The translations under genes and the position numbers were made by a program. The notes under the pieces are model-generated. The model was not told where the DNA came from. It saw nothing but the letters and a program-made list of their open reading frames with translations, and did no database searches. DNA of 64,000 nucleotides, from NCBI RefSeq assembly GCF_040958095.1, contig NC_091193.1:20162722-20226721 (forward strand), given 5' to 3'. Shown piece by piece: positions 1 to 64,000 of this stretch (position 1 is its first letter; each line of letters opens with the position of its first letter). Source of the DNA: Procambarus clarkii (taxonomy: Eukaryota; Arthropoda; Malacostraca; Decapoda; Cambaridae).

Positions 1-560
1 ATGTGGGTTTCTGACATCAGATTTGGGATTACGTCTATTTCCAGGTCTTTCTCATTTTCTGAGTAAAGAATCTGTCTCTCCTTTCCTTCTATGCAGCTGT
101 ACTGGTCTTAACTCTCCTGTTCCAACCCTTATAACTCTGCATTTGGCTGGTTAATTCTAGCAGCCATTTTTCAGACCACTCTGTTCTAGAGTGTCTTAAT
201 CCGTTTGCATTTGTCTCTGTCCTGATTTATCATTATTTTTAGTTTTGGTGCTCCTGCGAACATTGATATTGAGCCACTTTCCTTTATTGTTTTTTCCGTG
301 ATATATATTAGTAATAGGATGGGACCCCGAACTGACCCTTGTGGTACTCCACTCGTAACTTCTCTCCACTCTCACTGTAACCCTTTGCTTCCTTCCTGAG
401 AGGTACTCTCTGACCCACCTTACAATTCTTCCTGATACACCAGCCTGCTTCTCTAGCCTGAGTAGGAGTCTCATGTGTGCGTGTGTGGGGGAAGGGGGAA
501 GGGCGGCAGGAGCTTGTGTTCCCCTCACGTTCATTGTAATGTTTTGCTTGTACAGAAGGA
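1..560 (-). mobile_element. Degenerate LINE reverse-transcriptase fragment
   Basis: Read on the minus strand, pieces in different frames resemble the palm of a non-LTR reverse transcriptase: an RWVREYLSGRKQRV stretch (about 390-470), then a decayed form of the VPQGSVLGPILF motif (about 300-350), then a remnant of the catalytic box region and the following CKVMKVG-type segment (about 60-200). Stops and frameshifts separate the pieces, so this is a dead copy. A related fragment lies at about 50380-50770. The family is assigned by motif only; the LINE clade is not resolved. Confidence 0.7.
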
Positions 561-923
561 CAGAGTGTAGTTATGATAAAGCATAACATCTTCTTGTTGT
601 TGTTAATTAATAATAGATAGTTTATTTAGGGAAAAGTACATACATCCCAAATGAGTTACAAACAGTTAACATTCTCACAGCTCTACATACCTCACACCAG
701 CAGGTATAAATGGAAATTATAAAGACCGTTTAAACTGAAAGAAAGGAGTCCCCAAACACAGGAAGAAGCAAGGCATGCAAGCCACACACAAGAAGGAAAC
801 CTTGCGCAAGACCAACATAAACACACACACGTGTGATTCGTATATATCTTTCACTGTTGCCACGTGCAGCCTCCTTGTGTAATAGTGGTGGCTGGTTATG
901 GTGACTGGGTGGCTGGTTATGGT
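561..923. other. Gene-free stretch, AT-rich
   Basis: No coding signal is seen. Around 610-720 there is a segment (gtttatttagggaaaagtac and following) that resembles the 5' part of a dispersed repeat also present at 33440-33600 and 45935-46080. A short CA-rich patch lies near 820. Confidence 0.4.
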
Positions 924-1120
924 AACCTATAATAGGTATAGGTTAAGTAATAATTGTAATTACGAAGCAATAAGATGCTTATCTTAAGATACTAACAAGG
1001 TTAGGTAAGGTCGGTGTTTTCTATGAATCTTTTTAAGGGTATCTATTATGTTAAGTATATCACCTATGCACGTAGTTAATAAGTCAATATTGACTTTACG
1101 AATTTGCGAGAACGGGTTGC
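924..1120 (+). repeat. Half copy of the palindromic MITE-like element
   Basis: This segment matches the right half of the 372-bp palindrome at 31780-32151: it begins aacctataataggtatag and ends gcgagaacgggttgc, with the inner gtcggtgttttctatgaa block in the same order. Only one arm is present, so it cannot form the full hairpin. A few substitutions separate it from the intact copy. Confidence 0.75.
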
Positions 1121-1136
1121 AACGAGTAGTGTAGAT

Positions 1137-1209
1137 GGTGGGTTGTTAGTGTGTCGTTGGTGGACGGTTAGTGTGTTGTTGGTGGACGGTTAGTGTGCCG
1201 TTGGTGGGG
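1137..1209 (+). repeat. Tandem repeat, 21-bp unit, about 3.5 copies
   Basis: The unit is close to ggttagtgtgtcgttggtgga, repeated three times with one or two changes each. It lies just after the half-MITE copy. Confidence 0.75.
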
Positions 1210-1509
1210 GGTGTATGCTATAGAGATCGGCTGCATCTATCTAGGGACGTCGTTGGAAACCTTATTACTGGTTCGGTAGAGCGGGGGGTAGTTTTATGAC
1301 TGATCAGGGTGTGAAATGTGGTCTTGGTGTGGGCTGTTAGGGAAGGCTGCATGTTCATATACAAGTTCACAAAAGAGGGCGAGTCAAATTATAATATAAA
1401 CAAGGCCATAAAGATTAGTAAGAGAACCAGTCAAGACGCCAAACACAACACGGGTGAACAAGACAGACGACATGATAATGGTCCAGAACAGAGCGAAACA
1501 GTCGTCGGT

Positions 1510-1585
1510 TCTTCACTTTCTGGTGTGTGGTTTGGTCATCAGATCTTCAGCCACGTTATTGTAACTCATCGTCTGTTGGGCTTAA
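1510..1585 (+). repeat. Fragment of the foldback repeat family
   Basis: Contains the flank tcttcactttctggtgtgtgg followed by cagccacgttattgt. Both pieces recur at the outer part of the palindromes at 26573-26740 and 58571-58740. The central palindrome core is absent here. Confidence 0.6.
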
Positions 1586-1654
1586 CGGCCAGCGCCTATT
1601 GGTCATTAAGCTGGACTCAAATTTAGAAGGGGGTACTTTTATAGATTAGTTTGG

Positions 1655-1730
1655 GGGGTAGAAATAGCCTAAGCTACTCTATCCCTTTAAGATGTATTTC
1701 TTATCTCAATAAACATACTTGATATAGGTT
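1655..1730 (+). repeat. 3' tail of a dispersed retrotransposon family
   Basis: The sequence tagcctaagctactctatcc ... tctcaataaacatacttg ends in an AATAAA-containing tail. Related tails occur at 2548-2590, 16833-17010 (inverted), 34395-34470 (inverted), 38036-38215 and 43560-43630. It is likely the 3' end of a LINE or of a SINE sharing that end. Confidence 0.55.
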
Positions 1731-1834
1731 AGTGGGAATGTCATGCTTCCCCCTCCCCACACACACACAAGCGCACACATACTTACCTGAGCAGCATACT
1801 CTACACTAAGATAGGTTAGAACATCATTCAGGAA

Positions 1835-2480
<646 letters not shown>

Positions 2481-2547
2481 ATTCCCGATCCTGCAGACAC
2501 AAATAGGTGAGTACACAAATACTCAAGTATTTCACATTATAACTTAT

Positions 2548-2595
2548 AAACTATTATACCTCAATAAACTTATTTAAATTTAAATTATAACTATT
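2548..2595 (+). repeat. Short copy of the CTCAATAAAC retrotransposon tail
   Basis: ctattatacctcaataaact followed by a TTTAAA-rich end matches the tail of the repeat at 38036-38215. Confidence 0.5.
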
Positions 2596-2744
2596 CGGTG
2601 CAGTTTGCGCAGCGTTCCTTCAACGGACCTGTATTGTACACACTAGACACGATGAGTATGGGGTGCACAATAAACTAGCCGCCTCCGACGGCAACAATCA
2701 ATCGGTGAACGAATTAACCTTAAAAAATATAAATATATAATAAT

Positions 2745-2830
2745 AATTTCATTCGCCTGGGCTCTAGGAGATTCGAACCATGGACCCCACGCGTGTGGGG
2801 CAGAGGCTCTATCCATGTTATCTATAATAA
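2745..2830 (-). mobile_element. tRNA-derived SINE head
   Basis: The reverse complement carries a tRNA-like sequence with a GGTTCGAATCT B box, a GATAGAGCCTCTGCC segment in the D/anticodon region and a CAC triplet where an anticodon would be. The acceptor stem does not pair well and there is no clean tRNA end, so a SINE head is more likely than a working tRNA gene. Confidence 0.6.
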
Positions 2831-3534
2831 TACTAATAATAATAAAAGGCGGACGGCCAAGGAGCAGGTGTCCGACATCACCTCTGGGAAGTACACAGTA
2901 AAAGTTGTTGAGGATCTTACGTTCGTGTTTGACAGCCTAAGTTATTAGTATATTTAATATTGTTATCAATGACTTCACAATACGTTGTTAACTTACCATT
3001 AACGACAGGTTTGCGGGCTGGATCAGGTCTTGAACGGTGGACTCTAGACTGCGTGGTGTGAGCAGGCGGCGTCCTGGTAAACAATAGCCACCAACCCGTC
3101 CTCTCAACTAGTAAGTCTCATTTTCTACGTTATGGTCCCCCAACGAACAAATTACAATGTATTATGAACAGTAATAGCTAGCAAACATTCACGTGTGCTA
3201 TGCACCGGTAGGTTAAGTGGGTTGCTTGGGTTATGTTTTTTCTATGTTACAGCTAATCAAGAAAACTGGACGGTTCCAACTTCCGCCCCACCCCCCTTCA
3301 CATCTTTATAAATGTAAACATACTTTAATGTACTGTGTAACCAAAAACAGAATTTTCTATAATGTAAATATTAATGTATATTATAGTACTGTATATAATT
3401 AGGGCTAAAATAGGGTAGGTGTTTCGGTTCTTTTTGTAATTTTTTTTGTGAAGATTGTTGGAGAAGCATTTAGAGACGAGCGATTCGAACACAGGAAATA
3501 AGGAGAAGTTCTAACCTAAACAGCCAAAAGGCTA
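2831..3534. other. Gene-free stretch
   Basis: AT-rich DNA with TA-rich microsatellite-like patches. No exon, RNA gene or recognised repeat was found. A small open frame at 3217-3402 has no recognisable content. Confidence 0.4.
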
Positions 3535-3745
3535 AATGTTCGTTAATCCAGTCGCCAAACCTACTGTTTATGAAGGAAAAATGCTTTAACACGACTCAAC
3601 TGGTGACGATGGCTGGATTAACATGCATTTGGCGTTTATGAGGGTCTATTCTGATGGCGTTCGAACATTTCTCAAATAGTGTTTCGCTAACGGCCTCTGT
3701 TCGAATCGCAGCGCTGTAAATGCTTCACCCACCCACACTTGTATC
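3535..3745 (+). repeat. Dispersed repeat, family B (CGCCAAACC...GTTTATGA)
   Basis: Holds cgccaaacctactgtttatga, then an acacgactcaactg block, then gttcgaacatttctcaaa and a gcctctgttcgaatcg end. The same blocks in the same order recur at 14637-14775, and the first part again at 17093-17145. It could be a tRNA-related SINE (GTTCGAATC), but no clear A box was seen. Confidence 0.6.
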
Positions 3746-4747
3746 ACTGTTTTTATACTCTCCCTAAACAGCTTGTGGGGGTGCCATATACATTAGCGCA
3801 TTTAATGGGGGCAAAATGCAAGTTTTTTGTAAAAGTGTTCATTAAAACCAGTTTTGTTTTTCAGACTGAAATGTTTTCGTGAACTTGATTTTAGTTCGGC
3901 TATATATTTTTCGAATTCACCCAATTGTAATTGCATATTCCCATAGTAAACTTTTTTTTACATTTCAATAATGTCATTGTCTGTCAGTCCTACCAGTTCT
4001 GAGAATTTTGTATGTGATAAACAGTCTAACTGTATAATATTTCTTCGGCAAAGGTGACAATTATGCCTCAAGCAATTTTCACAACCGTACTAGGCTAGGC
4101 TGTATCCACACACACACATATATATAGAGGGTAAGTAGTGGGTGGGATTCCTAAGCTTCTCACTCGTATATACGTTACACAAGGTTTCATAGCAGTTCAT
4201 TTCAATAACTTTATTCATATATGGTTATACATTTATAACCAAGTTCAAAAAGATTGAAGTAAATTGTTCATTTACACATTAAAATAGTTATAATTATAAC
4301 CTATACTGATAATTATAATCCAGAAACAAGGATAATGGCATTATTCTGAATAAATCTCAAAGACAATGCAAAGAAGAATATAGTACTTTAATAATATTAA
4401 AGACACTAAGAGATACATAACTGATTACCTGATTACCGTAGTCAGGTAATCTAATAAACATTACAGATTTACCTTTTTAGCAATAATTTTGTCTTTCCAG
4501 ACAATAGTGACTTGATAGCATCAATAGTAGTTAATGAAATCTCCCGTATGGATCGCAGAGAGAGAGGTACGGCGCATGCGCAGAAGATGACGGCTGGCTT
4601 ACTTTCACATAGAGTGCGTCTATATGAACAAGCGCAGGGGATGGCCGCCCTCATATCCTCCACAACCACACAACCTGCCATGAATCTCCTCAGGGTAGGT
4701 TTCATCTCGTTGTAAAGTCCTGGATTACCTCGATAGTTCTTCCAGTA
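3746..4747. other. Gene-free stretch
   Basis: AT-rich DNA with a short CA/TA microsatellite near 4110. Open frames on both strands at 4470-4775 overlap each other and show no recognisable domain. No gene could be supported. Confidence 0.35.
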
Positions 4748-4850
4748 GTAACTACACTGTTGACCAGACCACACACTAGAAGGTGAAGGGACGACGACGT
4801 TTCGGTCCGTCCTGGACCATTCTCAAGTCGATTGTGTCAAGTCGCCTAAC
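4748..4850 (+). repeat. One arm of the foldback repeat family
   Basis: Begins tgttgaccagaccacacact and continues through cgacgacgtttcggtccgtc to ccattctcaagtcgattg. It matches the left arm and part of the spacer of the perfect palindrome at 26573-26713. The second arm is missing. Confidence 0.8.
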
Positions 4851-5214
4851 TACACTGTACCCGAAGCTTGCGAAGGTGGCCTATCAAACGATTGTGTTTA
4901 TTGTTTGCAATGACTATTGATATTATTATGGTTTGAATCAAATGCATATTCAAAAAAGTGTGAAAGATGGCAAAGCAAGTTGTGTCAATTTATAGTTATA
5001 TGTTAATTTGTGTTGGTTGGCTTTGGGCAAGTTGTATAGATTTTCAGCACATCAATTTAGAAGTGGAAGAACTAGTTGAGTATATTTCATAAATACACAA
5101 TTTTCCACAGTAAAGACGAATCTTGTAAGAGAGAAAAAGTTTAGTGAATCTCCAATCTCCATAAATACCCCAAACTTCAGATGCGTTGGGGATGGTTTAT
5201 TGTTTAACATTAAT

Positions 5215-5590
5215 AGTCTGTTGTTGTTTTAGATTCAGTTACTTGGAACAAAAAGTTCCAAAAGTTCCACAGGCTATGGTGAGCCCGTCGTGGACTTCCC
5301 TGACACAGGAGCGGGGCTGTAACTAAGTGCATTAATATGTTGTTGTTGTTTTAGATTTAGCTACTCAGAACGAAGTGTCCATGTAGCACGGGCTATGGTG
5401 AGCCCGCAATGCATTAATAGTCAAGTGTACAGGATATATATACAGTGTGAGGTGTGTTTGCTCTGGACTATGTCCAGGACTATATACATGGCGGTTGCTC
5501 ATTAAGAACTCTACGGGCTCACCATAGCCCGTGCTACTTGGAACTTTTTGTTCCCAGTAGCTGAATCTTAAACAACAACAACATTAAGCA
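5215..5590. repeat. Three copies of dispersed repeat family C, one inverted
   Basis: Family C reads ttgttgttttagattcagct ... gggctatggtgagcccgt. Two plus-oriented copies lie at about 5219-5325 and 5338-5412. A minus-oriented copy lies at about 5508-5586. Other copies are at 14127-14205, 24501-24570 and 30749-30960. Each carries a short internal palindrome, gggctatggtgagccc. Its class is unknown. Confidence 0.75.
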
Positions 5591-6334
5591 CTTACGGTAA
5601 CTTTAATAACGCTGGAGGCTGATAGGCTTTAAAGCCCAACACCAAACCAAATCAAATGCAAAGTGCTAAAAGTATCCCTAAAACTATATTTTGTCATTCG
5701 AAAATAGCATTATTAGATATTGTTACTGTAAGCCATACTGCCATGCCCATATAATTTCCATTTAAAAGTAAGATGTCAACGTTAGACAATACACACGTTT
5801 TCTGTTCAATTACATCATTTGTCCAAATTATAGCTTATCCGACATGAGACTGTTGCCAGTGTGCACAATGTTGAAATACACTTTTAATGAGCTCTGTCTC
5901 CGTTAATTACAATAGTCTCTACTTCATAACTAGGATAGAAAACCTAGGATAGATGTAAGGGATAATTTTATTTGGAAATTGCAATTTTGTGTAAACACTA
6001 CTCCGTATCGTATTTTTATTCATTTTAGCAAGTTGATGGAATATAACACATTACACAATGTTTCTTGCGTGTGCATACACACACAAGGTACCAGTGCTGT
6101 TTCTGGTACTGTACATGTAAATGGATTACTGGTAATGAGGAACATTCGAACAAGAGACGACTAGAAGTTGCATTAACAGCTGGACAGAAAGTAGTAGAAA
6201 TGGTTCTAATTGTGGCTATTAGAGTTCAATCTGAATAAGTGTAATGAAGATAAGAGCCGAAGATAAAAAAAACTGTAATAAAGCATCATTAATAAGAGAA
6301 TAAAAAAATGAATCTGGATGAAGTAGATATCGAG
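5591..6334. other. Gene-free stretch
   Basis: AT-rich non-coding DNA. Nothing recognisable was found. Confidence 0.4.
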
Positions 6335-6615
6335 GTTATCTCCGGAAGCCCACATAAGACCAGTTTATATCCTGAAACCCACATAAGACCAGTTTATATC
6401 CTGAAGCCCACGTGAAACCAGTTTATATCTTGAAGCCCACGTGATGCAGAGTTGACCTCATGAAGCCCTTAATACCGGGTTTATCTAATGAAGTCCACAT
6501 TACACTGTTTTTTTCATGAAGCCAACATGATACCGAGTTTATCATATGAAACCTATATGCCACTGAGTTTATCTCATGAAGTCAATATGATGCCGAGTTT
6601 ACCTCACGAACCCAA
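6335..6615 (+). repeat. Decaying tandem repeat, about 33-bp unit, about 8 copies
   Basis: The unit is near gaagcccacataagaccagt followed by ttatatcct. The first three copies are almost identical. Later copies change progressively to tgatgccgagtttacctca while keeping the length. Confidence 0.8.
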
Positions 6616-7004
6616 GGACTTCATCTCTCATTCGGTATCCAGTGTCTGGATATATATATAACAATAATTTGTACTCGTGATACTTATTGCTGTTAATATA
6701 AAATCTCTCTCAATATTTGTCATTACTTTAGCTTCGTGGTTGGTGATCGCCGCAGCGCCTATATTTATGGCGATTGCTATTTTCACAAATTCCCTTTCCT
6801 CGAAACTTTTACTGACTTTTGTGGTGTACATAAAAGTCCTTAATTGTTTTGTCGTTCAACTAACTGCACCTGTTGAGCACTAGTTGCCAGTCATTATCGC
6901 CTGTGATTTCTTCAATTCTGTGGGATTACTGCTAGCACCGGAGCCTATTATCACATTATCTTCACTAGTGGAACCTGTGTTGCGTGTCAATAATGAGTAC
7001 AGTC

Positions 7005-7265
7005 GTACACTGTGTATTGTAGCAGTGCCTGAGAGTAATGGTGAGGACTGATAAATTGTGGAGTGTAGCAGTGCCTGAGAGTAATGGTGAGGACTGATAA
7101 ATTGTGGAGTGTAGCAGTGCCTGAGTGATAGTGAGAACTGGTACACTGTGGAGCGTTGCAGTGTCTATCATCAACGTTGAGTACTTTTACACTGGAATAC
7201 TGTGCAGTGTAGCATGGTGTGTCACCAGCTGTGAATACTTTTACACTGTATACTGTGGAGTATAC
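7005..7265 (+). repeat. Tandem repeat, about 46-bp unit
   Basis: The unit begins gtagcagtgcctgagagtaa and ends gataaattgtggagt. Two copies are near-identical. Third and fourth diverged copies carry gtacactgtggagc, and weaker echoes run on to about 7265. Confidence 0.8.
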
Positions 7266-7664
7266 TGAAATACATGCACACACCCTTGATACATTACTAA
7301 TCCTTTTAAGTTAAACCAAAATATTCCATGATAGATTTTTTTTGCAGCCTAGGTGGATCCCGACATGGACCGCGGTGGTGCGCGAAGTGACAACTCCTAT
7401 TCTCAAGTGTTTAAATTCTCAAGAACTGTCGTGTATTTGAGTACATTATATCAGTCCATGGGAATCATATATGTGTGTGGCAAGTGAGAAACGTTGGACA
7501 CGGATCTCTGTCAAGATAATAAATTGACAGTGAAGTAACGGTTGCCACACAACTGGTAGATACAGCCGTGGCGCAACTCTTGGTTATACAAGTGGTGAAA
7601 TAAGCAAGAAATTATCTTGATAATTTATTGATGGCAATACGAAGATATCCTCAGCAACACGGGG

Positions 7665-7735
7665 AGTGGATAAAGTAATTGCACAGGTGGATAACGTAAT
7701 TGCACAGGTGGATAAAGTAATTGCACAGGTGCCTC
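7665..7735 (+). repeat. Tandem repeat, 21-bp unit, 3 copies
   Basis: Unit ggataaagtaattgcacaggt, repeated three times with one change. Confidence 0.8.
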
Positions 7736-9558
7736 GCCGGGTACAGAGACATGGGATCAAAATAATGGAAGGTAGTTATAATCCGTACATTCTGTGACGC
7801 TCAACATTAATGTGATAACATAAATATTAATATAAAATGTGCAGGTTATTGCAATCAGAAAGTCGAGTCACGAGCAGTCTCAGTTATAAACCCAAATTTT
7901 TGCCCAAATAAAATTGGAATGATTGTAACGATTTATATTATATAAATAACGGGTGATTTTAAAATATATTGCATTTAAAAAATAAATAAGCATCAATGAA
8001 TATCACGGGCTTGATTGATTCGAGAATACTCAAAGCTTTGATGAGTGTAACAATACAACATATACACACGCTTATCACTCCATTTTTTCTTATCGTTCAA
8101 TGAAGTAACATGTTAAATAATGACGGTGAAAAAAATAATCATGAAATTTGTAGTGTGCTTAAAATTTCGCGGGCAGATTGTATGAGTGTAGTATTGTTCC
8201 CTGAGAGAGGAGAGTGGAGGAGAAAGCGAGAGCAGCCGCCACAACAAGGAAGGATGATACAACACTCACGTTCACTGTTGCCAAAACCCACGTGCAACCA
8301 ACTGGGACTTGATGAGGCAATCCTGACAGACTGCGGTTACTGGGAGAACCTATAAGTCTCATTGGTAATTAAATAGTGACGTCAGCACATGGCACTGTGA
8401 ATCACTGCTGAAATTATTTATATATTTTTCCTACATATATTATTTTCCGTAAATTCCATTCAGGCGGCCTGCGAAAAAGACTGAATTACGGAAAGATTTT
8501 ATTAACATATTAAAGTACAGCTGCAGTTATGCGGGGGCCCTAGACAATTATATGAAGGGTTACAAAGTGTTTGTCAAGAGATTACTATGAGACGGTAGGG
8601 AATTTCCATCTCGCAAGATGGGTAATCAAACAGGGGCATGTGAGCAGAAGCCTGCACTTGTACACTCTAAAAAAACAAATATTCTTAGGGTTTGTATAGC
8701 ACATATATGTACTATATTAGGCTTCATATAGCGTGTATTTGGCCTAGGAAAGTTAGGTTAGGGTAGTTTGGGTTGTCTTTGCAACATAAATACAAAACCT
8801 GTTCCGGTTTGTTAAAATTCATTAGTAACGATTTCTACTTTCTAATTGATCATTACGTCATATATGTACTATGGTTCTCATGATTACTGTAAGTACTAAA
8901 TAAACAAGAGGATAGGCTGCGTATGAACGAACATACCCACTTTTCCCACATTACGAATAAACCATCCTGTATACATGAACAAAAGCATGCAATTTCATCA
9001 AATACATTACTGTATCACTACCCTGCTACTTTAATATTTCCTTACATAGGCCATAATTATAATTAATGATACAATAGGCTGAAGCCATGAACCCCGAGGG
9101 TTAAATTCATGCAATACACATAGTTATGATCTAGTTAAATCACTGGGTCAGAGCACCTATACCACAAGCACACTCAGTGCAGCCCAGCCTCTAAATTTGC
9201 CTCTCCATATAAATCCAACCTTTAGCCTAACCAGACACTTGCCTAAGCTATAGAGTCGGATGCATAGAAACTTGAGTATTTGTAAGACGTTACTCTTCTT
9301 AGCAGGATGCATTTGTGTCGTTAATTACGATAACGTAACAAAGTTTCTTATTAGTTGAGAAGATAGATTTGAGAGGTAATTTGTATATAATAATTGACTT
9401 GTCTCTCCATCTAGACTTCGGTGCACAGAAAAGTTAAAGAAAACTTAATATTATCAGCAGATTTTTTGCAGGTATTGTTTATAGTTTATATTGTTAATAT
9501 GTTGTTTAGTGAATAAAATTTCTTATTTAGTTTCTAATTTATACTGGTATGACGGTAG
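7736..9558. other. Upstream region of the cuticle gene; first exon not located
   Basis: No convincing exon is visible. The first exon of the cuticle gene should lie here or earlier; it is expected to be very short and to end in phase 0. A segment near 8690-8760 (tatatgtactatattaggct) resembles dispersed sequence near 15300-15375 and 35930-36020. An open frame at 8110-8355 has no recognisable domain. Confidence 0.4.
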
Positions 9559-11253
9559 GTGTTGTGTGTGGTGCTTGTTGCCAGCGTGACGACGTGGGCC
9601 CAGCCTCAGCGGCCTCGCCAGACACCCTTAGCCATGGGGATGCGCTTCCTAGGAAACCTACGTAATGGTATGACGAGGACCATTCAGGGCATCTTCGGCA
9701 GTGGACCTAGGAGGGGCAAAGAGACCCCCAGTGAACGGCCAGCGATCTCACAGAAGCCCCAGCAGCTGAACTTCTTGCCTCCAGTTTCAGATAATCACTT
9801 TCCAACTGCCACAAAAGACCACTTTCCACCCGCCCCAGAGAACAGCTTTTCACCATTAACGGAGAGCCGCTTTCCACCAGCCACGGAGAACCATTTGCCA
9901 CCTGCAGTGGAGAAACCTAGCTTAACAGGAACAGAAATTCCATCGTCATTTTTCACAGTTTTTCATGAATCGGTGGTCTCTACGGCCTTTCCGGATACAC
10001 AGGGTTTCACAGACGAAAGCTTCAAGCCCAACAACTTTCTGACTGGAACCACACCTTTCCAGGGAACTATAGACGAAGACCAGCTGCCCTTCATCCCCAC
10101 GCATAGTGACAAGCACCCGCAAGCCCTTCCCTTAGTGCAGAACCAGCTTGCTTCGCCTCCTCAGGACTCCTCCCCGCACAGCTTCTCCAGTACTGGATTC
10201 ACAGATTTTGGCAGCCCCAAGCCTGGAGACACTCTCACAGACACTTCCATTCCATTTGGAAACACGGCTACGTTTAACCTGGGAAACGCGTTCAAGAGCA
10301 GTCGCTCACAAGATTCATTTCCACAGACCATTCACTCATTCCATTTCCTTGATTCCCCGGAGAACAAGGAGGTTTTTGGACAAGCGCTCCACCAAGCCGA
10401 CGAGCACATTAGCCCTCAGCCGTTTGCCAGAAACAGTCAGCCATCCCATCACCCGAACAATCACAACAATCCTCAGCAGTTCACCAGGTCCATAGAGCCC
10501 TCCAACCTATCAGAGTTCAGTCATACAAATCAGGAAAGGACAACGCTCTCTGAGGATCATCCTACAGTCATCATACGATCTCAGTCTCCATCACCAACTC
10601 ATGTCCCCACCCAGAGTTTCAATGAGCAGCAGAAGCGTCGATCCACAACTCAGCTTCAGTCCAGACTATCCACACCTACCCTCATTCCGGCTACCTTGGA
10701 ATTTAAGAAGCAGGCCAGGGATAACCAGCAGCCCAACAAGAAATCAGTGGTGCCTGTGAAGATTAACAACGGACACATTAACACCGAAACCAAGATCCAA
10801 GTCACCCCCAAAGAAAATGACGATGGTACTGAGGTAAGTGGCCGACACATGAATAAGTAAGACATAATGTTTTTCGTAGTACTAAAAGTCATAATGCTAA
10901 CCTTTATGAACACTTTAAAGACAATTTTAAATTCCGAAAAGTGAATCACCAACGGGTTACTGTCTTCAAAGCTGTCCTTTATTATTGGCATTCTCATTCT
11001 TCTTGTCCTGCAGGGCGAAGAGGTGAGCGGCTATGAATTCGGATACGGGGTCCTGGACAACGATACCGGCAACCAATTCTTCCACGCGGAGAAGCGGGAG
11101 GAGGGCCAGACGAGGGGCTCGTACAAGATCCAGCTACCTGACGGCCGAGTACAAACAGTAACCTACGTAGCCAACAGCCAGGGATTTCACCCCAAAGTGA
11201 CTTTCGACGGTGAAGCGCACTTCCCCGACAAAACTTCAACGACGCCTGCTTAA
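9559..11253 (+). CDS. Cuticle protein with C-terminal RR-2/pro-resilin-type chitin-binding domain (first exon missing)
   Basis: Two exons are visible: 9559-10833 and 11014-11253. They join in phase 0 with GAG|GTAAGT and CAG|G boundaries. The first visible exon follows an AG and opens with a hydrophobic secretion signal, VLCVVLVASVTTWA, likely cut before QPQ. The initiator Met must be in a short upstream exon, as is usual for arthropod cuticle genes. About 410 residues rich in Pro, Ser, Gln, His and Asn follow, including five loose copies of a (N/D)xFPPAxE repeat. The last exon encodes a Rebers-Riddiford domain: YEFGYGV, GSYKIQLPDGRVQ, VTYVANSQGF. This domain binds chitin, and the LPDGR and GSY pattern is closest to RR-2/pro-resilin proteins. 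The product is expected in the extracellular cuticle. The visible part totals 504 residues. It is unusual in placing the domain at the extreme C-terminus behind a long disordered region. The family call is firm; the exact cuticle layer is not known. Confidence 0.88.
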
Positions 11254-11641
11254 GATCTCAATGTCGAAGCTCATTGAACAGGAGACCAAGAAAACCTGTC
11301 ATGGAGACCTTCAGAGAAACAAGACGAACATCACCAACGTAAAGTTCGTGTCTATATACACTTTGCACTGGAAGACTCGAACTTTCGACTCCACGAACGT
11401 GAGACAAAAGTTCACCATTGTGGCGTCCTGAAGAGGACTCTTCAAGACAGTCTCCCAGATGTCTTGCCTCCCCTGTGATCTCTAACACTTGATACACCGC
11501 CTCGGTGCTCCTACGGCTCATTTTCCCTTTTGCAGAAATATATTGTACTAGGCATCGTCCATTGTTGTAAATATTTTGTTCATATCAAGTTTTCCGTCGC
11601 AGGCGATAGGAGTGTTTCAGTGTTTGTTGTTTTATAATAAA
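11254..11641 (+). other. 3' UTR of the cuticle gene with poly(A) signal
   Basis: Non-coding sequence follows the TAA stop. A canonical AATAAA lies at 11636-11641, giving a 3' UTR of about 400 nt. Confidence 0.65.
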
Positions 11642-12009
11642 TATTTAGAAACAATTTAAATTTCTTGATTGCACTACCCCGACACATTAAAAATCAAAAT
11701 AGGGTCATAACACAATAAACAAGAGGGGGTCGAGCCATGGCTGGCCTTTTAGTCACTGGTTCACACTGACCAGTTTTAAACATCATCATTTTAACACAAA
11801 TCTATACATTCTCAGGCCCATGGTCGCAAAATGCAGTATACTTCCGTATCCTATACTTTTTTCGGAAAAATAATTGATAAATCATGGAATACTATTTTCA
11901 ATGGACAGTTGTATTTGTTAGATGTAACGTGTATTGTTTATTTGTTTATTTTACAAAATGCCCAACTGAAATCCTGAGGTTTTATCTCCAACATGGCCAT
12001 GTCTATTGG
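11642..12009. other. Gene-free stretch
   Basis: Intergenic AT-rich DNA after the cuticle gene. Nothing recognised. Confidence 0.4.
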
Positions 12010-12039
12010 GCGTGCGCGCGCGCGCGCACACACACACAC
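12010..12039. repeat. Alternating purine-pyrimidine tract (CG then CA)
   Basis: About 30 bp of alternating (GC)n followed by (AC)n. Such sequences can adopt Z-DNA. It abuts the start of a SINE. Confidence 0.85.
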
Positions 12040-12040
12040 T

Positions 12041-12272
12041 GCCAGCTGAGTGGACAGCGCTTCGGATTCATAATCCTAAGGTTCCAGGTTCAATCCCTGG
12101 TGGACGCGGAAACAAATGGGCAGTTTCTTTCACTTTGATGACCCTGTTACCTAGCAGTAAATAGGTACATGGGAGTTAGACAGCTGCTTTCTGGGGGTGT
12201 GTAACAAAAATGAGGCCTGATCGAGGACCGGGCCGCGGGGACGCTAAGTCCCGAAACCATCTCAAGATAACC
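12041..12272 (+). mobile_element. tRNA-derived SINE, nearly full length
   Basis: The tRNA-like head has an A-box-like TGAGTGGACAGCGC, a GGATTCATAATCC anticodon arm and a B box, GGTTCAATCCC. A body follows with cctgttacctagcagtaaat, gggccgcggggacgctaag and a terminal ctcaagataac. Related minus-strand copies with the same order of blocks are at 28880-29065 and 36240-36425. Confidence 0.85.
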
Positions 12273-12442
12273 ATTATCATTGCTGATGTCAGTACCCCTT
12301 TTCCCTTTATACATTATTATAGTGCACCGCATCGGTGATTATCTTCAATTAGCTCACTGTCTGTCTTAGGGGATACTTAGTGGGTCAGACCCAATGTGTA
12401 AACTCGTTAGTAACCTTAGTTCATAGTTTATTTAATTTATTA

Positions 12443-12620
12443 TACACCCCATGCCCATCCTGCGAGTGATAATACACCCCATACCCATCCTGCAAAGTGG
12501 TAGTGCACCCCATACCCATCCTGCGAGTGGTAGTAGACTCCATACCCTTTCCTGCTAGTGGTATTGGACCCCATATCCATCCTGTGAGTGGACCCCATAC
12601 CCATCATATGAGTGGTAACG
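12443..12620 (+). repeat. Tandem repeat, about 31-bp unit, 6 copies
   Basis: Unit approximately caccccatacccatcctgcg followed by agtggtagtg. Single or partial copies of the unit are scattered at 2648-2680 (minus), 24625-24670, 44586-44630 and, in altered form, 27970-28095. Confidence 0.8.
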
Positions 12621-14126
12621 CAAATACTTATTACTGTAATTAATCCATGTTCCCCGGAATACGACCCTACCAAATCGTTTAACAACATCGCTCGTATTGA
12701 AATATTTGATGCTTCTACAGGATATTAGTTTTGATTTTCTTTTGTGCTTAATGGGTGTGCTTTCGTTAGTTCCACCAACCATACACTCGAGTGGTAAACA
12801 AATGTGTTTAGCTACCACAGTAATAATATAATGTAAACGTCTGATCCATAAGATTACACACTACACTGCAACTGACATCATACCTATTGAAAAGTGCATG
12901 TAATGAGAAGGAGGAAGGGTGTGGGGATTTAACTGACATTTACTATTAAAATCTTTGAAAGTTTAGCCAATCGAAAAAAAAACTTCATATGAATCTCGAA
13001 ATTTAATTTTTCAAGCCCAGACTATCAACTAAGTTCGGTCATTTAAAGATTTTTCAAATAAATTCCACAATTTGGCGGTCACAAACCCAAACTATCATAT
13101 AAGTTATCAGATAGAGCATCAGGCGATTAAGAGGCCAAGATGCCCCCCTGTGAGCAGGCGAGGCGACAGAACCAACGCCGCCACCAGACGGAAGGAACCT
13201 CAGTCGCACTCTTGTCCTCTACTACCAAAGTTACAAGTTCTAAAGCCTTGCTTTTTCTCACATTTAAAAGTAATAGGCTACGGAGTTCGATAAAAGTGCG
13301 TCTTTGAGGTGATCTATAGGCAGTGACATCAAGTACATTACCTGAATTCGCCTAAGAATCGTCCATCCCAATAGTGTTTTCGACGGGACAGGAAGCCAGC
13401 GATTATTGAACGTTATATATCCACAGTGATCATTAGAAATTCTGATACAAGATGTGGAACTGAAACTTTCACCAACCAAAACAAGCATGGAGTAGTCTAA
13501 TGGAGTCAGAAGCCAACAATTGGACTAAATTTGTCTTAAGAAACATATTTTGAGGTCTAAGTTGCTAGTCAAAAGAAATGCCGATGTTATTGGCGGTTGA
13601 GGTACGTGATTAATTTTTTTGTATATAAGAACGAAATATTACCCATGTAATTTGATAATTTTGCTCTTGTTTAAATTCTGTAGTTTCTTTTATTCTTATG
13701 TTCCAATGCACTGCCAGGAAAACTGCGTATATAAGGGAACGACAAAAGCACGACAAATTGCTGTGGTAGCGTGTTAATGGTAATTTAAAAAACAACATGG
13801 ATGCCAGCTGAGTAAAACAGCCATGAAGTGCGTAGAACTCTACAACTCGCTGCTACATATAAGTTGTCATGAAAAAAAGTATTTATAGCGTAGTTCAAGA
13901 AATAGCCTAGCAATTAAAATGTTATATTTAGTAGAAGCAATTTTTTAATTTAATCTGTGAATATTGCCATATATAATGACAAAGCAAGGTCTCTGCTCTC
14001 CACACTGGACCAAATAAATACAAATGTCAGGCCAAATAATCTGTCTGTGACACCTTTAGACTAGACCGCATTCCTCCATTAGCAGTCCCAAGCTCTTCCC
14101 AACCAAAATTTTTATACCGAGATTTT
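12621..14126. other. Gene-free stretch
   Basis: AT-rich DNA. Two similar segments (about 12995-13040 and 13070-13110) share caaacccaaactatcatata-like text. Open frames at 13072-13293 and 13264-13488 show no known domain. No gene supported. Confidence 0.35.
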
Positions 14127-14205
14127 TGTTGTTGTTTTAGATTCAGTTACTCGGAACAAAATGTCCATGTAGCATGGGCTACAGTGAACCCGTAATTACA
14201 GCGAG
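14127..14205 (+). repeat. Dispersed repeat family C copy
   Basis: ttgttgttttagattcagtt through gggctacagtgaacccgt; a diverged copy of the family also seen at 5215-5590 and 30749-30960. A CA microsatellite follows. Confidence 0.7.
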
Positions 14206-14636
14206 GGCAGGTCGCCCACACACACACATATACACACACACTCTTGTTTGTATACGATAAGTCAACACCACACTATTGTATTGAAACGTCCTGGCAGATC
14301 CACTGACAGAACACTCTTTCTAATATTTTCCTAGAAATAAGCATTATTTCCTTGTGCTTACTTTATATCACTTATTTGGAAATACTTAACAGTAGTGTAT
14401 TAAACTGTCCCCAGACAAAAAGCTACACTGAACTATAAAAAAACAGGATATTTTGAATCTGGAAAGGATGTGTGTGACACAGAATTAAGCAGCCCGGGAC
14501 AGCTGATAAAACCCGTCCTCGACTCAAGTCCATTACATCCAGCGGTCGACCCCACAGACGCATTCATAAATTTTTACATGCTGTTCATTCAAAACGGGAA
14601 TTTTCTCAAATATAAATTAATATTATAATATATTAG

Positions 14637-14775
14637 CACCCGCCAAACCCCCTGTTTATGAATGAAAAACGGTTTACACACGACTCAACTGATGACGTCC
14701 GAACATTTCCGGAACAAGTGCTTCGCTCACGTCCTCTGTTCGAACTACAATTCTATAAATGCTTCACCCACGTAC
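14637..14775 (+). repeat. Dispersed repeat family B copy
   Basis: Same block order as 3535-3745: cgccaaaccccctgtttatga, acacacgactcaactgatga, gaacatttccggaacaagtg and cctctgttcgaact. Confidence 0.7.
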
Positions 14776-15629
14776 TACAAATATATATATAACAATAATT
14801 ATACATAGAACTTTAATATAGTATAATATTAATTAATATATGAGAACAAGCCTATTTTTATTAATACGTTAAAATTTATGACTTCGTCTTGACGGACGGC
14901 AGCCGATTTACGAGCTTGGCCTGAGGACAGGTTCATTTCAAGAGCAGCTTATCAGTGCATTGTGAAACCTTGTCAAACCACTTATAATGATTCACCATCC
15001 TCGACAAACTATTTATTAAAGGACAGATCTGGTTCCACGTTATATTAAAAGGTTTGTAAAAGTGCCATGTAGATGTTCACTGTTTATAGCTAGTGTAGCA
15101 GACGACGTCGACTACTGCTAGGCTAGCTCCAGCACATCCTCCTAAAATGAAAGTACTTATAGTAGCATTTGAGTCGAAAGTATGTCGTGATGGACCACCA
15201 GAAAGTAGACCTTTGTCTTATTAAATTTGGACAAATTGGAAACTTTTAATTAGCAACTTAAATATAAGACCTAACCTAACCTATCCTAGCATTCCTACGC
15301 CTAATACATGTTATCTTAGGCCTAATATACGTTATCTTAGGCCTAATATAGTGCATATTCCTAGGCCTAGGAATAATTAAGTTTGGTTTTTAGCTCAATT
15401 TTTTCCAGACTCTATAAAGATAATAGTATAATAAGTGATTCACTGGAGCTCCAACACTACATATTACGACTCACGACCAATAGTTACAAAAAAGTATTAT
15501 CATTTCAGTAGCATGAGTTGCGGCGCTCACTGAGTCATGATAAGTGACCCAAAACCTGACTAGCCTAATAACATTTATCGCTTTAACTTGGTCATGGTCA
15601 TGGATGAGACCCATGAAACATGTCTCCGT
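14776..15629. other. Gene-free stretch
   Basis: AT-rich DNA with a patch near 15300-15375 of taggcctaatatacgttatc duplicated in tandem. It is related to segments near 8690 and 35930. No gene seen. Confidence 0.4.
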
Positions 15630-15870
15630 GCCCTCAGACACACGCTAGCCACCCCAGACATGTTCTCATGTTATAATGAGAACTTGCCAGGGCAAAATGT
15701 AGAGTAGACAAAATAGTGGTACACAATTGCTCGACGCTTCGTAAACGATTATGTCTGAGTTCGAGTCCTGGCCAGGGAGGTTTGGCTGAGCACCAATCCT
15801 TATATTTCGCTCTGTTCACCCAGCAGTAATTGGGGACGTGATTGAAAACCGATTGGCACATATTGTGGAA
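15630..15870 (+). mobile_element. tRNA-derived SINE
   Basis: Carries a tRNA-like segment with gctcgacgcttcgtaaacga and a B box in gagttcgagtcctggcc. It continues into a body with ctgttcacccagcagtaatt. It differs from the SINE at 12041. Confidence 0.65.
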
Positions 15871-16290
15871 AACTACACCAAGAAAAACTAGTAGGATGAA
15901 GGCCTAGGATGATCTATGGAAAGGGAATGCTTTAAGCCTGCTCACAGGAATCAGAAGTTATCTACTCCTGATACCCAGTTGTATAAAAAGAAAATAATAC
16001 CAAACTAATGAAACAGTTTGCGATTCGTCTATTATTTATATATTCAATATATACAAGAGTTCTTACATTCTTGTATTCTAATATCTTAAAGAAAGTAGAT
16101 TCATACGCTGTACACTCAGTTATAATCACGAGTTAGAAGGTAATTATTCTTATTAAAGTTATTTTCTCTGTGATAATTACCTACAATCTCCCGTGACAAG
16201 ATAATTAAGATGGGAGAGTGTACATATCTCACGGCTGCGTGTGTAGGATTACACATTCCGTTTCCTGAGTTCTCAGAACTTGTAGGCATT
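15871..16290. other. Gene-free stretch
   Basis: AT-rich intergenic DNA. Nothing recognised. Confidence 0.4.
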
Positions 16291-16294
16291 TTCC

Positions 16295-16620
16295 AGACAG
16301 CTGATCACTAGTCAGATTTTAATTAGTGTCAGCTGAACACTAGAGTTAGCTGATCTCTAGATTCAGTTAGTTACTGCAGTCAGTTGCTAATTAAATCACC
16401 CGTTCACTAGTCTGCTGCTCACCAGAATCTACTGCTCACTTAAATTAGTTGATACAATAAGAAGTCGTGGAAGCCACCTCTAGCCACAACTTCAAGTTGA
16501 GTTCGCTACTAGTCAGTCACTAGTCAGCTAATCACAAGTCAGCTGTTCACTAGAGTCAGCTGATCTGTTATCGAACAGCTGTTCACTAGAGTCAGCTGAT
16601 CTGTTATCGAGCAATATGTT
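16295..16620 (+). repeat. Irregular tandem array built on CAGCTGxxCACTAGAGT
   Basis: Variants of gtcagctgaacactagagtt recur about ten times. The last two units (gctgttcactagagtcagct plus gatctgttatcga) are near-identical. The motif contains CAGCTG and CTAG palindromes. Confidence 0.7.
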
Positions 16621-16832
16621 TTTAAGTTTAAATACCTAATCTAAAGAAAGTTTTATTGACAGATAACGCTCAGATAACTCATAAAGATGCCGTTCCCATA
16701 TCAAAGGATATACCGCAAGCATAATGTGGAGGAAGTTGGTGGGTGTTGGAGAGGGGGGGGGGGTGTTTTTGGGAGGCGTAGAGGGTCTAGCGGTGAGGGA
16801 GAGGGGTGTAGATGGTCTGATGGTGAGGGAGG

Positions 16833-17010
16833 GGAAATTGAAATTGAAATAAGTTTATTGAGGTAAAATACACACAAAGGAATGAGGTAGCTCAAGCTAT
16901 TCTCACCCCGTTCAGTACATCGTGTTAATACATACATAGACACGCATCACAAGCAATAAACGTATTACCGAACATTCTGAGATAAACATATACATTTCCT
17001 CCTTTACACA
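16833..17010 (-). mobile_element. Retrotransposon 3' tail, inverted copy of 38036-38215
   Basis: On the minus strand it reads gtaaaggaggaaatgtatat ... cctcaataaacttatttcaa and ends in TTTCAAT repeats. A near-identical copy lies in the opposite orientation in an intron at 38036-38215. The ending in short A/T-rich hexamers instead of poly(A) suggests a LINE or SINE tail mobilised by target-primed reverse transcription. Confidence 0.75.
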
Positions 17011-17092
17011 AGTAAGGGAGGGGAAGTGTTGCGTAGTGGAAGGTGTAGACTGCCAGCCCGTCCTCCAAACAAAGACCCAAAAGTGATTCCAT

Positions 17093-17145
17093 GCACCCGC
17101 CAAACCCCCTGTTTATGAATAAAAAAAGGTTTACACACGACTCAC
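17093..17145 (+). repeat. Partial dispersed repeat family B copy
   Basis: cgccaaaccccctgtttatga and the following ggtttacacacgactca match the first part of 14637-14775. Confidence 0.65.
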
Positions 17146-17474
17146 AGCTGATCTATAGTCGGCAGATCTATAGATGTTCCTATATAGATATATAGAAAGA
17201 ACGAAATCTATAAATGCTAATATTTCTTAAAGCTTTTAATTTAGGCCGATCCTGACCATCCTGCAGTATATACGTCCCGTATCCCAGACCATTTTCCCTG
17301 CAAAATTAGGCGAGGTTAGCCCCAAGCATCTGGCCTGCAACCTTGGACAGATATTCTCTTTTATAGATACAGATAGTGATCAAATCTATAACACTGGTCT
17401 ACAGCCAAAATACTTCTGAAACAAAAGAAGTCTTATCTTCACTGACTAGATCTGGAACACTGAGAGTGGAAATG

Positions 17475-17739
17475 ATGAACAAATCCACAAGGGCCGTGAT
17501 GAGGGTTCGAACCTACGTGCTAGAGGATCCCAGACGCGCCTTAATCCACTGTGCCACGATATGGTAAAATAATTGCAACCGGGAGTTCTACTGACCTCAC
17601 ACGGATCCTCACATGAGGTCAGTAGAACTCCCGGTTGCAATTCTTTTACCGTGTCGTGGCACAGTCGATTAAGGTGCGTCTGGGATCCTCTCGGACGTAG
17701 GTTCGAACCCCTCATCACGGCCCTTGTGGATTTGTTCAT
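17475..17739. mobile_element. Two SINE copies, head to head (inverted repeat)
   Basis: Left arm 17475-17599 and right arm 17614-17739 are inverted copies of one tRNA-derived SINE, separated by 14 bp. Each arm has a B-box-like GGTTCGAACC, a cgtggcacagt segment near the A-box position and the tail catcacggcccttgtggatt. The right arm runs on to tcacgctattgtgatttctg (to about 17780). A single copy of the same family is at 63205-63385. The arms differ at several positions. Confidence 0.8.
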
Positions 17740-17853
17740 TTGATGCATCACGCTATTGTGATTTCTGTGTGTAGTGTAGTAGAGTGGAAATGATGTTTAA
17801 ATTGTTTATTAGCTCTAGTTTCATTCAAGACGAGTCTTAAGGCTGTTCTGCTG

Positions 17854-18845
17854 TGTTACAATTGATATGAGTGGGGCTTCTATGGGGTACTGGTACTATT
17901 AAGGGGTATAGGTAGTTAGAAGACAGGAGTATCATATATGGGAGAGCTAAAAGGCCCGGCCCCCAAAATAAACTATCCACAGTAGTAATAACTTGCTACA
18001 AGACCAAATATGTTCGTCTAAGGGTTGATCACTGCGCTCCCACCTTGGAAGAAGAGATACTCTGTAATTCATGTACTTATTTATTAACCCGTTAACAACC
18101 CCCCATATACACTCACACCAATAACAATAATAATAATAACTTTACCACACTATCTTACGTTAAAAGCCTTGGTCCACGTAGGCAGGATACAAGGTTTACA
18201 CTAATAACAAGCTAGGGTAAAGTACTACTGGATAAGCACTGAAGCTGGATGCAGCTTAGGGTAGTGAAACCACGTGGGACCCTAATACAAAACACAACAC
18301 TTAGGGGTACCCAAACACTGGCAAAATACTATCCCCAGGTCTCACCAATCGTTACTACCAGAGTAGGCACACTCACTAATGCCCTGTACTTAGCTTAAGG
18401 ATACAGGAACTTCAGGTAAGGGAAATAAGTAAGAGGAGAAGGAAGGAGAGTAGGGATACAGCCACAGAGTAGGTCTTAACCTCACGCCACCAGCCAAGAG
18501 AAGACCGAGCTCCTCGCGACCACCTGGCCTCCCTCATGTCGTGGTGCCGGAAGGAGCCTAATTGATCGTGCAGCTAAGCACATTAAAGATCTTCCCCTAT
18601 GCAACGTATTGTTACTTTATGAATGATTAGAAAGTATTAGTAAGCAAAGTTGGTGCCTATGTTATAATTTAATAATCAACCCCCAGCTCAGTCTTTAAAT
18701 GCTCTTTGAGAAACAATAATAGTCTTACGTCTGGCAGGGAAGATACAAACAATTTCCATTCGAAATGCGCCAACTGTACTACTTAGGAAGTTTAATAGCT
18801 CAATTTTGACCTCTGGTTTCCACTGGAGAACCCAGGGTCGTAACA
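17854..18845 (-). repeat. Left (3') long terminal repeat of the gypsy element
   Basis: Its outer edge is set by the tgctg target duplication and the TGTTAC terminus; its inner edge by the purine-rich tract just inside. The 365-bp block 18481-18845 is identical by eye to 23946-24310. Confidence 0.75.
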
Positions 18846-18859
18846 CTCCTCCCCCCTTC
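18846..18859 (-). other. Polypurine tract of the gypsy element
   Basis: On the minus strand this reads GAAGGGGGGAGGAG, directly before the TGTTACGAC start of the 3' repeat. That is the expected place and composition of the plus-strand primer of an LTR element. Confidence 0.8.
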
Positions 18860-19139
18860 AGAGAAAAAAAAAATGTGACCACTAGAATAGTAGTCATATT
18901 TTTTTTTGTAAGAGTATACAGAGAACAAAAAGAAAAACATGACAAAAACAAAAAATCAATCAAAAGCAATTTCTCTGCAAAAAAAAAATACAAAGGAGTT
19001 CTCTGAAAGAAAAAACAAAAATAAAAGAACAGGGAAGTAAATAAATTGGACACGGAATATTTAATGTCACAGGAGAACCTAAAAAAAAATAACTAAAGCA
19101 TGACAGTTGGTAAATGGCTTTCTGTGGCTCAGATGAATG

Positions 19140-22100
19140 TTATTCAGGCAACCGGGACAGAGCGTCGGCTATTACGTTGAGTCTGCCCGGTAGGTGGGTA
19201 ATGGAAAGATTGAAGTCCTGTAGGTACAACGCCCACCTGAGGATGCGTTTATTCTTACCCTTCATCTGAGTCAGGAAAACTAGTGGGTTATGGTCCGTGT
19301 ACACTTCCACTATATTACCTGTGAGGTAAACTTCGAACTTTTTACATGTTAACACTAGCGCCAACGCCTCTTTTTCTACCACTGAATAATTGCGTTGCGC
19401 CTTGTCGAATTTCACAGAGTAATAATATACTGGGTGTTCCACCTGATCATCCCCAGTTTGCAACAACACTGCACCAGCACCCGAGTCAGATGCGTCAACA
19501 TGAATTTTAAACGGTCGGTCGAACCTAGGACTAGCAAGCACTGGGGCGGAAGCTAAGATCAATTTCAAATTTTTAAATGCCTCTGCACAGTCTGATGACC
19601 ACTTAAATTTAACGGCTTTCCGCAACAAGTCTGTGAGAGGAGTGGCAACACTGGAAAAGTTCTGACAAAAACGTCGATAGTACGCACACATACCGATAAA
19701 TCTTTGAACGTCCTTTTTAGACTTTAGTACTGGATACTCCAGAATGGCATTGATTTTATCTTGCCGAGGTAACACTTTTCCTTGGCCCACTTCATAACCG
19801 AGGTACGTCACTGTGCCTTGGCCAAAATGACACTTTTTAGCATTTAAGGTAAGATTTGCCCTTTTCAAGATGGCAAACAACTGGCGTAACCTAGCTATGT
19901 GGTCAGCCCAATTACTGTCAAACAGCACGATATCATCTAAATACGCCCGACAATTTGGCACCTTAGCGAGTAGAGAGTTCATGAGTCTCTGGAACGTGGC
20001 AGGGGCATTACGCAAGCCGAACGGTAACACTTGATACTCAAAAACACCCTCGGGTGTCACGAACGCGGTGAGCTGTTTAGCACGTTCAGTGAGTGGGATT
20101 TGATAATACCCCCTCGAGAGGTCGAATTTCGAAACGTACTTGGCATTTCCCAACTCGTCGATGCAGTCCTCGAGGAGGGGCAGCGGATAGGCATCCACAA
20201 TGGTCACCTTGTTGAGCTGCCGATAGTCGGTGCATAATCGCCAGGAGCCGTCTGGTTTGGGGACCAAAAGGCAGGGCGAGCACCAAGAGCCCTGGCTCGG
20301 CCGGATGAGGCCGTGCTGGAGCAAGAAGTCGACCTCCTTCCGTACGATGGCCTTCTTTTCTGGACTCATCCGATAGGGTTGAAGGCGAATGGGAGTGTAG
20401 TCCGTCAATTCGACATCATGGCAAATGGCATCAGTCTGGGTCGGGACATCCCCGAACAGACTGGAGAATTCAGCAACCAACGACTGCACCTCTTCACGTT
20501 GGGCCATCTGCAAATGGGACAGTTCCTCCACAGCATTCACAGAACTAGAATTATTGAAAATGAGATTAGTTGGGTCCCCAGAACAATCATCCCCTCTCTC
20601 ACTGGAAATGGAAACATTGGTTAGTGCAATGGGCCTGGGGCCCTGGAACTTCTTCAGTCGATTTACATGTATGAGCATTACCTGGTTACGTTTGTCAGAG
20701 TGCCTCACTTTGTACGTGAGGTCCCCAGTCTTTTCTGTCACAATGTAGGGGCCTTCGTACTTGTGGGACATAGTGTTCCCTAGTCGAGGCTTTAATACCA
20801 GGACAGGGTCGCCAGGCTGAAATACCCGTAACTTAGATTTAGCATCGTTACGTTCTTTCATCTTTTCTTGGGCCTTGCCAAGATACTTTAATGCAGCCGC
20901 CTTGCAGTCCTTGAGTCTCTGGTGGTGTTGCGCAAAGAAAGCCGAACCTTCGGATAACGTTACGTTCCCTAACAGATTCTCCTGTAACATTTGCAAGGGT
21001 CCACGAACTTTATGGCCAAAGACTAACTCAAAAGGAGAACAGCCCAGTGAACTTTGTAATCCCTCTCTAGCCGCAAACAAAACATACGGTAAATTCTCAT
21101 CCCAGAAGGTGTGGGAACTCTCGCACGATGTCTTCAACATCTGCTTCAGAGTTAGATGGAAACGTTCAATTACCCCCTGACTCTGTGGATGGTATGGGCT
21201 GGAAACCTTATGAGTTATTCCATGTTCCTTACAAAATTGCTCGAAAACATCAGACTTAAAATTAGTACCATTGTCAGTTTGCACGACCCGAGGCAGTCCA
21301 AAAGTGGAAAAAAATTGCAACATACGAGCAACAACAGTTTTTGCTCGGATGTTCCTTACAGCAAAAGCCTCTGGGTAACGAGTAGTGATACACATCATCG
21401 TGATTAGGTAAATATTACCAGACTTAGTTCTAGGTAATGGTCCAACACAGTCCATTACCACATGAGAAAATGGTTCCTCCGGCACGACAATAGGCCTTAG
21501 AGGAGCTTTAGGTGGAGTCTGGTTTGGTTTCCCAACCAGTTGACAAACAATACACGCATTACAAAATTTTGCCACATCGCTTTTCAGCTTGGGCCAGAAA
21601 AAATACTTTAAAATTTTGTGATACGTAATATTAATACCTTGATGTCCCCCCATAGAATCATCATGAGCAGCTGCCAAAACCCTTTCTCTATAGCAGGTCG
21701 GCAACATAACCTGGTGGACTACCTCCCACTCATTTGACAAGGGAGCACTCTGTGGTCTCCATTTTCTCATCAAAATCCGATCATTGTAGTAGTACCCAGT
21801 TGCTGCGTCTACAATTTCCTCCATAGAGACGGCTGTTTCATGACAATCTGCAAGAGTGGGGTCAGCTTTCTGTAACTCACTCAAGGAGGCATCTAGGCCT
21901 TGGTCAGATGCCATTGGCCGAGGCTCAACAGTGTTCTCCACCTCCCCACTACTCTCGGTAGATGGCGGTGGCAGGCTCTCCACAATGTCCTCGGCCACGT
22001 CATCGAGTCGGGCCATAAATGTGTCCGCGAGGTCCACTTGGTTTTCACCACTCGGAAAGCTCCTCGTGACCTCGGGATTTACCACCTTGGCAAGCACAGG

Positions 22101-23840
22101 GCTGCCCTTACATTTAAGTCCCATAGACCTGGTCACCGCGCACGCAGGGTACACAACATTATCCTCTGCGGCGGGTGGATCCAGGCAAACCTTAGGGGTA
22201 GGCAACATAATAGGTAGTCTGGAGTCCCCTACCTTATCCCCTGCTAAATCATTACCAACTATTACATCAACATTAGGGAAAGGTAGGTATGAAGTGACTC
22301 CGACTGTACAAACACCCTTGTGGAAATCAGATTCCAGGGTAACCTTATGGAGGGGTACTGCCCGAGTATCACTAGTGACACCCTCGACCAGTACCACCTC
22401 TCCAGTGTCGAGAGTGTTGGCACCTTGCAACGCACTCTCTAAAATTAAAGTCTGGATGGCACCGGTGTCTCGGAAGATCACCACGTCCTTCCAGGAAGAA
22501 CCCTCAGACAAAAGTAGTCTCCCTTTCGATAAGAATGGGGTAAGCAAGTCCAACCACTGTGGGTTGGAGGTCTTACTCCCTAACCCTTCCGAAGGCCTCA
22601 AGCCCTGTGTCACAACTAGAGCATTGGGTCTTTTTTCTGGGTACAGTTGCCAACAACGGCTAATATTGTGGTTTGAACGATTACAGTGACCACAAAAACG
22701 TCGGGGAGAAGAGACATTACTAACAGAATTACCCTTCGGTTCACCTTTAGGTGCCGTTGGGCTAGACACTTTAACAGGGTTAGTTATGTCTGAAACAGAA
22801 GGTGCATTAGGTAAAGGGTTAGAATGAGCTGGTCTGGACTGGCTGTTCGTATAAGGTTTGCTACTCGGTGGGGTATAATTATTTTTATTGGGCCTTTTGC
22901 CCGCCAATTGGTAGTTTTCTGCCAACTTGGCCAAATCCCCTATTTTAGAATTTAACTCTATCCTTCCTCTAATATACTGGGAAACATTCTCTGGCATAAC
23001 ATCTATAAAATGCTCCATTAAAATTAAGTTCCTGAGAGCCTCGTATGTTTCGGCTTTCGCCGAGCGAATCCATCTATCAAATAATCGAATTTGATCATTC
23101 ACAAATTCAGTGAGCGGTTGGTTGTGAGTAGGCCTAAGGTTACGATAAACTTGGCGGTGAGCTTCAGGAGTAATTTCATATGCCCGCAAAATACATTCCC
23201 TGACTTTATCATATTCGAAACACTCGTCGTCAGGCATGTTTATAAAAATATCTTGTGCTTTACCCCTAAGTCTTCCCTGTAGGATTTTCACCCACTCTTC
23301 CTTTGGCCAGTTCATGGACGTGGCCACTCTCTGAAAATGGTTGAAAAACCTTTCAGGGTCAGACTCGGAAAATTCAGGCAAATTATGCTTTTTCTCATAA
23401 TGCCTGGGGTTTGAATCCCCGGCAGGTGGAATTCCAGTGGCATTCGCTCTAATTTTAGCCTCCTCGGTTTTGAGTCTTTGCTCCTCTAATTTTATTTTTG
23501 CTAACTCTAAAGCTAATTCACTTTCCCTATGAGTTGCACTTTCTGCTTGGCTAGGCTGGCATAAAGGTGTATCACTTGCCAATAGTTGTTCATCAATACA
23601 ATGTTGTAATATTTCATTCACCAAAGTCCACTTTTTATCTGCAACATTTAATTCTAGGCCAAATTCCTGGCCTAACAATACTAAATTAGACTTTTTAAGT
23701 TTCTTTATCTCTACCACTGAAGGCTCCCTTGCCAGTTTCTGCATTTCAGAAGACATCACTAATAATTTTAGCTCCCAGCCAAAGAAAAAATTAAAAAATA
23801 AAAATTGGAAAAAAACAAAAATTTGCACGGCCCCTAACAC
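19140..23840 (-). CDS. Gag-Pol polyprotein of the gypsy element (integrase before reverse transcriptase)
   Basis: A single frame of 1566 residues; a likely start is the Met at residue 29 (MSSEMQK). Parts in order: Gag about 29-400 with one CCHC zinc knuckle (383-396); aspartic protease with DTG near 458-460; integrase about 715-1070 with an H-H-C-C zinc region (C763, C766) and D797, D856, E892 in the usual DD35E contexts; reverse transcriptase about 1115-1390 with YLDDI at 1300-1304; RNase H about 1440-1566 with VDAS and TDHNPL. A GPY/F-like module (YEGPYIV) follows the integrase. Gag and Pol share one frame, so no frameshift would be needed. Family assignment rests on the gypsy-type reverse transcriptase plus the domain order. 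Confidence 0.92.
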   Translation of the reverse strand: MLGAVQIFVFFQFLFFNFFFGWELKLLVMSSEMQKLAREPSVVEIKKLKKSNLVLLGQEFGLELNVADKKWTLVNEILQHCIDEQLLASDTPLCQPSQAESATHRESELALELAKIKLEEQRLKTEEAKIRANATGIPPAGDSNPRHYEKKHNLPEFSESDPERFFNHFQRVATSMNWPKEEWVKILQGRLRGKAQDIFINMPDDECFEYDKVRECILRAYEITPEAHRQVYRNLRPTHNQPLTEFVNDQIRLFDRWIRSAKAETYEALRNLILMEHFIDVMPENVSQYIRGRIELNSKIGDLAKLAENYQLAGKRPNKNNYTPPSSKPYTNSQSRPAHSNPLPNAPSVSDITNPVKVSSPTAPKGEPKGNSVSNVSSPRRFCGHCNRSNHNISRCWQLYPEKRPNALVVTQGLRPSEGLGSKTSNPQWLDLLTPFLSKGRLLLSEGSSWKDVVIFRDTGAIQTLILESALQGANTLDTGEVVLVEGVTSDTRAVPLHKVTLESDFHKGVCTVGVTSYLPFPNVDVIVGNDLAGDKVGDSRLPIMLPTPKVCLDPPAAEDNVVYPACAVTRSMGLKCKGSPVLAKVVNPEVTRSFPSGENQVDLADTFMARLDDVAEDIVESLPPPSTESSGEVENTVEPRPMASDQGLDASLSELQKADPTLADCHETAVSMEEIVDAATGYYYNDRILMRKWRPQSAPLSNEWEVVHQVMLPTCYRERVLAAAHDDSMGGHQGINITYHKILKYFFWPKLKSDVAKFCNACIVCQLVGKPNQTPPKAPLRPIVVPEEPFSHVVMDCVGPLPRTKSGNIYLITMMCITTRYPEAFAVRNIRAKTVVARMLQFFSTFGLPRVVQTDNGTNFKSDVFEQFCKEHGITHKVSSPYHPQSQGVIERFHLTLKQMLKTSCESSHTFWDENLPYVLFAAREGLQSSLGCSPFELVFGHKVRGPLQMLQENLLGNVTLSEGSAFFAQHHQRLKDCKAAALKYLGKAQEKMKERNDAKSKLRVFQPGDPVLVLKPRLGNTMSHKYEGPYIVTEKTGDLTYKVRHSDKRNQVMLIHVNRLKKFQGPRPIALTNVSISSERGDDCSGDPTNLIFNNSSSVNAVEELSHLQMAQREEVQSLVAEFSSLFGDVPTQTDAICHDVELTDYTPIRLQPYRMSPEKKAIVRKEVDFLLQHGLIRPSQGSWCSPCLLVPKPDGSWRLCTDYRQLNKVTIVDAYPLPLLEDCIDELGNAKYVSKFDLSRGYYQIPLTERAKQLTAFVTPEGVFEYQVLPFGLRNAPATFQRLMNSLLAKVPNCRAYLDDIVLFDSNWADHIARLRQLFAILKRANLTLNAKKCHFGQGTVTYLGYEVGQGKVLPRQDKINAILEYPVLKSKKDVQRFIGMCAYYRRFCQNFSSVATPLTDLLRKAVKFKWSSDCAEAFKNLKLILASAPVLASPRFDRPFKIHVDASDSGAGAVLLQTGDDQVEHPVYYYSVKFDKAQRNYSVVEKEALALVLTCKKFEVYLTGNIVEVYTDHNPLVFLTQMKGKNKRILRWALYLQDFNLSITHLPGRLNVIADALSRLPE

Positions 23841-23945
23841 AAGGCCACACTAACCTTAATCGTGAAGGGATCCAGCTGGGTGTCCAGTCAGTGCAAGAAT
23901 GTCCTTTGCTAGATGAGCTGGACCCTAGGCTAGCACACAACCGTT

Positions 23946-24310
23946 CTCACGCCACCAGCCAAGAGAAGACCGAGCTCCTCGCGACCACCTGGCCTCCCTC
24001 ATGTCGTGGTGCCGGAAGGAGCCTAATTGATCGTGCAGCTAAGCACATTAAAGATCTTCCCCTATGCAACGTATTGTTACTTTATGAATGATTAGAAAGT
24101 ATTAGTAAGCAAAGTTGGTGCCTATGTTATAATTTAATAATCAACCCCCAGCTCAGTCTTTAAATGCTCTTTGAGAAACAATAATAGTCTTACGTCTGGC
24201 AGGGAAGATACAAACAATTTCCATTCGAAATGCGCCAACTGTACTACTTAGGAAGTTTAATAGCTCAATTTTGACCTCTGGTTTCCACTGGAGAACCCAG
24301 GGTCGTAACA
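23946..24310 (-). repeat. Right (5') terminal repeat block of the gypsy element
   Basis: 365 bp identical by eye to 18481-18845. It begins (minus strand) TGTTACGACCC and is followed on the plus strand by the tgctg target duplication. Its inner edge and the primer-binding site were not resolved. Confidence 0.85.
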
Positions 24311-24500
24311 TGCTGCATAAAGGGAGTGTTTCCCCACAAATGCCATGGTTATGCAGCCCATATGAGGGAAACTTGTGACAACAAGAAACAGATTTTGAGG
24401 TGCATAAACTATGACCAACATCACTGCCAACTCTGAGGCGACCTGAAGGTTTATGCGCTTGTGACAGGTCTGCAGGATTTGATTGATTGTTACCGCTATG

Positions 24501-24575
24501 TTGTTGTTGTTAAAGATTCGCTACCTGGAACAAAAAGTTCCAAGTAACACGGGCTATGGTGAGCCCGTATATAGT
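24501..24575 (+). repeat. Dispersed repeat family C copy
   Basis: ttgttgttgttaaagattcg ... gggctatggtgagcccgta; it is followed by a short TA microsatellite and one unit of the caccccatac repeat at about 24625-24670. Confidence 0.7.
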
Positions 24576-24769
24576 TATATAATATATATATATATATGTT
24601 GCCGCTAGAGGCAGCTAGTTTATTCTGCACCCCATACTCATTCCGTGAGCGGTAGTGTAAAAAGGATTTACAAAGTACTGCTCTTTTCTTTGTGAGTGGG
24701 ATAGTTGTGCGATAGATTCCGACTATGGCTAATACGTCCATCATTGGAGGACGTTATCAATGAGAATAA

Positions 24770-25470
24770 TGAGGCTAGGTAACAATGAAACCTAGGTTAC
24801 CTAGCCTCCACTGGGCAACAAGGGAGTTAATTGAGTCACTGATAGGGCTAGTCAGGTCTGATAAACCACATAGGGAGATAAATTTATTGAGGTTATCCTC
24901 ATTTGATATCACAAAGATTTTCCCATTAGGAGTTTTCCTCACTTTTATTATGCTATCTGAAGACATGACACTGATGGATCTCTCCCTGGTGTTTTGTATA
25001 CGGATTTGCCACAGACGATAGAGGAATTCCTGCCTTTTCCTGGTCAGACACTCCTTAATGTACACCCCTTTGTTAGAGACTGCTTGGACAAGATCGGTTT
25101 TTAGGGAATGGGTATCTAGTATGAGGCGAATTTTTTCTTTGATTTTGACCTGCTGGATTCTTTTTGCCTACTCTATAAGCAGCAATTATGTTTGTTTTAT
25201 TGATTTCATAACGCACTTGATCTTTTATGATAGCGTGTACAATGTCTATACACTTCTCACCTTTGGTTTCCACAGGGACGGCTGAAGATGGCACGCTAAC
25301 AGTCCTGTAACTTTTGCTGGTCTTGTTCGTCCTGGGAGATATATTGTTGGGCGGTTATAGTACTGATGCATGCATTCATTTTGTTTATCGCCTTCTCGTT
25401 TTTTTTTTTATGAAATCGTTGGTTTTCAGATGCGTATTTTCTTCACGGAGACGGTCTTAATTTAGAATAG
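24770..25470 (-). mobile_element. LINE ORF1-like fragment (frameshifted)
   Basis: Minus-strand frames 25294-25073 and 25065-24775 together resemble the nucleic-acid-binding ORF1 protein of LINEs: KCIDIVHAIIKDQVRYEINK, AAYRVGKKNPAGQ, then YIKECLTRKRQEFLYRL and VRKTPNGKIFVI. The frame changes near 25130, so the copy is broken. No reverse transcriptase of the same element is adjacent. It lies about 500 bp upstream of the SLC6-like gene, so it could mark the limit of that gene's promoter. Confidence 0.65.
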
Positions 25471-25939
25471 AGGAAGGTAAGGTGTACTTAAGACTTAGCT
25501 GGTGTTGATAGTTGGTTGAGCGTTTGAAATGTAGTGTTTCGGCTATGTATAATCTTTGATTATCGTTGTCTCGATTATTTCAGTGTTGTTGGTCAGGATA
25601 TCTCTGATTGTGTGCATCATTGAAGTAAGCTTTGATAAAGTCTTGTCCTTGGCTAAGAAAACCTCGATAAGCCTAATAGGCTTCATAGCCCCGATGATGG
25701 GATACCTTACAAAATATATCATCATAAATCTTGTGTAGCCTAATGCTTATGATGTTACAGCAGAACAGAATAGTAAATTATAGCCCCATAACCTGAACTG
25801 ATTTTTCACGGTTATCCGGCTTCAGTGGACCGCCAAGGGATGCACCTGCATGTGTGGACTTAACATAATTGGATATTAACATAATAGGTATCTATACAAC
25901 AATTATACAAAGCTAACCCATCTTCCTGGTCTTCCACAG
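25471..25939. other. Region just upstream of the SLC6-like gene
   Basis: AT-rich. A segment near 25668-25700 (gataagcctaataggcttca) is LINE-tail-like and resembles 50160-50200. No clear promoter or 5' UTR exon is seen. The first recognised exon follows a cttccacag acceptor-like sequence, so a non-coding exon may lie further up. Confidence 0.35.
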
Positions 25940-28900
25940 ATGGAGGGGAGGGAAAGACGCTCTTCCTTAGTGTCGCAAGCGTCGAACGACTGTACTGGGC
26001 CACCCAGCAGTTTAACAAGCGAGCAACCCACCAGTGTGGCGAGTGAACGACACACTAGTATGACGAGTGGGTTGCACCCTAGTATGGCAAGTGGATTGCA
26101 CACTAGTGTGGCGAGTGAACGACCCAGGGGGATTTCGGTCATCTCAGCCCACCGGACGAGGCGATCCAGGGCTCTGTCTGTCCTCTCCTCCTTCACCAAC
26201 CGGAGTCACAAGTCTTCCACTTATGGTAAATACTCAGGTTATATGTTCAACAAGAGAAAAATCCGTGGTATAATATTGATGGCGGTAGATGCATCTGAAG
26301 AGATATTTCATATATGTAATACTGATTGTAACGTTTGGTGTGCATAGAGATTGTGGAGATGCCCGGAGGGGCGGTGATGCTGACTGTGGACGACGGTGAG
26401 AGCGACGGGTCGTCTGGAGTAGGATCAAAGGACAGTATGTTTGGCGCCAGTACGATAGGAGGGGTCACCTCCGCCCCAGACACCTTACACCTCGACAAAA
26501 TAATCAAGAAGGAGATAGTAAGAGACAGCAATTATCTGATTTTCTTAAATAATTGCACACATTCTTTCTGTTGTTGACCAGACCACACACTAGAAGGTGA
26601 AGGGACGACGACGTTTCGGTCCGTCCTGGACCATTCCCAATCGACTTGAGAATGGTCCAGGACGGACCGAAACGTCGTCGTCCCTTCACCTTCTAGTGTG
26701 TGGTCTGGTCAACATACTTTAGCCACGTTATTGTGATTCTTTCTGTTCCTTTCCATCATATGCTTTTTATTTCACAGACAAAACAGGTTAGGCCACCTGT
26801 TGACTAGTGACGGGTCAGGATACACAAAGTATTTACGTGTTCACTTATTAGATATATATACCTCTTGTCTCGATTATCGTGGCATAATCGGTATATACCA
26901 AAAATGTTTACGATCCACGAAGCGCTATGAGATCGTTCTCATAACTTGCTCAATAAATACAGACTAAGACGTCATAATGGAGATAAGAGAAAAGGATGTA
27001 GTAAGTGAACTCACAAATGCGTTGTGAATTGTGGCCTTTCCACCGACTTAATCACAGTTAATGTATTGAATTCTAGGCCCCCTAAACAGTAACACTCGCC
27101 AGCATGCGCGCAGAAGGCTTGGTCTGACGCTAAAATACGAGGGGAAAAGAATAAAACTAAATTATAGTGACATGAGCAAAGTAGTGTAACATGTCAGACA
27201 AACAATACATGTTACTACCTCAGGACAACACCGAAGCATAAATCTTACTAGACAATGAACGCAGTGTTTTCTAGCAAGATATGCCAATATTGTGTTGGTT
27301 CTGTAGCCTAATCTTTCAGTGTAATAATGGAATCATCTTACAAATATTAAACACACAAATGTGTGATATTACTGGCCCTAACCTTACAATTCAGCAGATC
27401 TACGTACTTGCTACAAATGATCTTAATATTTGTCAAGACGTTCTATGTATACGCACCAAAAGTCCTCATTACCTTTGAGTGGTGATAACACGTGGTGGTG
27501 TGTGCAGGCACACCACAGCCCGGCCGTGGGCAGGGAGAGTGTGGTGGAGGACGAGCCGGGGATCCCGACCGTCGACCCCGGCAAGAACGTGGACGAGGAG
27601 GAACCACTGCTAGCCTTCGGTCCTACCAACCTCCTGCAGCACCTCTACCTCGCTCTGGCGTCTCCAGCGCTCTTCAGGCTCCCTTCCCTCGCCTACAAGT
27701 GGAGCAGCGAGAAAGGATGTAAGTTGGAACTTTGCCTTTGGATGTGAACGGAATCAGTGAGCACATAATAACTATAGTCAACATGCTGTAGAAATGTCAG
27801 TAGGCAGCAGTAACTGTGTCAAGGATTACTGGTGAGGATAAGACGCGTCAAATTGTGTTTTATGAAAGTTTTGAAAAATAACTGGCCAAGTTTGTTGCCT
27901 CTTCTCTGGTTTTGTTTACATTAGTGAATTCCTATTTTGTGCTAAATTTAAATTTAAAATTTAAATTTATTTATCAAACCCCGCATAACCATCCTGGGAG
28001 CGGTGTTAGAGACCTATCCAGTGGAAGGTGCACGCCCACACACCCATCCAGTGGATGGTGCACGCCCACAAACCCATCCAGTGGGCGGTGTGGAAGAAGT
28101 ACAACCTCTGTATAGCCTCATACTCAATACTCGCATTCGTTAAGCAAATTTATAGCGCTTAAAAGATTGATTCAGCAGCAACAGCTGGGAAAGTGTCTTT
28201 ACATTATACAATACAGCAAATAATGAGTTCACTAGCTAATAAAGTTACACAAGTAACGAATTTTTCAGGTCAGCGTGAGCTGTTTTGCAAACTGACTAAG
28301 ATTTTGGTTAATATCCAATGTTAAATATTTATCAAATGATAATATATATATCGCATACCAGGTATAAATTATTGCCAAAAATATAATAACTGACCGAAAT
28401 CATAGCAAATTATTCTGACTTCAAATACCGTAAATTAGGTAAAATAACTGTAGATGTGAGGTTATTATGACTGCTCACTCTCAACCCTTCTCCAGCGGGC
28501 TTCTTCACCGCGTACATTGTGGTGATGGTGGGGATGGCGCTGCCCCTCAGCGTCCTGGAGCAGACCCTGGCTCAGTTCTCCTCCCTCGGGGTCATCACCA
28601 TCTTCAGGTGTCTCCCTCTCTTCGCAGGTCAGTGCCTCTCTGCTCACAGGTCTGTGCCTCTCTCCTCACAGGTCTGTGTCTCTCTGCTCACAGGTCTGTG
28701 TCTCTCTTCTCACAGGTCTGTGTCTCTCCTCACTCTGTATGTCTCTGTGTGTGTGTATTTACTATTTGTATTACTGTTTGTGTCTGCAGAATCGAGCTAT
28801 TCGCTCTTGGACCCCGCCTTTCTAACCAATCTATTTGTTTTCTCTATTATATCTACCACATATATTTCTCTCTAACACACACACCCATCCCCAGGAAGCA

Positions 28901-31900
28901 GCCTGTAGCAGCTGTCTGCTCCCAGGCATCTATTTACTGCTACGTAAACAGGGGCATCAGGGTGAAAGAAACTCTGCCCATTTGTTTCCGCTTCCGCCGG
29001 GAATCGAACCCGGGCCATTAGGACTACGATATCCAAGCGCTGTCCACTCAGCCACGAGGCCCCCCTGTGTTTGTGTGTGTGTGTGTGTGGGCGTGCAGGT
29101 GTGTGTGTCACTATAGGCGTACCTGCCACAACAGGTGTGGGCGTGGGAATGGTCGCGACGTGCGTGATACTGATGGGGTACAGCAGCACGGTGTTGACCT
29201 GGGCAATGCGGTACACATTCGACTGCCTCCACGAGGACATACCGTGGGCCGCCTGTCCCAACAACAGCAGCATGTGTTGGCCCGGGCCAGGCCCCGTGCC
29301 CAGTGCCGGTAACTCCTCCTATCTCTACACCCCGAACGATTTCTACTTCCTGTAAGTACTGATGTTCTACTCTTGGCTCTCTGGTAATAAGACAGGTGTA
29401 TACACGCACACACGTACGTACGTACGTCATGAGAGTCAATGGAGTTGGGTTCGATGTTTCAGGGCCTTTATTTATTTACTAGGACGGGTACCCGGCGGTG
29501 CCCGGGATAGTCTGTCTCTCCCACCACCCCCCAGTCCACTCCTCTTCTTTTCACGTGAGCCAACGGTTGTGGAGCTGCACCTTGGGAACGGTCGGTAGTT
29601 CGACCTTGGGTGGACCTCGATATAAGCTTAACGTATATATATACAGGCTCTCTGTTTCAGCACCCTTCTCAAATTACCCCTCCCTTATTGTCACGGCCTC
29701 AAGACTTCCTCTAACAAAAGGTATAAGATTATCTTCCACGACCCTTTGAATCTGTGATTATTCCAAGGCTTTACAGTACAATGTTGGGAGTGGCTTATTA
29801 TACGAGTGCGTGCAAGTCTGACTCGCCCTTTTACCTGTGGCAGGAACAGTGTGCTGGGGTTAGTGAGCACCGAGGCAGGGCAGGAGGAGGGCCAGTGGGT
29901 CATCGCCTCACTGGTGATGATCCAGGGGCTGCTGTGGGTGTCCCTGCTCTCCTTAGTGTCGCTGGGGGATGCGTGGCGAGGGGGCACCGTCTCCAGGGTG
30001 TGGTCTCTGGTCACCTTAGCTACCCTCATCACACTCATGGTGACGGGGCTGGAGATAACGCAGAGTGACGAGGGCCTTCGCTTCATCTTCAGCTGGAGCG
30101 CTGAGGAACTCCATCTTCCGGATATGTGGCTCGACGCTCTAGGCCAGGTGTGGGTCCTTCTCCTCGTCTCTTGCCGTCTGTTCATATAACATTCCTCGAC
30201 ATTTTTCTCGTTTTCGAAGTAAATACAATCACAATAAAATGACATATATGTGTCACTGATAATATTTATCGAATCTAAAGTCAGAATTCATATAAAAAAC
30301 TAGTTTTTCAATATTATATCTTTGGCAATTATGTTCAAGTGCAATTATCTATGATCACAGATAAATATTTACGCGTCCGTTACCATGATGTTTGTTTTGT
30401 ATTTGGGATAAAGACCAATATTCCTGGGAGCATGAGGTAAAGCCTACTAAGCCTTTGACTGTTCCACAGATAATGTGGTCTTTGGGACCCAGCCTGGGCC
30501 TCCTCATCTCCAGGACCAGCTATAAACGCTTCAGAGACAATGTGAGTTCCTACTGACATCTTTGTTTTCTTTACATCTTTCTCTTTTTAAACCAAACGTG
30601 GGCTCAGTAGGAATGGCACTGATATTGCTATATTTCAACAACACCAGTGAGGTTGCGTTCCATCAGCAACACTTTCTTACACCTGCTGGGAATGAGTCTT
30701 TTGGGAGTGACTATGGAGGATGTTAAGGACATTGTGACTGACAAACTCCAGCTGTTGTTGTTGTTTTAGATTCAGCTACTCAGAACAAGTTCCAAGTAGC
30801 ACGGGCTATGGTGAGCCCGTAACTTACCTGGCACAGGAGCGGGGCAGGTAGCACAGGGGCTATGGTGAGCCCGTAACTTACCTGGCACAGGAGCGGGGCA
30901 GGTAGCACACGGGCTATGGTGAGCCCGTAGCGGACTTACCTGGCACAGGAGTGGGGCTGTGCACTGCTGAAAAAAAACTCCAGCGCTTGGTAAGCCTTAT
31001 CTGTCGTGCATCGTATAGCAGGTGTTGACCTCCACCTTGTTGTGCTTGTGGGCTTTGCGAGCTCCAGCTCTTTGGTCCCTCCTCTCAAACTTCAGTACGA
31101 AGAAAGGATTGGAACGGATTTCCTTAAGTACTTTCGTATTTAATAATACATCTTCAGAAGGATCCGCACCGACATCTAGGTATTTTTGTACCTTATGTCT
31201 GGACTCCTCTTCCCAGAATCTCGCTTCATGACCTTGCATTTGTTCGAGTTATAACCTCAAGTAGCCATTTGTTGAAGCAGTCTTTCAGTTTGGCCAGGCC
31301 ATCCTACAGTTTATTGGTCTTTGATCGTTTTAATCTGCCTCATAATGTGTGTATATATCAGGTAACATTTTATGTACACCACACACAAGAGAGATCTTAA
31401 TGATGTGGGATGCCACTGGCAGCATCTCATCACTGAAATCTCTCCTTTCACTGATAGGCTCTCAATGAATGTCTCATTGTGCATCTTATAGTCACCAACG
31501 TACAAAAACAAAATACTATCAAAAGTAGCAGCTTAAAAAAAATCCCATTTTCTATGGGTCAGTAAGTTAGGTGGGTTGCTTGAGTTGGTAAGACTTCTGG
31601 TTGGGTTAGCATCTTGTATTTTAGATACGTTTATGGCAAATCGAAAGAACGGGTTGCTTAGATACTCCTGTATTTACCTGAGGGCCACTTTCTTTCTACT
31701 GGTGTCGACGAGGACAGGAAGCCAGCGGCGTGTCAGAGATCACCCCATTTGTCCTGATCACGTTCCTGCCACTCCTGCAGCAACCCGTTCTCGCAAATTT
31801 AATAAGTCAATATTGACTTATTAGTTGCGTGCATAGGTGACATACTAAACATAATAGTTTCCCTTGAAAAGCTTCATAGAAAACACCGACCTTACCTAAC

Positions 31901-34900
31901 GTACTTAGTATGTTAAAATAAGCATCTTATAGCTTCGTAATTACAATTGTTACTTAACCTATTATAGGTATAGGTTAGGTAATAATTGTAATTACGAAGC
32001 ATAAGATGCTTATCTTAACATACTAAGTAGGTTAGGTAAGGTCGGTGTTTTCTATGAAGCTTTTCAAGGGAAACTATTATGTTAAGTATGTCACCTATGC
32101 ACATATTTAATAAGTCAATATTGACTTATTAAATTTGCGAGAACGGGTTGCCTGCAGAAGGGTAATGTTTCTGACAGCCTTCAACTATCACCCCGATGTA
32201 CTTTCTACCAAGTGCTTGACTCCAAGTGTGAGATGTATAAATAGGATTTTAATGCCGAAGTCTTCTATTCTTAACTCTGTAATTGCAACTATCTTAACTC
32301 TGAGATGCTAATATCTTAACTTTGGAACGTTATGTTATTCTCCATCTTCACAACGCGATAATGCTGATATTACCCGGCTATAAAAGATAACTCTGAGTAC
32401 TTGGGTGTTCCCAGCGCCCTCGTGCTCGGCGGATACAAAAAAAATTCAATACACATCATCATTACAAAATTCAATACACATCGTCACATCAACAATGGGC
32501 TCGAGATCGACCACAAGTACAGTTTCTAAATCAAGCAACTGACATATGTGGAGAGCTAGTGTCACCATTGATATGTTTGTCCTGCACACCGCCCCCCATC
32601 CAGTGGGCAGCGGTGGATAGGCTACAGTCCAGGCTTTGAGCCAACAGAATCCACAAGCCCAGACAACTAACACATGTACATATATATATCCCCTGCAGAT
32701 ACGAAAGGACGTGTACACAGCGATGGCGGCCAACTTGCTGGTGGCTGTAATTACTTGTCTGGCGGTGTTCCCGTATCAGGGCAAGTTTAACCTCAACGAC
32801 AGCATCGAGAAGAGTAAGTAACTTTCTCAGGACATTATCTAGCGATCTGTATATATTGTAAGGCAGAATGTCCGTCTGTTCCAAGTTGGACGCCTAACCT
32901 AACCTAACCTAACCTAACCTAACCTAACCTAACCTAACTTTCACACATGAAGCATGTGGGGTATGGGAGTGTGGGGTATGGAAGTGTGGGGTATGGGAGT
33001 GTGGGGTATGGGAGTGTGGGGTATGGGAGTGTGGGGTATGGGAGTGTGGGGTATGGGAGTGTGGGGTATGGAAGTGTGGGGTATGGGAGCGTGGGGTATG
33101 GGAGTGTGGGGTATGGGAGTGTGGGGTATGGGAGTGTGGGGTATGGGAATGTGGGGTATGGAAGTGTGGGGTATGGGAGTGTGGGGTATGGGAGTGTGGG
33201 GTATGGGAGTGTGAGGTATGGGAGTGTGGGGTATGGGAGTGTGAGGTATGGGAGTGTGGGGTATGGGAGTGTGGGGTATGGGAGTATGGGGTGTGGGAGT
33301 GTCATACCGGGTAGGCGCAGGTATCCCATTTTAAGAAATATCAGCGTCAAACAGTTCTCCACCCCGTGCGATTTTCTTGAAGCCAAGTCTGAAATATTGG
33401 TTGTGTTGTCCGTAGACTTCTTTAATAGTTTCACCACTTATTTATTTATATACCAGAAGGTACATTGGGGGTTAAGAGAGAACATAGAAATGAAGTTGAT
33501 TTTATATTCTTGTAAAGCCACTAGCACGCATAGCGTTTCGATCAAGTCCTTAAACTAACAGATAATTTTTAACTAACAGATAACTTTGTTACATAATTGT
33601 TCTGAGAGAGAGAAGGGGGGATATATGGGGCCAGATAAGGGAGAAGTGGGAGACTGGGAGAGATGGTGGAGATAGGAGGAGAGGGTAGATGTTGGGGGAG
33701 AAAGTTGGTGAGGGTGGGAGAGAGGGGAGATTGAAAGAAGAAGGAAAGGGAGGGAAATTGGGGAAGGGCGGGGAGAGACCCGGGAGCGGCCGGGTATCTG
33801 CCGGTTGCGCCACAAATACAATACTGTAGTAAAGTTACCAACAAATCCTTGTATTCACTTGTCTGCTAGTTAAAAAATACACAGTTTCCATGCTTAGCCA
33901 TATTTAATTACTTATATCATGCCGAAGCACTAGGACTGGACGGTAGAACGACGGTCTCGCTTCATGTAGATCGGCGTTCAATCCCCCGACCGTCCAAGTG
34001 GTTGGGCACCATTCCTTTCCCCCGTCCCATTCCAAATCCTTATCCTGACCCTTTCCCAGTGCTATATAGTCGTAAAGGCTTAGCGTTTTTATTGATAATT
34101 ACCTTCCCCCCATTGATGCATTAGTTGTTTCTGTATTTCATAGCCAACCTGTTCTTCAGTTTGTATGCATATATTTCTTTGCTATTAAATACAATTATGA
34201 TTTTTAACTCTTTATTTTTTAATTTGATCTATATGCAGCCATTGATTTTTGCATGTTTGATTTTCTAAGCAAATGCCAATAATAAATAACCCAAAATAAA
34301 TTTAAACCGGATACGTGACCGAAACTAATAGTAAAATTTGAATACACGAACATAAATCGAGTTTATAAAATTTAACGAAAGATAACGACAATAATGTTCG
34401 AGTAGGTTTATTGAAACAATAAAATACATCTCAAAGGGATAGACTAGCTTAGGCTATTTCTACCCCTGAATAATGTTATTTCTTCACGGGGGAGACATCT
34501 CCCGTCACGCAGGGTGCAGTCGCACCTCCACAGATCTCCAGTATCACCTCTTGATACTGGTAATGGCTCAAAAAGGGCCACCACTTACGAGCTATTCATG
34601 CCCGTGCCACCTTTTGGGTGGCCTAATCTTCATCAATCATCTTCAATCGTTATTTCTTCCCACAGCACCCGGGTACTTTTTCGTGATATCGTCGTTCGCG
34701 GTGAGTCACCTGCAGGTGCCTCAGTTGGGAGGCATCCTGCTGTACCTGGGGATGTGCAAGGCCCTCCTCGACCACACCCAGATGCTGGTGTCCACTCTCG
34801 TGGTGAGTGTGTCTGACCTCCTGCCCGTCAAGTTCAGAAGCGGCACCCGACTCTTCGCTTGCAAGTTCCTGTGCTGTTGCTTGGGGTTCGTCTTCAGTCT

Positions 34901-37900
34901 TCCCTTCATTACTAATGTGAGATGTGGCTTTGATGTGGTGTTATGTGAGTACGCCCACATCTTGGTTACTGTAAAGGAATTGCTCAATTGCTAGATGTGT
35001 TTACATCAATTCTATACACACACACTTGCAGGTAGTAATTTTAATTAAATAAACAGAAGGAATGATAAAAAATTAAGTATTATACATGACATATTAGCAA
35101 ATCAGTCATTAAATTAATCATTGATATATATAATAGCAAGACATAGGTTGACATTTAGGAGGTAAGGTAGGTTACATGGAGTTATCAAGTAGTACTTGGT
35201 TTCTCTTTCTTAAACTGGTTGAGAGAGGGACAGTCTTTGACGTGATTGGGAAGGACCTTCATTCCACATTTTGGGACCCTTGATTTGCAGAGCATTTCTA
35301 CCTTGGTTAAGTAGCACTCTTGGAATACCAAATAGATATTTGTTTCTAGTGTGGTGCCCATGGGTCCTGTTACAGCCCTCTAGGAAGCACATATACCACA
35401 CAAACATACTCACCCTTCCTTTCAGTGCTCTCTAACTAGCCATGGGTACACTCCTCAGGAGGGGATCTTCCTGATGGAGGCCGTCGACGCCTACGTGCCG
35501 TGGATCCCCGCCCTGGTGCTGGGGACGCTGGAGGTGCTAGGCTTCGTCTACCTGTACGGCGCCAAGAACATCAGCCAACATTTTACACTGATGATGAGGA
35601 GCAAGCCAGATTACTTCTACTTCGTCTGGAAGTTCTTCCTCTTGCCTACATTCTTGGTCAGTTCTCAGGCTCTTTTGAACCCTACATCTCACATACAGTT
35701 GTGCTGACAAAAATACTGTAGACGGATACAGAGGCACTCAATGTGTCAGCCACAAATAATAGTAACTATATAGTTACTATATATTGTAGTTAATAGTAAC
35801 TATTTAGTAACTATATAGTTACTATGGATGAAAGTACAAAATATGGACTGTTGCGGCTAAAAAAGTAAACGTTTTTTGTTATTAATTGCGTAGAGGGCCC
35901 AAGAAAGATGGAACTTAAAACCAAATCTAGCTTTTTCTAGGCCCAGTATAATACATATATGTACTAAATTATGCCAAAGATTGCTTCTTTTACGCCTAGG
36001 ATTGATTGTGTGGGCCTAGGATAGGTTAGTTTAGGTTAATTATGTCACACCTTTTGGTATGCAAATATTGATTGCATGTATGTGTATTTATTATTTGTGC
36101 TTGCAGGATCGAGCTGTTAGCTCTTGAACCCCGCCTGTCTAATTGTCTAATGTTGATTGTCCTGTTGACAACCTGTTGGTTGTCTAATGTACTGATTGCC
36201 GACCAATTTCTCCTCTATCATATCTGCTCTTTCACACACACATCCCCAGATTACAGCCCGTAGCAGCTGTCTAACTCCCAGATTCCTATTTACTACTAGG
36301 TGAACTTGAAATAGTTCACTTCAGAGGCATCAGGTGAAAGAAACTCTGCTCATGTGCTTCTGCCTTGACTGGGAATTGAACCCTCAATAGCCTCATGTTC
36401 TGACATCAAAACTACATCCCTCAGACCCACGGGATAATGATTGGAAGCTCCTATAAATAATCACACATCCGTACGATTTTTGTTTCTGGCCAAGAGACTC
36501 ACTTTCCTTCTACGGTGGTGGCGCAGGGGCTGCTGGTGTGGGTGAGCGTGCAGGGGGTGAGGGGCCCGGTGACCTGGGGCAAGATGCAGCTGGAGGTGTC
36601 TAGGGAGCAGATGTACCACTGGCTGGGCTTAAGCCTGGCTATGCTGCCTCTGGCCCTCGTCGTCCTCAGCACGCTAGTCCTCCTCCTACACCCTCGGCTG
36701 GTAAGTGGCGCCCTTATCCCTTCCTCACAACTTTCACCACAATTGTCAATGTGTAAAATTTAAATATTGTATCCGCATGAAATGTATCCACATGAATTGC
36801 TAATGTATGGAAGTATTGTAATGTAATCCAAAAATATTTCTATACAACTCGTTTCTTAAGCCAGTATTACATGAAAATTACATTACAAATGTGATATCAT
36901 CAACCACTTACATTCCTTTCCTCCGTCCTCACCCAAATCCTTATCATTATATCACCTCCAAGTGCTATATTGGCGTAATGGCTTAACGTTCTCTCTGGAT
37001 AATTACCATACCTAACAACGAAAAAACCGATGCAGTTGGTGTCTTTAGAGATAGTCGATGTATGCAAGCCGAGAAATATCGACCATGTTGGTTCTGGATG
37101 CTTCTAAGCCCGAACGCATGCGGACTCTGAACAGAAAAGATCGTTCATGTTTTAATGTTTTCCTTTTGATATGCACAGTCGGTGAAATCACTCCTAACGC
37201 CCCGGGAGACGTGGGGCCCGGCGCTTGCGCAGCACCAGGCCCTTTACACTCCAGGGATACTCAGGGCCAAGAAAAGGGCCCCCTACCTCATCGTCCAGGT
37301 ATGTGGTAGCCATTTTTTATCGTCCGGGTATGTGGTCCACCTTACCTCATCGTCCAGATATGTGGTCCCCTCTACCTCATCATCTAGGTACGTGGAAGCC
37401 CCTATCTCATCGTTCAAGTACGTGGACGTCTACCTCATCATAAAGGTTCGTGATCACCCTTACCTCATCGTCCAGGTACGTGGCCCCCGATCAGCAACCC
37501 CCCCCCTCCCCCCCGGTCAGTGAGGCTAGCGAAGGGCACAAGTAGGTTGATGTTGGAACTATCAGCTTTTACAATGGAGTGCCTATTGCCGTCCTCTGCC
37601 TTCTCCAGTGAGATATTCTTTGTAGTTTGGTATTATATATTTGTACCCATTTGTGATACGAATACCATATATAGCAGCTATTTGGAAAAGTATTTGCAAT
37701 AGATTTTTGTAATTTATATATTTTAACAGCATTAGGGGCGGTCACTAGGTGTAAACAGTTATTTTATATAATCAAAATAAATAAATCATACAATTCACTT
37801 CTATATTAGTATTTTATTTCGTTAATCCATGTTTAAATACCGTTTTGTGCTTACTATTTCTTTTTGGTCATGTTTAAATGTAGATGGATGATTCAGAAGA

Positions 37901-39096
37901 GGCGAGTGGGAAAGATTGGCTTCCTTATGGATATTTCTGGGTGCCACCGAAGTCTTCTGGGTCGTACATGTTTGTCTCCTCTGAAGACCCAACTACCAAG
38001 TCTAAGATTGTCAAGTATCTTAAGGTAAGGTGTAAAGGAGGAAATGTATATGTTTATCTCTCAGAATGTTCGGTAATATGTTTATTGTTTGTGATGTGTG
38101 TGTCTATGTATGTATTAACACGATGTACTGAACGGGGTGAGAATAGCTTGAGCTACCTCATCCCTTTGTGTGTATTTTACCTCAATAAACTTATTTCAAT
38201 TTCAATTTCAATAAGGTAAGGAACTAGAGATTTGAAATTGTTTCAGTCGTACATGACCTAACTTTCTGTGAAGCTGAACGCAATACATAACTTTGTATTT
38301 TAAATAAGAATACAGCTAACTTAACACGTAGACTACAAGTGATAGGAAGGAACAAATCCATCCTCCAAAATGACAGTATACATAGCGATTATGGGAACTT
38401 TGTACAAATGATAACATACATTCGAGGGAACCTTGTGGGCACCCACATATATTTATGTATATATTGTCTTCTACCACTCCCCTTTTTTTAAGCTTTATTT
38501 TACAAAAAAAGGATTGCTTATAAATCTGAAACACAGAGAAAAATATATTACTAGCTGTACAGTAGTTCTTTGGAGATCCCGCATGTTAAATTTCCAGTCA
38601 TACCCAAACAAAAGATTTTGCCATAATGATTATTCGAAATTCATCCTTCGCTTGTTTTTAAAAATTATTAAAACAAAACAAATACTCATTAGCATACAAT
38701 TAAATATTCAGGATGGTAATGGCACCGTATATAGGATATCACATAATTTACAAATACAACTGCAAGCTCTTTGATACGATCATAAATGAATGTAAATATT
38801 GTTCCTACCTTCAGGCACAGAACAGATCTAACACAGTCTGTGGGTGGAGAGTGGAGAATTATAACGACGAGGACGCTCATGCGACTTCAGAGGGGAACCT
38901 CATCAGTAACGTTGACCGCAGCAGGCGCTACGGGGTCACCAGCCTCGCTGGTACTGACTTTGAACGCTCAAGAACCGCCTCCTTTACTTCCATCTCCGCC
39001 GGATTGGTCCTTCGGCCTAATAACGTGGCGGGAATAGAAGGAGAAATTCAGCCGGTGGGCAGCAACTCCCACGATAATCAAGCTTATGAAAAGTGA
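25940..39096 (+). CDS. SLC6-type transporter-like membrane protein, 14 exons, 852 residues
   Basis: Exons: 25940-26225, 26348-26517, 27508-27718, 28496-28627, 29135-29351, 29844-30147, 30470-30541, 32699-32813, 34666-34802, 35459-35656, 36527-36700, 37179-37298, 37884-38024, 38815-39096. All junctions are GT-AG and phases agree, giving 852 residues from the ATG at 25940. Residues 1-190 are hydrophilic and Ser/Thr-rich. The SLC6 core follows: TM1 193-216 (FRLP), TM2 with LEQTLAQFSSLG (243-254; family ELALGQFSSLG), an extracellular loop with NNSS sites and PW...C...C (303-314), TM6 QIMWSLGP (440-447), TM7 with N476, TM8 with D538, then an FVYLYG block. Residues about 690-852 form a polar tail. 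SLC6 proteins carry amino acids, amines or osmolytes with sodium and chloride across the plasma membrane. Here the TM1 GLGNVWRFP consensus is ASPALFRLP, so sodium coupling is doubtful. The long N-terminus and divergent core recall the Drosophila bedraggled group, but orthology is unproven. Confidence 0.87.
26518..27507 (+). other. Intron 2 of the SLC6-like gene
   Basis: Holds the perfect foldback repeat at 26573-26713. The rest is AT-rich with no further recognised element. Confidence 0.7.
26573..26713. repeat. Perfect foldback palindrome (64-bp arms)
   Basis: Arm 26573-26636 and arm 26650-26713 are exact reverse complements by eye, separated by 13 bp. The core is gacgacgacgtttcggtccg with tcctggaccattc at the inner end. 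Further copies: one arm at 4748-4850, an imperfect palindrome at 58592-58740, and an outer fragment at 1510-1585. The sequence beyond the right arm (cacgttattgtgattc) is shared with the other copies, so the mobile unit is larger than the palindrome. Class unknown. Confidence 0.9.
27965..28095 (+). repeat. Tandem repeat, about 31-bp unit, 3-4 copies (intron 3)
   Basis: Unit about acccatccagtggatggtgc followed by acgcccaca. It looks related to the caccccatacccatcctg family at 12443-12620. Confidence 0.75.
28608..28740 (+). repeat. 22-bp tandem array seeded by the exon 4 5' splice site
   Basis: The end of exon 4 plus its donor (cttcgcag|gtcagtgcct) is repeated into intron 4 with junctions at 28627, 28649, 28671, 28693 and 28715, exactly 22 nt apart. 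Each later unit reads ctcacag|gtctgtg, so each keeps an AG|GT junction. A further junction (ttcag|gtgtct) lies at 28607 within the exon. The exon frame stays open through the array to a stop near 28873. Confidence 0.85.
28786..29065 (-). mobile_element. tRNA-derived SINE with extension (intron 4)
   Basis: The minus strand shows a tRNA-like head with an A-box-like TGAGTGGACAGCGC, B box GGGTTCGATTCCC and CGGCGGAAGCGG, then a body with gtagcagtaaatagatgcct-type text. On the plus strand its left part begins gaatcgagctattcgctctt. A copy with the same overall order is at 36098-36425. A TG microsatellite adjoins it at about 29062-29105. Confidence 0.85.
29352..29843 (+). other. Intron 5 of the SLC6-like gene
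   Basis: Contains a short patch around 29480-29560 (cccggcggtgcccggga followed by tctctc-rich text) that resembles, in reverse, the GA-rich segment ending in a gagcggccgggtatctg patch at 33600-33820. Otherwise nothing recognised. Confidence 0.5.
30749..30965 (+). repeat. Dispersed repeat family C with three tandem units (intron 7)
   Basis: Begins ttgttgttgttttagattca. Three units follow of gggctatggtgagcccgtaa plus cttacctggcacaggagc, about 60-70 bp each. Confidence 0.8.
30995..31330 (-). mobile_element. LINE reverse-transcriptase remnant (intron 7)
   Basis: Minus-strand frames resemble the region after the catalytic box of a LINE: a KLKDCFNKWLLE-like stretch (about 31260-31310), then CKVMK remains, then a diverged frame at 31239-30997. 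Frames are broken. Confidence 0.5.
31655..31779 (-). mobile_element. LINE 3' tail fragment (intron 7)
   Basis: Plus-strand text tttacctgagggccactttct ... gaggacaggaagccagcggc is the complement of the C-terminal end of a LINE that recurs at 41985-42310 (minus), 45755-45880 (minus) and 46200-46490 (plus). Confidence 0.55.
31780..32151. mobile_element. Palindromic MITE-like element with 5-bp target duplication (intron 7)
   Basis: A 372-bp palindrome. Its two arms of about 185 bp match in inverted order with roughly ten differences, and the outer ends are gcaacccgttctcgc and gcgagaacgggttgc. ctgca duplications lie at 31775-31779 and 32152-32156. Inner arms carry an aataagtcaatattgactta palindrome. 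No coding capacity, so it would depend on a transposase elsewhere. A half copy is at 924-1120. Confidence 0.8.
32157..32698 (+). other. Distal part of intron 7
   Basis: AT-rich with a diverged unit of the ccatccagtgggcagcggt repeat near 32590-32615. No gene seen. Confidence 0.45.
32893..32937 (+). repeat. Interstitial telomere-type repeat (CCTAA)9
   Basis: Nine perfect copies of CCTAA, the complement of the arthropod telomere repeat TTAGG, in intron 8. It stops 19 bp before the 15-bp minisatellite. Confidence 0.95.
32956..33302 (+). repeat. 15-bp minisatellite, about 23 copies (intron 8)
   Basis: Unit gtggggtatgggagt, with occasional changes (ggaagt, gtgagg). The G-rich strand has runs of three and four guanines and could form G-quadruplexes. 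It generates artificial YGSVG and LPYPTLPYP frames. Confidence 0.97.
33440..33600 (-). repeat. Dispersed repeat family D copy
   Basis: Contains gccactagcacgcatagcgt and the flanking tttatatatac...gtacattggg text. Related copies: 48225-48400 and 45935-46080 (same orientation), 44995-45110 and 52260-52400 (opposite; gcccgaaacgctttgcgtaa). It probably is the 3' region of a non-LTR element. Confidence 0.65.
33600..33825 (+). repeat. GA-rich low-complexity stretch
   Basis: Purine-rich, irregular gagaggggag/gtgggaga text ending at gagcggccgggtatctgccg. It gives only artificial proline/serine frames on the minus strand. Confidence 0.75.
33930..34110 (+). mobile_element. tRNA-derived SINE (intron 8)
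   Basis: The tRNA-like head has gacggtagaacgacggtctc, ggcgttcaatccccc as B box and a matching gaccgtcc end. The body has ccatccaaatcc-type text and gtgctatatagtcgtaaagg. Body-only copies lie at 36905-37015 and 61045-61190. Confidence 0.8.
34111..34665 (+). other. Distal part of intron 8
   Basis: AT-rich. At 34395-34470 there is an inverted copy of the retrotransposon tail (minus strand: gcctaagctagtctatccc ... ttattgtttcaataaac). Nothing else recognised. Confidence 0.5.
35165..35430 (-). mobile_element. LINE tail with C-terminal coding remnant (intron 9)
   Basis: On the minus strand a frame reads NRTHGHHTRNKYLFGIPRV, then LNQGRNALQIKGPKMWNE and CPSL-like text, typical of the very C-terminal end of LINE polyproteins before the 3' UTR. 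Short and isolated, so a 5'-truncated insertion. Confidence 0.65.
35657..36097 (+). other. Proximal part of intron 10
   Basis: Contains a short AT-rich tandem around 35765-35830 (atagttactatatagttact-like) and a dispersed segment near 35930-36040 (tttctaggcccagtataata, gggcctaggataggttag) also echoed at 8690 and 15300. Confidence 0.5.
36098..36425 (-). mobile_element. SINE copy, diverged (intron 10)
   Basis: Same order of blocks as 28786-29065: gatcgagctgttagctcttg, ccgcctgtctaattg, then the complement of a tRNA-derived SINE body (gcagctgtctaactcccaga) with a diverged B box (gggaattgaaccct on the plus strand). Confidence 0.7.
36701..37178 (+). other. Intron 11
   Basis: AT-rich. It includes a SINE body remnant at 36905-37015 (cctttcctccgtcctcaccc, gtgctatattggcgtaatgg) of the family seen at 33930 and 61045. 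Confidence 0.55.
37280..37500 (+). repeat. About 30-bp tandem array seeded by the exon 12 5' splice site
   Basis: The end of exon 12 plus its donor (ctcatcgtccag|gtatgtgg) is repeated into intron 12, with aligned junctions at 37298, 37327, 37357, 37387, 37417, 37445 and 37475. Six of seven keep GT (GTATGTG, GTACGTG or GTTCGTG); one has AT. The exon frame is open through the whole array to a stop at 37521. Confidence 0.85.
37521..37883 (+). other. Distal part of intron 12
   Basis: AT-rich; nothing recognised. Confidence 0.4.
38036..38215 (+). mobile_element. Retrotransposon 3' tail (intron 13)
   Basis: gtaaaggaggaaatgtatat ... acctcaataaacttatttcaa, ending in TTTCAAT repeats. It is a near-identical inverted partner of 16833-17010. 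It starts within a dozen bases of the exon 13 donor. Confidence 0.75.
38216..38814 (+). other. Distal part of intron 13
   Basis: AT-rich; nothing recognised. Confidence 0.4.
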
Positions 39097-39660
39097 TGTC
39101 TGAAAAGTGTGTTCATTCTGTAGTAAATGCTAGGCTATTTTTCTTCATTTCCATAATTTAATTTATTGGAATAATATTCAAATGAAACTAATGATTATGC
39201 TAAATTAAGCATATAAACATCAGAACCAGTAAAATGAGTCAGAGAACGTTAAAATAACATTCTCTTGGTGATTGGCCACGAGGAACAGACCGACACAGGA
39301 GACTCATATGGCTGGTATGCTATGCTCATCGACCGTGAATGATGTAACTTACTACCATGGTAGATGACAGCAAAGATTATCCTCCAGGATGACTGAAGCT
39401 TATCTTGGCACTTAAAACAATCTGATATGGCATTTCATACTGCCGTCACCACGTTAGTTAGAGATACCATAACAATTAGTTAATTCCTGGCTTCAAAGCT
39501 ATATATATATAGTTCAGGGTTGATTTAGCCTTTAAACAAATTATAAGCATCTAGTAAAAAGTATCTGCTTAATACTTTTAGCCACATCATTTGATAAATT
39601 TCGTATGTTTCTTTATTAATATCAGTATATCATGCAACACGAGCGTACATTGCCAACAGC
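39097..39660 (+). other. 3' flank and probable 3' UTR of the SLC6-like gene
   Basis: AT-rich, non-coding. No clear AATAAA was identified close to the stop, so the transcript end is not placed. Confidence 0.4.
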
Positions 39661-41440
39661 TCAAACGAAAAGGCTTTGATCAAACTGGACTTCACAAATG
39701 CCTTTAACGTGGTCAGAAGAGATTCAGTGCTCTGTGCTGGACGTCACCATTTCCGGCCTCTCTACCGATTCATTCTATTGTGCTTCGGTGGTGAATCAAA
39801 ATTGTTCTTTGGCGAACACAAAATCAGATCAAGTGAAGGTGTCCAGCAAGATGATCCTCTAGTTCCTCTTTTTTCTGCTTTGTCTTAAAAAATCACAGAA
39901 AGCTTGTCTAGCGAGTTTAACATCTGGTTTTTGGACAATGGCACTATTGCTGGCCTCCTAGACCCCCTCTTGGAAGATATCCGAAAAATAAAGGAGCAAG
40001 AAGTAAACCTGGGTCTCTCCCTAGACCCCTCCATGTGTGAAGTAGTCTCCTCCAACCCAGACATCATATCTAGAGTAAGATCCGTCTTGCCCGGAGTCTA
40101 TGTTATTAGGCTTGCGAATGAGACCCGAAGGGTACTTACTTTGCCCCCCCCCCCCTCGGGTCTAACGACATTGACGAGATCCTTAATAAGAAAATCACGG
40201 ACCTAAGGAGGATGGAAGACAGGATTGGTGACATCGATGCTCATGATGCTTTTTATCTCACTAGATGCCTGAGGAGATAACCTACTTTTTTGAGGCGCGC
40301 TTCATCTTACAACAGCCCAACGCTTAGAGAGTATAACTTCCTACTGAAGACCATGCTAGAAAAAATTGTCAACCTTTCCCCTCAATGAGTGTCAGTGGAA
40401 ACAAGTCACTCTTCCAGTCAGACTCGGCGGCCTTGGCGTCTGCATTGCCACCCAAATTGTTGTCCCGGCCTACCTGTCTTCCTCCTCGGCATCGGATGAT
40501 CTAGTCAATAAAATTCTACCAAACAACCTGGGCGACTCAGCAGGGATACATGAAATGCAACACAAAATGGGATATCCTGACAGACCCAGCATTCAGACCA
40601 ACCCTGCTGAAAGCCAAGAAACAACCCAAATGGGACAGCCCATTGTAGACAAAGAAGCCACAGTTTTGCTGGAGGCAGTAACAACCTCCAGTGATCGTGC
40701 GCGCCTCACAGATGTGCGGGCTCCTCATGCAGGGGACTTCTTTTTGGCAGTCCCTATGTTTGCGACAGGCAAACATAGGGACTGCCTGTCTTGATCCACA
40801 GCAGCTCCATATTGCAGTCGCCCTCCGTCTTGCTGCCTCAATCCACACTGTATATAGGGGTATTTGTGGCAAGGCAGATGCAGACGAGTATGGATCACTG
40901 TGGAAAATCAGGCGGTTGGCACTTACAACACGACGAAGTCAGTGATATCATTAAGAGGAGCCTTGCCTCTGCCCAGTGTCCAGCAGAGAGCCTCTCACTA
41001 TTGAACTGTAACTTTGTTATCTTTGCTGGCCAACCAGATGGAATCACACTGCGCCCATAGAAAAATAGCAGACAATTAACGTGAGACTTTACTTGCATAT
41101 CCACCTTGACAGCCACATACATCAACCTCTCTGTCGGTCATGCAGGAGCCGTGGCCACACACAGAGAAAGAGACAAATCAACCAAGGACAGGTAAATAAT
41201 TCGAACGAAGATAGATCACCGGTACAACTTCGTTCCAATAGGATCCGAGACCCTTGGTCTATAGGAAGAGTGTGCAAGGAGGTTTCTTAAGGATCTTGAT
41301 TCCAGGCTTATCGAAACAACAATAGACCCCTAGAGCGGTAAGCTTTCTCTTCCAGCGCGTCAGTGTAGCGATCCAGAGGAAAAATGACCATTACATCTTG
41401 GGTTCCTGCCCGGTGTCGGAGGAGTTCGAAGAAATCTGCA
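39661..41440 (+). mobile_element. Degenerate LINE: reverse transcriptase and C-terminal region
   Basis: Several plus-strand frames in order give: IKLDFTNAFNVVRRDS (palm), EGVQQDDPL (usual EGVQQGDPLGP), SEFNIWFLDNGTIAG (catalytic box; usual FLDDGT), EVNLGLSLDPSMCEVV, then LPVRLGGLGVC, HIAVALRLAASIHT, a VCG-like Cys segment, and a distal FLFQRVSVAIQRKND end near 41350-41380. The second catalytic Asp reads Asn, and there are several stops and frame changes, so it is inactive. The LINE clade was not settled. A poly(C) run interrupts it at about 40145. Confidence 0.8.
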
Positions 41441-41984
41441 GCCTCTAGGATACAAACTTCTCTTTATTTCCTCTTAATGTTCACATTTTGTAACCAATCA
41501 GCTGTATTACAATGTAACCTGGTATAATAAAGTATACAACATTAATAATAAAAAGGGGTGGTAGGAGAAGCGAATACTCATATGTGTTTAGAGTCCAACG
41601 CAAAGATGTTCTCTGAATGCTCTTTTTTCCCTTCTCCGAGGCTATGGGTCTCCGTGAGAAATTATATACCTTCTCCCCTATATATTTCAAATATGCTGCA
41701 ATAATGTTTTTCCTGATTAATCATATTAAACCGTGGTAACCGATGAGTTAGCCAAAACTTTGGCTCGTAAAAAAGGAATTATTACGATCTTGGATTGCTT
41801 CAGAAGTGTTTGACTCAGTGATTGTTTTTTTTATTATTAACACGCTTAGGTACACACAGCAATGTGCTTCTGTCCTAATTCTGTATGAGGTATTACAGAG
41901 TATAGATCAAGATCTAGCTATGAGTTTATCTAATATTCTCGTATTAAAGAATGGTTAGACATATACATGAAATGAAATACGATT
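41441..41984. other. Gene-free stretch
   Basis: AT-rich; nothing recognised. Confidence 0.4.
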
Positions 41985-42310
41985 GCGTGGCTAGCCTGAT
42001 ATTCAACGTTAGAATGTTTGCTTGAATTTTCCTGAGGGCCCACATTTTTCTTGTGGCTTCGGCCGGGACAGGAAAATGGCGGCTTGTCAAATGTCCCCCC
42101 TGCCTCCCCCCCCCCCCCCTCTATTTTTCTAGATGATTTTTTCAAACTGAATTTTGAATTGCAGTACGTCTTTAGCGGATAAACGGCTCCATGGGTTCAC
42201 AATCCTATGGATGAAACGGCATCTCATGTTTTCCGTCCTATAGTGTGGCTTATTGAGGTTGCTGCATCTGTCATTTCTGGTTTTGGCGAAGGGAAACTAA
42301 AAAAAAATAG
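41985..42310 (-). mobile_element. LINE C-terminal tail
   Basis: The minus strand reads TENMRCRFIHRIVNPWSRLS, then an LQFKIQFEKII-like stretch, then GGTFDKPPFSCPGRS. This is the same C-terminal ending as in the plus-strand copy at 46200-46490. A 13-C run lies at about 42107-42119. Confidence 0.65.
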
Positions 42311-43240
42311 AGTTGTAAAACAAATCCATGACAACAAATTTAGGATGATGTACTGAGCATGGAACTGAATTTACAGAGTATTGGGGCTATAATTTCAGCC
42401 CTTAGTGAGTTACTGTAGATGTATTTTGGCGATTAGACTGAGAGGTGTGGATGCTAATGAAATAATCCATTCAGTTGAAGTAGGTAGAAATTAACAATGT
42501 ATTTTGAGATACAATAATAGAGAATATATGAAAACTCTATTGTATATATTGCTAACAAAATATAATATCGTGTAGAATATACTTCGATACAAAAGAAACA
42601 TATAACACCATTAGTAGAATGCAACGCAAAGGCAGCAGCCCCCAAGATATTGTTCTGCAACAAAATAACTGCTGTTGATGTATTGTACTTGCAAAGGGAG
42701 TCACATAAACATACTGGTGTTGACGTGACCTGTCGTGTATCTGAAACAAATTATGACAAGCATCAAGTTGATTTAAGAGAATATAGGAAAAGCCAAGGTA
42801 TCTATAGTGAACAGCAGTAATACACTAAAACATTAAGCACGAACTCACCCTCTGCATGTGGTAAGGAAAAGTCCACATGGAAATGAACCAACGTACACAA
42901 GATTAAGATTAGGGTGTAAATATTACTGGCAATACAGTACCTATATATCCGAAAAAGATTATGAATGAAACTATACAGTATGCTCAAACACTAGAATAGA
43001 TCATTACATGTTCTATAGATATACTGTTGAATGCCCCTCGCTCACACACAGGATCACAAGAACCTGCACATATAAATAAGTAAACTTGCAATGTATCACA
43101 AATTATATTGTTTGAAAATAGTACGATGAAACAATTCTTAAGTTCAAAAACTTTGCACCAAGGATGCAATGATAAACTTATTTAAATTAAATGTGCAATG
43201 ATTGTAGTTTAATGCTGTTATTATGTACAACTGAATGGTT
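42311..43240. other. Gene-free stretch
   Basis: AT-rich intergenic DNA. Nothing recognised. Confidence 0.4.
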
Positions 43241-43445
43241 AGGGTGGTGACCACTGCTACGGTGCTGGAACCATGTGTATTGGCATTTGCCTTTCCATTG
43301 CATAATATCAGCAACGTGGAGAGGGGGGACCTGCTGCATGGGTAACAGCTTCTCCAAATCGACCTACCCAGGCTTTGCGCCCTGGAGCGCAGTTAACTCC
43401 ATAGTCTGCAGAGACTGAAGGATGCCTACTACTACTATGGACAAC
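43241..43445 (+). repeat. Probable dispersed repeat copy
   Basis: GC-richer than its surroundings: gcaacgtggagaggggggac, ctgctgcatgggtaacagct, caggctttgcgccctggag, ending in (CTA)n near 43430. Its composition and CTA tail suggest a mobile repeat, but no second copy is in the window. Confidence 0.4.
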
Positions 43446-43639
43446 TTAATTATAATAATTATGATATGTAATTAATTTATTTTAATAATTTAATGTAATA
43501 ATTATAAGTCAGATGTATGTCCAGTGCAGGTTTATTTTTTAGCCTCCTGGCACTTCTAATAAACGAGTGATGTAATAGCTTATGCTATTCTATCTATTTT
43601 AAATGTATTTTATCAATAAATTTCATTGACCTTGAAGGA

Positions 43640-43822
43640 TGCTTAGGGGAAGGAGAGGGTAGTCAGGGAGAGGTGAAGGCGGTCAGGGGAAGGTGAGAGT
43701 GGTGACCAATGAATGGTCAAGGTGGTGACCACTGATTGGTAAGGGTGATGATCACTAAATGGTCAGGGTGGTGACCACTGAATGGGTAGAGTGGTGATCA
43801 CTGAATGGCAGGGTGGTGATTG
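43640..43822 (+). repeat. Tandem repeat, about 25-bp unit, 6-7 copies
   Basis: Unit about ggtgaccactgaatggtcag followed by ggt. Earlier units (43640-43700) are a more diverged gaggtgaaggcggtcagggg form. A single unit also occurs at about 43230-43255. Confidence 0.75.
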
Positions 43823-44579
43823 CTTCGTTTTTTTTTCATTTGTCAGAAAGTTCTCACCAAATTGATTGGGAGAGGGCTTCCTCAATAACAAATTGTAAGA
43901 CCATTTTCAATCGAAACATTATTAAATCTGCATTAATACATATTACAAAATCATGTAATTTGAACATTAGTAGTGAGCTGTATAGTATACACAGATCCAT
44001 GGTCTATTGATCAGTTAAAGGGCGATTTGAGTGGACTTGATACCCATTTATCTCAATAATACCTTATTAATATCCCATTAAAGACATTGTTTCTCACCTC
44101 ACCCCATTCCTGCCTAAATATCCACACCACTGAATTGTAAATCCATCCTACTGAAGATGTATTATTAAATACGAACGAAAATACTTAAGGAAATTTCTGT
44201 CTTAATCGTTCCTTCATGGTCTGACACTGTTATCATATATATATAAAATACAGTGGTGGGATTAAAACAAACACAGAGGTTGGTAGGCCTATAAGGCCAG
44301 CACTAATACAATACCTGCAAATTATCCACTGCAAATTACCTCAAGCCTATCATCACTCAGCATAATCTGTTGTAATCTGTCAGAACTATAACAAAATCTG
44401 TTTTCAGACAACACACAATCCCTCTGTTTAAATTCCTTAACATGCTAAACATACACTCCACACATTCTTATGTGATATTTACATGTACAAAACCTTGTTC
44501 CTAAATGCTAATCTTTATCTGACGTTTCCTTGGCAGGTGTAACAGAACCCATGAGCACCACCTCTTTGATATCCCCATT
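43823..44579. other. Gene-free stretch
   Basis: AT-rich; a small open frame at 43813-44010 has no recognisable content. Confidence 0.4.
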
Positions 44580-45120
44580 TAGTTCATTTATTATGCACCC
44601 CATACCCATCTTGTGGGGGGTGGATATCCACAGTCAGGCAAAATATGTGCAAACACTCCATGCAAATAAAAGGGCCCAGTCTTTGGAATTCACTCCCTCA
44701 TGAATTAAAACAAAATTCCAACCTATACCTTGTTCAAAAGTAAAACCAAAAAGGACCTAATTACATCATCATACGTAGTTTCCTACCTTGTGCTTCCAAC
44801 TCACACTGTTCTTGTACTACCCACTTCCCCAATATTACCATGATTACCAATATTACCATATTACTATTACCATTACTTAAGACTAATTAAGTACTTCATC
44901 TCTATCAGTGTAATCACCTCTGTCAATTTATATTGTTGATATAAAACCTTGCTACAATGTACCTTTTCACCTTACCTGATATGTTAGATCAGGTAAGTGC
45001 CCGAAATGTTATGCGTGTTAGTGGCTTTGCAAGAATGTAAAAAATATCACTCTAATATAATCTCCCCAACCCATTGTACTTTCTTGTAAATAAAATAATA
45101 TTATTATTATCATCATTATT
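44580..45120 (+). mobile_element. LINE tail with 3' UTR
   Basis: After one unit of the caccccataccc repeat, the plus strand shows an LWNSLPHELK-type C-terminal end (about 44685-44725), then a long 3' UTR-like region ending in gcccgaaatgttatgcgtgt, gtggctttgcaagaatgt and a TTCTTGTAAATAAAATAAT end. The distal part is family D. Confidence 0.6.
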
Positions 45121-45138
45121 ATTATATGTTGGTTCAAA

Positions 45139-45230
45139 ATGAGCGGGTGTTGTGGAGGTGAGCAGCGGCTACAGTAGCGGTGAGGCGGCCAGCTGGGTGC
45201 CTGCTGCTGCTGCCTCTCCTCCTCCGGTAA
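45139..45230 (+). other. Candidate 5' exon of the downstream membrane-protein gene
   Basis: GC-rich text with an ATG at 45139 and a codon-like run (agcagcggctacagtagcgg to ccgctcct...ccg) ending at a possible donor, ccg|gtaata, at about 45229. The frame that would join the next exon in phase (…SPPP|DITSE) has a stop upstream and no ATG, so it may be 5' UTR. Weak. Confidence 0.25.
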
Positions 45231-45754
45231 TACTGCCTCTCTCTTACCTTTCTCTGCCTCTCTTTACTCTCATTAACATACCTCTTAACTCACCTGGGAA
45301 CAAGTCTATGCTTCTTCATTTCCACTGGGTTATGGTGGGCTCTTTAACGATGTCTTAAGCGACACCATGAATCATCTTACACGATGTGTGGGGGTACAGT
45401 GTGTTGAGGTGGTGTTGACCACTGGCTGTGGATTATAATGTTGTATTGACAAAGTTTAAGAAATGAGAACTTAAATGTTTGTGTGTGTGTGTTGACAGGG
45501 TATTAAAGGGTACGGGGAGTGTGTTGTGTACAGAGGAAGGTGTTTGTAATGACTCACTCACAGCACTGAAGCTGTTTACATTCCTGTGAGTAATCAACAA
45601 GAACAGTAATAGCTTCACTATTAGCATGTAGTAATAGGGTCCAACTTCTGACCCAAAACGCTCAGACCTTATCGTCATCAATGGTATCACACTGTCAGCA
45701 AATGTCACTGATTGCAAACATATTTTTGGTCTGTTTTAGGACAAAATGTTTCAC

Positions 45755-45880
45755 TACTTTGCCTGAATTTGCATAAGGGCCACTATCTCTTAGTGACTTT
45801 GAAGGGGGACAGAAAGCTGGTAGCTTGTCAAGTGTTTTCCCCCCCATTACCTTTTATACATGTAGAATATGATCAAATCA
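45755..45880 (-). mobile_element. LINE 3' tail fragment
   Basis: Plus text gcataagggccactatctctta and gggggacagaaagctggtag matches the complement of the LINE end at 41985-42110 and 46380-46480. Confidence 0.5.
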
Positions 45881-45934
45881 CACAAGTGTTTTGACAGCTG
45901 GTTTACTAATTATCAAAACTATATACAGTACATA

Positions 45935-46080
45935 TCAAATCAAATGTTTATTCAGGTAAAAGTACCTACATAGAGGATTAGTTACATACATAATGTTGGA
46001 TTTATACCTAGAGGTAGTACATACAGTACCTAAAGCCACTAGTATGCATAGTGTTTCGGGCAAGCGAATATATAATATTA
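45935..46080 (-). repeat. Dispersed repeat family D copy
   Basis: tcaggtaaaagtacctacat ... gccactagtatgcatagtgt, as in 33440-33600 and 48225-48400. Confidence 0.6.
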
Positions 46081-46199
46081 TATATTAGGGCATAAATATA
46101 TAATTGGCAGGGCTAATAACACTGCAAACCAGAAATGACAGGGGCTGATCTCATTCAATCTTTTTAAAGTACTGTCCTGAACAATTTGGAGGATATTGA

Positions 46200-46490
46200 T
46201 CCAGACGACTACTTCAGAAAGTAAAATGTAACACAAACAAGGAGCAACAGCTTCAAGGTAAACAAGTCACAATGTAGGACAGGAAATAAGAGATGCTTTT
46301 TCACCCACAGTTTTATAAACCTATGAAACCGCCTTCCCGCTGAAGCCTTAAATGCCAAAACACTGCTGAATTTTAAAGCATAGCTTGATAAAATTATCAG
46401 GACAAATGGGGGAGGGGAAGGGACCTTTGACAAGCTGCCGGCTTCCTGTCCTCATTAAGGTCACTAGAAAGATATTGGCCCTTGGGTAAA
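46200..46490 (+). mobile_element. LINE C-terminal tail
   Basis: The plus strand reads NRLPAEALNAKTLLNFKA, then LDKIIRTNGGGEGTFDKLPA and SCPH. Same family as the minus copy at 41985-42310. A stop interrupts the coding remnant. Confidence 0.65.
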
Positions 46491-47255
46491 CTATGGTAAG
46501 GTATTTTCTCCTACCAGAGACATGCTGGCATTCGTTGCTCACCAACATATACACATTACCATCTGTCCTCCATGGACAAGTTAAAATTTTTACCATTGGG
46601 TTATTGACTACTTGACCACAGGCGATTAAATTACTCCCTTACAATGTGAGTGTATTAGGTTCTGTTGGGTTGACTTAATAGGTATGATCAAATTGTATAC
46701 GACAGTTCAACAAAACTTGCTTTTTGGTTGTTAAAATCATATACGTACTGTATATCAATGTATTAGCTTACTGTAGGTTAGGCAATATTAGGCTTAGTTT
46801 GGATTAGGTTGGGTAAGGTTAGATAAGTTTTAAAATCCATTGGTAAACTGTCTTGTGTACTATGTGACTTCTATCCATTCAAAAAGTTTAAACCTCCATT
46901 GGTCTCTTTATCTAATGAAGCCTATCCACAATCTGTATGCTAGGAAGCTACAGGGCATTTAATTCTTAAGACAGTTTTCTATTTTAAAATCTCCATAGAT
47001 TAACCTAAACCAACCAAACTTAACACAGTTTTATTTGTTTTTTGTCATTAGTATTGTATACAGTAAAACAACTAACAGTACTGTATGATTATTTATAATT
47101 TGTCATTTAATTTAGCATATCCCTGATTTTAGTCTAATTTCTTGTCAGTTCAGTATCATGAATGAAGTTTGTTAAACTATTCATATTTTTTCTTGAGGAA
47201 CTATTTGTGATTTGGTGCTTAACCTATTGCATATAACCAAAATTTCTTATTACAG
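46491..47255. other. Upstream region or intron before the membrane-protein gene
   Basis: AT-rich; no exon seen. It ends in a good acceptor, ttcttattacag, at 47255. Confidence 0.4.
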
Positions 47256-50200
47256 GACATAACATCTGAAATGGAAGAAAATGGAGTAGCTAAAGGAAAC
47301 CATCCCTCAATCTCAGATAAGAGTATTCATACTATTAGTGTTGATAAAGACTCCTCACAAGTTTCACCAATATCAAATCCTCCTGTATACCTGCCCTCAC
47401 AAGATGCTGGAATTATGAGCAGTGAAAGCAAAACCGTGCAGGAGGAAGGGCAATATGTGAGGCAGCGGCATGCTGGGCAACAGGAAAAGGAGCAAATTGC
47501 AGAAGTATGTAACAGTAATGATGCTAGATTAGATTTGCTTGATGATCAGTCTCACACTCAGAGCAAGGAAAAATCTTGTATAGAAGAAAGAGAAGAGGTT
47601 GAAGATACTGGTTGTCCATCAGATGTATGTTTGATTAAGAGCAGCAGAAAAGAAGAGGCAGAAAGGGATGAAGTAAAAGAAATTACTGATGTGGCTGATA
47701 AGGAAGGAATTTCAGTTACTGATATTGTCAGTAATTCAAGCAGTGCAGAATATGTTACACACACTCTCTCCTTCCCACTTACTAGTAAAAGCAATGACAG
47801 AGAGTCAGTGTGTGACACTGAGTCAGAATCTCAGTTATCAATAAGCCTGGTGTCAAGTTCGGACTTGTCTGGTGGAAAGGTCAAGAACAAAACTAAGAAG
47901 CATAAAACACCTAAATATGGTAAGGATGGGAGGAACTCCGATTCATCTGTGTCTTCAAAGAAAAAAGGAACTAGTAACAAAACTCGTATTAAATCCAAGT
48001 TCGCTCCTGGTAGTTTAGAATATATAGAAGAGAGATTATGTGGACGTATATTTTCTGGCTGGGTAGAAGAACGAAGGTGGGTTGAAAGTTTGCGTTCCTA
48101 CCGGGATGTAATAGAAGTGGACGAATGGGAAATAGAAATGAACCAGCAACTTAAGGCCATCATCAGTAGCATCCCTGGTGTGTATGAAGGAACCAAGTGG
48201 ATAAATTTAACTCGTAAGTCATTATTTGATTATCTTTTTATTTATTTATTTATATATATACTGTACAAGGTACTTTGGGTTTGTGAGACAATATAGCATA
48301 GATGTTTTTACATTCTTGTCAAGCCACTAACACGCATAGTGTTTTGGACAGGTTCTTAATCTAACAAATAATTTTAAATAGGTAATCTCTGACAAAATTG
48401 AAAATGACCCTGTTTACAGTCATTGTTTACACATGTATGTTTATACAGTACATACCTACAGTATACATTAGTCATTGACCCTGTATTGCAATAGATCAAG
48501 ACAGCCAAACCTCATCTCCGATACATATGACTGAGAAAAATTTAATTCTCACTGTAAATTATGGTTTTCTGCATAAGAACTCGGGAATTTTACACTGTTC
48601 TTCATTGCAATATTTATTGTAGATGTATTTTGTTCCTAATAATCCCAGGAACTTTTTTTTTTTAATTTTCTGCTACTATGACTCGGTTATTTAACAGACA
48701 GTTCATGTTGGCTGTATGTTAAGACCCACAAAAGTGGAATCTGTTCACTATTTTTGTCTTAGGGTTAGGCATAATTTGCTTGGCATCAGCCAAAAATTCA
48801 TGCTTTAGACCCCAGACCTCTCCTTAACTTGTGGCTGGGATCCAAGACTGTTAACTGTTATTTGCTCTAGTTTGCTGTATTTTTACTGCATCACAAGACA
48901 ATGAGGGTTGGCCAAAACTATAACTGAAATACTTGTGCATCTTCAATATATCTAATTCTGTTGCTGTACATTGTTTCAGCTCCTGGGGAGAATTCATCAT
49001 CCTACTGTTTGTGGATCTTGTTGCCAGCGCCTCCAATTCCTGGTCACTACTGGTACACAGTCACAGGAGTGCAGCTTGAGCCACTGTTTGGCCTTAGAAT
49101 TTTAGTAAAAGAAATTAGGTGAGGAATATTGTGTGTCTTATTCTTCTGACCATAGTTGTTGTTGGTATACAAGTTCGCTACCATCACCACCATTACCTAG
49201 CACCACTGGTCAATAGTATCATTAATCTTTGCTCTGTTTCATACTTTTATTAATCATTGCTCTGTTTCATTTCTTCATTAAATGGGGAGAAACATCCAGA
49301 AGAAAGATAGGAGGGCATTATAACAAGAGAAGGTTAAAAGATGATCAAAATGACTCGTCTATTCAACTTGTATACTTGTGATCATACACTTAAAGTATGA
49401 TCATTATCACACCAGCAAAGCAACCACAGTAATACAGCTGACTGTTAAATAACACAAGTTATGTTCCTGGAAAACGATGTGTTAAATAAAAATATTTTAT
49501 TTATTTATTTATTAGCGGGTGGATGTTTATGAGTGAGTACTTGCCTGGTTGTGCTTACAGAGGTTGGGCTTGACTGATTGGTCCAGCCTCTCAACTGTCA
49601 ATCAACTGGTGAAAGGTCAATCACTCAACTGAGTAATTACCTAAGTGTAGTTATAGGATGATTAGAGTTACGCTCGTGGTGTCACGTTTTCCCAGTACAG
49701 TACTTTTTGTTGTATAATGCTTTGAAACTGCTGATGTTTTTGGCCTCCACCACCACCTCACGTTCCAACCGTCTACCGCACTGTTTACAAAAGAAAACTT
49801 TCCAAGATATTTTTGGCACCATTGTTAACTGAGCTTGAATCTATGTTCTCTTGTTGTTTAAGTTGCTGGTTTCGGGAATTCCTATTTGTTAATTTGGTCA
49901 ATTCCTGTTAGTATTTTGTAAGTGATCGTATCTCTCTCTCTCTATTCTATCTTCTAGTTTTGGCATGTTTAACACTTCTAGTCTCTCCTCGTAACTCTTA
50001 TTTTTCAGTTCCAGAAGCCATTTTTTGCATGCCTTTGCACCTTTTCTTTGCTCCAGACATCTCTATTTACCATACAGTACATAAGTATTGTACCTGGTAG
50101 TTAGGCAATTGTGGATTGCATCCTGTAAAAGATCTGTCGTTTGCCTGGGGGGGACCTTGATAAGCTTAACAGGCTTCCTGTCCCCAGCAATGGGAACCAT

Positions 50201-53200
50201 GACACCTGTCACAATAATGAGGCTATTTCTGAAATTATTTTATTTTTTGATCCACTGTACTTAATTTGCATAAAGAAAAGTACATCTGGTGAGATTTTGG
50301 GTGAAATAAGAAATAAAAATTGGCTTTAAAATTTTTTATTCTGTTAATGTGTACTTACTTTGTTAGATCTTGAGTTATGTCCACCCCAAGTCCTTTTATT
50401 TCAGAAGTGGGACAGTTGCCTTTGTTTCATCCTATAATGTATTTGAGGCCTTCCAATTCCTATTTTCATAACCTTGCAATTGTCAGGGTTAAAGTCTAGT
50501 AGCCATTTCTCAGACTATCTCTGGAGCATCTTGTCTAGTTCATCTTGCAGTCGTCCTCTGTTCTGATTTGTCTCATAAGATAAGTATTGTCAACAAACAT
50601 TAATATGAATGCACTTGCTTCCTCTGTTAAATTGTTTTTATAAAATATATTTGGAACAGTATAGGCCTAAGTACCAACCCTTGAGGTACTCCAGTCATTT
50701 CCTCTGTTCTGATCTCTCACCTCTTACTATGTCTGTTTTCTTCCTGAAGGGCACCCCCTGAAGAGCCAAACCCCCCCCCCCCCCTTTGGTTTACGAGCCA
50801 TCTCTGGGAACGGATTAAATTAGAAAACCACTGTATCAAGTTGTATATATATATATTAACCCTTACATTGCTCCAATCACTATTTGGGATTACAGTATCT
50901 CCTGTGATTTTCCCCATTTGATTGATAATTTTTGTCAGGCACACCATGATGTAACACTTTAAAATAGTTAAGCAGTTCAAAGGTTAAGTGGGGTTCTGAA
51001 TGACTAATTTGATCTATTTATGGCTGAAATTTGCAGGTTAATTCATCCACACGATGGAGAGACAGCTATAGCTCGACAAAAACGACACCAAAAGGTTACT
51101 CTGGGTAATTCCAACAGTCTTCAAACTGTTGGAGAACAGCTCCTGGAATATGTGAAACAAGTTCGTCAGTTGAACCTGTCTGACATTTGCTCTTCACTTA
51201 GCTCAACAATTACTCTTGGTAATATAAAAGAAATATTCAGGTAAGCATATTTAAGTTTGGGTAAATGTTTCTATGTGTGGTTTCATAATGTCATCCAAGA
51301 ATACAGTTACTAAATATTTGGGATGCATTTGTTTTTAATTTGTATAATATACTGGATCCTAGCTTAAATCCAGAATTTGCATTATAACATGTTTGACTTT
51401 ACATGCACCTTTCTAAGAATTAAGCCTAATTTTTTTGTTTTTTTGTTTTTTAGATTTCTAGAAATGTGTAAAGGATTGTAATGCATACTTCTACTCTGTT
51501 GTTTGACTGTCACTATTACTCTTGTTTTTTCTGATTAAACGTAAACTTTTAATATGCATGTTATTCGGATATTTCAATTCTGATGTAGTTGTAGTTATTA
51601 AATATAGATTTTCATATATTGACATTAATGAGGTAATCCATTTGAATTATATTAGTGTTTAATTACCAGGGGTATATCATTAGCTAGACACAGGATTCAA
51701 ATTGACTGCCATTAACTTCATAATTGTGTTTGAACCATCAGGCAGACTTTGACAGTGGAAATGTTTGTGATCGGAGTGTGACTGAAGCTTTCTAGCATAG
51801 GTGGTTAGTGGTGGGGGTGATACTGTGATACTTGTTGTGGTAAACTCAAGGTAAACCTACCATGATGCTGTGCTCCAGGGTGGCCTGATTACTTACAAAC
51901 ATACCATACAGCATACCCTCAAAGTGATATGGGTCAAGGCTCAGCCACCAGGGAAAGTAATCCCATAAATAAACTTTCTAAGGGTATAACTGCTCCCTCC
52001 ACACTACAGTACCTTGCAGTGATTTCGGGTTTCAACGTGCCTGTGACCTGGTCCCCGACCAGGCCTCCTGGTTGCTGAACTGGTCAACCAGGCTGTTGGA
52101 TGCAGTTGCTCGCAGCCTGATGTATGAATCACAGCCTGGTTGATCAGGTATCCACTAGACACAAGGAATAAACCATATTGATTCTTTACAATTTAATCTT
52201 CACTGTAGCCCCCTTTACCCATAACAAAACCCCCTGGCACTACCTATTGACATTATGTTAATGCTCAGTACTACCCTTTGGACAGAGATCCAAAGTTACT
52301 GCCCGAAACGCTTTGCGTAATAGTGGCTTTAGGCATTGTATGTACTAGCTCCTATCTATAAAGCCAACAAACTTTGTAAAATCTCTTTATGTATGTACCT
52401 TTGCCTAAATAAAAATTATTATTATTATATATTAAAGATACCAGCTCACAAACAAGATACTCAGGCAGGCCCAAAACCTTTGAAGGAAGTACACTTAAAA
52501 ATATCCCTCACTCCCCACAATACATCAATGATCTTCTTCAAGCTTACTCCACTATACTGTACATAATAACTGGAGTATGCCTGGAGTTGCATAAGGTACA
52601 TATAGTTATCAAAGTAGACTGGTGTCCCAGACTAAACACACAGATTTATCTGAGGCAATTTCCCAAAAGTAAAAGACAAATGACCACTTCCAACCAGTCC
52701 AGTTCTCGTGTTCATGTTTCCACGGTGCCTCAGAGTAGCCCCAACTGATCACACAGTAACAGTCTACTGTGAAGACGATAAGCCACAATAACATGTCTGA
52801 AGATATGATGACCAAACCACACATCAATCATATATAATGTACCCTTCTGGCTGTTTATTAATTAACTAATTTACGCATTATCTTAAAACTAGCCAGGAGC
52901 TTACATGGCAATAATTATGCATCTGGCAGTGATGCAGGATCAACTGTTAGCGACTCAATGTATTCATGTTATCTGCTTGCCAAATATCATGTTTCATTTC
53001 CGAGACTACTCTGGCCGTAAGAGTGGTACAGTACTTTATATAAATTGGGCTCTTGTGTAGATGGTTCTAGTGTTAAAAATTTTGTAACTGGTGGGCAATC
53101 AAAATAAATCTTAAGGTTTTGTGCTATTACAGCTGCCTTTAGAGTTTTATAAATACAAAGATCCATTATCATTCCACTGTCAAGAGCTCCATGGTAATTT

Positions 53201-53649
53201 ATACTAATTTAAATGTTTACATTCAGCTTTCTTTAGATGTTAGGTAACATTCAAAACTTTTTATTGGCAGGTTCTTCATTGTACTGGTTATGACGTTGGT
53301 AATTGGTCTTTTTTCCTTTTGGAAAGAAGCTCACAATCTTGGACTACGTTTCATCCGTGAAGCAGGCATCTTTTTCCATCATATCACTCCATTTCTACAG
53401 TCTGTACTATCTTTTGTAGAGAAACTAGTTGGTGGTATGTACCTGTTGATAGCCATGGTATACCGTGATTGGCGGCGGCCAAGTGCACCGCCACCACCAT
53501 ACCCCCCAGGAAGCCAGTCACCTCGCTTGTTTATTCAGGGTCCAAGTCCTGCGAGTGCAGTTCCTCCCGGTGGATCAAGGTTGGTAAAATATGTGCCTCC
53601 AGAACAATGGGTCTTTAGAAACCAAAACAATGAATCATCTCCAAGGTGA
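47256..53649 (+). CDS. Membrane protein of unknown family, 4 visible exons, 554 residues
   Basis: Exons 47256-48213, 48980-49118, 51037-51240 and 53271-53649 join by GT-AG introns with matching phases (1, 2, 2). The ATG at 47271 gives 554 residues; the frame is open five codons further to the acceptor, so an upstream coding exon cannot be excluded. Residues 1-250 are acidic and Ser-rich, probably disordered. A basic Lys/Ser stretch (about 205-245) precedes a conserved-looking block: EERLCGRIFSGWVEERRW, then EVDEWEIEMNQQLKAI. Exon 2 encodes a Pro/Trp/Tyr-rich segment (WILLPAPPIPGHYWY). Exon 4 opens with a clear transmembrane helix (FFIVLVMTLVIGLFSFW), followed by an amphipathic region and a shorter hydrophobic stretch (GGMYLLIAMVY). 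The tail is Pro-rich with a PPPPY motif, a possible WW-domain ligand. I do not recognise the family. Introns hold LINE debris and a family D repeat. Confidence 0.8.
48225..48400 (-). repeat. Dispersed repeat family D copy (intron 1)
   Basis: tttatttatttatttatata, then gtactttgggtttgtgagac, then gccactaacacgcatagtgt; as in 33440-33600. It begins directly after the exon donor, so the exon frame reads into it for about 80 nt. Confidence 0.65.
48401..48979 (+). other. Rest of intron 1
   Basis: AT-rich; nothing recognised. Confidence 0.4.
49500..50790 (-). mobile_element. Degenerate LINE in antisense orientation (intron 2)
   Basis: Plus-strand text is the complement of a LINE C-terminal half. 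At 50640-50760 the minus strand gives a VPQGLVLRPILF-like motif; about 50450-50560 gives KWLLDFNPDNCKVMKIGIG; about 49950-50050 gives KKWLLELKNKSYEERL; the remainder to 49500 is a 3' region. Many stops and gaps. It is the same family as 1-560 and 1835-2480. A 14-C run lies at about 50770. Confidence 0.7.
50791..51036 (+). other. End of intron 2
   Basis: AT-rich, no recognised element; a short TA microsatellite at about 50846. Confidence 0.4.
51241..53270 (+). other. Intron 3 of the membrane-protein gene
   Basis: Contains a GC-richer dispersed segment at 51940-52160 (cgtgcctgtgacctggtccc, gaccaggcctcctggttgct, ctgttggatgcagttgctcg) that looks like a SINE or LINE tail, and a family D copy in plus orientation at 52260-52400. 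The rest is AT-rich with no exon seen. Confidence 0.55.
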
Positions 53650-54329
53650 AATTATTCATACTCACCACCATGTCAATGTTAATACCAAGCTGTGTTCCTT
53701 AATGCAATTTTTCCCTATACCTTTACTTGCCTTATTGAAGGTAGGCTGTGAAAAATGTCTTTTATTTGGTGAGGTTTCGCTGCACAGTATGATACTTGTA
53801 CTGTTCTATTAATATTTGTATGTATTTCGCTATTTAAGCATATACTATCCTTATTTCAGTGTTTATTTTAAGTGTCTGAATGATTTAGTGTTATGCTCTT
53901 ATTCATGTGGGTAATGTTCACATGTAAAAGTTATGTAATTTATTATATATCCATAGAGGGTAGCTTTTCAACCTGATGAACAAGTTGTGCCTTTAACTAA
54001 ATATTGATACAAACTTTACTATGAACACAATACTTAGTACTAGTCACCTGGTTTGTGTAGGGATTTTGTGGTTTATAAAGCAAGTTGTAATTTGCAAGCT
54101 TTTCTTATCCACTAAGTGTGTGTGTGTTTGTGCTAGTTTATTGTATTCTATCGTACCATTTTATTATCTTCCTGGTCATACATTATACTGTACATTGAAT
54201 GGCTTGGTGATTGTTTGGCATTTTTACTTGTACTTGCAAATTAAGGTCATAATATCACTATCGTCCGGCGGCGACGTAGTTTGCATCCATTAATAATCTT
54301 ATGGATGTCCAGCGGGATCAAATTTTGCG
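53650..54329 (+). other. 3' flank and probable 3' UTR of the membrane-protein gene
   Basis: AT-rich. The end of the transcript could not be placed. Confidence 0.4.
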
Positions 54330-55080
54330 TCTGAAATTAAAATATTTGTTAAAATTCCATTTATTTTTCAATTATAATGGGACTAGTTTTAAAATGCGTG
54401 CCTTTAGATTGCAAACAATTTGATACCTCAATGAACGACGTAGCACGGCAATTGAGGTCAGAACACTAGAAAGATTATATACTTGTTTGGTGATGAGTGT
54501 CCAAAAATATAATATTTGTTAAAATTCCATTTATTGTTCGATTATTATGGGACTTGTTTTAAATTGTGAGCCTTTATATTGTGAACAATTTGATATCAAA
54601 ATGAACGACGTAACTTGAAAATTGATGTTATCAAACTGAAAAGAGTAAACACATTTGTGTGAAAGTGTGCCAATGGGTGCTCGCTCACGGGTAACGGTCG
54701 GCCATCTTTCGGCTTTGCTGCGGGTTGGGCACACGGGGCTTTTAGACTTTATATGCATATATTCCTGTAGGGAATTCTATTGCAAACAAATTGATACCAA
54801 AATGAAAGTCGTAGCACGAGAATTGAGGTGACAAAAGTGAAGATAGTATACACATTTTATTGCTCTTGCACGCTCACGGGTAACGCTTGGCCAATTTCTG
54901 AGTTTGGTGCAGGTGGCATGCTGGGCTTTTGGACCTTATATGCATATACTCGTGTGAACATTTTGATACCAAAATGAACAATGTACAACGAAAATTGAGG
55001 TGATACAACTGAAAAAGAGTATACACTTTTCAATGTTGCTGCGCGCTCACAGGAAACACTCAGGCCACCATGGGGTAGTC
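54330..55080 (+). repeat. Satellite-like repeat, 4 diverged copies, unit about 170-200 bp
   Basis: Each copy has ttgataccaaaatgaacgac, gtagcacgaaaattgaggtg, gaaaagagtatacacattt and, in three copies, cgctcacgggtaacg followed by ggcc. Copy starts are near 54420, 54590, 54792 and 54961. An aaaattccatttattgttcg block precedes the first two. The copies are well diverged. Confidence 0.7.
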
Positions 55081-58000
55081 TGGCGCGTGCACGCCCAGAA
55101 CGCAAAAGTGATATAGTGATACTTGTCTCTTTAATTATGTGCATTACTCTGCAGTAATGCTATCTAACTACTTTGCTATACAAAGTAAATAAGAAGTACT
55201 ATAATACTATTGTTGGAAATTGATTTTGAGGTTTTAGTGAAAATACAGTCGATTCCCAATGCTATGTGGCTTTAAACATAGTAATTTCAGTATTCTGTTA
55301 AAAAAAAAAAATCAATATTATTACCCCACTCCACTTTCATGGGATGGGAAGGCATCACCTCTTAAGGTAACTATAGTATATTTTATTATACAAATTGGAA
55401 AAGTACTTTGCAGAGACCTCCCAAATTATTTTTGCCACTCGATAAAACATCTTTTTGAACATTATGAAATTTTCCAGTCACAAGCACAGTGCAGAATAAG
55501 TGCAATATACTTGGAAGGTGCCACAATGAGAAAGTATGGTCCAAAACATTTGTAAAACATGAAATGCAGGTGTAGGAACCTAACCTACAGCTAACAATGT
55601 GGTAAACCCCCGGACTATTCTCTAATCTGTTTTTAACCCCGAATTCTGTGATAAATGGGATAGTACCAGAAACCTTGTACTGAACTGTAAATGCAAAATT
55701 GTGTTTACTGATTCACTGCAAAGTGTGGGCCACCTGTATCTTGCATCACAACACCACAGAGAGAGCAGTGCTACATTTAGCATATCATCCACAGTAGCAT
55801 CCAATTGCTCCATACAAATAGTTTAGTGCTGCTTATGAATTGTGGTGTTTATTCAACACCACATAAACATGCACCCATACTTTATCATTCATGAACTAAA
55901 TATTCCTAGAAAAGTACAGTACAGTATACACCCTGACATATTAAAATTTATTTTGTAGTCTTGTAAATAGATCACTCAATTCTTTTGCTCATATTGACCC
56001 AGCCCCTCAAATTAAAATAAGAATTGAAACGATTTGGTTGAATATAAGTACAGTACTTGGACCACCATGACAATCTACAAGTGTATGAGAGCAGCCTGGG
56101 GGTGGCGACCAAATAAAATCTTAATTTTTCATCGGGTAAAAACAAATTAAAACATAGGATCTTTGTAAATGTTCTCGGTGGCTTTACTGTATCCAAACCT
56201 TCTCCTCCTTGGCCAGTTTTTCAATGAAATTCGTCATTAACATGATAAAAAGCAGTATTTAATGATATATATTTTTTTTTTTTTTAACATGACACTATAC
56301 CTTGTGGTTATCTGCGATGATTTCGGGGCTCAACGTCCCCGTCCAGGCTTCCTATTACAGGGTATATACTTAATGTTTTTTTTTTTCTAACTTCTTGGTT
56401 GTGGATTTCATCTTTTTTTCCCACAAGGTTAATTTGTTAAGCAGTACTATATTCTGTAGCACCTAGAAAAATGCATCTTTACATAGCATTGAGAGTCGAC
56501 TTTCCATATTTAGAGTATTGGGAAACACAAATAAGTGTCTTCACATTGTGTGTTAATCTGTGAATTTGTGATCACTGCAGTGCCTAAACATTAAGTGATG
56601 GTTTTACCTTTATGTATAGGCATTTCCAAGGTGTTGGTGCATTGGGCATAAGGTAATGTCAGTTGACTGCACCCCAAATACATAATACTTTTTTAAGACT
56701 TCTCAGTGTCTTATGTGTAAAGTTATTTGTAGCATTTTTAAAAGGAGTCCTTTTCTAAGTCAGTTTCAGAACTGTTCAAAGGGCAATTCTGGATTATCAA
56801 AGATTTTTATGATTTTCTTGTTTATATGCTCTGAAAGTGATAGGACCATTCTTTTAAATATGACTGATTCTTTTAAATATAAGACTGGTCTGTGTGATTT
56901 TTAGGCTAATACTACTTAGGTCAGTGCACAGAACATTCTCAGTCTTCGCAGAGTTGTTAAGTCAGGTGTTGATATGGAGCTGTATCTAATTTGTAATATT
57001 CTTTCATAATTTGTTAATATAACAATATAAAACACAAGTCAATAAGTCATTCTATTGTATGATTATGTCCCAAGATTTACAATTTTGTACTGTTTTAAGT
57101 GCACGCTAATATTGAGAGGTGTGTTGGAGGGAAAGGGGGGGATGGGAAGGGGTACTATAACATTAGTATACTTGGCTAATGAGTATATTGTAGTTACAGT
57201 ATTACAGTATTGTAACCCATGAAGCTTTACAAATCAGTCTGAGATTTGAGAAAGTAGTGGAGTAGTGAAAGTATTTGTAGTAGTAGTAAATTCTACCCTA
57301 CCTTTGTGGGAGGAAAGATGGGCAATATAGTTGAGTCTTAGAGGGTGGTGGTCTTCTGATTATTTAGAGGTACAATACTGTATGTGCTACATAGGCTTTC
57401 CCAAGTAATTTGTTTTGTTTTATATGCACATTTTATTGTATTTTTGGAGCTACATTTTATTGCAGTTGTTACTGTATTTTTGTACTTTAGGAATTGTTTA
57501 ACCAAAATTTGTCTTTCTAGTCTTGGAGAAGCCATTTCAGCCAGGAAAACTGTTGGGGTAAACGAAAAAAAAAAAAAGAGCAGTGGCTGGAAAGTCATTG
57601 AATGTCCAAATATATGTCCTAGGTGCATTTAATTTATATGTAATTAAAAAAAAAATGTTGAAAAAAAGAAACTGGATAACATATGGGAATTGTATGATCT
57701 AAATATCTCCTATCCTCCAAAGAAATTTTTAAGGTTTATTCATAACTGTGCATGTTTTATAGCATTGCAGAATGTGACATAAACACCATTTCTAACTTAT
57801 ATACATTCGTTAATTGCCAAATAGTGCACACTAGCTAATTGCTGGAATTTTATTTTTGTATTGTAAAATACTATATATTATATCAGTTTAAATACTGATA
57901 CTATTTCAGTGCTTGGTCAAGGGTCCAAACTAAAGCATCCATTCCAAGGTCTGTTGGTTACCAGAACATTTCAGTTACAGAATATGCTTCATCTGTCACC

Positions 58001-58570
58001 TGCTATTTTTCTTAATATAGTATCTAGAGACTGCTGCATCATTCCTTATTTTTGCATCTAGGTGTATTAAAAAAAAAGGATTTAATTTAATCATTTATAT
58101 TCATGTAAGTAAAGAGTACATCCATTATATAAGAAATAATTCATAAAGCCATGCCAAGTTTCCTACACAGGGCAGGAGATGCAGTCAAGTGTTTTCCTGC
58201 TGGAAGCATAAACAAGTATTTTACTAATTGGATTATCTTTGTGTTTGTACTGTAGTCCAGAGCACAGCCAATGGCACGAGACTTGGCATGACAATATATC
58301 TGATATTTTATTAAACATGCACTTTCCATCACTCACATTATACTTCACATAATAGTTTAAATAGTTAAAGAAATAGTTATTAAAAATATCCAAATGTACT
58401 TTACACATTTAAAGCATAAAAACTACCCAAAGATAGATCCAGTTACGAACTTTGTGTTCTGTCCAAAGTAAATGCTTCTGCTTATCTTTGCCTATTTCCA
58501 TCAAGGTACAACAGTATCAAAAACTATTTTTCCCTTTTTTATCTAACACGCAAGATATGCAGACGATGAA
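55081..58570. other. Gene-free stretch between convergent genes
   Basis: AT-rich. A remnant of a dispersed repeat (gatttcggggctcaacgtcc) lies near 56320-56365. It has many poly(A)/poly(T) runs and no gene. It separates the 3' ends of the membrane-protein gene and the FAAH2-like gene. Confidence 0.45.
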
Positions 58571-58591
58571 TCACAATAACGTGGCTTGAAG

Positions 58592-58740
58592 ATATGAGAG
58601 CTAAACCACACACCAGAAGATGAGGAGACCGATATTTCTGACCATCCTGGACCATTATCACAATTGAGTTGATAATGGTCCAGGACGGACTGAAACGTCG
58701 TCGTCTTCTCATCTTCTGGTGTGTGGTTTAGCTCTCATAT
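58592..58740. repeat. Foldback repeat family, imperfect palindrome
   Basis: Left arm atgagagctaaaccacacac ... ctggaccattatca and right arm tgataatggtccaggacgga ... gtgtggtttagctctcat are inverted copies with about ten differences. The flank caataacgtggcttgaagat (58573-58592) is the complement of the family end seen at 1540 and 26712. It lies about 130 bp past the FAAH2-like stop, probably in its 3' UTR or flank. Confidence 0.8.
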
Positions 58741-58873
58741 GTGCACGATATCACATTAAATACATAAAATAATTTAAAAAATGCCTCGATGTTCTCTAAT
58801 CACATGCATTTATAATGAGGCACAGTGGTATGTTACAATCCTCCATCAATTATGTACTGGGTGTCTTGTGTGG

Positions 58874-61800
58874 TCATGGTACTTCAGAGGGGCACACCCA
58901 ACCACCAAATGCTTTCTCTAGTTCCGCAGCTACTGCCAGGCTGAGGTGATCCTGGTAATGATTAGCAACAACCTGAAACAGTGATATGCAGTAATTAATT
59001 TAATTTGTAATTAATTAGCCTGCCATAAAGATGGCTATTAAAATTTATTTACCTAGGTCGTACCTAATAGCGAGAACCACACTGCATGGCCCAGTATGAA
59101 AAGCCCAATTTGCTTAGCAGTAATTTTTTTTCAAATATTTCTTTCCAAAACTGGTTCATTCTTAATATTATTAAGAATATGAATTACTTTTATCACAATC
59201 ATATACAGTACTGTATAACACAATAAAAATATTTGAAAATTATGATATTTCAGGAAATTTGACTTATTAGGCACCTAACCTAACACCTGGCCTTCTTAAA
59301 TACCCGACTATTAGATACAACATAAATATACTGTATATTTATTTTATAGAGCTATGAATTTTTTTTAAAAGAGGCCGAAGCATTCATTAAAACCCATTAA
59401 CAATTTCCTAAGTTTAGGAAAGGTATATATTATGTTAAACAAATAAATTGAAAATTACAATATATTTACTCCTAGTTTTAGGTCTAAAACATTACCTTTA
59501 TTTTATTATTATTTTATAACATCACAAAAACTTGATTGTAATCATAACTTAGTGGGATATGTAGCTTTTAAAAAAGTATTGATAATTATGACCTACAGAA
59601 AACTAGAGTATATTTGTTCAAAATATGCTCGAAGTAGCAACTCTGAATTACCCTAGATTATGGTTAAAAAAAAAATTTCAAACACGTTTTTGTTTAATTT
59701 GCATGATGTTATTTCTTGTAATCATTAAATTTTAAACAAAGGTATTTAGTACATGCTATTATTACTAACTATAATAACTAATTACCTATATAGTGACTTC
59801 ATTTAAAGTTCATGTACTTTCAATTTGACAACTGAATAGACTGATTTATTTTCTTGTATTATACCCAAAACTTAATTTAATTGCTTATGCAGTAAGCATA
59901 TAACATTACAGTCTAAAACATCTATTTTGATAAAAACAATTACCCAACACAAACCTGAATACCAAGAGGTAATCCATTTGATGCCAAGCCCAAGGGACAC
60001 TGTGTTGATGGAAAGAGCAATACGTTGATGATGGCAGTGTAGGTAAAGTTAAATGCCCTGAAGAGTGGCTGGCTATGATATGGAGCTGTTGTAGGGTGAC
60101 TTGGGAACAGCAGCACCCCATCTTCACCCAAAAGTTCCTGAAGAGATAATTAGAACTAGATTGTATAATTTTTTAATATCTCACTTTTTATAGATATTCA
60201 ACTATAAAAATGTTTGATAGATTTTGTGGTATACTTTTAACCGTAAGAGCAAGACACGCTGTAATCTCCGAAAGTTCTTCACCGATTGCTTTGAAATTTT
60301 GACAACGTGGCCGGGTACAGCTAGTACAGTATATAAATTACAGTAATATCAAGCTATTACCTTAATTTCACTTCGCAGATCAGCACACATGGTGAGGAGT
60401 TTGGGGAAGTCACCTGAATTCTTGCTATAATTGTTCAGCTTCTCCAGTACCCCTAAGAGCAGACCTGGCAATGTGTGCTTTGATAACCTCATACACCACT
60501 TAACAAGCTCCAGCCAAACATTAATCTCTCCCTGTGGACAAAATAGTAAATTACAGTACTAGATAAACCAATATGACTAGCACAAAAGTTAGACTATGTA
60601 TAATTATTATAAGTACAGTGTTTGAGTATGAGAATTATGGTGCAAAGTGCAAATGGGATTCATGAAAGAACAGGTAATCTCTACTGAACTAATCTACAAT
60701 TATGAATGAGATGCTTAGCTACTATAACGATGGACGAGATGTTCAGCTACAATATAATGCACAATAATATATTAATCTCAGATTAGATACATATTATATA
60801 GAAGTGAAAGATCATGTAAACAAGAAGTTTTCAACCTTGAGGATCGGCACTGAACCAAGATGCTTTCTGGCAAATACTGTATAACTAATATCGGCTATAC
60901 TGTAATGTACTTCTTTTTGAAGATAAGGTACAGTAATTATCAGGAGAAAGCACCATGCTGATTCGACTAAATAATAATATTAAATTATTATTAACAACAA
61001 CAACAACAGTAATTCATTGTCGAGTGACAGGCAGCCAGTGTGTATATATATATATGTTAAGCTTATATCGAGGTCACCATTAGGCTCCATTCCTTTCCCC
61101 CTGTCCCATCCCAAATCCTTATCCTGACCCTTTCCCAGTGCTATATAGTCGTAATGGCTTGGCGCTTTCTCCTGATAGATCCCCTTCCCCCCCCCCCCCA
61201 CAGGATCAAATTACTGACCTTGCCCAGAATGCAACCCCACAACTAGCTGACTAACTCCTGGGTAACTCTTTACAGCTAGGTGAACAGGTGCATTAGGTGA
61301 TATGATATGCACCCAACCATTTCTGCCCCCCCCCCCCCTCCTCCCCCTAACAGGAAACAAAACTGTCATTCTACTATCCAGTTCAATTGGTTAGAGCTGT
61401 AAGTGCCAAATATTCATTACAACACAACAGTACACCTGCAGGCACCTCCAGCTCAGTCCACAGGCACACCACACACATGAAGTTTAGAAACACACACACA
61501 TGCATATGAAAGTGAAACTATATACTGTACCAGTATATAGACAATGTTTGCTTATTTTGCACCGGTGCTAAATGTACCTGTACTGTTTATCAGTATAAAG
61601 AACTGATACTGTAAATCTGACTATAATTATTTTATACCTAGTACTCTATTATTTATGAATGTGAGATGATGGTGTGGAATGAATGTGAAAAAGAATTAGA
61701 GCAGCAGAAATGGACACTGAAATGTGTGTGTGTGTGTGTGTGTGGTGTTAGGAGAGTGGAGCAATTTTGGAATGGAAAATGCCATGGAAAGTTTAGTACA

Positions 61801-62495
61801 AAAGTGGATAAATTACAAGATCGAGGAAAGCCTATTGAAACAGTTTTTGACATTCTATACCGATACTGTAGAATGAATTATGACAGGCTGGTGAAGAGAG
61901 CGTATTCATGTGGAATTTAGGGTAGGAGGAAGAGAGGAGGGCCGGGAATAAAATAGGAAATGGGGTATTAGTGAGAGAGTGTGATTGTGTGTGTGTTAAA
62001 TGTAGTGCACGTGTGTAATGCTGCTTAGTAATTAAATAATGCTACAATACAATTGAGTGAGAAAAAGAAAGTAAAACAAACTGCTAAAATGAATCTCACC
62101 TGCTTGAGTGCCAACTCCTGACAAAAAGTGGGCGCTTCTTCTACATTTCCAAGTTTAGCAAAATAAATTGCTACAGCTGCTTTCAGTTTTCTCAAAGTGA
62201 TCTGTAAGAATGGATATGACATATATTACTATTCTTAAACTCCAGCTTAAAAATAATTTGCCTTTACTGTGCTCACTGGAACATATTTCTCATTTAAATG
62301 AGGCAAGTATTTTCTCAAAGATACAAAATCGTTCACACACAGCACACTCACCTTCTTGGCTTTAATGCCATATGCTTTCTCAAAATGGGTTATAATTTTA
62401 TGCTGTGCAGCTCGCAGCTCTGAATGAACTGGTGTTACCAAAGGAGATCCTCCATCGTCCTCGATGTAAAAGTAGCGAAGGTTTTGTATATCAAC
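58874..62495 (-). CDS. Fatty-acid amide hydrolase 2-like amidase, C-terminal 232 residues (5' part outside window)
   Basis: Five minus-strand exons: 62495-62352, 62201-62100, 60531-60361, 60137-59955 and 58972-58874. All meet in phase 0 at GT-AG borders. They encode RYFYIEDDGGSPLVTPV, then KLKAAVAIYFAKLGN, then EINVWLELVKWCMRLSKHTL, then DGVLLFPSHPTTAPYHSQPL with FNFTYTAIINVL and TQCPLGLASNGLPLGIQVV, then DHLSLAVAAELEKAFGGWVC. These match the second half of FAAH2 in order and spacing; human FAAH2 has about 530 residues. The family (amidase signature, Ser-Ser-Lys catalysis) hydrolyses fatty acid amides such as oleamide at membranes or lipid droplets. The catalytic residues and the N-terminal membrane anchor lie in exons beyond 64000, so activity cannot be judged here. 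Arthropods often have several paralogues; which one this is cannot be told. Confidence 0.93.
60240..60335 (+). repeat. Dispersed repeat fragment (FAAH2-like intron)
   Basis: cgctgtaatctccgaaagtt, ttcaccgattgctttgaaat and tttgacaacgtggccgggta are GC-richer than the surrounding intron and look like a mobile-element end. No second copy in the window. Confidence 0.3.
60532..62099 (-). other. Large intron of the FAAH2-like gene
   Basis: Contains a SINE body copy at 61045-61190 (ccattcctttccccctgtcc, gtgctatatagtcgtaatgg), two poly(C) runs (about 61188 and 61328), a TG microsatellite at 61725-61743, and a plus-strand coding remnant at 61780-61960 (MNYDRLVKRAYSCGI then RRKRGGPG) that resembles the Arg/Gly-rich end of some LINE polyproteins. 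Confidence 0.55.
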
Positions 62496-63204
62496 CTATA
62501 GAGCAAAATTCCTTATTAGATCACACAACCAAGACCATAATCAAATGTGTTACTTTTCAAGGCACTACATTGCATATGGTTATTCTTGCAGGCCATTTAC
62601 AACAAGAGAGGTAATATAGGAGTTCCTGCATTTATATATTGTTGAATTAACAAGTTTGTTATGCATCAAATCTTTATAATCAAACTAGCAAACTTGACAA
62701 ATATGTACAGGTATTATGCTTCAAGTCACCAGTATAATGTTTTAGTTTTTAGCCCACACACATGAGTGTATGTAAAGTAAATACTACCTCAACCGAAACT
62801 TCCATATGTTATAGTCAATAATGGTAGCCCTATTATTACACTGAAATGCAACTCCAAGGAATAATTACCCCCTAAAATTACCATAGAACATAACAATCTA
62901 GTTATATAACTTTTTGCCTTACTTCCTCCTAGGAGGATATGGTCAAAGAAAAGTTTCTCCAAGAAGCTCTATCACCATTCTTTACAATACCATCATAAAT
63001 TGTATTATTACTGTAATGAGTGTTTAATTCATTAAACACACATTCATTAATACTGAATTAATGGAACAAACAAAACATTAATATCAAAACGATAACCACA
63101 ACAAAAGTCCAGTACAGTACTAAATTATTCTGTCATTTCGTCATTAATAAAAAGTGAATGAGGAGTTGACGTTTATCACAATGCTATTCGAGCGAATCAT
63201 GCAG
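62496..63204 (-). other. Intron upstream of the first visible FAAH2-like exon
   Basis: AT-rich. No further FAAH2 exon was found between here and the window end on the minus strand. Confidence 0.45.
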
Positions 63205-63385
63205 AGGCTGCAGGATCCGAGTGAGGTCAGCAGACCTCCCAGTTGCAATTCTTTTACCATGTCGTAGCACAGTCGACTAAGGCAGCGTCTGGGATCATCC
63301 CGGGCGTAAGTTCGAACCCTCATCACGGCCCTTGTGGATTTGTTCATTTGATATATCACGCTATTGTGATTTGTGTGTGTATTCT
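63205..63385 (+). mobile_element. tRNA-derived SINE
   Basis: Same family as the inverted pair at 17475-17739: gcaattcttttaccatgtcg, cacagtcgactaaggcagcg, taagttcgaaccctcatcac, ggcccttgtggatttgttca and the end tcacgctattgtgattt. Confidence 0.8.
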
Positions 63386-64000
63386 TAGGTACCTATTTAC
63401 TACTAGGTGAACAGGCGCATTAGGTGAAGGGAAACATGCCCAACCATTTTAACCATTTCTGTCCTGCTCATGAATGAAACCCAGGAGTCCAGATTGTGAG
63501 TGGAGAATGAAGCTAACTGTACTCTGAGAGTGAGGATGCCATAGAAATTATTGTATTATGCGACATGTACCAGAAATAAGAGATGAGAACTAAATTTAAT
63601 GGCATTAGAAAAGAGAAAGATCAGAGAGGACATGATCACAGTGTACAATATAATGAGAGAACCTTACAAAGTAGATACAGATAGTCTATGTTTTACAGGT
63701 GAGGGACAAGAGAATGAGGGGACACTGGAAGATGGAAACACAGGAACCAGAGAAAAGTAAGGAAAAACTTGTATGCAGCGTGGGTGGTAAATATAAAGGA
63801 TGAATTGAGTCATTGGTGGTGGAAGCAACCTACCTTTACAGCTTCAAGAGCAATTATAAGCGTATATAGGAGCTATAAATGTATTAGGAATACATTTATA
63901 GCTCTAGAGGAAAGAAAATTAAAATAATTTTGAGGCAATGAGCGACTTGAACCAGCATTCTAGCTGGTCTAGCTGGTTCAAATCCCAGACACCTGCTTTA
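63386..64000. other. Gene-free end of the window
   Basis: Between 63400 and 63480 there is SINE-body-like text (tactaggtgaacaggcgcat). The remainder is purine-rich with an inverted echo (ttataagcgtatataggagc against cctatatacgct-type text) and nothing else recognised. Confidence 0.4.

Follow-up and report, generated by a model that had tools for sequence, protein, structure and literature searches.

The window, by which we mean the whole 64-kb stretch of crayfish DNA that was analysed, contains an SLC6-type gene with two tandem arrays that each begin across the end of a coding exon, at exons 4 and 12 (Table 1). Each of the gene's 13 introns has GT-AG ends. Pfam analysis of the predicted product detected an SNF domain (PF00209, E = 2.9e-51) at residues 207–689, which assigns it to the sodium:neurotransmitter symporter family (SLC6), and the closest relatives of solved structure are glycine and dopamine transporters. 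Exon 12, whose last residue is number 750, codes for a segment of the C-terminal tail that lies beyond the SNF match. Coding exon 1 carries a tandem repeat of its own, with 24-nt units at 26029–26117 that are read as in-frame repeats of the type SERHTSMTSGLHPSMASGLHTSVASERP. Further minisatellites at 12442–12591, 28012–28084, and 32955–33302 have units that, judged by eye, resemble one another (CCCATACCC / CCCATCC core, on either strand). Open frames at 9559–11253 (GYEFGYGVLDNDTG... GSYKIQLPDGRVQTVTYVA) read like a gene for what we take to be a cuticle-type protein. A minus-strand retrotransposon, presumably of the Ty3/gypsy type, lies at 18481–24310; it contains a single open frame of 1569 residues and is bounded by two 365-nt repeats that are 100% identical, which points to a recent insertion, approximately 1.6 kb upstream of exon 1.

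Table 1. Features of the SLC6-type gene in the window, and donor-anchored arrays at SLC6 paralogues elsewhere in the genome.
Feature	Location	Strand	Description
Host gene, SLC6-type	25940..39096	+	14 coding exons, 890 aa
Exon 4	28496..28627	+	3' end CTCTTCGCAG|gtcagtgc
First donor-anchored array	28615..28733	+	22-nt unit, exon 4 donor
Exon 12	37179..37298	+	3' end CTCATCGTCCAG|gtatgtgg
Donor-anchored minisatellite (exon 12 array)	37279..37488	+	TRF: period 30, 7.1 copies, 68% matches
Intron 12	37299..37883	+	585 nt, contains units 2–7
Open frame continuing exon 12	37299..37523	+	74 codons, TGA 37521–37523; relevant only under retention of intron 12
Donors 6 and 7 (after 37445, 37475)	37446..37483	+	offsets +147, +177, phase 0 with exon 13
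Exon 13 (coding, next after exon 12)	37884..38024	+	acceptor at 37884
L049	C59		donor-anchored array, 19 nt, 4.9 copies
L048	C59		donor-anchored array, 25 nt, 27.6 copies
L051			donor-anchored array, 26 nt, 75 copies
L037			donor-anchored array, 45 nt, 5.4 copies, plain in sequence
L033			donor-anchored array, TRF 53-nt double unit, 2.5 copies; initial copies identified by eye

A sequence-only reading of this region had claimed that the end of exon 12 recurs, together with its splice donor, about every 30 nt into the following intron, and this recurrence was borne out. The seven junctions are exact (37298, 37327, 37357, 37387, 37417, 37445, and 37475), and the GT is kept in six of the seven units, with AT in its place in the 37357 unit. 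Unit 1 consists of approximately 20 nt of exon end and approximately 10 nt of intron including the donor, and all seven units are approximately 30 nt long; their exact lengths vary from 28 to 30 nt, with the result that the reading frame changes between units. Allowing up to three mismatches, the 20-nt junction word occurs six times in the window including itself, every time inside the array, a number that was reached in 0 of 100 shuffles. Both exon 12 and the acceptor used by exon 13 fit the 14-exon GT-AG gene model. The other array claimed for the same gene, at the exon 4 donor, is likewise real and has the same build with 22-nt units: the donor lies at 28627 and is followed by copies at +22, +44, +66, and +88. 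Here the exonic copy is identical to the four intronic copies at 16–17 of 22 positions, and the intronic copies are identical among themselves at 20–21 of 22.

The frame of exon 12 had also been said to stay open through all units to a stop, and it does. Such an open frame is nevertheless unremarkable: all three frames of the 30-nt consensus unit are free of stops, and when the bases of the 222-nt stretch were shuffled, 542 of 5000 shuffled versions were open as well. The switching of frame by units of 28–30 nt speaks against a selected coding tail, and a tail under selection was dropped as an unneeded assumption, given that unit indels break the phase and that the frame is open by composition. 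We modelled the products of the array donors by splicing each of them to 37884 in a script. Donor 1 gave the 890-aa product and donors 2–5 gave products of 880, 890, 900, and 910 aa, all of them frame-shifted (donor 3 being the one without a GT), while donors 6 and 7 gave 939 and 949 aa with in-frame inserts of 49 and 59 residues, respectively. Retention of intron 12 was modelled to yield 824 aa with a repeat-coded tail. The earlier expectation of a shorter protein therefore holds for retention and does not hold in general for late donors, which either shift the frame (2–5) or lengthen the product (6 and 7).

To score donor strength, we derived a matrix from the 11 other donors of the host gene. 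The exon's own donor scored 8.26 in the exon 12 array, against at most 6.68 for the other units, and 8.75 against 5.94 in the exon 4 array; the top score belongs to the exon's own donor in both arrays of the window, which favors ordinary splicing. We accordingly consider it improbable that the array serves as a set of alternative donors, in which donors 6 and 7 would add residues, donors 2–5 would shift the frame, or retention would give the truncated form, in the manner of human IFI6. The GT in six of seven units and the in-phase offsets of +147 and +177 are what such use would call for, and downstream repeat units of IFI6 are reported as used in passages of PMC4526556. Set against this are the lower scores of all later donors, the breaking of phase by the unit lengths, the frameshift from every one of donors 2–5, and an open frame that is expected by chance often enough.

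Within the host gene, strong downstream copies of the junction were present at 2 of 13 donors and strong upstream copies at 0 of 13 acceptors. However, 5.7% of sampled gene positions reach the score of the weaker array, for a binomial P of about 0.17 (calculated by hand), and in-gene statistics were rejected as proof on the grounds that they are too weak. The claim that two such arrays in one gene exceed chance thus fails for the gene taken alone; as a pattern, it is backed by the SLC6 paralogues. It was because of this weak in-gene statistic that the search was extended to the paralogues of the whole genome, a 4.03-Gb assembly from which the window comes. A search of it with PF00209 returned 92 exon matches, 67 of which were taken and 63 of which lay inside the fetched stretches, and the resulting SLC6 sample comprises 20 stretches (181.5 kb) with 63 called donors. 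Donors and acceptors in the paralogues were called from the end of the Pfam match and an approximate splice-site matrix, and some of the calls are wrong; in L049, the called donor belongs to one of the later copies of the array. The sample is not fully independent, since the SLC6 paralogues are related and two loci, L044 and L045, are near-copies.

Arrays detected by TRF cover 14% of the SLC6 loci and straddle 3 of the 63 called donors vs. 0 of 62 acceptors. In all three of these, L049, L048, and L051, the first unit of the array starts at the exon end and includes a donor, and at 5 of the 63 donors copies of the donor can be seen in an array (Table 1). L048 and L049 belong to one run of SLC6 exon matches (G000 C59:21134286–21162069), which by coordinates is a second gene with two donor-anchored arrays. 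A third array in this run, with 15-nt units, starts 36 nt past another donor. Arrays at L035 (979–1393) and L050 (1543–1892) start 13 and 7 nt past the donor, respectively, with the exon end excluded, and donor-proximal starts therefore include more than boundary-spanning units.

One further junction, shared by L044 and L045 and lying outside the 63, reads LAKGVQSSGK|GTCAGTAT and is repeated in 41-nt units, with 13.0 copies in L044 vs. 8.0 in L045. This is a change of copy number in a donor-anchored array between two loci that are approximately 97% identical and represent either haplotigs or recent duplicates. Compared with the intronic units inspected, the exonic unit is missing 3 nt, the mark expected of a coding copy that is held while intronic copies turn over. 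Copy numbers of 15.7 vs. 11.7 (41 nt) and 7.5 vs. 4.5 (28 nt) were also recorded for L044 (G000 C7) vs. L045 (C5).

No donor array was seen at six further SLC6 loci (two of them near-copies of set members, and all outside the counts), and in a second family, the myosins, 0 of 20 donors had one. We also looked from arrays to exons, in six short flanks from places with the donor motif, one of which (L075) lay inside its array. In L072, a 23-nt array starts exactly at the end of an exon of the 7tm_1 family (rhodopsin-type GPCR; Pfam E = 7.5e-8, match to residue 90 of 91). The other four flanks yielded no recognisable exon; Pfam covered a single open stretch in L073, in L074, and in L077, and none in L076. 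That minisatellites elsewhere in this genome also start at exon ends, which the earlier reading proposed to test, is true of SLC6 paralogues and of one 7tm_1 gene, and not of the myosins sampled.

Around the 63 SLC6 donors, array starts within 60 nt numbered 13. Circular shifts gave an expectation of 3.8 (P = 0.0003), and random placement that avoided the called exons gave 2.3 (0 of 1500 simulations). The 60-nt distance was chosen with the histogram of starts already in view, which makes these P values somewhat too favorable. Array ends within 60 nt before acceptors were also in excess (6 vs. 2.2, P = 0.023), so part of the donor effect may consist of array edges meeting exon edges. Exon edges in general are somewhat enriched for array edges, donors more so.

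The bias toward donors was also seen with junction words, compared between 96 donors (63 SLC6, 13 from the window, and 20 myosin) and 75 acceptors. At a threshold of at least 14/20, the word was repeated downstream of 7/96 donors vs. upstream of 0/75 acceptors (Fisher P = 0.016), and stricter thresholds gave 6/96 donors at 15/20 (P = 0.029) and 5/96 at 16/20 (P = 0.053). With the window gene taken out, the figures were 5/83 donors vs. 0/62 acceptors at 14/20 (P = 0.058), 4/83 donors at 15/20 (P = 0.104), and 3/83 at 16/20 (P = 0.18). Among control words at 15/20, the donor word was found upstream in 2/76 cases and a word 60 nt inside the exon in 1/76, while interior intron words downstream of donors recurred in 11/76 to 15/96 (13–16%), compared with the 6/96 for donors. 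When TRF arrays alone were counted, first units straddled donors in 2 cases vs. 1.3 expected (P = 0.38). A simple count of donors inside arrays gave 3 vs. 7.7 by circular shift, a deficit of the kind that purging from exons would give. Such simple counts of junctions inside arrays were discarded as uninformative, in that interior intron words recur more and circular shifts expect more.

These figures bear on the simplest alternative, namely that arrays are dense in this genome and that some fall on donors by chance. The TRF coverage of the SLC6 loci, the unimpressive P value of the in-gene pair, the absence of arrays from the myosin donors, and the TRF-only straddles are all in keeping with it. 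The excess of array starts near donors over either expectation, the absence of repeated words at all 75 acceptors, and the motif-picked array at a GPCR exon end argue the other way, and we regard chance placement as an unlikely account of the pattern.

A more demanding question is whether donors give rise to arrays. Exon ends of the form AG|GT carried arrays in 6 of 45 cases, vs. 1 of 51 other ends (P = 0.039, from arrays listed by hand). A donor-like motif was present in 24 of 96 array units in sense (6.9 in shuffled units) and in 17 of 96 in antisense (7.7 in shuffled units). Genome-wide, triplets of CAGGTRAGT in close tandem numbered 16,221 vs. 3,443 for the reversed motif, figures that include several matches per array. 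Expressed as triple per single match, the donor motif had the highest value of four motifs, 12.9% vs. 9.0% for a permuted motif, 9.6% for the reverse of the latter, and 2.0% for the reversed donor, although its margin over two of them is modest; this second, permuted control motif weakens the genome-wide motif counts, which were rejected as proof of seeding. On contig C1, our own grouping of matches gave 13 distinct clusters for the donor motif and 5 for the permuted motif, and at least 6 clusters of the reversed motif among the matches listed, up to 59.1 Mb.

That minisatellites arise preferentially at the splice donors of this genome, through the donor motif or through DNA breaks coupled to splicing, and are not merely tolerated there, would be a stronger form of the reading that we prefer, and we entertain it tentatively, as something that may be so but is rather doubtful. 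The piling up of array starts at donors beyond uniform placement fits with it, as do the excess at AG|GT ends and the difference in triplets from the reversed motif. On the other side, most of the motif excess falls within the range of the control motifs, a single array contributes several matches to the count, and donor-like units are in excess in antisense as well. If donors did give rise to arrays in this way, introns would grow from exon ends, and a lasting reserve of spare donors would be available for intron sliding and new isoforms. Insertion of an introner or another dispersed element at the boundary is conceivable in that the units carry AG|GT, but very improbable: the 254-nt array region matched only itself in the 4.03-Gb genome (as searched with a tool that passes over simple repeats and highly frequent words), and the first unit is coding exon.

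We consider it highly probable that the exon 12 array is instead a boundary minisatellite of the type known in amphioxus as "mirages," tolerated in a gene that still uses the first donor. A tandem duplication of approximately 30 nt, by slippage or unequal exchange, would have crossed the boundary, taking in ~20 nt at the end of exon 12 and ~10 nt at the start of intron 12, and the duplicated segment would then have expanded downstream. The spliceosome probably keeps to exon 12's own donor, because this is the first in the array and the best matched; the mRNA would be unchanged, and the additional copies would be selectively neutral intron ballast, free to expand and decay. Protein coding would hold the exonic copy fixed, while intronic copies could drift or homogenise among themselves. 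Duplications across an acceptor would be expected to alter the mRNA more often and to be purged, so that such arrays would survive mainly at donors. Most likely, then, the arrays are a harmless by-product of repeat growth and not a route to new protein, and the consequence of the exon 12 array for the SLC6-type gene itself is probably nil. Boundary minisatellites have so far been described gene by gene in lancelets, and a single large genome with several of them, some of tens of copies and twice two per gene, would open a genome-wide count of whether splice sites breed repeats and feed intron growth and sliding.

In passages of PMC3087553, mirages are described as minisatellite-like duplications of intron-exon boundaries in the globin and Adh3 genes of amphioxus; many of the units carry AG/GT, their length is unstable, and splicing is reported to be undisturbed. 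Troponin C and PGBD5 are added as mirage genes in part of PMC3902484. As far as these excerpts describe them, the amphioxus cases (Adh3, BflGb6, BflGb9, troponin C, PGBD5) resemble the crayfish arrays in having short tandem units that span an exon-intron boundary, AG/GT in many but not all units, and occurrence in several genes (PMC3087553, PMC3902484). In the crayfish, units cross from exon into intron at both exon 4 and exon 12, the GT is kept in six of the seven exon 12 units, and arrays of this kind recur in SLC6 paralogues and the 7tm_1 gene. The variable copy number of the amphioxus cases may have a counterpart in the 13.0 vs. 8.0 copies of L044 and L045, loci other than the window gene. 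The amphioxus mirages, in the text available from these sources, occur at both 5' and 3' boundaries, whereas ours were found at donors only, with 0/75 acceptors in our sample, and amphioxus splicing was examined by RT-PCR, whereas the arrays described here are known from genomic sequence alone. In titles and abstract openings of the open-licence PMC literature we found no crustacean case of a boundary minisatellite.

In human IFI6 (6-16, G1P3), a minisatellite at an exon end supplies several donors (Turri 1995, cited in PMC4526556), two downstream units of which are reported as used in the portion of PMC4526556 consulted; the later donors of the exon 12 array, in contrast, are only predicted and score below donor 1. 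Intron gain or sliding by tandem duplication of proto-splice sites has also been described (PMC2891723), and the Rogers model and the near intron pairs of Drosophila, as outlined there and in PMC3087553, likewise involve tandem duplication of AG|GT segments. The exon 12 array differs in lying inside an existing intron, and it gives no sign of a new intron position. The exon 12 array matches closely the boundary minisatellites known from the amphioxus mirages, of which it is probably another instance.
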